Positions 1 to 22,839 of a stretch of 22,839 nt of DNA are shown here, one piece after another. The notes under the pieces are model-generated. The model was not told the origin of the DNA. It ran no database searches and worked only from the letters and a program-made list of their open reading frames with translations. The position numbers and the translations under genes were made by a program. Within the stretch, counting starts at the first letter, position 1. The number at the start of each line of letters is the position of its first letter. The stretch covers positions 180,927 to 203,765 of the forward strand of contig NW_014577437.1 in NCBI RefSeq assembly GCF_000485595.1, written 5' to 3'. Origin of the DNA: Priapulus caudatus. Taxonomy: Eukaryota; Priapulida; Priapulimorpha; Priapulimorphida; Priapulidae.

Positions 1-81
1 CCTCTCCCCCTCTCCCTCTCTCCCTCTCTCCTCTTCCCCTCTCCCTCTCTCTCTCGCTCACTCACCACGTGTGTGTTGCAG
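1..81 (+). other. 3' end of an intron: CT-rich tract and splice acceptor
   Basis: Positions 1-62 are almost pure C/T, a long polypyrimidine tract. It is followed by GTGTGTTGCAG ending at 81. The downstream exon matches a known protein family exactly from this AG, so this is the acceptor of a phase-1 intron: the first base of a Gly codon lies in the previous exon and the new exon supplies GT. The CT tract is also a microsatellite, so its length may vary between individuals. Confidence 0.85.
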
Positions 82-308
82 GTACGTTCTGCATGCTGGA
101 CATTGCGCTACAGCAGCTGGCTGACGTCGGTACGATCGATGTCGAGTCGACCGTGCGCAAGATCCGCACGCAGCGCGCGCACAGCATCCAGATGCCCGAC
201 CAGTACGTGTTCTGCCACCTCGCCGTCATTGAGTACGCGCTCAACGAGGGACTCCTCGACGACGTCGACCTCACGGGCTTCGACGACGACGAAGACGACG
301 ATGACTGA
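82..308 (+). CDS. PTPN9: Tyrosine-protein phosphatase non-receptor type 9 (MEG2), C-terminal coding exon (partial)
   Basis: Last coding exon of a PTPN9/PTP-MEG2 orthologue, an enzyme that removes phosphate from phosphotyrosine. In known orthologues an N-terminal CRAL-TRIO/Sec14 lipid-binding domain targets it to secretory vesicles, where it acts on NSF and vesicle fusion; that domain is outside this window. Visible here are 75 residues. They start at the final Gly of the P-loop signature HCxxGxGRTG, then TFCMLDIALQQL (helix after the P-loop), then IRTQRAHSIQMPDQYVFCH, which contains the Q-loop QMPDQY with its conserved glutamine, then AVIEYALNEGLL (last helix). The catalytic Cys and Arg are in an upstream exon. 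The SIQxPxQYxFC pattern and the LDI-LxQL helix fit PTPN9 better than receptor PTPs; I recall insect PTP-Meg2 reading nearly the same. After the fold comes a short very acidic tail (FDDDEDDDD), then TGA at 306-308. The GTG seen at 69 is intronic and is not a start. Confidence 0.92.
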
Positions 309-1256
309 CGCGGCGTCGCCGCGGCAACGGAGGAGGAGGATGCTGGACGGCGTCCGGGGGTCGCGCCGCCGCGGGCGTCGTCGCGCGGCGCGATCGTGGG
401 CCTCGCGTGAGATGCTGCTCTTGCTCTTCTCTGCGGCGGGGCGCGGAGAGGGAGCGGCGTTGGCGGCTAGCCGCGCGGGTGTATAGTACGCGTGTACATG
501 GTACGTGGATCTGATGTCGCTTCACTCTCATCGTCGTCGTCGTTCAGCCGCCGCGGCCGCCGTGCCGAGCCGACCTCCCTCCCGCAGCGCTACTCCCTAC
601 GTACGTGATCAGAGCGCGACCGACTGACCGACCGACCGACATCGTGTCGCTGTTTTTCGTATCATCGACGGCGCGTTTCCCCCGGCGGAGGCGCTTCCGG
701 AATCCAAATACCGCGCCCAGTATTACTCGCGTTCAGCTTATGCGTCGCAGCCATGCTGCGTGTTCAATCGCCGTGGGGGGGTGGCGGGTGGAGGGATGCA
801 GACAGGGCGTGTGAGAGAGCGAGAGAGAGAGGCTCTCCGCCACCAACCGCATAGCCAACGTAGGGGGAGGACTGCCAGGGGGCGGGGGCGTTTTCTACGT
901 CGTGTTTGCAGTGCGGCGTATGCAGTCGTCGTCGTCATCGTCGTCGTGGGCGTTGCCTGACTAGGAAAGGCGAGGAAAGAAGCTGATGCGACAGAGGCGT
1001 CAGGTTTTAGCTGCGAGCTTGACCCGTGTGCATGCCTTCGTTCTTTGGTGGGTGCGTGTGAGCCTAATTGCGTGCGTGCGTGCCTGTGTGCCCCCTGCGT
1101 GCGTGTCTGCGTGTGTGCGTGCGTGCCATCCATCATTGCTGTGCATACGCATACATGTGTACCTGAGGCTCAGACGAAAATCGGCAGTCAAAACTCTTTG
1201 GGTGTGCTTTTATAGCCTTGCACTATAGCTGTCTGGTCACCCCACAACTGTGAGCT
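309..1256 (+). other. Probable start of the PTPN9 3'UTR: CpG-rich, then GT-rich
   Basis: This directly follows the PTPN9 stop codon with no recognisable coding sequence. 309-620 is strongly GC- and CpG-rich with GAC and CGT trinucleotide runs and a short (CCGA)n at 621-640. 1060-1130 is a GTGC/GTGT microsatellite. Short overlapping open frames here come from repeats and GC content. No AATAAA is present, so if the UTR is unspliced it must run further downstream. The 3'UTR assignment rests only on position. Confidence 0.5.
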
Positions 1257-1425
1257 CCCATCTACATAGGTGAGGTCACATCCTCATCTGGTGATGTCTC
1301 ATCTACGTCGGTGATGCCACGTCTGCATCGGTGAGGTTCCATCTGCATCGGTGAGGCTCCAGTTACATTGTTGAGGTCCCATCTGCATTGATCTGAGAAG
1401 TCACGTCTGCATCGGTGAGGTACTT
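1257..1425. repeat. 20-21 bp minisatellite, about 7-8 degenerate copies
   Basis: Degenerate tandem copies of a unit like CATCTGCATCGGTGAGGTTC. The best copies lie at about 1319-1358. The first two or three units are 21 bp and the later ones 20 bp. The last unit near 1400-1420 is separated by an unrelated CTGAGAAGT stretch. Every unit carries GGTGAG, a weak 5' splice-site-like hexamer on the + strand, which may be incidental. Confidence 0.8.
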
Positions 1426-2197
1426 GTATGACTGCGAGATAGATACCCTTGCAAGCGTGCGGTGCCCCCGCTGCGACCATCAGAAGGTGTTGTTACCTTA
1501 CACGCATTCCACGTGAAAAACGAAGATCTGATAGTGTGTTTGCTACCGTATAATAGCTTCTGCTTCGTAGCTTTGAATATTTTCACGAGGTGTTTTCCCG
1601 TTTCTTTTGCTCGTATGATCTACGCCGTCGTCTTTACTACACGCTGTTTCCTCGTACTACACTAAATGCGGAGGAGTAGGAGGTGGAGGAGGAGGAGGTG
1701 GAGCTGGAGGAGGTGGAGGAGGTGGTGGAACAGGAGGAGTGGAGCAGCTGGTTGTCCCGCGTAGATGTAGTTGTCATAATAGCACCAAGAGCTTGCAGAC
1801 ATGGATGGTCGGTTGTTGGCTGTTGTCAGAGTCATAGATCCATTCTAATTTTCCCACCGGTCGTAAGGTGCTCCGTGGGTCAATATCGGGTGCCGGACTC
1901 TTTCGGTCAATTAAGCGTTGTCACGCGCAGGGTCGGAACGGGAGTTTCTGGGAATGATCGCAGTTATGTTATATGTTAGTGTCGTGGCTTAGTGCTCTCT
2001 CGGTAGTGCGTTAGGCGATTGCGCTTTTATTTCGGAATCATGTATACTCGTGACAATTACTTACTTATCATGAAATCTTTCCCCTCCCCCAATGCCTGTA
2101 CATGCGTCGTGTGTACATTTTCACTCCCGTGTAGTGACTATTGCAGATGTGTATGTGTGTGTGCGTATCGACCATATTTTCTGATTTTTACTTTATT

Positions 2198-2205
2198 GTA
2201 AATAG
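2198..2205 (+). promoter_or_regulatory. Candidate Pumilio response element (TGTAAATA)
   Basis: Exact match to UGUANAUA, the consensus bound by PUF-family RNA-binding proteins, on the strand of PTPN9 and within its possible 3'UTR. A second exact copy lies at 5983-5990. An 8-mer of this kind occurs often by chance in AT-rich DNA, so significance depends on whether this stretch is really transcribed as UTR. Confidence 0.25.
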
Positions 2206-2917
2206 AATCCACGGCTATAATAAGATGAGGGGCAATGGGGATAGCATTTATTGGTGAGTTAGAAGATGGGCGAGGAGATAGGGTGTCATTTATGGGTGAA
2301 TTAGAAGGTATCTGGCGTGCACTTGGCACCTGTGCGTGGGAGCAGAGCAAGCGTGAACGTGTGTGAGTGGCTCGTGGTCGATGCATTTGCAACTCATCAG
2401 ATACGACACGGGAGATTTTCCACGAACAATTGCAATTAAGGTTTAACTGCCTCAAAGTGAATGTAGGAGGAGCGCGAGGAATAACATTTTGAATGCGTTT
2501 CACGACGAGTAAAAATTCGACAGTTGAGCATTTGTCTAAGCGTTTACCATTGGTTTTGCTTGGTGGCATGGCGTGACGCTAAGGTTGTTTCACTTAATAG
2601 GTTTGTTAGTGAACCAGCTAGTTGCAGATCGTATTTCACATCAGGCAAAACTTGGGAAAAATCATGACGATAATTGTAGGTTTGTCCTGAAGATGGCAGC
2701 ACCCTACGACAATAATGTCAGTAATGTTTAGTCTAATAATAGTTCTGAAAATTCTTCGAAATTTACTTGTAGTTGCATCCCCTTGTAGTTGTAGGCCCGT
2801 GAAAGTCTAGATGCGATTAAGGATTTTGCATTTTTAGCAAAAGCGTTAAGTCGAATACTTGTTTTCTTCCCCTCTCCCTTTCTCTCTGTCTCTCCAACTC
2901 ACAATAGATTTCTCTGT

Positions 2918-2923
2918 AATAAA
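2918..2923 (+). terminator. Candidate polyadenylation signal AATAAA
   Basis: I noticed no canonical AATAAA on the + strand between the PTPN9 stop codon and this one (read by eye). It is followed within 20 bases by a T-rich TTGTTTTAGG. If used, the 3'UTR would be about 2.6 kb. There is no direct evidence of use. Confidence 0.25.
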
Positions 2924-3048
2924 TTGTTTTAGGAATGATTTAATTGGTCGCAGACCGGGAGACGCCGTTTCTGATGAATCTTCCGGTAAACTGAGTATTG
3001 CGGCTGCAGTTGTGATTTCTATTTATGATAGTACTCTAGTCGCAAAGC

Positions 3049-3163
3049 GGAGTGTTACATCAAAAATGATACGATGTGACTATTGATATATATATATATA
3101 TATATAGATATATGTACACATTGTGTATGGATAGATACATATATATCTATGATGTAACGCTCC
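3049..3163. repeat. Inverted repeat (13-bp arms) around a TA microsatellite
   Basis: GGAGTGTTACATC at 3049-3061 is the reverse complement of GATGTAACGCTCC at 3151-3163 with one T/G difference. The 89-bp interior holds (TA)n at 3087-3106 and more TA/TC-rich sequence. It could be a small MITE remnant or chance; no target duplication was found. Confidence 0.5.
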
Positions 3164-3400
3164 TCGGAGAATCATCCTATTATATTTATTTATAGCCTAT
3201 AGTATTGATGCCGTGCAGGTGTAGGGATCGGCCACACGTGCATCCATGGTCGCACATTATTGCAAGCATTCTACCCTCAGCGGGATGCGAAATTTTTTTC
3301 CCCACTTGAGTTCCGGACCACAGCCAATCAGCGCACTCCATTCACTCGACTTCCTCGAAGCCACAATGTAAAATGAATACCCCCTATCCCTAAAGCCTGC

Positions 3401-3474
3401 CGCACACGCTGTGTTTTGTGCTGCGCCATCGGCCACGCGTGGCTGATGGCGCAGCACAAAACACAGCGTGTGCG
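3401..3474. repeat. 74-bp near-perfect palindrome (left arm of foldback element)
   Basis: CGCACACGCTGTGTTTTGTG... is mirrored exactly around ACGCGT (centre between 3437 and 3438), with a single mismatched pair (G at 3431 against T at 3444). The stem of about 37 bp has no loop. It is expected to extrude as a cruciform or fold as a hairpin when single-stranded. It is 28 bp longer than its partner in the right arm because of an extra central GCCATC..GATGGC block. Confidence 0.9.
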
Positions 3475-3891
3475 CATGCAAACGCATCGATTTCTTGCGT
3501 GTGGAAAATATCACACGTGTTTGATATTTTCTTCCACGTGTGGCAGATTGCACAGCGTGTGCGGAGTGGCTGTGTCAAGTTCCACACTCAATTTGCATTG
3601 TTCTTGATTGTTCGCTTGAACACGGAGCGTCGTTGAAGAGAGCGTTCACCTGACGTTTGATCGATCAGTTCTTGGACATGCCTCTATGCGAGTTGCCTGT
3701 TATGCGAGCTGCGAGCTGCGAGCTGAGAAAAAAATACAATGCGTCCAAGCGAACAATCAAGCGAACAAAGCGAATTGAGTGTGGAAATTGACACAGCCAC
3801 TCCGCACACGCTGTTCAATCTGCCACACGTGGAAGAAAATATCAAACACGTGTGATATTTTCCACACGCAAGAAATCGATGCGTTTGCATG

Positions 3892-3937
3892 CGCACACGC
3901 TGTGTTTTGTGCTGCAGCACAAAACACAGCGTGTGCG
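3892..3937. repeat. 46-bp perfect palindrome (right arm of foldback element)
   Basis: The same outer sequence as the 3401-3474 palindrome (CGCACACGCTGTGTTTTG) is mirrored perfectly around CTGCAG, centre between 3914 and 3915. It corresponds to the left-arm palindrome with the central 28 bp missing, a change expected from hairpin-tip deletion or from gain of an inner palindrome. Confidence 0.92.
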
Positions 3938-3945
3938 ACAGGCTT

Positions 3946-3962
3946 TACCCTAACCCTAACCC
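3946..3962. repeat. Short interstitial telomere-like tract (CCCTAA)
   Basis: TACCCTAACCCTAACCC lies immediately outside the 46-bp palindrome in the right arm. The equivalent place in the left arm reads CCCCCTATCCCTAAAG, so the tract is arm-specific. Two and a half units is too few to claim a telomeric origin. Confidence 0.6.
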
Positions 3963-4080
3963 GTACCTGAACACTAACTATAATCCAACCATATATATAC
4001 GAACCATATATTACAAAACACTATCTATAGTGGGTCCGGAACTCAAGTGGGGAAACAAATTTTGTCAGCGGATGTGCGTG

Positions 4081-4635
4081 AAGCTATTTCCTAGTTCCTA
4101 GTTCCTCATTTTCAAAAATAAGTAAGTGCACTCTTACATTACATTCAAACTCTCCACAAGCTAGAGTATAGCATGTGCACCATCCACAACCTGTTATAAA
4201 TCTGCATCTGGATTCTTACATCACATTTAAACTTGTAGTAGAGAGTTTAAGTGTAATTAAGAGTACACTTGCTTATTTTTTAGACCCATTTCCTTATTTT
4301 TAGACCCATTTCCTTATTTCAGAGCAGCGACATTAGGCGAGTATAGTTCACTTTTATTTCACCATAGAAACAGATGTAGCTCTGGTTGTGGATGGTGCAC
4401 ATGCTATTCTCTAGCTTGTGGAGAGTTTGAATCTAATGTAAGAGTCCACTTACTGATTTTTTTTTACCAATTTCCTTATTTTAGAGCAGCGCCATTAGGC
4501 GAGTATAGTTCACTTTTATTTCACCATAGAAACCGATGTAGCTCAGGTTGTGGATGGTGCACATGCTATTCTCTAGCTTGTGGAGAGTTTGAATCTAATG
4601 TAAGAGTAATAAGGAACTAGGAAATAAGCTTGTTG
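4081..4635. mobile_element. Second foldback-type element with 162-bp internal duplication
   Basis: The ends are inverted copies: TATTTCCTAGTTCC near 4085 and GGAACTAGGAAATA near 4613-4626. The block with CTCTTACATTACATTCAAAC..CATCCACAACCTG at 4131-4193 returns inverted twice, at about 4386-4445 and 4549-4607. The two inverted copies belong to a direct repeat of period 162 bp (AGAGCAGCG at 4321 and 4483). No coding capacity. It starts within about 20 bp of the preceding foldback element, so the two may be parts of one composite. Confidence 0.75.
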
Positions 4636-4639
4636 CTTC

Positions 4640-6500
4640 TAGAAAGTTCTCCGCAGAATGCGACGACTAGTGTAACAGCCGTTGGTTAATAACTACGGAT
4701 GACGTCAGTACTAGGTTTTGTGTATTCTTGTGATGACTTTCCCGGTCAGTGCCCTTTGGAGTTTCTTTGGTTTTCCAGGGCCTGGTTTTTCAGAGATCTA
4801 GCAGAAGCAGTCAGCGTCTCAATTGCTGTGAGCTCGTGAGTCAGGGGCAGTGTATTTGAGACTGTGATTTTTACATTAGCAAAGTAATATCACGAACTTA
4901 TCTGCAGATTGTACTGCTATCGGTATGCTTAGCTTCGTGGTAATATATGCTAACAGTCAATCGCTTACAAAGAAAATTAACACCCTGCCCCCCTAGAAAA
5001 TTTATTGCCGTTCATGTACGTGGAAAGCTATTTGACTGAAACAGAGATCCCAATACCTCGGTTCCTCTCAAATGTTTGGTTTCGCGATTGAACTTTGCGA
5101 TCTGCCGCCCTCGCGGCACCGTTTGATTTTGCTGCTTTGGTCTCATCCTGTAACGCGTGTCAGAGTTGGTTTTAATGATCGGTAGCGTTTCTCTCATGTC
5201 TGGAATAGCCATCGATTCTCGTGATCGACTCTCGATTGCTGTCTTCCCCACGTTCCGTACTTTCAGATTACTGGCTAACACTGGCCGGTTGAGACGTGAG
5301 AGTAAGATGTATGCATTCGTGGCTGGATAGAGCTGGTTAGGACTAGACTAGGCCCACGTGTTGACGTTGCTCAGCATCGAATCGTGTGCTAGAAATTCTT
5401 TCGCGTTTCAGGGATTCTTGTTTACATCTCTGGTTGGTTGTCTCACCCCCCCCCCCCCCTGAGAACGGTTCACAGTTCACACACGTTGTCCGTACATATC
5501 CCCATGTAGTGCTGGTGTTGGAATGCTTTGATGAGCGCGATCGATCTGTCATCTTCTATATCTCCAGGAAAAGTTTAACGTTCTCTTTAATCTTCGCCCT
5601 CCGTGTCGACATAAACCGCGCTCCGAGAGCGGGAATTGTTGAAGATTTCACGGCGACTTAATTACTTAGCCGATATTATCCTAGAAGATACAATAATGTC
5701 TATACTCTAGTCTAGATTTCCTAATCTTGTTGGGTTACATTATTGTATCATATATTATCCATGCGTGTGCGGCCATTTTGGATTATATAGTATATACCCA
5801 CCGAAGGATGATGTTTGGCGTTTGTTATCCAAAAAATGTGGTAAATGTTCCGTGTATTTGCTGCGTAGTCGGTTGGTCGTTAGGCCTACTGCCAGCGAGG
5901 GCCTCTAGATCGGTTTTGATAGTCCAATAGCATTTTAACATGACACGGACCCTGAACTTGTTATGTATAAGCTGTAGTTAACTGTAAATAGTATATAGTG
6001 TTGTATAAATTATTGTGTTTTCACGGTGTACGTCTCAAAAGTAGTATAACTGTTATATTATTGATTTCGGCATATATTTTTCATATTCTGGTATGTAATT
6101 TTTTGAGTGTTCTTGTGTTTTTCTGAATATACATTTGTAATGTAGGTCTTTGACATTGCTTATAGAGTTACAACACTTTTCGTGTTCGCTGCCACTGTTA
6201 CTCGACAGTGAACAGAAACTTTGACTGTGTGTTGTCAGTCTATAAAAAAACGTTCGAGTTGCGTATGAATTTATAAAAAAAAAATTAAATATCGAAAACC
6301 CTACTGTAACTGCTGAAACTATTTACACTGAGGTATATATGCAGGGTAGACAGGTTTAAAAGCGGAGAATGTGACTGACCCCCCCCCCCTAAAAACATTT
6401 ATTTTCTTTAATGTTTACAGAATGTTTGATTATATAGTCTACCAGTATTTAATCGTGTATTTCGTAGCAGTGTCTAAGCCGCGGCGGGGAAGGGAGGGAA
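4640..6500. other. AT-rich stretch without recognisable gene
   Basis: Nothing coding is recognised on either strand. Small items: a full palindromic CRE (TGACGTCA) at 4700-4707; 14 consecutive C at 5446-5459 and another C run near 6380; an exact Pumilio-type TGTAAATA at 5983-5990; short A and T runs near 6245-6290. Confidence 0.6.
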
Positions 6501-6511
6501 GGGGGCTTACT

Positions 6512-6590
6512 TTCTGTGTGTGTGTGCGTGTGCGTGTGCGTGTGCGTGCGCGTGCTCGTGTGCGTTCTGCGTGCGCGCGCGTGTGTATGT
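6512..6590. repeat. (GT/GC)n microsatellite
   Basis: Alternating purine-pyrimidine GTGTGCGTGC sequence. It generates artificial His/Thr or Val/Cys open frames on both strands, which I disregard. Confidence 0.85.
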
Positions 6591-6619
6591 GGCCTGTAAC
6601 GGGCGTGCAAACTCGGCTG

Positions 6620-7140
6620 ATTTCGCGTGCACACGTGCGGCATGAGGAAACAAATGGCAAGAGAGGGAGGGGAAACGAAACGGAGTGCGGGAGGGATAGA
6701 TGGAGAGACGGAGAAAGAGCGCATACGAGCGCGCGCGCGAAAGAGAAATGCACGGTGTGTTAAGCGAAGCTGTGTGGAGTGGATAGTCGATGGGGTACCG
6801 AGGGGTACGTAAATTGCGTAGGGAATGGGTAGGGTATGACTGAAAGAGGCAAGGTATGTTGCGAGGTATGTATAAAAGGAGAGATGGGGACCAGTGAGGT
6901 GCTGGGAAAGTACGTGGGGAGATGTTGGGGTGCGATTCGAGAATTGAGCAAGATTGAGGGACGAGTGTTTGTGAGAGCAACAGACACGCTGTATGAGGAG
7001 CCGATAGGATAGGCAAGGGAAGTCGATGGAATCGGTGAGAAGTTGCAAGCAGTAAGGAATACGAGTAGTGCGTGCGAAGAGCCGTGGTTGCTGGTGTGAG
7101 TGAGGGGAGAAGGGGTGAAGGAAGCCGCTAACGTATGCAC
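6620..7140 (+). other. Strongly G-skewed, purine-rich block with a TATAAAAG motif
   Basis: For about 520 bp the + strand is rich in G and A and poor in C, with many GAGG, GGGA and GTGAG strings. This skew removes stop codons from the minus strand, which is why three overlapping minus-strand open frames (up to 199 codons) appear together; none resembles a known protein. TATAAAAG at 6871-6878 matches a TATA box, but I see no gene starting downstream. Possible roles are an R-loop-prone or promoter-proximal region. Confidence 0.6.
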
Positions 7141-7204
7141 AAAGTCCCGCGAGCGAACTGTCGCCGTGCCCTCTATCGCAGGGGGACAGTCGCTCATAGC
7201 TATA

Positions 7205-7258
7205 CTATAAACAGGAGTAAATAATTACAGGTTTGTGATTATTTATTCCTGCTATAAA
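7205..7258. mobile_element. Micro-palindrome element copy 1 (40 bp) with 7-bp target duplication
   Basis: The element at 7212-7251 has ends CAGGAG...TTCCTG, a 17-bp stem and a 6-nt loop (7229-7234). Two stem positions are G/T, both pairable as G-U if the + strand is transcribed. CTATAAA flanks it exactly on both sides (7205-7211 and 7252-7258). The flanking direct repeat is the standard mark of transposon insertion. Confidence 0.8.
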
Positions 7259-7407
7259 GATACTAATTAGTACTAATTGTAATCCGCACTAATTAGTATT
7301 AATTGGTGCCTGGTTTATATTCCTGCACTAGCATCCCCGCCGGGCCGCGTCATTATTTATTTCATCTACTGTCATTTTTTGTGCTTTTGTGTTTTCGAGC
7401 CAGCGTC

Positions 7408-7483
7408 GGTGTGTGTGTGCGTGCGTGCGTGGTCGCGTGCGTCGCTGCTCCGCGCGTGGTGTCGGTATGTGTCCGTTGAGTGC

Positions 7484-7527
<44 letters not shown>

Positions 7528-7556
7528 TGTGATGTGTGTGTTTGTGTGTGTGCGCG
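7408..7556. repeat. (GT)n microsatellite with interruptions
   Basis: Longest pure part about 7486-7520 (GT)n, flanked by GTGC repeats and CpG-rich interruptions. The open frames over it are repeat artefacts. Confidence 0.9.
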
Positions 7557-7809
7557 CCGCACGCCGCGCGTGCTGTAGCGTGCGTCGCATGATTGACCAG
7601 GTGGAGGGAGCGCCGAAATTGTAGCGATGTTTGCAGACTAATGCTCGTTATGTGGTGTGCGCGCATGGGTGCCGTACGTCGTGCACTGGTGTATGTGTGG
7701 CGGCGATACGGCTGACAACTACGTGTGCACGTACATCACCACCACAGGTGTTGGCTTGTTTATAATGCACAGCTGATTTGAAATCGTTCGTATAATAATT
7801 AGGACTACA

Positions 7810-7815
7810 AATAAA
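7810..7815 (+). terminator. Candidate polyadenylation signal AATAAA with GT-rich downstream
   Basis: AATAAA is followed about 30 bp later by the T/G-rich GTTTTGACTGTTTCGTTTTG and then by a long G/T tract, the usual arrangement of a metazoan poly(A) site. No coding exon is identified nearby on the + strand, so any transcript ending here would come from far upstream or be noncoding. Confidence 0.25.
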
Positions 7816-7881
7816 GCCAGTAATTCAAACATAGATCGCGTTTTGACTGTTTCGTTTTGTCTAGCCGCCGCGCAAGCCATT

Positions 7882-7928
7882 GGTGGCGGGGTGGGTTTGT
7901 GTGGGTTGGGTGGGGTGGGGTTGGGAGG
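7882..7928 (+). other. G-rich tract with G-quadruplex pattern
   Basis: Contains GGGG, GGG, GGG, GGG, GGGG, GGGG and GGG runs separated by mostly 1-3 nt (one 5-nt spacer), for example GGGTTGGGTGGGGTGGGG. This satisfies the G3+N1-7 quadruplex pattern on the + strand several times over. It lies 70-110 bp after the AATAAA at 7810. Confidence 0.75.
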
Positions 7929-8060
7929 TTCAGCGGGTGATGACGTGATGATTTACACTAATTTTAGCATCGTTTATATTTATTTATTAGGCTTTTATTT
8001 GTCACCATATGTGGGGTCCAACTGCTCCTTGTTCACATTCATGGGCTACGGCCCTCTTTT

Positions 8061-8345
8061 ATCCGTCTGTCCGTCCGTCTGTCTGTCCGTCCGTTCGTTC
8101 GTGTTGCTCGACCGTCTGTCCGTCCGCTGTTTGTATAATACCGATCTATCTATCAATATAACTTATCTAATCAGAGCTATCTCTTCTGTCCTCTCTCTAT
8201 CTTTATAGATTATAATAATATCTTCTCTCGTCTCTCTCGAAGGTCTCTCTTCGATCAATCCGATCTCTTATCTCCTCTCGTGTCATCTTTCTCTCCATCA
8301 TCGCTTTTCTCTCCTCTAATCTATTTATCTATCTATCTATCTGTA
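8061..8345. repeat. Pyrimidine-rich microsatellites (CTGT/CCGT)n and (ATCT)n
   Basis: 8061-8125 is a CTGTCCGT/CCGTTCGT repeat. 8180-8300 is CTCT-rich. 8320-8340 is (ATCT)n and runs straight into the target duplication of micro-palindrome copy 2. Confidence 0.8.
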
Positions 8346-8392
8346 TCGGGAGTAGATAATAGGGTTCCCTATTATCTACTCCTGATCTGTAT
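8339..8392. mobile_element. Micro-palindrome element copy 2 (38 bp) with 8-bp flanking repeat
   Basis: The core at 8347-8384 has ends CGGGAG...CTCCTG with AGTAGATAATAGGG mirrored around a 2-nt TT loop. Including two flanking bases the stem is 20 bp with one G/T pair. ATCTGTAT flanks it on both sides (8339-8346, 8385-8392), a perfect 8-bp direct repeat. It is inserted at the edge of an ATCT microsatellite, so part of the flanking match could be helped by that repeat. Confidence 0.75.
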
Positions 8393-8399
8393 CCAAACA

Positions 8400-9050
8400 G
8401 AGAGTGGGTTTTGCATGCAAACATTTATTCCATATATATTTTATTTGATGCGTATATATAGCGATGCATTATCTCATTATATTACATAACATCTGTTCTA
8501 CGTTTTTATTGTCACAGTGGCGTTTGTTCACGAGTGGCCGGCTATCTCAATGTGTTATTCCTATATATATTGAATATTAATAATTTATATTAACAGTAAC
8601 TATATTAATTATACATTAATTAAATTTAAATATATTAAGCCCATATATCTCAAGATTCTATATGTTAAACCTATAACGCACACTATTGTTGTAATACAAC
8701 CAAAAGCTCTATCTGTTTTTTAAAAAGTATGCCAAAAAATACAAGATTAGGTTTAAGTAATTATTTTGTTATATATATATATACACGTATATATAGTTTT
8801 TGAAATTGATTCATCTAATTTTATATTATCCCCGTTCAGCCTGACAACGACAACTATACAGCAGTTGTCGAAACGGTTGCTTATCTTGGCGAATTTATCA
8901 AAAATAAATACATTTTACTCTTGTGTAATTTTAGCTATAATGTTGCGCATTATTTGTTTCGCCTAAATTGTGTAGGCATTTCTTTCTCCGGCCCACCTAC
9001 CACGAAAGCTGCAGCCCCGACAATCCATCCATCCCTATAGGCACGGGTGA
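8400..9050. other. AT-rich DNA without recognisable gene
   Basis: 8560-8640 is almost pure A/T with short imperfect palindromes. 8770-8796 is TA-rich. No coding signal that I recognise on either strand. Confidence 0.6.
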
Positions 9051-9055
9051 GACGC

Positions 9056-9302
9056 GCGTGCGTGCGTGCGTGCCGGTGTGCGTGCGTGCGTGCGTGCGTG
9101 CATGCATGCCTGTCTGCATGTGTGCCGGCGTGCGTGCGTGCCGGCGTGCGTGCGTGCGTGCCGACGTGCGTGCGTGCGTGCATGCCTGCTTGCGTGTGTG
9201 CCGGCGTGCGTGCGTGCATATGCCTGCCTGCGTGTGTGCAGGCGTGCGTGCGTGCATATTCCTGCCTGCGTGTGTGCCGGCGTGCGTGCGTGCGTGCGTG
9301 TA
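9056..9302. repeat. GTGC-based minisatellite with GCCGGC interruptions
   Basis: Tandem CGTG units periodically interrupted by CCGGCG, CATGCCTG or TGTGTGC, giving a loose higher-order unit of about 22-50 bp. All six frames stay open for long stretches because the unit lacks T-A-A/G and T-G-A strings; the Cys/Arg/Val or His/Thr peptides are artefacts. Confidence 0.9.
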
Positions 9303-9549
9303 TATCGTTATATCTGCGGGATGAATGTAGCAGCAGGAGGAGGAGGAGAAGTAAAGGTGACGTATGCCGACGTTTGCCGACGAAACCCAGCCGTCTCGCA
9401 GTATATATTGATCAAAAGTAACCGCAGCGGCTTGCGCGCGCGATATATATATATATGCCATATGTTATACATATGCATGATGCACGCACCGCAACGCGAG
9501 GAGCACCTTTCAGTAGAAAGCCTACATAGTAGAAGCACACAGTAGAAGC

Positions 9550-9573
9550 CGTATAGGTAAACTTACCTATACG
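9550..9573. repeat. Short perfect hairpin, 11-bp stem, 2-nt loop
   Basis: CGTATAGGTAA (9550-9560) and TTACCTATACG (9563-9573). Its ends are unlike the CARGAG family and I see no flanking duplication. Three copies of AGTAGAAGC or AGTAGAAAGC precede it (9512-9549). Confidence 0.75.
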
Positions 9574-9820
9574 TCGTATGAACGGTAAGCAATTATTCTA
9601 CTCGATAATGGTCGGGCGCGCGTTCGAGCGAGCGCGACGTTCGTTAGAATACAGCAACAGGTCTTGATCGGGTTCGCGTTGCAGGCGATGAGTGAAGGGG
9701 GAAATCTGACCCCGCGTAGACGCAGGGGCCTACGTCAGCGCCACCGCTCTCTTTTTATGTCATGTATCATTAGTAACACTAATACCGCAGATTAGCTGGG
9801 TTTGCCGCGTATCTGTCTGG

Positions 9821-10040
9821 GTGCGTGCGCGTGCGCGTGTGTGCGTGCGTGTGTGCGCGCGCGCGTGCGTGTGTGTGTGCGCGCGCGTGCGTGTGTGTGC
9901 GCGCGTGCGTGTGTGGGTGGGGGGGCGTACGCGTGTGGGTGTGGGTGGGGGGCGTACGTGCGTGCGTGCGCGCGCGTGTGTGTGTGTGCGCGCGTGTGTG
10001 TGGTGGGCGTGCGTGCTTGCGTGCTTGCGTGCGTGCGTGC
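9821..10040. repeat. GT/GC alternating array
   Basis: Alternating purine-pyrimidine sequence with several pure (GC)n and (GT)n blocks, the class of DNA that adopts Z-form under supercoiling. It is followed at 10099-10190 by a diverged GT block with a 46-bp internal duplication (TATGTGTCCGTG at 10099 and 10145). Confidence 0.9.
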
Positions 10041-10047
10041 CAGTATG

Positions 10048-10101
10048 AGTGTATCAAGAGTCCATAATAGAACAATTTCTATTATGTACTCTTGATTGTA
10101 T
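10048..10101. mobile_element. Micro-palindrome element copy 3 (40 bp) with near-perfect 7-bp flanking repeat
   Basis: The core at 10055-10094 has ends CAAGAG...CTCTTG. CATAATAGAA pairs with TTCTATTATG around a 4-nt loop (10073-10076), and one C/T mismatch lies in the stem. The flanks AGTGTAT (10048-10054) and ATTGTAT (10095-10101) match at 6 of 7 positions. Confidence 0.72.
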
Positions 10102-10199
10102 GTGTCCGTGTGCGTGCGTGTGAGCATGTGCGTATGAGGCAGCGTATGTGTCCGTGTGCGTGCGTGTGAGCGTGCACGCGCGCGTGCTTGATAAGCTAT

Positions 10200-10251
10200 A
10201 TAGCGTCAAGAGCGTAAAATGAATACCTTCTTTATACGCTCTTGATAGCGT
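10200..10251. mobile_element. Micro-palindrome element copy 4 (38 bp) with 7-bp target duplication
   Basis: The core at 10207-10244 has ends CAAGAG...CTCTTG. The stem CAAGAGCGTA/TACGCTCTTG continues as AAA/TTT after a one-base bulge. ATAGCGT flanks it exactly (10200-10206 and 10245-10251). This is the most diverged interior of the family, but its target duplication is perfect. Confidence 0.75.
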
Positions 10252-10264
10252 GTATTCCTACCCG

Positions 10265-10286
10265 CTGCACCGTAGATGGGGTGCAG
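10265..10286. repeat. Short hairpin CTGCACC/GGTGCAG
   Basis: Seven-base-pair stem with an 8-nt loop just after micro-palindrome copy 4. It may be chance. Confidence 0.4.
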
Positions 10287-10639
10287 TTAACCGCAGCCTG
10301 TGTATATGAAGCACTGCAGACATGATATGCTGTCATGGCTTGTCGATTACATTATACTGCATATCAACAAAAGTTTGACCTCCGGATTTGAGTGCAATTA
10401 GAGTCATAGAGGAGTCAGCATAGTATAGAGTCATGACTGTCTTCTGTCAGGTAATACACGTGGGCTCGCCACTTGTCGGCGTCTCATTTAATAATTAATT
10501 TAGTAATTTGTCAATAGATTCGTCTAAAAAAGGACGTTCGCCGAAATCGTTGTCGACATTAAATTGGCCCCCAATGTTACCAGTTGAACTTCAGTCTATT
10601 ACCGTCCGACTAATTGTGTCCCATCATTACGTATATATT

Positions 10640-10800
10640 ACCAAGAGCGTATTAATATATATATATACTAGTGAGATACCTGGCGTTGCCCGGGGAAATC
10701 AGTGGCGTTACTCAGTTGGTGACCGCTTGGTTGAAAGGAAAATTCCCCAAAAAATCTAACTATCTATCCATCCATCCATGCATCCATCCATCCATTCCAT
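10640..10800. repeat. TA tract, GGCGTTGCCCGGG motif and CATC microsatellite
   Basis: 10652-10668 is (TA)n, followed by a GATACCTGGCGTTGCCCGGG string. I associate that motif with ends of invertebrate interspersed repeats, from memory and not checked. 10700-10715 reads CAGTGGCGTTACTCAG, close to hAT-type termini. 10761-10800 is (CCAT)n, which continues beyond the inserted element at 10801 as the CATCC satellite. Confidence 0.5.
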
Positions 10801-11055
10801 CAGGGACGTGGCTACGGGGGGGCCGCCCCCTACAAATTTTCTGTGCCTCCCCCCAGGTGCCCCCCCACTAAAAATTCATGCTTGATAAAAAAAAATTCAA
10901 TTAAAAACAATGCCGTTAGAACAGTATAATTAATACAAAGAAAGAGGGTTCGAACCACATCTCAGTAAATTTTATATTGTGCTCCCCCCCCCCTCTTACG
11001 AAAATGTAAGGCCCCTCAGTGCCCACCCGCTGAAAAAATCCTAGCTACGCCACTG
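10801..11055. mobile_element. Non-autonomous hAT-like DNA transposon remnant (255 bp)
   Basis: The left end CAGGGACGTGGCTACG and the right end, read inverted, CAGTGGCGTAGCTAGG share a CAG-initiated terminal motif that is widespread in non-autonomous hAT-like elements of animals. C-rich subterminal blocks lie in both halves. The flanking octamers CATTCCAT (10793-10800) and CATCCCAT (11056-11063) match at 7 of 8, as expected of a hAT 8-bp duplication, although the element sits inside a CATC-type satellite so part of that match is not independent. No transposase frame. A GGTTCGAACC string inside is not part of a tRNA. Confidence 0.7.
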
Positions 11056-11322
11056 CATCCCATTCCATGTCATCCCATCCCATCCCATCGCAACGCATCC
11101 CATCCCATCCCATCGCAACGCATCCCATTCCATGTCATCCCATCCCATCCCATATCCCATCCCATGCCAATCCCATGACACGCCATGACATGCCATGCCA
11201 TCGCACCGCATCCCATCGCACCGCATTCCATCCCATCCCATCCCATGCCATGCCATGCCATCCCATGCCATCCCATCCCATGCCATGCCATGCCATCCCA
11301 TGCCATCCCATCCCATCCCAAA
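11056..11322. repeat. CATCC/CATGC pentanucleotide satellite
   Basis: About 53 pentamer units of CATCC with CATGC, CATTC and CATCG variants, and a larger internal duplication (ATCGCAACGCATCCC occurs twice in 11085-11130). Since 5 is not a multiple of 3 and no unit junction makes a stop, several frames stay open and give Trp/Asp/Gly/Met-rich artefacts. Confidence 0.92.
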
Positions 11323-11409
11323 CAGTAAAAAATAATAAGAAATCAAAAGATAAAAGACATAAGAATAAATATACAAAATAAACATTAAAAAATAAAAAAT
11401 AAAAATAAA

Positions 11410-11492
11410 TCTATATATATAAAGTTGTTCAGCCGAATTAGTTCGCACTCGCATAACTAGAGAACTCCGCAGCCTAGAGGAAAACTAAGCCT
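11410..11492 (+). repeat. Dispersed repeat end, copy A (after TA tract)
   Basis: TATATAAAGTTGTTCAGC, then GAATTAG, then CGCATAACTAGAGAACTCCG and GGAAAACTAA. The same blocks occur in the same order and orientation at 22610-22688, again directly after a TA tract. The similarity stops after about 75 bp. It behaves like one terminus of an interspersed element, superfamily unknown. Confidence 0.75.
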
Positions 11493-11499
11493 TGTGAGT

Positions 11500-11725
11500 A
11501 TGGTTTTATCTTAGCATTGTCTTGCGTATCTTATACCGTGTGCATATGTGTTTTAAACTCTATTAAAATAGTATTCTATGTTTAAACTCTATAGCCTATG
11601 TAACATCACGTACGTGGTAGGTCCGTTTCATAGTAATCTTTTAGTAAAATATTGACTTGATACGAAGACAATAATACAATGATCCTGTTACTAACATAAA
11701 ATTTTCTCTCCCGGAATATTCATTT
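11500..11725. other. AT-rich single-copy stretch, nothing recognised
   Basis: A small repeat TTTAAACTCTAT occurs twice (about 11551 and 11580). No coding or RNA gene signal. Confidence 0.5.
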
Positions 11726-12125
11726 CTATATAAAACACTGTGAACACCTTCTAATCCATTGTTTTTCTCTTTAAATTAAGGTTAATATAATATACGGAAC
11801 CCGCTTAATACGATTATTTTTCTTTGGCCCGTCAGTTTCGTACTAACGGGGTGCGACTGTAGTAATGAATAGTAGTAATTGAATAAAGACTTTAGGCTTT
11901 GCAGTAATTGTATCTATTTGTGAAGCAATTTAACGCCTACTAAAGTTGCTTAATTATACATATAAAATCTATATAAAAACCTTGTACACACCTTGTAATC
12001 CATTAATTTATTTCTTTTGTTAATTCGGGGCTAATATATGTGGTTAATACGAAACCCGCTTAATACAATTATTTTTCTCCTTGGCCTGGCAATTTTCTAC
12101 TAACGGGGTTTGACTGCAGTAATGA
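11725..12125 (-). mobile_element. Diverged tandem duplication of a pogo/Tigger-like transposon end
   Basis: Two copies, period about 255 bp in the lower half, share TATAAAANNCNNTGTNNACACC, CTTAATACRATTATTTTTCT and ACTAACGGGGT. Read on the minus strand, each begins CAGTCRMACCCCGTTAGTA and continues with TATTAAGCGGGTT. CAGT-initiated termini with internal CCCCGTTAGTACGAA-like sub-repeats are typical of pogo/Tigger-type MITEs (recalled, not searched). In the upper copy the terminus abuts a TA dinucleotide (11860-11861), the pogo target. Similarity extends a few bases past the presumed end, so a plain segmental duplication is possible. Confidence 0.5.
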
Positions 12126-12213
12126 TTCTTGAAAAATGTAGGCAAATGCTTCGATATAATGGTTTATATCCTCGCACGTAGTGTAGGCGGAACGTATTGC
12201 TTTCGCGCGCCGT

Positions 12214-12215
12214 TT

Positions 12216-12258
<43 letters not shown>

Positions 12259-12266
12259 CGCCGTGT

Positions 12267-12309
<43 letters not shown>

Positions 12310-12384
12310 GTGTGTGTGTGTGCGCGCGCGCGTGGGCGTGTGTGTGTGGCGTGGTGCGTGTGTGTGTGTGTGTCTGTCTGTCTG
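12214..12384. repeat. (GT)n/(GC)n microsatellite
   Basis: Long GT runs interrupted by three pure (GC)n or CGCGCG blocks. Z-DNA-prone. The open frames on both strands are artefacts. Confidence 0.92.
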
Positions 12385-12513
12385 CAACCGTTAGAGGTAG
12401 GCAACTTCAAACTTGTCCAGAGGTGGACCTTAAGCGGGCGTGAAACCCCTAATTGATTTTGAGTGCCTTTCATCGCAAGGTCAAAGGGCTCAGCAGGTTT
12501 ACTTTGATGAATG

Positions 12514-12573
<60 letters not shown>

Positions 12574-12574
12574 T
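12514..12574. repeat. (GATA)n microsatellite, about 15 units
   Basis: Uninterrupted GATA repeat. Length polymorphism is expected. Confidence 0.95.
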
Positions 12575-12579
12575 GCGCT

Positions 12580-13385
12580 GAGTGCGAGCGTGCAGGTGGG
12601 GGAAGACTTGATTCCACATCCAGCGCGTGTGCCCTGGCGAATTCACTGCAAGGTTACGTGACAGACTACTGTATCCCTTAGCCTGTGGTTGCGTGTTTGT
12701 AAGTCTACAGCCAGCGCACCTAGTGGAAGTGAACATAATCGTGCATGTTTTCCAGGAAGATTTTCCATTAGATTTTCTAAATATGTTTTTTTTTAACATT
12801 TAACCCAATAAATTACAAAAAGCAAAGTGTTAGAATCGAACCTGATGCGTAGGAATGAAGCACGAACAATTTCAGCCGGATTCGTGCACGCGCCTAGAGG
12901 TTATGCAGGAACAAACTACTCAAATTATTATATAGATAGAAGATATATATATAGAGAGAGATATTACGTTGCGTATCGTAGGACTGGCGGGAAATACCCA
13001 CTGGTAAAGTACTGCTTGCATTGTGACGTGACAGTGTAACGTCATCGGGAAGCCTCTATATTGACATCTCTTGCGCGCAGCCAATGATTATAGTGCCTGT
13101 ATCCGTGTGCGTTGCAGCCTCGATCCCTGTACCTACTCGGTTCATCCCTCCCCACACCCTGTCCAGCACTTCGTTGCGCCCCCTGAGAGAAAGACTTTCG
13201 ATGCATTTCTCCGCGTTGCATCCCCCACGGTGTGCATCCCCCCTTTTTGCGAGCACTCCAGCATGCATCCCCATGTATGCGTCCTTCTTCATCAACCCGC
13301 CTCTCTGCCCCTCCCCCTCCCCCCCAATCCTAGCGTTCTCTACAACGTGTCCGTCTCCCTGTGTGCGCTCTCTTCTTGCATCTCA
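12580..13385. other. No gene recognised; C-rich block at 13140-13330
   Basis: 12640-13060 is single-copy with an AATAAA at 12807 and a TA-rich block at 12930-12965. 13140-13330 is C-rich with CATCCCC strings. A long plus-strand open frame across 13071-13802 lacks an ATG start and consists largely of repeat-encoded Val/Ala and Cys/Arg runs, so I do not accept it. Confidence 0.5.
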
Positions 13386-13398
13386 CATGCCAACATCC

Positions 13399-13496
13399 TT
13401 GTTGTTGTTGCTGCTGTTGCTGCAGCTGTCGCTGCTGCTGCTGCTGCTGTAAGTGTTGTTGTTGTTGTTGTTGATGTCGTTGTTGTTGTTGCGATT
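13399..13496. repeat. Mixed CTG/GTT trinucleotide repeat (polyQ-like on the minus strand)
   Basis: GTT and GCT triplets with interruptions. The minus strand reads a mixture of CAA and CAG codons with occasional His, Leu and Arg in an ATG-initiated 60-codon frame (13512 to 13330). Mixed codons argue against very recent slippage. No flanking conserved domain is visible, so I annotate it as a repeat and discuss the coding possibility separately. Confidence 0.85.
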
Positions 13497-13707
13497 GTAA
13501 CACCTGTTGCATGCGCCGGTTGGAAACAACAACTCGGAGAGCGTAACCACTCCGCTTTCCGAACGCGTGCGTGCATGTGTGCGTGCGTGCGTGCGTGTAT
13601 CGCTTTCACGTGCGCGTGCTCACCTGCGCGCGTCGTATCGCATGCTCGCGCGCGTGACGTCGCCATCGTCACACGCCGAGTCGCCGAGTCGCGCACGCGG
13701 GCGGCAG

Positions 13708-13715
13708 TGACGTCA
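13708..13715. promoter_or_regulatory. Candidate CRE (TGACGTCA) in a CpG-rich block
   Basis: A full palindromic CREB/ATF site, with two further GTGACGTCG half-matches at about 13656 and 13729, inside CpG-rich DNA (13560-13780) about 1.5 kb before the 304-codon ORF. It could be a distal promoter element. Other full CREs lie at 4700 and 20651. Confidence 0.3.
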
Positions 13716-13978
13716 TCGCGCATCTGCAGTGACGTCGCGGCGCGTTGGCAGACCTACGCGAGCAATCGCGGTAACGCGGCGATGTCAGTGAATCATCAGT
13801 GAATCGTCAGTGACACGCTGTGGCAGCGCATGCGGGGCTGGTGGATGACCGATCGACGGTGTGAGGTGAGAAGGTAGGACGACGGGCGACGATCGAGCGA
13901 AGGCTCCGCCATCGAAACAATTTTCCGCCACGAGAATTTGATTCACCACAGCGTCTAGAGAGAGCGCACGCGTAGATC

Positions 13979-14445
13979 GGTGTCGCACAGGTGCGTGATA
14001 ATTTTCCCGCCGTGTCCGCGAATATGAGATAATTGTCTGCATAAGTTCGTGACACCTTTGTTACTTTGCAAGCTAATGTTACACAAGTGTCGCATGGGTG
14101 CGTAACAATTTTACCGTCGTGTCGGCGAATACAAGATAGGTGACGCATTGCGCGTGGCAATTTTACAACTTGTCAACGATTATAAATGTCGCATAAGTTC
14201 TTGACACCTTTGCTACTGTGTCAGCTAATGTAACACAAGTGACGCAAATGTGCGTGACAATTTTACGGTCGTGTCAGCGAATATGAGCTAGGTGACGCAT
14301 CTACATGTGGCAACTTTACAACTTATCAACCATCATTAGTGTCGCATAGGTGCGTGACACCTTTGCCTCTGTGTCAACGAATATAACACACGTGTTGCAA
14401 AGGTGCATGGCACCTTTGCCGCCGTGTCAACGATTAATAGAAAGG
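13979..14445. repeat. About 50-bp satellite organised in a 153-bp higher-order unit
   Basis: Nine related monomers of 47-54 bp of the form GTCGCATAGGTGCGTGACA, then TTTTACCGTCGTGTC, then AGCGAATAT. Monomers three apart match better than neighbours: GCATAAGTTC at 14039 and 14191 and the related GCATAGGTGC at 14344 are spaced 152-153 bp. This is a trimeric higher-order repeat. Confidence 0.85.
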
Positions 14446-14516
14446 TAAGTGTCACATTTTTAGGTGACACTATCGCAGCGAGTGATGAGTGATCACGCAT
14501 ACGAGTGATTCTCGAC

Positions 14517-14645
14517 GAGTGACCCCAGCGCGACACGAGTGACCCCAGCGCGACACAAGTGACCCCAACGCGACATGAGTTACCCCAGCTCGACCCGAGT
14601 GACCCCTGTGCGGCACGAGTGACCCCAGCTCGACACGAGTAACGT
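14517..14645. repeat. 20-bp minisatellite, six copies
   Basis: Unit GAGTGACCCCAGCGCGACAC starting at 14517 and 14537, with four further diverged copies at 20-bp spacing. It lies between the 50-bp satellite and the 72-bp array. Confidence 0.9.
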
Positions 14646-14744
14646 TTGCTCTGTCGTTGTCGCGTCGCACGACCGCCGCGCACGGACAAAATTACGCACA
14701 CTAATTCTGCCGCATCCTGTACGAGCGGTAGAAACTCTTGGAGG

Positions 14745-15260
14745 AGAATTCCGTAGCGGTAGGCCAGCGTCTCCGGGTGGTCTACCCGTGAACAGCTTTT
14801 TTGAAGCGCCCTCTCGCGACTGTAACGGAAGGACAGCACCTGCAGAAGGTGCAAACTTACCTGTGAACATCTACCGCAACGCCCGCTCGCGACCGTAACG
14901 AGAAGCCAGCATCTACAGAGGTGCGGACTTACCTGTGAACATCTACCGCAACGCCCGCTCGCGACCGTAACGGGAAGCCAGCATCTACGGAGGTGCGGAC
15001 TTACCTGTGAACATCTACCGCAACGCCCTCTCGCGACCGTAACGGGAAGCTTGCATCTACGGAGGTGCGGACTTACCTGTGAACATCTACCGCAACGTCC
15101 TCTCGCGACCGTAACGGGAAGCCAGCATCTACGGAGGTGCGGATTTACCTGTGAACATCTACCGCAACGCCCTCTCGTGACTGTAACGGAAAGCTTGCAT
15201 CTACGGAGGTGCGGACTTACCTGAGAACATCTACCGCAACGGCCCTCGTGACTGCTGTCG
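14745..15260. repeat. 72-bp tandem array, about 7 copies, ending just before an ORF
   Basis: The anchor CTGTGAACATCTACCGCAAC occurs at 14861 and then every 72 bp (14933, 15005, 15077, 15149), with a variant at 15221; diverged units extend upstream to about 14745. As 72 is a multiple of 3, the minus strand keeps one frame open with a 24-residue repeat rich in Cys and Arg (GRCGRCSQVSPHLRRC...). On the minus strand every unit carries a consensus 5' splice site: MAG|GTAAGT in five of six units and GTAAAT in the fifth. The last unit ends about 10-15 bp before the ATG of the 304-codon ORF, so the array is in its 5'UTR or promoter. Confidence 0.92.
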
Positions 15261-15271
15261 GCGTTGACACG

Positions 15272-16186
15272 ATGGATGCAGACTGCGAGCGACTCTTCCT
15301 GAGCTACGAGCTTCCAGTAGACTCCCCCATCAAGCCGTACTCGGTCGACCACTGCCGCAGCTGGCAGTGGCAGCTGTCGCTATGCCGCGACTACCGGCAG
15401 GAGGCGCTGCGCAGCACCATCAGCTGTCGGCTCGAGCCGGGGACAGCCGTCGGCACGTCTGGGGGCGAGGAAGCCTGGCTGAGAGCGAGGAAGAGGAGGA
15501 GAGACGACGACGGAGAGGACGGAGGAGGAGGTTGGGGTGGAGGGAGAGGGGAAGGAGGAGGAGGGGTAAGAATAGGAGGTGGAGGAAGTGGAGGAGGGGG
15601 AGGTGAAGGTGGAGGAGGAGGAGGAGGAAGAGGAGGAGGAGGAGGAGAAAAAGGCGTCACTCTCGGTCAGTACATCGAAGAAGAGCTACGTCGGCATTGC
15701 CGACCGACGACGACGACAACCGCTTTCGCCGCCGCCGACGCGTCCGCCTGGGTTCCCATCCCCGCGCGTGACTACGAGCGCAGCTGGAGCGACGACGCAG
15801 TGGCGCCCCCGTGCGGACACCTTGCTCACGGCGCGCCGAAGTCGCCGATGGGCAGCAGTTCGGCGTCGGACTCTGGCGTCGACCTGGTCGGCAGCGCGCG
15901 CGACGACGACGACGCATGGCAGCACACGCCGACGTCGGCCTTCTCTCCGTACCGCGATCGCCGACAGAGCGACGTCGGATTGCGCTGGCCGACGACGGAC
16001 GGCGGCGTGGCGACGTCGCACGGTAAGGAGCAGCGCACGAGGGGGCGCGGCGATCGGTCGGCGCAGCTCCGGAAGCGACTCATATCGTCGAGGAAGGAGT
16101 TCCTGGTCTATCTGGGATACGAGGTCATCGGTCAGTATCGAGACTGGGACGTACTGGACATGCTAGCCGAACCAGCCCGCCTCTAA
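15272..16186 (+). CDS. Unrecognised 304-aa intronless ORF with Gly-rich, disordered centre
   Basis: Best supported new gene here. ATG at 15272 has A at -3 and G at +4; TAA at 16184. The upstream in-frame extension enters the 72-bp array, so this ATG is preferred. Residues 1-56 (MDADCERLFLSYELPVDS...) look ordered, with Trp, Tyr, Cys and a QWQLSLCRDYRQEALR helix-like segment. Then come a basic RKRRR followed by acidic residues (about 74-82), a Gly-rich run (about 84-128), a predicted helix LGQYIEEELRRHC, a Ser/Asp-rich disordered region with SDSGVDL, and a C-terminal ordered block of about 40 residues (RKRLISSRKEFLVYLGYEVIGQYRDWDVLDML). RKRRR could be a nuclear signal. Base composition is GC- and CpG-rich, unlike the AT-rich flanks. 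A GGGTAAGA donor-like site at 15566 lies in the Gly run, so an intron cannot be excluded. Function unknown; I do not recognise the family. Confidence 0.6.
   Translation: MDADCERLFLSYELPVDSPIKPYSVDHCRSWQWQLSLCRDYRQEALRSTISCRLEPGTAVGTSGGEEAWLRARKRRRDDDGEDGGGGWGGGRGEGGGGVRIGGGGSGGGGGEGGGGGGGRGGGGGEKGVTLGQYIEEELRRHCRPTTTTTAFAAADASAWVPIPARDYERSWSDDAVAPPCGHLAHGAPKSPMGSSSASDSGVDLVGSARDDDDAWQHTPTSAFSPYRDRRQSDVGLRWPTTDGGVATSHGKEQRTRGRGDRSAQLRKRLISSRKEFLVYLGYEVIGQYRDWDVLDMLAEPARL
15521..15653. repeat. GGA-type purine tract inside the 304-aa ORF
   Basis: About 130 bp almost free of pyrimidines on the + strand, made of GGA, GGT and GGG units, coding for glycine with scattered Glu, Arg, Val and Ser. It can form triplex or quadruplex structures and is prone to in-frame length change by slippage. 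Confidence 0.9.
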
Positions 16187-16740
16187 CCCACAGCCACCCA
16201 CCCCCTTCACCACCCCCTCCCGCCGCTGCCCCGCGCGCACGCCGGGACACCCACATGCGACTATACACGCCTCGACTACTTGTAGTTGGAGCGGAGGAAA
16301 TCCCTTATAAGGAAATCCCCGGAGAGAAAGGCACGCAGTGAATCCATCTTGAACGGCCGCAAGCGCCAATTTTTTGCGGTTTTTCTCTCGAGCGGCCGCT
16401 GTATGCAGGTTTGAGTAAACGTTCCAAGGGAACCCATTGTCGTTGCGGTCGCGTTGTGGCAGGAACGACGTTTCGAGAAAGGCATACGTGTTCAAGAAGC
16501 GCGTGACTGTCGTCGGTGTATCGGGTACGGCTGTGTGTCTGACTCACCCAGCTACGGAGTCACCTGACTCGCAAAGGGCCTGCAAGACGCACGTACACGG
16601 CTTTAGTGTGGCGATGGTTACTCAGAAGGAAGTCGTCCGGTATATTTTTTCTAACCACTCGGAATTTACCTCGTACTTCTATCCGTCGAGTATAATAACC
16701 TTTTAATAATATTTAATAAACGTTCTCTCGAGTCATCTAT
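16187..16740 (+). other. Probable 3'UTR of the 304-aa ORF
   Basis: From the stop codon to the first + strand AATAAA (16715-16720), about 530 nt. It starts C-rich (CACCCACCCCC). It contains a duplicated GGAAATCCC-type string (16297-16321) and two CGAGCGGCCGC or GAACGGCCGC strings (16353 and 16389). No other coding signal. Confidence 0.5.
16715..16720 (+). terminator. Polyadenylation signal AATAAA
   Basis: The first canonical hexamer after the 304-aa ORF, in ATATTTAATAAACG. Cleavage would be expected at about 16735-16745. A second AATAAA lies at 16972. Confidence 0.5.
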
Positions 16741-16796
16741 AGCGGGAAGATTGGAACAGGCGGTTAATATCCAGCCTGTAAGTGTTCTGCTAGCAT

Positions 16797-16874
16797 CTAT
16801 GACAAATACGACATACGCATATAGGCTCTCCTATTACACTATTTGTCATAGGAAGATTCTTCTTATGACAAATA
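16797..16874. repeat. Three alternating inverted copies of TATGACAAATA
   Basis: Copies at 16798-16808 (+), 16840-16850 (inverted) and 16864-16874 (+). The middle copy can pair either with the left copy (12-bp stem, loop about 31 nt) or with the right copy (11-bp stem, loop 13 nt), so two hairpins are mutually exclusive. No CARGAG ends and no flanking duplication. Confidence 0.8.
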
Positions 16875-16879
16875 TTGTT

Positions 16880-18180
16880 GTATATGTTGTGCGCATCATA
16901 AGAGTTTAGGAGCGCTATTATGAACGCAAGCAGTGAATTTCAGCTCTAAAGCGGAACGAAGTTGACTCGCCAATAAATAGTACACTTACGGCTTCACACC
17001 TAGTATAGCTCCTTATCGATCCGAGTATATATGCAGTAGCATCGGTTACACGCAAGCATCGACTACTACAGGTGATATAGTAAATTGCGCATCTTGCCTA
17101 TTGTATTCGATTCGTTTCCGTTGCGCAATGCAGCCACGCGCTAACACCGGTCACGAACGATAAATTTGTGATATGATCACGTACAGTCACCGTACTACCT
17201 GCTGTGTGCTGCTTGATCATTTGAGGGGTGTGTGTGTGTGGTGGGGGTGTTTCTAGCGTTTGAGTAGATGAAAATTCGTTCGCGTTAGCAAGCCATTTTA
17301 GGCCCGCGTAGTAATGGAATGATATCTATAGCAATTCTCGCCTTCATTCAAATGGTATTTTATTTTAAGAGGCCAGATATTCAAGCGCTAGAACCCACAT
17401 GCGAGACATTCTAGGCGTCTGAACGCTGAACGAATGGCTAATATGGTTGCGTCTTAACACATGCGTTTGTCTTTCACTGTCCGAGTACCGTGCATCGTTC
17501 CATATATCGTTTCAAATTGTTTGTCAATATTAACCTCTGATATATATATACACATTCCTCGCTAGGTCCAGTAAGCGTGGCAGCTCAGTGGTGGCGGCCT
17601 TTTACGTAAGGATCCTTATTCATAAGACCCGTAGATGTAGCCGTCCTCACAATCATGGTCGGTGAAAATCACGGTAGTATTTGCAGTAGGTGATGTCGGG
17701 TACTCTCGCGGTCCTATACCTGTTCTCTCCGTCCACGACTCCCCCCATGCATGTCTGTAGCATGTATCATTGTTTCTTATCCCTCATTCACGTTTAATTT
17801 TGATTATTCTTTCTAATATTCTCTCCTTTCGTTATCTCCCTAATCTCCCTCCGCCTCCCCCTTTCTTCCTCCTCTTTCTCTCTCCCTCTCACACTCCCCC
17901 TCCTCTCTCCCGGTTTTTTGAAAACAACATAAATACTTTTAACTATCGTAAGTCCAAAAAGGAATACTTTTTGCCAATCAGTTCGTGCGCAAAAGTTATG
18001 ACATGTGAACTTGCGATGTCTTAACTATTTACTTTATTGTTTCTATATCATGGAAGTGCATTATCATGCCTAGATAATAATTAAATCATTATCGTTTCAC
18101 TTCTAGTCTTCAAGGGCTCTCAACAGCGGAATGCCTAATAAATAGTTTAAACCATATCAACCAAAGCCCTAACTAAATAG
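16880..18180. other. Single-copy, mostly AT-rich DNA; no gene recognised
   Basis: Holds an AATAAA at 16972, a short GT run at 17227-17242, a short TA run at 17542 and a strong polypyrimidine stretch at 17820-17912 (CT/CCCTCC). No recognisable protein or RNA gene. The polypyrimidine tract ends CTCCCGG with no clear acceptor-exon continuation. Confidence 0.55.
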
Positions 18181-18188
18181 CTTATTAT

Positions 18189-18225
18189 CAAGAGCTAATA
18201 ATTCTATAGGTATTATTAGCTCTTG
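18189..18225. mobile_element. Micro-palindrome element copy 5 (37 bp)
   Basis: CAAGAGCTAATAAT (18189-18202) pairs perfectly with ATTATTAGCTCTTG (18212-18225) around a 9-nt loop. The flanks TTATTAT and TTATATA are AT-rich and only partly alike, so a target duplication is not demonstrable. A longer direct repeat (ACAACCAAAGC or TCAACCAAAGC plus ACTAAA) lies on both sides, at about 18158 and 18234. Confidence 0.65.
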
Positions 18226-18845
18226 TTATATAATACAACCAAAGCATTACTAAAGTTTTCCGAGGTGTTTTCGTGCGGTAACCATGTTGATAACGAATGC
18301 GCATGTGACGTTACGCCAACACGCACGGGCGCCACACTGATATACGTGCACAAAATATAACTGAATTGAAAAATGTCTTAATTCTATAATCACATATTTC
18401 TACTTTATCGTGGCTCTCTATGTACGAACATACAGCTACTACTACTAGCTACGTAGTTCTACTAGTTTATCGCTAACTTTAATAGCTTAATAGCATCTAG
18501 TGATAAGCTCGTCAAATGCGCGGGGGGAGGGGGTAGTGGCAGTGGATCTACGTCCCGATCTTCATTACACTCCACGCATGACTAAGTTCTACTTACGCAG
18601 TTACGCACTCTCAAATACAGGCAATAATCATTTACATGTAGCTTTAGACGTGCCACTTACACCCAATTATAACGCTTAACACGTTCCATTCTAACATATC
18701 AGTTGCGTGTCACTTTCATCTTACATTATGGAATGTACAATAACACGAATTTAAATAAGCAACGTATAGAAAATTTATACTGTTATACTGTGTGTGTTTT
18801 TATACAGTTTTGATTATATATGTGAATTGTTACTATCTATCCTCT
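18226..18845. other. Single-copy AT-rich DNA; no gene recognised
   Basis: Contains CTACTACTACTAG-like short repeats near 18436-18465 and a G-rich GGGGGGAGGGGG at about 18522. No coding signal. Confidence 0.55.
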
Positions 18846-18848
18846 GAC

Positions 18849-18862
18849 AACATATCTATCTA

Positions 18863-18906
<44 letters not shown>

Positions 18907-19115
18907 CACCTGGTTAGATGCGGTACATACGTACAAATACGCGCGTGCGCGAATACCGCCGCAGACACACACACACACACACACACACACACCCGCATAC
19001 ACTCTCTTACATGCACGCACACGCACACACACACGACATACACATACACGCACGTATATAGAAAATGATACATGACTGAGCACGCATATGCACGCACGCG
19101 CACACACAGACACGT
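18849..19115. repeat. (TA)n and (CA)n microsatellites
   Basis: 18868-18898 is (TA)n preceded by (ATCT)n. 18963-18992 is (CA)n. 19008-19110 is CACGCA/CACACG-rich. Minus-strand Cys/Val-rich frames over these are artefacts. Confidence 0.9.
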
Positions 19116-19306
19116 CAATTACCATTGTGACTCAAACTATGACACCGCATTTACTCCCCACGCTTACCTCTAACCAACTAATTATATTATTTCCAGACAC
19201 TGATGCTTATTATGATGTGCAATATTCGTATTGTTTACTAATTTGTTCTGAACAATATATATAAGGACGTTTTGTTACGCGCCATTTGCGATTATTTTTT
19301 AGGACA

Positions 19307-19877
19307 ATTTAGCAAGCATTTCTTTCGACGCTTTAGATTATATTTCTTACGACGCTTTAGACTATGTTTCTTATGACGCTTTAGATTATGTTTCCTACGA
19401 CGTTTTAGAGTTACATTTTTACGACGATTGAGTGACCATTTCTCACGACGCTTTAGTTTAGACTATATTTCTTACGACGCGTTAGAGTTAATTTCCTACG
19501 ACGATTTAGTTTAGACTATATTTCTTACGACGCTTTAGATTATGTTTCCTACGACGTTTTAGAGTTAACTTTTTACGACGATTGAGTGACCATTTCTCAC
19601 GACGTTTTAGTTTAGACTATATTTCTTACGACGCTTTAGACTATATTTCTTACGACGCTTTACTAGACTATATTTCTTACGACGCTTTAGACTATATTTC
19701 TCACGACGCTTTAGACTATATTTCTTACGACGCTTTAGACTATGTTTCTTACGACGCTTTAGACTATATTTCTCACGACGCTTTAGACTATATTTCTCTC
19801 GACGCTTTAGACTATATTTCTTACGACGCTTTAGACTATATTTCTCACAACGCTGACTATTTCTCACAACGCTTTAT
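19307..19877. repeat. 24-bp satellite encoding a possible octapeptide repeat
   Basis: Unit GACGCTTTAGACTATATTTC plus TTAC, 24 bp. The regular part, 19620-19850, has about 10 clean copies. The upstream part (19310-19620) is diverged and contains a 154-bp duplication (CCTACGACGTTTTAGAGTTA at 19394 and 19548). In one + frame the unit reads DALDYISY and on the minus strand KRREKYSL. The + frame stays open for 235 codons (19582-20289) but begins with TTG, and the 140 unique codons after the array match nothing I know. I therefore annotate a repeat and not a gene. Confidence 0.92.
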
Positions 19878-20370
19878 TCATTACGATATGCGACGCGTCG
19901 AGTCGCCACGTACGCTGGACCGACGTAGGAATAGTTCGTTGTTTGTTTATCTGGAGGGTCCGATGGTCATTGTTATCAAGAGTGCCTTCGTACATTTGGA
20001 ACAAGGTCGTGCGTCTAACAGGTTGCGGAATGTCGGGTACTATATCACTCAGCGTACGTTATTATTATTATCGTTGTTCATGTACTATTTGGACATGTCT
20101 GTAATGTATATATACACACATGTACTGACCGGTCTTGGGTCAAGGTTACATTCATGTTGTCGTCAGTTGACCATATTTATCGGTATTGGTGTTTCGTCTA
20201 AAGTGGAGATTGGCAATGTGGCTGCTATGCCATTTTTATTGAATAAAATCTCGGGTGTGATACAAATTAATGCCATACAACAGGTGTAGAGATGCTACAT
20301 TTATATTACTTGCCTGCTATCTGCGTGAAATCTACCAATTAAATTTTGGTACACCCGATGAAGGCATATA

Positions 20371-20512
20371 GAACACGTGACGCGGGAGTTTGGAGCACGT
20401 GATGTGAAAACCCAGAACACGTGACGCGGGAGTTAGGAGCACGTGATGTGAAAACTCGGAACATGTGACGAGAGAGTTCGGAGCACGTGACGAAGGAGTT
20501 CAGCGACACATG
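20371..20512. promoter_or_regulatory. 22-bp array carrying regularly spaced E-boxes
   Basis: CACGTG at 20374, 20396, 20418, 20440 and 20484, with CATGTG at 20462: six sites at exactly 22-bp intervals, each followed by A (CACGTGA). Alternate units match best (GAACACGTGACGCGGGAGTT and GAGCACGTGATGTGAAAAC), so the real repeat is a 44-bp dimer. Degenerate units such as GAACACGACACGCG continue to about 20570. CACGTG is the core bound by bHLH-ZIP factors of the MYC/MAX, USF and MITF/TFEB families. Whether it acts as an enhancer is unknown. Confidence 0.6.
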
Positions 20513-20519
20513 CTAATTG

Positions 20520-20910
20520 ATTCTAAACACCGGTTCTTGACACGGTCAACATCGAGAACACGACACGCGTGAGATGAGAACACACAAGCCAACAACCAGT
20601 TAGACGAGTTAAATATTTAAAAAAACACCCGTTATCCGAGATTAACCAGGTGACGTCATAGTCCAGAACAGAAGACGAATGAACACCAATCAGAACGTGA
20701 CGTAATACGAACATTTAATTAGTTTGCCAAAAATTCTTCTTAAAATTGCATGGCACATTACACATATACACGTAAATATATACGTCAGGAACAAAGTAAG
20801 TAATAAATAAAGGTACCCTTGTACGCGAAATCCTCCGGGAACGAACCAAGACACTATAGACTAGACACTGCTCATATTTACTTATAACAAATATAATATA
20901 TAACGGAATA
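20520..20910. other. No gene recognised; CRE site at 20651
   Basis: Contains a full TGACGTCA at 20651-20658 and a further GTGACGTAA at 20697. Otherwise AT-rich single-copy sequence. Confidence 0.5.
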
Positions 20911-20912
20911 GG

Positions 20913-20966
20913 ATACTATCAGGAGTGAATAATAGAGAATAATCTATTATTCACTCCTGATACTAT
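20913..20966. mobile_element. Micro-palindrome element copy 6 (40 bp) with 7-bp target duplication
   Basis: Core 20920-20959 with ends CAGGAG...CTCCTG. CAGGAGTGAATAATAGA pairs perfectly with its complement around a 6-nt loop (20937-20942); with three outer bases the stem is 20 bp without mismatch. ATACTAT flanks it exactly (20913-20919 and 20960-20966). This is the cleanest copy of the family. Confidence 0.85.
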
Positions 20967-20969
20967 TAT

Positions 20970-21547
20970 ACTGCCGGCGTATATTTATGCATGCGTTATG
21001 CTAACCCAGATTAATAGAATTATCGCAAATGTAATAAATAGATCATGTTTCTGTTTACGGGACGTTTGTTATAGCAGTTCATTGCCATTTAGAGAGAAAC
21101 GCAGCCAACGATTGCTTGTTAAATCATGCAAAAAAATCGTTGGTAATATCTGAAAGTTTTCAACTCACACGATGAAAGCTATCATCTGTCTGCATTTTAC
21201 ATTCGTAGTAATCCGCTCGTATTCAATTAAATAACACATTTCGCGCGCTCGGAAAATGCTTTCAGCGGTCACCTTGACAAGATATATCACTGCAATAGGG
21301 TAACGCATTGCACATACTTATAAAGCTCGCAAATACTGGTGCTTTCGGCCTTGCAGCAGGGCATTATGTATAATAGCACATTAAATGCGCCGCATCTGTA
21401 GTTAATAGCTTTGCATGGCTTGCATTTAAATACCTCAAACCATTTGAGTCAGCGAAAATGCACGACAAAGCACACTTTCGCATGCCGCGGGACAATGCCT
21501 TTGCATATGCGCCGCGCTCGTTGCGCCGTGCGTCCTCTCTCTTTATA

Positions 21548-21587
<40 letters not shown>

Positions 21588-22120
21588 CCTTTCTCTCTTT
21601 CTCTCTCTCGCCAATATGCATATTTATACTTACACGCGATTCAGAACCGCCGAGAGAGAAATTATTCTTCGACTTATTTTTCCAGTTCGCAATTCATTTA
21701 GAAAGCAATTAGGGCATCGCTATATGTGGTGCATCCGCGCGACCATCCGGGCTTCGTTCGCATGTCAGAAAGTTATTGTGAGAGGTGATCAAAAGTCAGC
21801 CAATCACTGCCGCCCGAGCCGCTCACTGCTGCTGCCATATGGGGCGCACTGTTGACGGAACACATCCCCCGTACGCGATATTAGCTTTAATAAAAGCCTA
21901 ACAAAACTAAAATATTGACGTCCGATTATCGCCCGACAATGCCGCGTGCATTATCGCTAATTGTGCACATATATCGCATTGTGAGCCGAACAAAGGTCTA
22001 GGTTTGGCTTCATCAGCGTGCACGCACGACACATTATGTCTCGGCAGTCGTCTAATGCAGGGCTAACAATCGTATGAGGCACGAGTAATTTTTGAAATTG
22101 ACAGGAAAACATCTCTATTT
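20970..22120. other. Single-copy DNA, possible regulatory sequence, no gene recognised
   Basis: Holds a hairpin CCAACGATT/AATCGTTGG (21105-21113 with 21135-21143) and a (CT)n microsatellite (21546-21608). Several TTTGCAT/ATGCAT-type octamer-like strings cluster at about 21411, 21421, 21499 and 21614, and a CCAAT box lies near 21799. The texture is mixed composition, low repeat content and no open frames beyond chance length, as often seen in noncoding regulatory DNA. That reading is speculative. Confidence 0.35.
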
Positions 22121-22125
22121 GTTTG

Positions 22126-22260
22126 AAGATGGCGCGGTAAGCTATACGCGTGTCGTATACGTTCGGCGAAAAGGACGGCGCGGGTACGGCGCGGCGGCGG
22201 GGCCGCGAGATAAACAATCGTGCTGTGAGCATGCTGGCGCGCCCGCTAGCAGCATATATG
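22126..22260 (+). promoter_or_regulatory. CpG-rich patch with YY1-like ATGGCG and splice donor
   Basis: AAGATGGCGCG (22126-22136) is close to the YY1 consensus AANATGGCGGC and is followed at once by GTAAGC (22137-22142), a good 5' splice donor. The next 110 bp are CpG-rich (GCGCGGCGGCGGGGCCGCG). Some animal genes start with this layout, an ATG inside a YY1 site and an intron straight after the first codons. No downstream exon is in view, so a first exon is only possible. Confidence 0.25.
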
Positions 22261-22400
22261 TGTGAAGCCGTGTGCCTCACCGTGTGCGTTAGGCCTGACG
22301 GCACTAAGGATTCGCTCCACTCCACTATCAATATACGTACAGCGCATCCAGAAATAGATTCACTGCACATTGTCACCGGTTTTAATTCGTCACATCATAC

Positions 22401-22406
<6 letters not shown>

Positions 22407-22442
<36 letters not shown>

Positions 22443-22612
22443 TTATATACACATATATATACATAGACCGAATTATATACTAATAATAAGGTAGTTAGGA
22501 AGTACACATACTCATATCATGACCGAATATTATCTAATAATAAAAGGTGTTATTAGCTTGTTCATATATATATATATATAATATATATATATATTATATA
22601 TATATATAATAT
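22407..22612. repeat. TA-rich arrays with an internal duplication of about 56 bp
   Basis: (TA)n at 22407-22436 and at 22566-22612, the second with phase-shifting AATA/TTAT junctions. Between them, GACCGAATTATATACTAATA (22466) and GACCGAATATTATCTAATAA (22520) are a diverged direct duplication. Confidence 0.85.
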
Positions 22613-22688
22613 ATAAAGTTGTTCAGCCCGAATTAGATATGCCGTACGTCGCATAACTAGAGAACTCCGCGGCTAAAGGAAAACTAAA
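22610..22688 (+). repeat. Dispersed repeat end, copy B (after TA tract)
   Basis: Same block order as the copy at 11410-11492 (AAAGTTGTTCAGC, GAATTAG, CGCATAACTAGAGAACTCCG, GGAAAACTAA) with roughly 85 percent identity by eye and a small insertion after GAATTAG. The sequence after it (22690-22839) is unrelated to what follows copy A. Confidence 0.75.
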
Positions 22689-22839
22689 GATATTTTCAGA
22701 ATGAGCACGTCTGGGAGAAATTTAAAAAAGTTAAAAAAAAAGAAAAAGAATTCATAAAAATTCTAATTCATCAATAGATAGCGGTGCGTACAGATTAAGT
22801 ACGGTACCGTGTGAATCCATGGGGTATACCTTTAACGGC

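Follow-up and report, generated by a model that had tools for sequence, protein, structure and literature searches.

Six short palindromes lie in a 22,839-bp stretch of Priapulus caudatus DNA (the whole stretch analysed, hereafter the window), several of them between short direct repeats, and they raise the question of whether such small hairpins are inserted mobile elements and, if so, of which kind. All six were found where a preliminary description had placed them, with lengths of 37–40 bp; the palindromes carry no strand assignment, and their flanking repeats are given on the forward strand. Copy 1 (7212..7251, 40 bp, CAGGAG...TTCCTG) is bordered by the exact 7-bp repeat CTATAAA at 7205..7211 and 7252..7258, copy 4 (10207..10244, 38 bp, CAAGAG...CTCTTG) by exact ATAGCGT at 10200..10206 and 10245..10251, and copy 6 (20920..20959, 40 bp, CAGGAG...CTCCTG) by exact ATACTAT at 20913..20919 and 20960..20966. 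Copy 2 (8347..8384, 38 bp, CGGGAG...CTCCTG) lies within an exact 8-bp repeat, ATCTGTAT, at 8339..8346 and 8385..8392, and copy 3 (10055..10094, 40 bp, CAAGAG...CTCTTG) between AGTGTAT (10048..10054) and ATTGTAT (10095..10101), which match at 6/7 positions. The flanks of copy 5 (18189..18225, 37 bp, CAAGAG...CTCTTG) agree at 4/7 positions, with no clear duplication. The repeats described earlier for five copies (three exact at 7 bp, one exact at 8 bp, one 6/7) were thus all recovered. The proposed end consensus, CARGAG/CTCYTG with the single exception CGGGAG in the copy at 8347, needed one amendment, as the TTCCTG of the copy at 7212 is a second one-base deviant. A search with the protein of one gene in the window returned nothing.

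A chance origin of the window palindromes was ruled out by a scan of the window together with 200 dinucleotide shuffles. The scan sought palindromes of 20–80 bp with 10-bp arms, at most one mismatch and an abutting repeat of 6–9 bp, and outside AT- and GTGC-type simple repeats every hit belonged to the CARGAG...CTCYTG family. In the shuffles, the search that recovers the six window copies gave one palindrome in six shuffles and none in 194, compared with six in the window, and an exact 7- or 8-bp repeat at a palindrome occurred in 0/200 shuffles versus four times in the window. The excess extends to the genome, where the forward pattern far outnumbers the reversed one in all three length classes: 3189 versus 192 for strict forms of 36–44 bp, 1820 versus 593 for matches of 18–35 bp, and 3760 versus 702 for those of 45–74 bp. 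Strict copies are denser in the window (four in 22.8 kb) than in the genome at large, where 3189 in 385.2 Mb average out at about one in 121 kb, and one perfect 40-bp palindrome recurs as an identical 40-mer at 42 places in the genome. Being short, non-coding, high in copy number and delimited by terminal inverted repeats, the micro-elements have the general features of MITEs. Palindromes of 24 bp, known without their flanks, occur among the 18–35 bp matches listed, and the end length was therefore put at 15–20 bp.

The direct repeats, from which insertion had originally been deduced, were then considered in 46 CARGAG...CTCYTG copies from sampled DNA of the same genome, each selected for forming at least 10 of the 13 outer pairs. 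Exact abutting duplications were present in most of them, at 7 bp in 28/46 and at 8 bp in 6/46, whereas mismatched flank pairs taken from different elements gave an exact duplication in only 34/2070 cases; five of the 12 copies lacking an exact duplication were near misses. A target duplication of a set size class, here 7/8 bp, is a further MITE feature, and the target site itself is AT-rich, palindromic and ATANTAT-like. Empty target sites were also found, as paralogues: the duplicated sites at L017:8094 and L017:6872 exist in both filled and empty versions, and L021:3101 has a less clean empty counterpart. Finally, at C1:746444-746529, a 35-bp element is nested within another family member, with ATAATAT flanking it on both sides. 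Of the outcomes that the preliminary description had named as counter-evidence, neither a lack of such palindromes genome-wide nor, in the sample read, a lack of abutting 7–8 bp repeats was observed, and its interpretation is supported. The hairpins are inserted elements.

We consider it very probable that these elements are end-only, non-autonomous DNA transposons (micro-MITEs), inserted at AT-rich palindromic sites by a transposase acting in trans. Each would consist of two transposon ends of 15–20 bp (CARGAGYNNATAAN...) placed head to head, the spacer between them short or absent; this transposase would cut ATANTAT-like targets with a stagger of 7 bp, sometimes 8 bp; and the arms would stay complementary not through selection but because one serves as the template for the other, in hairpin/cruciform repair or template switching. 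One subfamily at least is probably an end-only MITE, because its 20-bp ends are shared with fold-back elements of 398–820 bp. This 20-bp end forms at least 16 inverted pairs at those distances, and the right 20 bp of copy 2 match the 20-bp end of the fold-back element at L018:9422 exactly. Exact 7-bp duplications flank three of three such relatives (L045-L047), and it is only in these longer forms that long inverted arms make up nearly the whole element, the structure that defines foldback transposons. The fold-back relatives are an addition to the preliminary description, which had suggested looking for a longer element with the same ends and a transposase; longer relatives of one subfamily were found, and no transposase was tied to the ends. 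Across 25 sequences (the window and L001-L024), pairs of CARGAG-type ends that are separated by 56 bp or more and flanked by exact 7/8-bp duplications numbered only four, of 61, 67, 72 and 155 bp, and no autonomous partner was found in these sequences or at 20 P-transposase loci. Similarity between the fold-back arms and the P-transposase loci was no higher than chance level.

A shorter subfamily is a palindrome of 30 bp, with exact 7-bp duplications, each different, at four of the five sites read (three of four identical copies and the one single-base variant), and no exact duplication at the fifth. A 16-nt pattern for this subfamily gave 84 hits, 20 of which overlap as 10 inverted pairs, each pair making a 28-bp palindrome. 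It returned no inward-facing pair 100 bp–9 kb apart that would represent a longer relative with exact ends, and by design misses longer forms with an A after the 15 nt or with an altered end.

As the source of the transposase, a Galileo-like member of the P superfamily has in our judgement about an even chance, ahead of a hAT-type enzyme or something undescribed. The genome contains P transposases (64 domain matches), and a 7–8 bp duplication at a palindromic target is characteristic of that superfamily. The duplication size and the ATANTAT-like target resemble those of Galileo, which, according to excerpts of the published descriptions, targets GTANTAC and duplicates 7 bp, sometimes 8 bp (PMC4168063, PMC2775673). 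Around the 20 P-transposase loci, covered for about 1.5 kb on each side except where one was shortened by its contig end, the exact CARGAGYNNAT end was absent. Generic inverted ends with duplications gave weak pairs at two of the 20 loci (L029, L040), a stricter scan for the same features hit 0/20 loci versus 3/60 control pieces, and comparison of gene copies to locate P gene borders yielded no usable end. According to an excerpt on the P element, its cuts leave 17-nt 3' extensions and it uses internal binding sites (PMC7776569). Since 30 bp is less than 2 × 17 nt, the smallest micro-elements have no room for the canonical P stagger and internal transposase sites, a rule that belongs to the D. 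melanogaster P element and may not cover all P relatives.

The rival that survives best is that these are hAT-type micro-MITEs, with CARGAG ends and T and A target positions as in hAT, and with 7-bp duplications as an unusual variant; we regard this as possible but unlikely. hAT ends are often CAGNG, and hAT cutting does not place a long stagger within the transposon; with such cutting, a 30-bp hAT element would be geometrically possible. The hAT-like site preference noted earlier was borne out in its letters, with T at position 2 in 28/28 of the 7-bp and 6/6 of the 8-bp duplications and A at the next-to-last position in 24/28 and 6/6, respectively. However, hAT duplications are 8 bp, whereas 28 of the 34 exact duplications here are 7 bp, which is closer to Galileo-type P elements, and the same two target letters occur in the GTANTAC site as the Galileo excerpts give it.

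Far less probable is that DNA repair made the palindromes anew at each site, with staggered breaks filled by snap-back or templated insertion and no pre-existing element transposed. Flanks can be duplicated when such breaks are repaired, and the centres of the palindromes are often loop-free, with no central unpaired base in 12/46 copies and one in 9/46. Repair, however, does not account for A10, T11 and A13, which are common to 89–92 of 92 arms and lie beyond the hexamers used for finding the copies, nor for 20-bp ends that recur on much longer elements. The identical 40-mer at its many places and the 30-mer with different duplications at several sites likewise disfavour it, being identical copies at unrelated sites. 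Conserved functional hairpins, acting as RNA or as protein-binding sites with arms that selection keeps in step, are less credible still, as strong arm covariation would fit them but the abutting target duplications, the empty paralogous sites and the nested insertion do not, and conserved RNA was rejected with no Rfam match in the window; a function may have been gained after insertion.

In these copies, selected for outer pairing, arm agreement at positions 7–14 is 95% within a copy versus 66% between copies, and 29 distinct 14-nt left arms occur among the 46. Arms that vary from copy to copy while matching inside each one suggest arm-to-arm copying. One of the three long relatives, L045, speaks against it, its own two arms being 89% alike in the outer columns versus 94–95% for its right arm and L047; homogenisation is not uniform. 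Tentatively, and with more doubt than confidence, we propose self-templating hairpin transposons that carry 15–20 nt of unique information. One arm would be copied from the other upon mobilisation or repair, a change in one arm would pass to both, new palindromic subfamilies would arise continually, and the transposase would need only the outer 15 bp.

Comparison with known systems places the micro-elements near several of them. Internal eliminated sequences of Paramecium are transposon-derived and reach down to about 26 bp, but have TA ends, are removed during development and lack a 7–8 bp target duplication. TA is also the target of mariner transposons. One subfamily pattern had no match in viral contigs and prokaryote genome contigs, collections that may omit records of this genome. 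Among the literature matches listed, titles and abstract openings contained no 30–45 bp palindromic transposon family with 7-bp duplications. As described in the excerpts, the fold-back-like Galileo of Drosophila shares with our elements the duplication sizes and palindromic AT-rich sites (GTANTAC versus ATANTAT), as well as long inverted arms and many non-autonomous size classes, a likeness at the level of description (PMC4168063, PMC2775673). Its nearest THAP binding site is about 70 bp away from the end (PMC3688188), so that its copies need more room, whereas 30–40 bp suffice here. P-MITEs of Anopheles gambiae and Pdre elements of zebrafish are, from partial texts, similarly non-autonomous with transposon ends and target duplications, and the Pdre2 end, CATACCTGTCAAC, gives CA...TG termini as in the micro-elements (PMC1562414, PMC10983969). 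They differ in having 8-bp duplications and, from MITE names, lengths of at least 205 bp (PMC1562414, preprint PMC10983969). Made1, a human mariner MITE, is in its excerpted description a near-perfect palindrome of almost only two terminal repeats, but its 80 bp, made up of two ends of 37 bp and a further 6 bp (PMC1784062), exceed the micro-elements' usual 36–44 bp and the 30 bp of one family.

Thousands of 30–45 bp palindromes in this genome behave like complete jumping elements, strikingly small for the mobile elements of a complex organism. Insertions of this size, in their thousands, would escape repeat finders run with the usual length cut-offs. Their site preference can be set beside those of the P and hAT superfamilies, and with arms that co-vary in many subfamilies, the upkeep of the palindrome is directly testable. 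A 30-bp palindrome that occupies several sites, with proper duplications that differ from one to the next, bears on the minimal needs of a eukaryotic transposase, at less than half the 80 bp of the shortest palindromic MITE in the literature compared, as excerpted (PMC1784062). If self-templating holds, the 30-bp family would be a complete substrate of a eukaryotic cut-and-paste transposase, with a cutting geometry unlike that of the canonical P element.

The six hairpins with CARGAG...CTCYTG ends reported in the preliminary description are present in the window, along with the abutting repeats claimed for individual copies, namely exact 7-bp repeats at 7212, 10207, and 20920, an exact 8-bp repeat at 8347, and a 6/7 match at 10055. 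No convincing abutting repeat was found beside the copy at 18189. Outside of AT- and GTGC-type simple repeats, a window scan for 20-80 bp palindromes (arms of 10 bp, no more than one mismatch) bordered by abutting repeats of 6-9 bp returned only members of this family. When 200 dinucleotide shuffles of the window were searched for the family, 6 yielded one palindrome each, and none of the 200 included an exact 7- or 8-bp repeat beside a palindrome. Elsewhere in the window, a long inverted repeat with, by eye, GCCTGYCGCACACGCTGTGTTTTGTGCTGC-like ends (~3398-3950) is probably a separate fold-back element, a tandem array of TTTCTTACGACGCTTTAGACTATA-like repeats (~19270-19880) lies partly inside a 259-codon open frame, and positions 82-303, a short piece without Pfam match, resemble by eye the terminal exon of a gene for a receptor-type tyrosine phosphatase.

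The genome-wide palindrome search proposed in that description revealed a large excess: across 385,217,808 bases (2952 contigs), CARGAG-N(24-32)-CTCYTG (36-44 bp) had 3189 matches vs 192 for a reversed control pattern. Versions of 18-35 bp and 45-74 bp had 1820 vs 593 and 3760 vs 702 matches, respectively, with composites and nested elements contributing to the latter count. Because the forward-over-reversed excess per length step peaks at 36-44 bp (~333, vs ~68 for 18-35 bp and ~102 for 45-74 bp), this represents the preferred element size. About 42 of 50 listed 36-44 bp matches were judged by eye to be good palindromes; the others may have matched by chance or be degraded copies. A 40-bp palindrome, CAGGAGTAGATAATAGGGAATTCCCTATTATCTACTCCTG, has 42 exact occurrences in the genome, vs 0 for its reversed control, and a perfect 30-bp palindrome, CAGGAGTCTATCAATATTGATAGACTCCTG, was found at several places among the matches listed. 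Five copies of the latter were read together with their 10-bp flanks: exact 7-bp duplications border three of four identical copies (ATATTAT, ATGTTAT, ATACAAA) and a single-substitution variant (ATTTAAT), while the flanks of the fourth identical copy show no exact duplication (4/7). Palindromes of 24 and 28 bp were also among the matches listed; the sole 28-bp copy read with flanks, at position 422 of stretch L023, has no duplication.

Target duplications were tabulated from DNA read around 31 of 50 listed places on contigs C1 (12/12), C2 (16/21), and C3 (3/17), the five places passed over on C2 not being palindromic in appearance. One read place was left out of the count as insufficiently palindromic, and the 6 window copies were added along with 10 others from the stretches read. 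The resulting 46 elements have no more than one mismatch in their ends and pair at 10 or more of the 13 outer positions. Exact abutting duplications of 7 bp (28/46) or 8 bp (6/46) flank 34 of these, vs 34 exact matches in 2070 pairs of flanks from different elements. Among the other 12, 5 are near misses, and 39/46 match at 6/7 or 7/8 or better. Since L002 and L003 contain a single insertion within a duplicated segment, separate insertion events with an exact duplication number 33/45. The original observation is correct, and its reading as insertion right. Targets of 7 bp (n = 28) read A22, T28, A21, N, T13 or C10, A24, T20, those of 8 bp (n = 6) approximate ATRTAYAT, and both consensus sequences are palindromic.

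Empty target sites, which the preliminary description proposed to seek in other individuals or relatives, were sought within the same genome by joining left and right flanks and comparing these with the DNA read. Insert-free duplicated segments were found for L017:8094 (stretch:position; duplication ATGTCCAT, a single ATGTCCA in the other segment), L017:6872 (duplication ATAGTAT, one ATAGTAT), and, less cleanly, L021:3101, where the spot is AT-rich and diverged. The L017 segment is repeated ~3.3 kb apart (3400-5090 and 6720-8385) with many small indel differences; two other elements occur in both copies, and the copies may represent two alleles that were placed next to each other in the assembly. 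At C1:746444-746529, a 35-bp element with ATAATAT at each side is nested inside another member, and removing it with one ATAATAT leaves a 44-bp family member. At L022:8992-9063, an extra end joined to a 38-bp element makes a composite 72-bp unit, which is flanked by a duplication of its own, ATATTAT.

Beyond the terminal hexamers, which served as search criterion, arm positions 10 (A 92), 11 (T 89), and 13 (A 91) are near-invariant in 92 arms, position 12 is A in 78/92, and positions 8, 9, 15, and 16 vary freely among copies. At positions 7-14, arms agree at 95% within a copy, a value raised by selecting copies for at least 10/13 outer pairs, vs 66% between copies.

Longer elements with the same ends, which the preliminary description proposed to look for along with a transposase, were found for one subfamily. 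A 398-bp element at L018:9422 has 68-bp inverted ends, its first 20 bp identical to those of the 40-mer, and seven extra bases at the right end ahead of an 8-bp duplication, ATACGTAT. CARGAGTNGATAATAGGGAA plus a base other than T had 223 + 201 matches (control 0), and the matches listed include at least 16 inverted pairs spaced 398-820 bp and at least 4 spaced 41-90 bp. Three of the wide pairs were read (L045-L047); these are 775-820 bp fold-backs, almost entirely inverted repeat, and each is bordered by an exact 7-bp duplication (ATTTCAT, ATATAAT, ATATAAG). Because these loci and L018:9422 share its ends, the 40-mer subfamily consists of the outermost 20 bp from each end of a fold-back element. 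No longer form of the 30-bp subfamily was seen in a genome search with a 16-nt pattern. Over the outer 220 columns, excluding the badly aligned L018 right arm, the long relatives give a mixed picture of arm homogenisation: the two L046 arms are identical and differ by 7-15% from both arms of L045 and L047 and from the left arm of L018, L047 arms are 96% alike and 87-95% like those of L045, and L045 arms are only 89% alike, yet the right one matches L047 at 94-95%. For the micro-elements and L046, the simplest reading is that one arm was copied from the other, possibly through cruciform repair, template switching, or a hairpin intermediate.

In duplication size and variability, and in the palindromic target, the micro-elements match Galileo, a fold-back-like P superfamily member of Drosophila that makes 7-bp, sometimes 8-bp duplications of GTATTAC or GTANTAC (PMC4168063, PMC2775673). 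The P transposase core has at least 64 matches in the genome, several of the genes read (L025-L044) being in copies 90-96% alike; one frame has three P-type domains, and among the named relatives of one such transposase are proteins of fish, sea cucumber, and spider. Within ~1.5 kb in these 20 loci, no exact CARGAGYNNAT end was found. The P element itself is cleaved 17 nt inside its 31-bp ends with internal sites used (PMC7776569), for which a 30-bp element has no room. The micro-element transposase would either cut unlike that of the P element or belong outside the P superfamily. A hAT transposase may instead mobilise these elements: the end sequence fits, as do the hAT-like target letters noted earlier (T second, 28/28; A next-to-last, 24/28), but the mostly 7-bp duplication size does not.

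Other short palindromes were also observed. Two with a CATAGAAATA start (L004:1104-1158 and L017:6969-7043), with abutting 8-bp repeats GTTCCCAC and GTTAGCAC, possibly represent a further micro-MITE family whose target differs, and two with TAGC ends (L005:7896-7959, 64 bp; L023:9527-9633, 107 bp) also have abutting 8-bp repeats. Searches of an open-licence library, judged by listings and passages, yielded no precedent for this size, near-perfect palindromy, number, and within-element covariation, the shortest palindromic MITE found there being the human mariner MITE Made1 (80 bp). The kind of element is already known, as MITEs and fold-backs, and the identical micro-element copies suggest recent activity in Priapulus caudatus.
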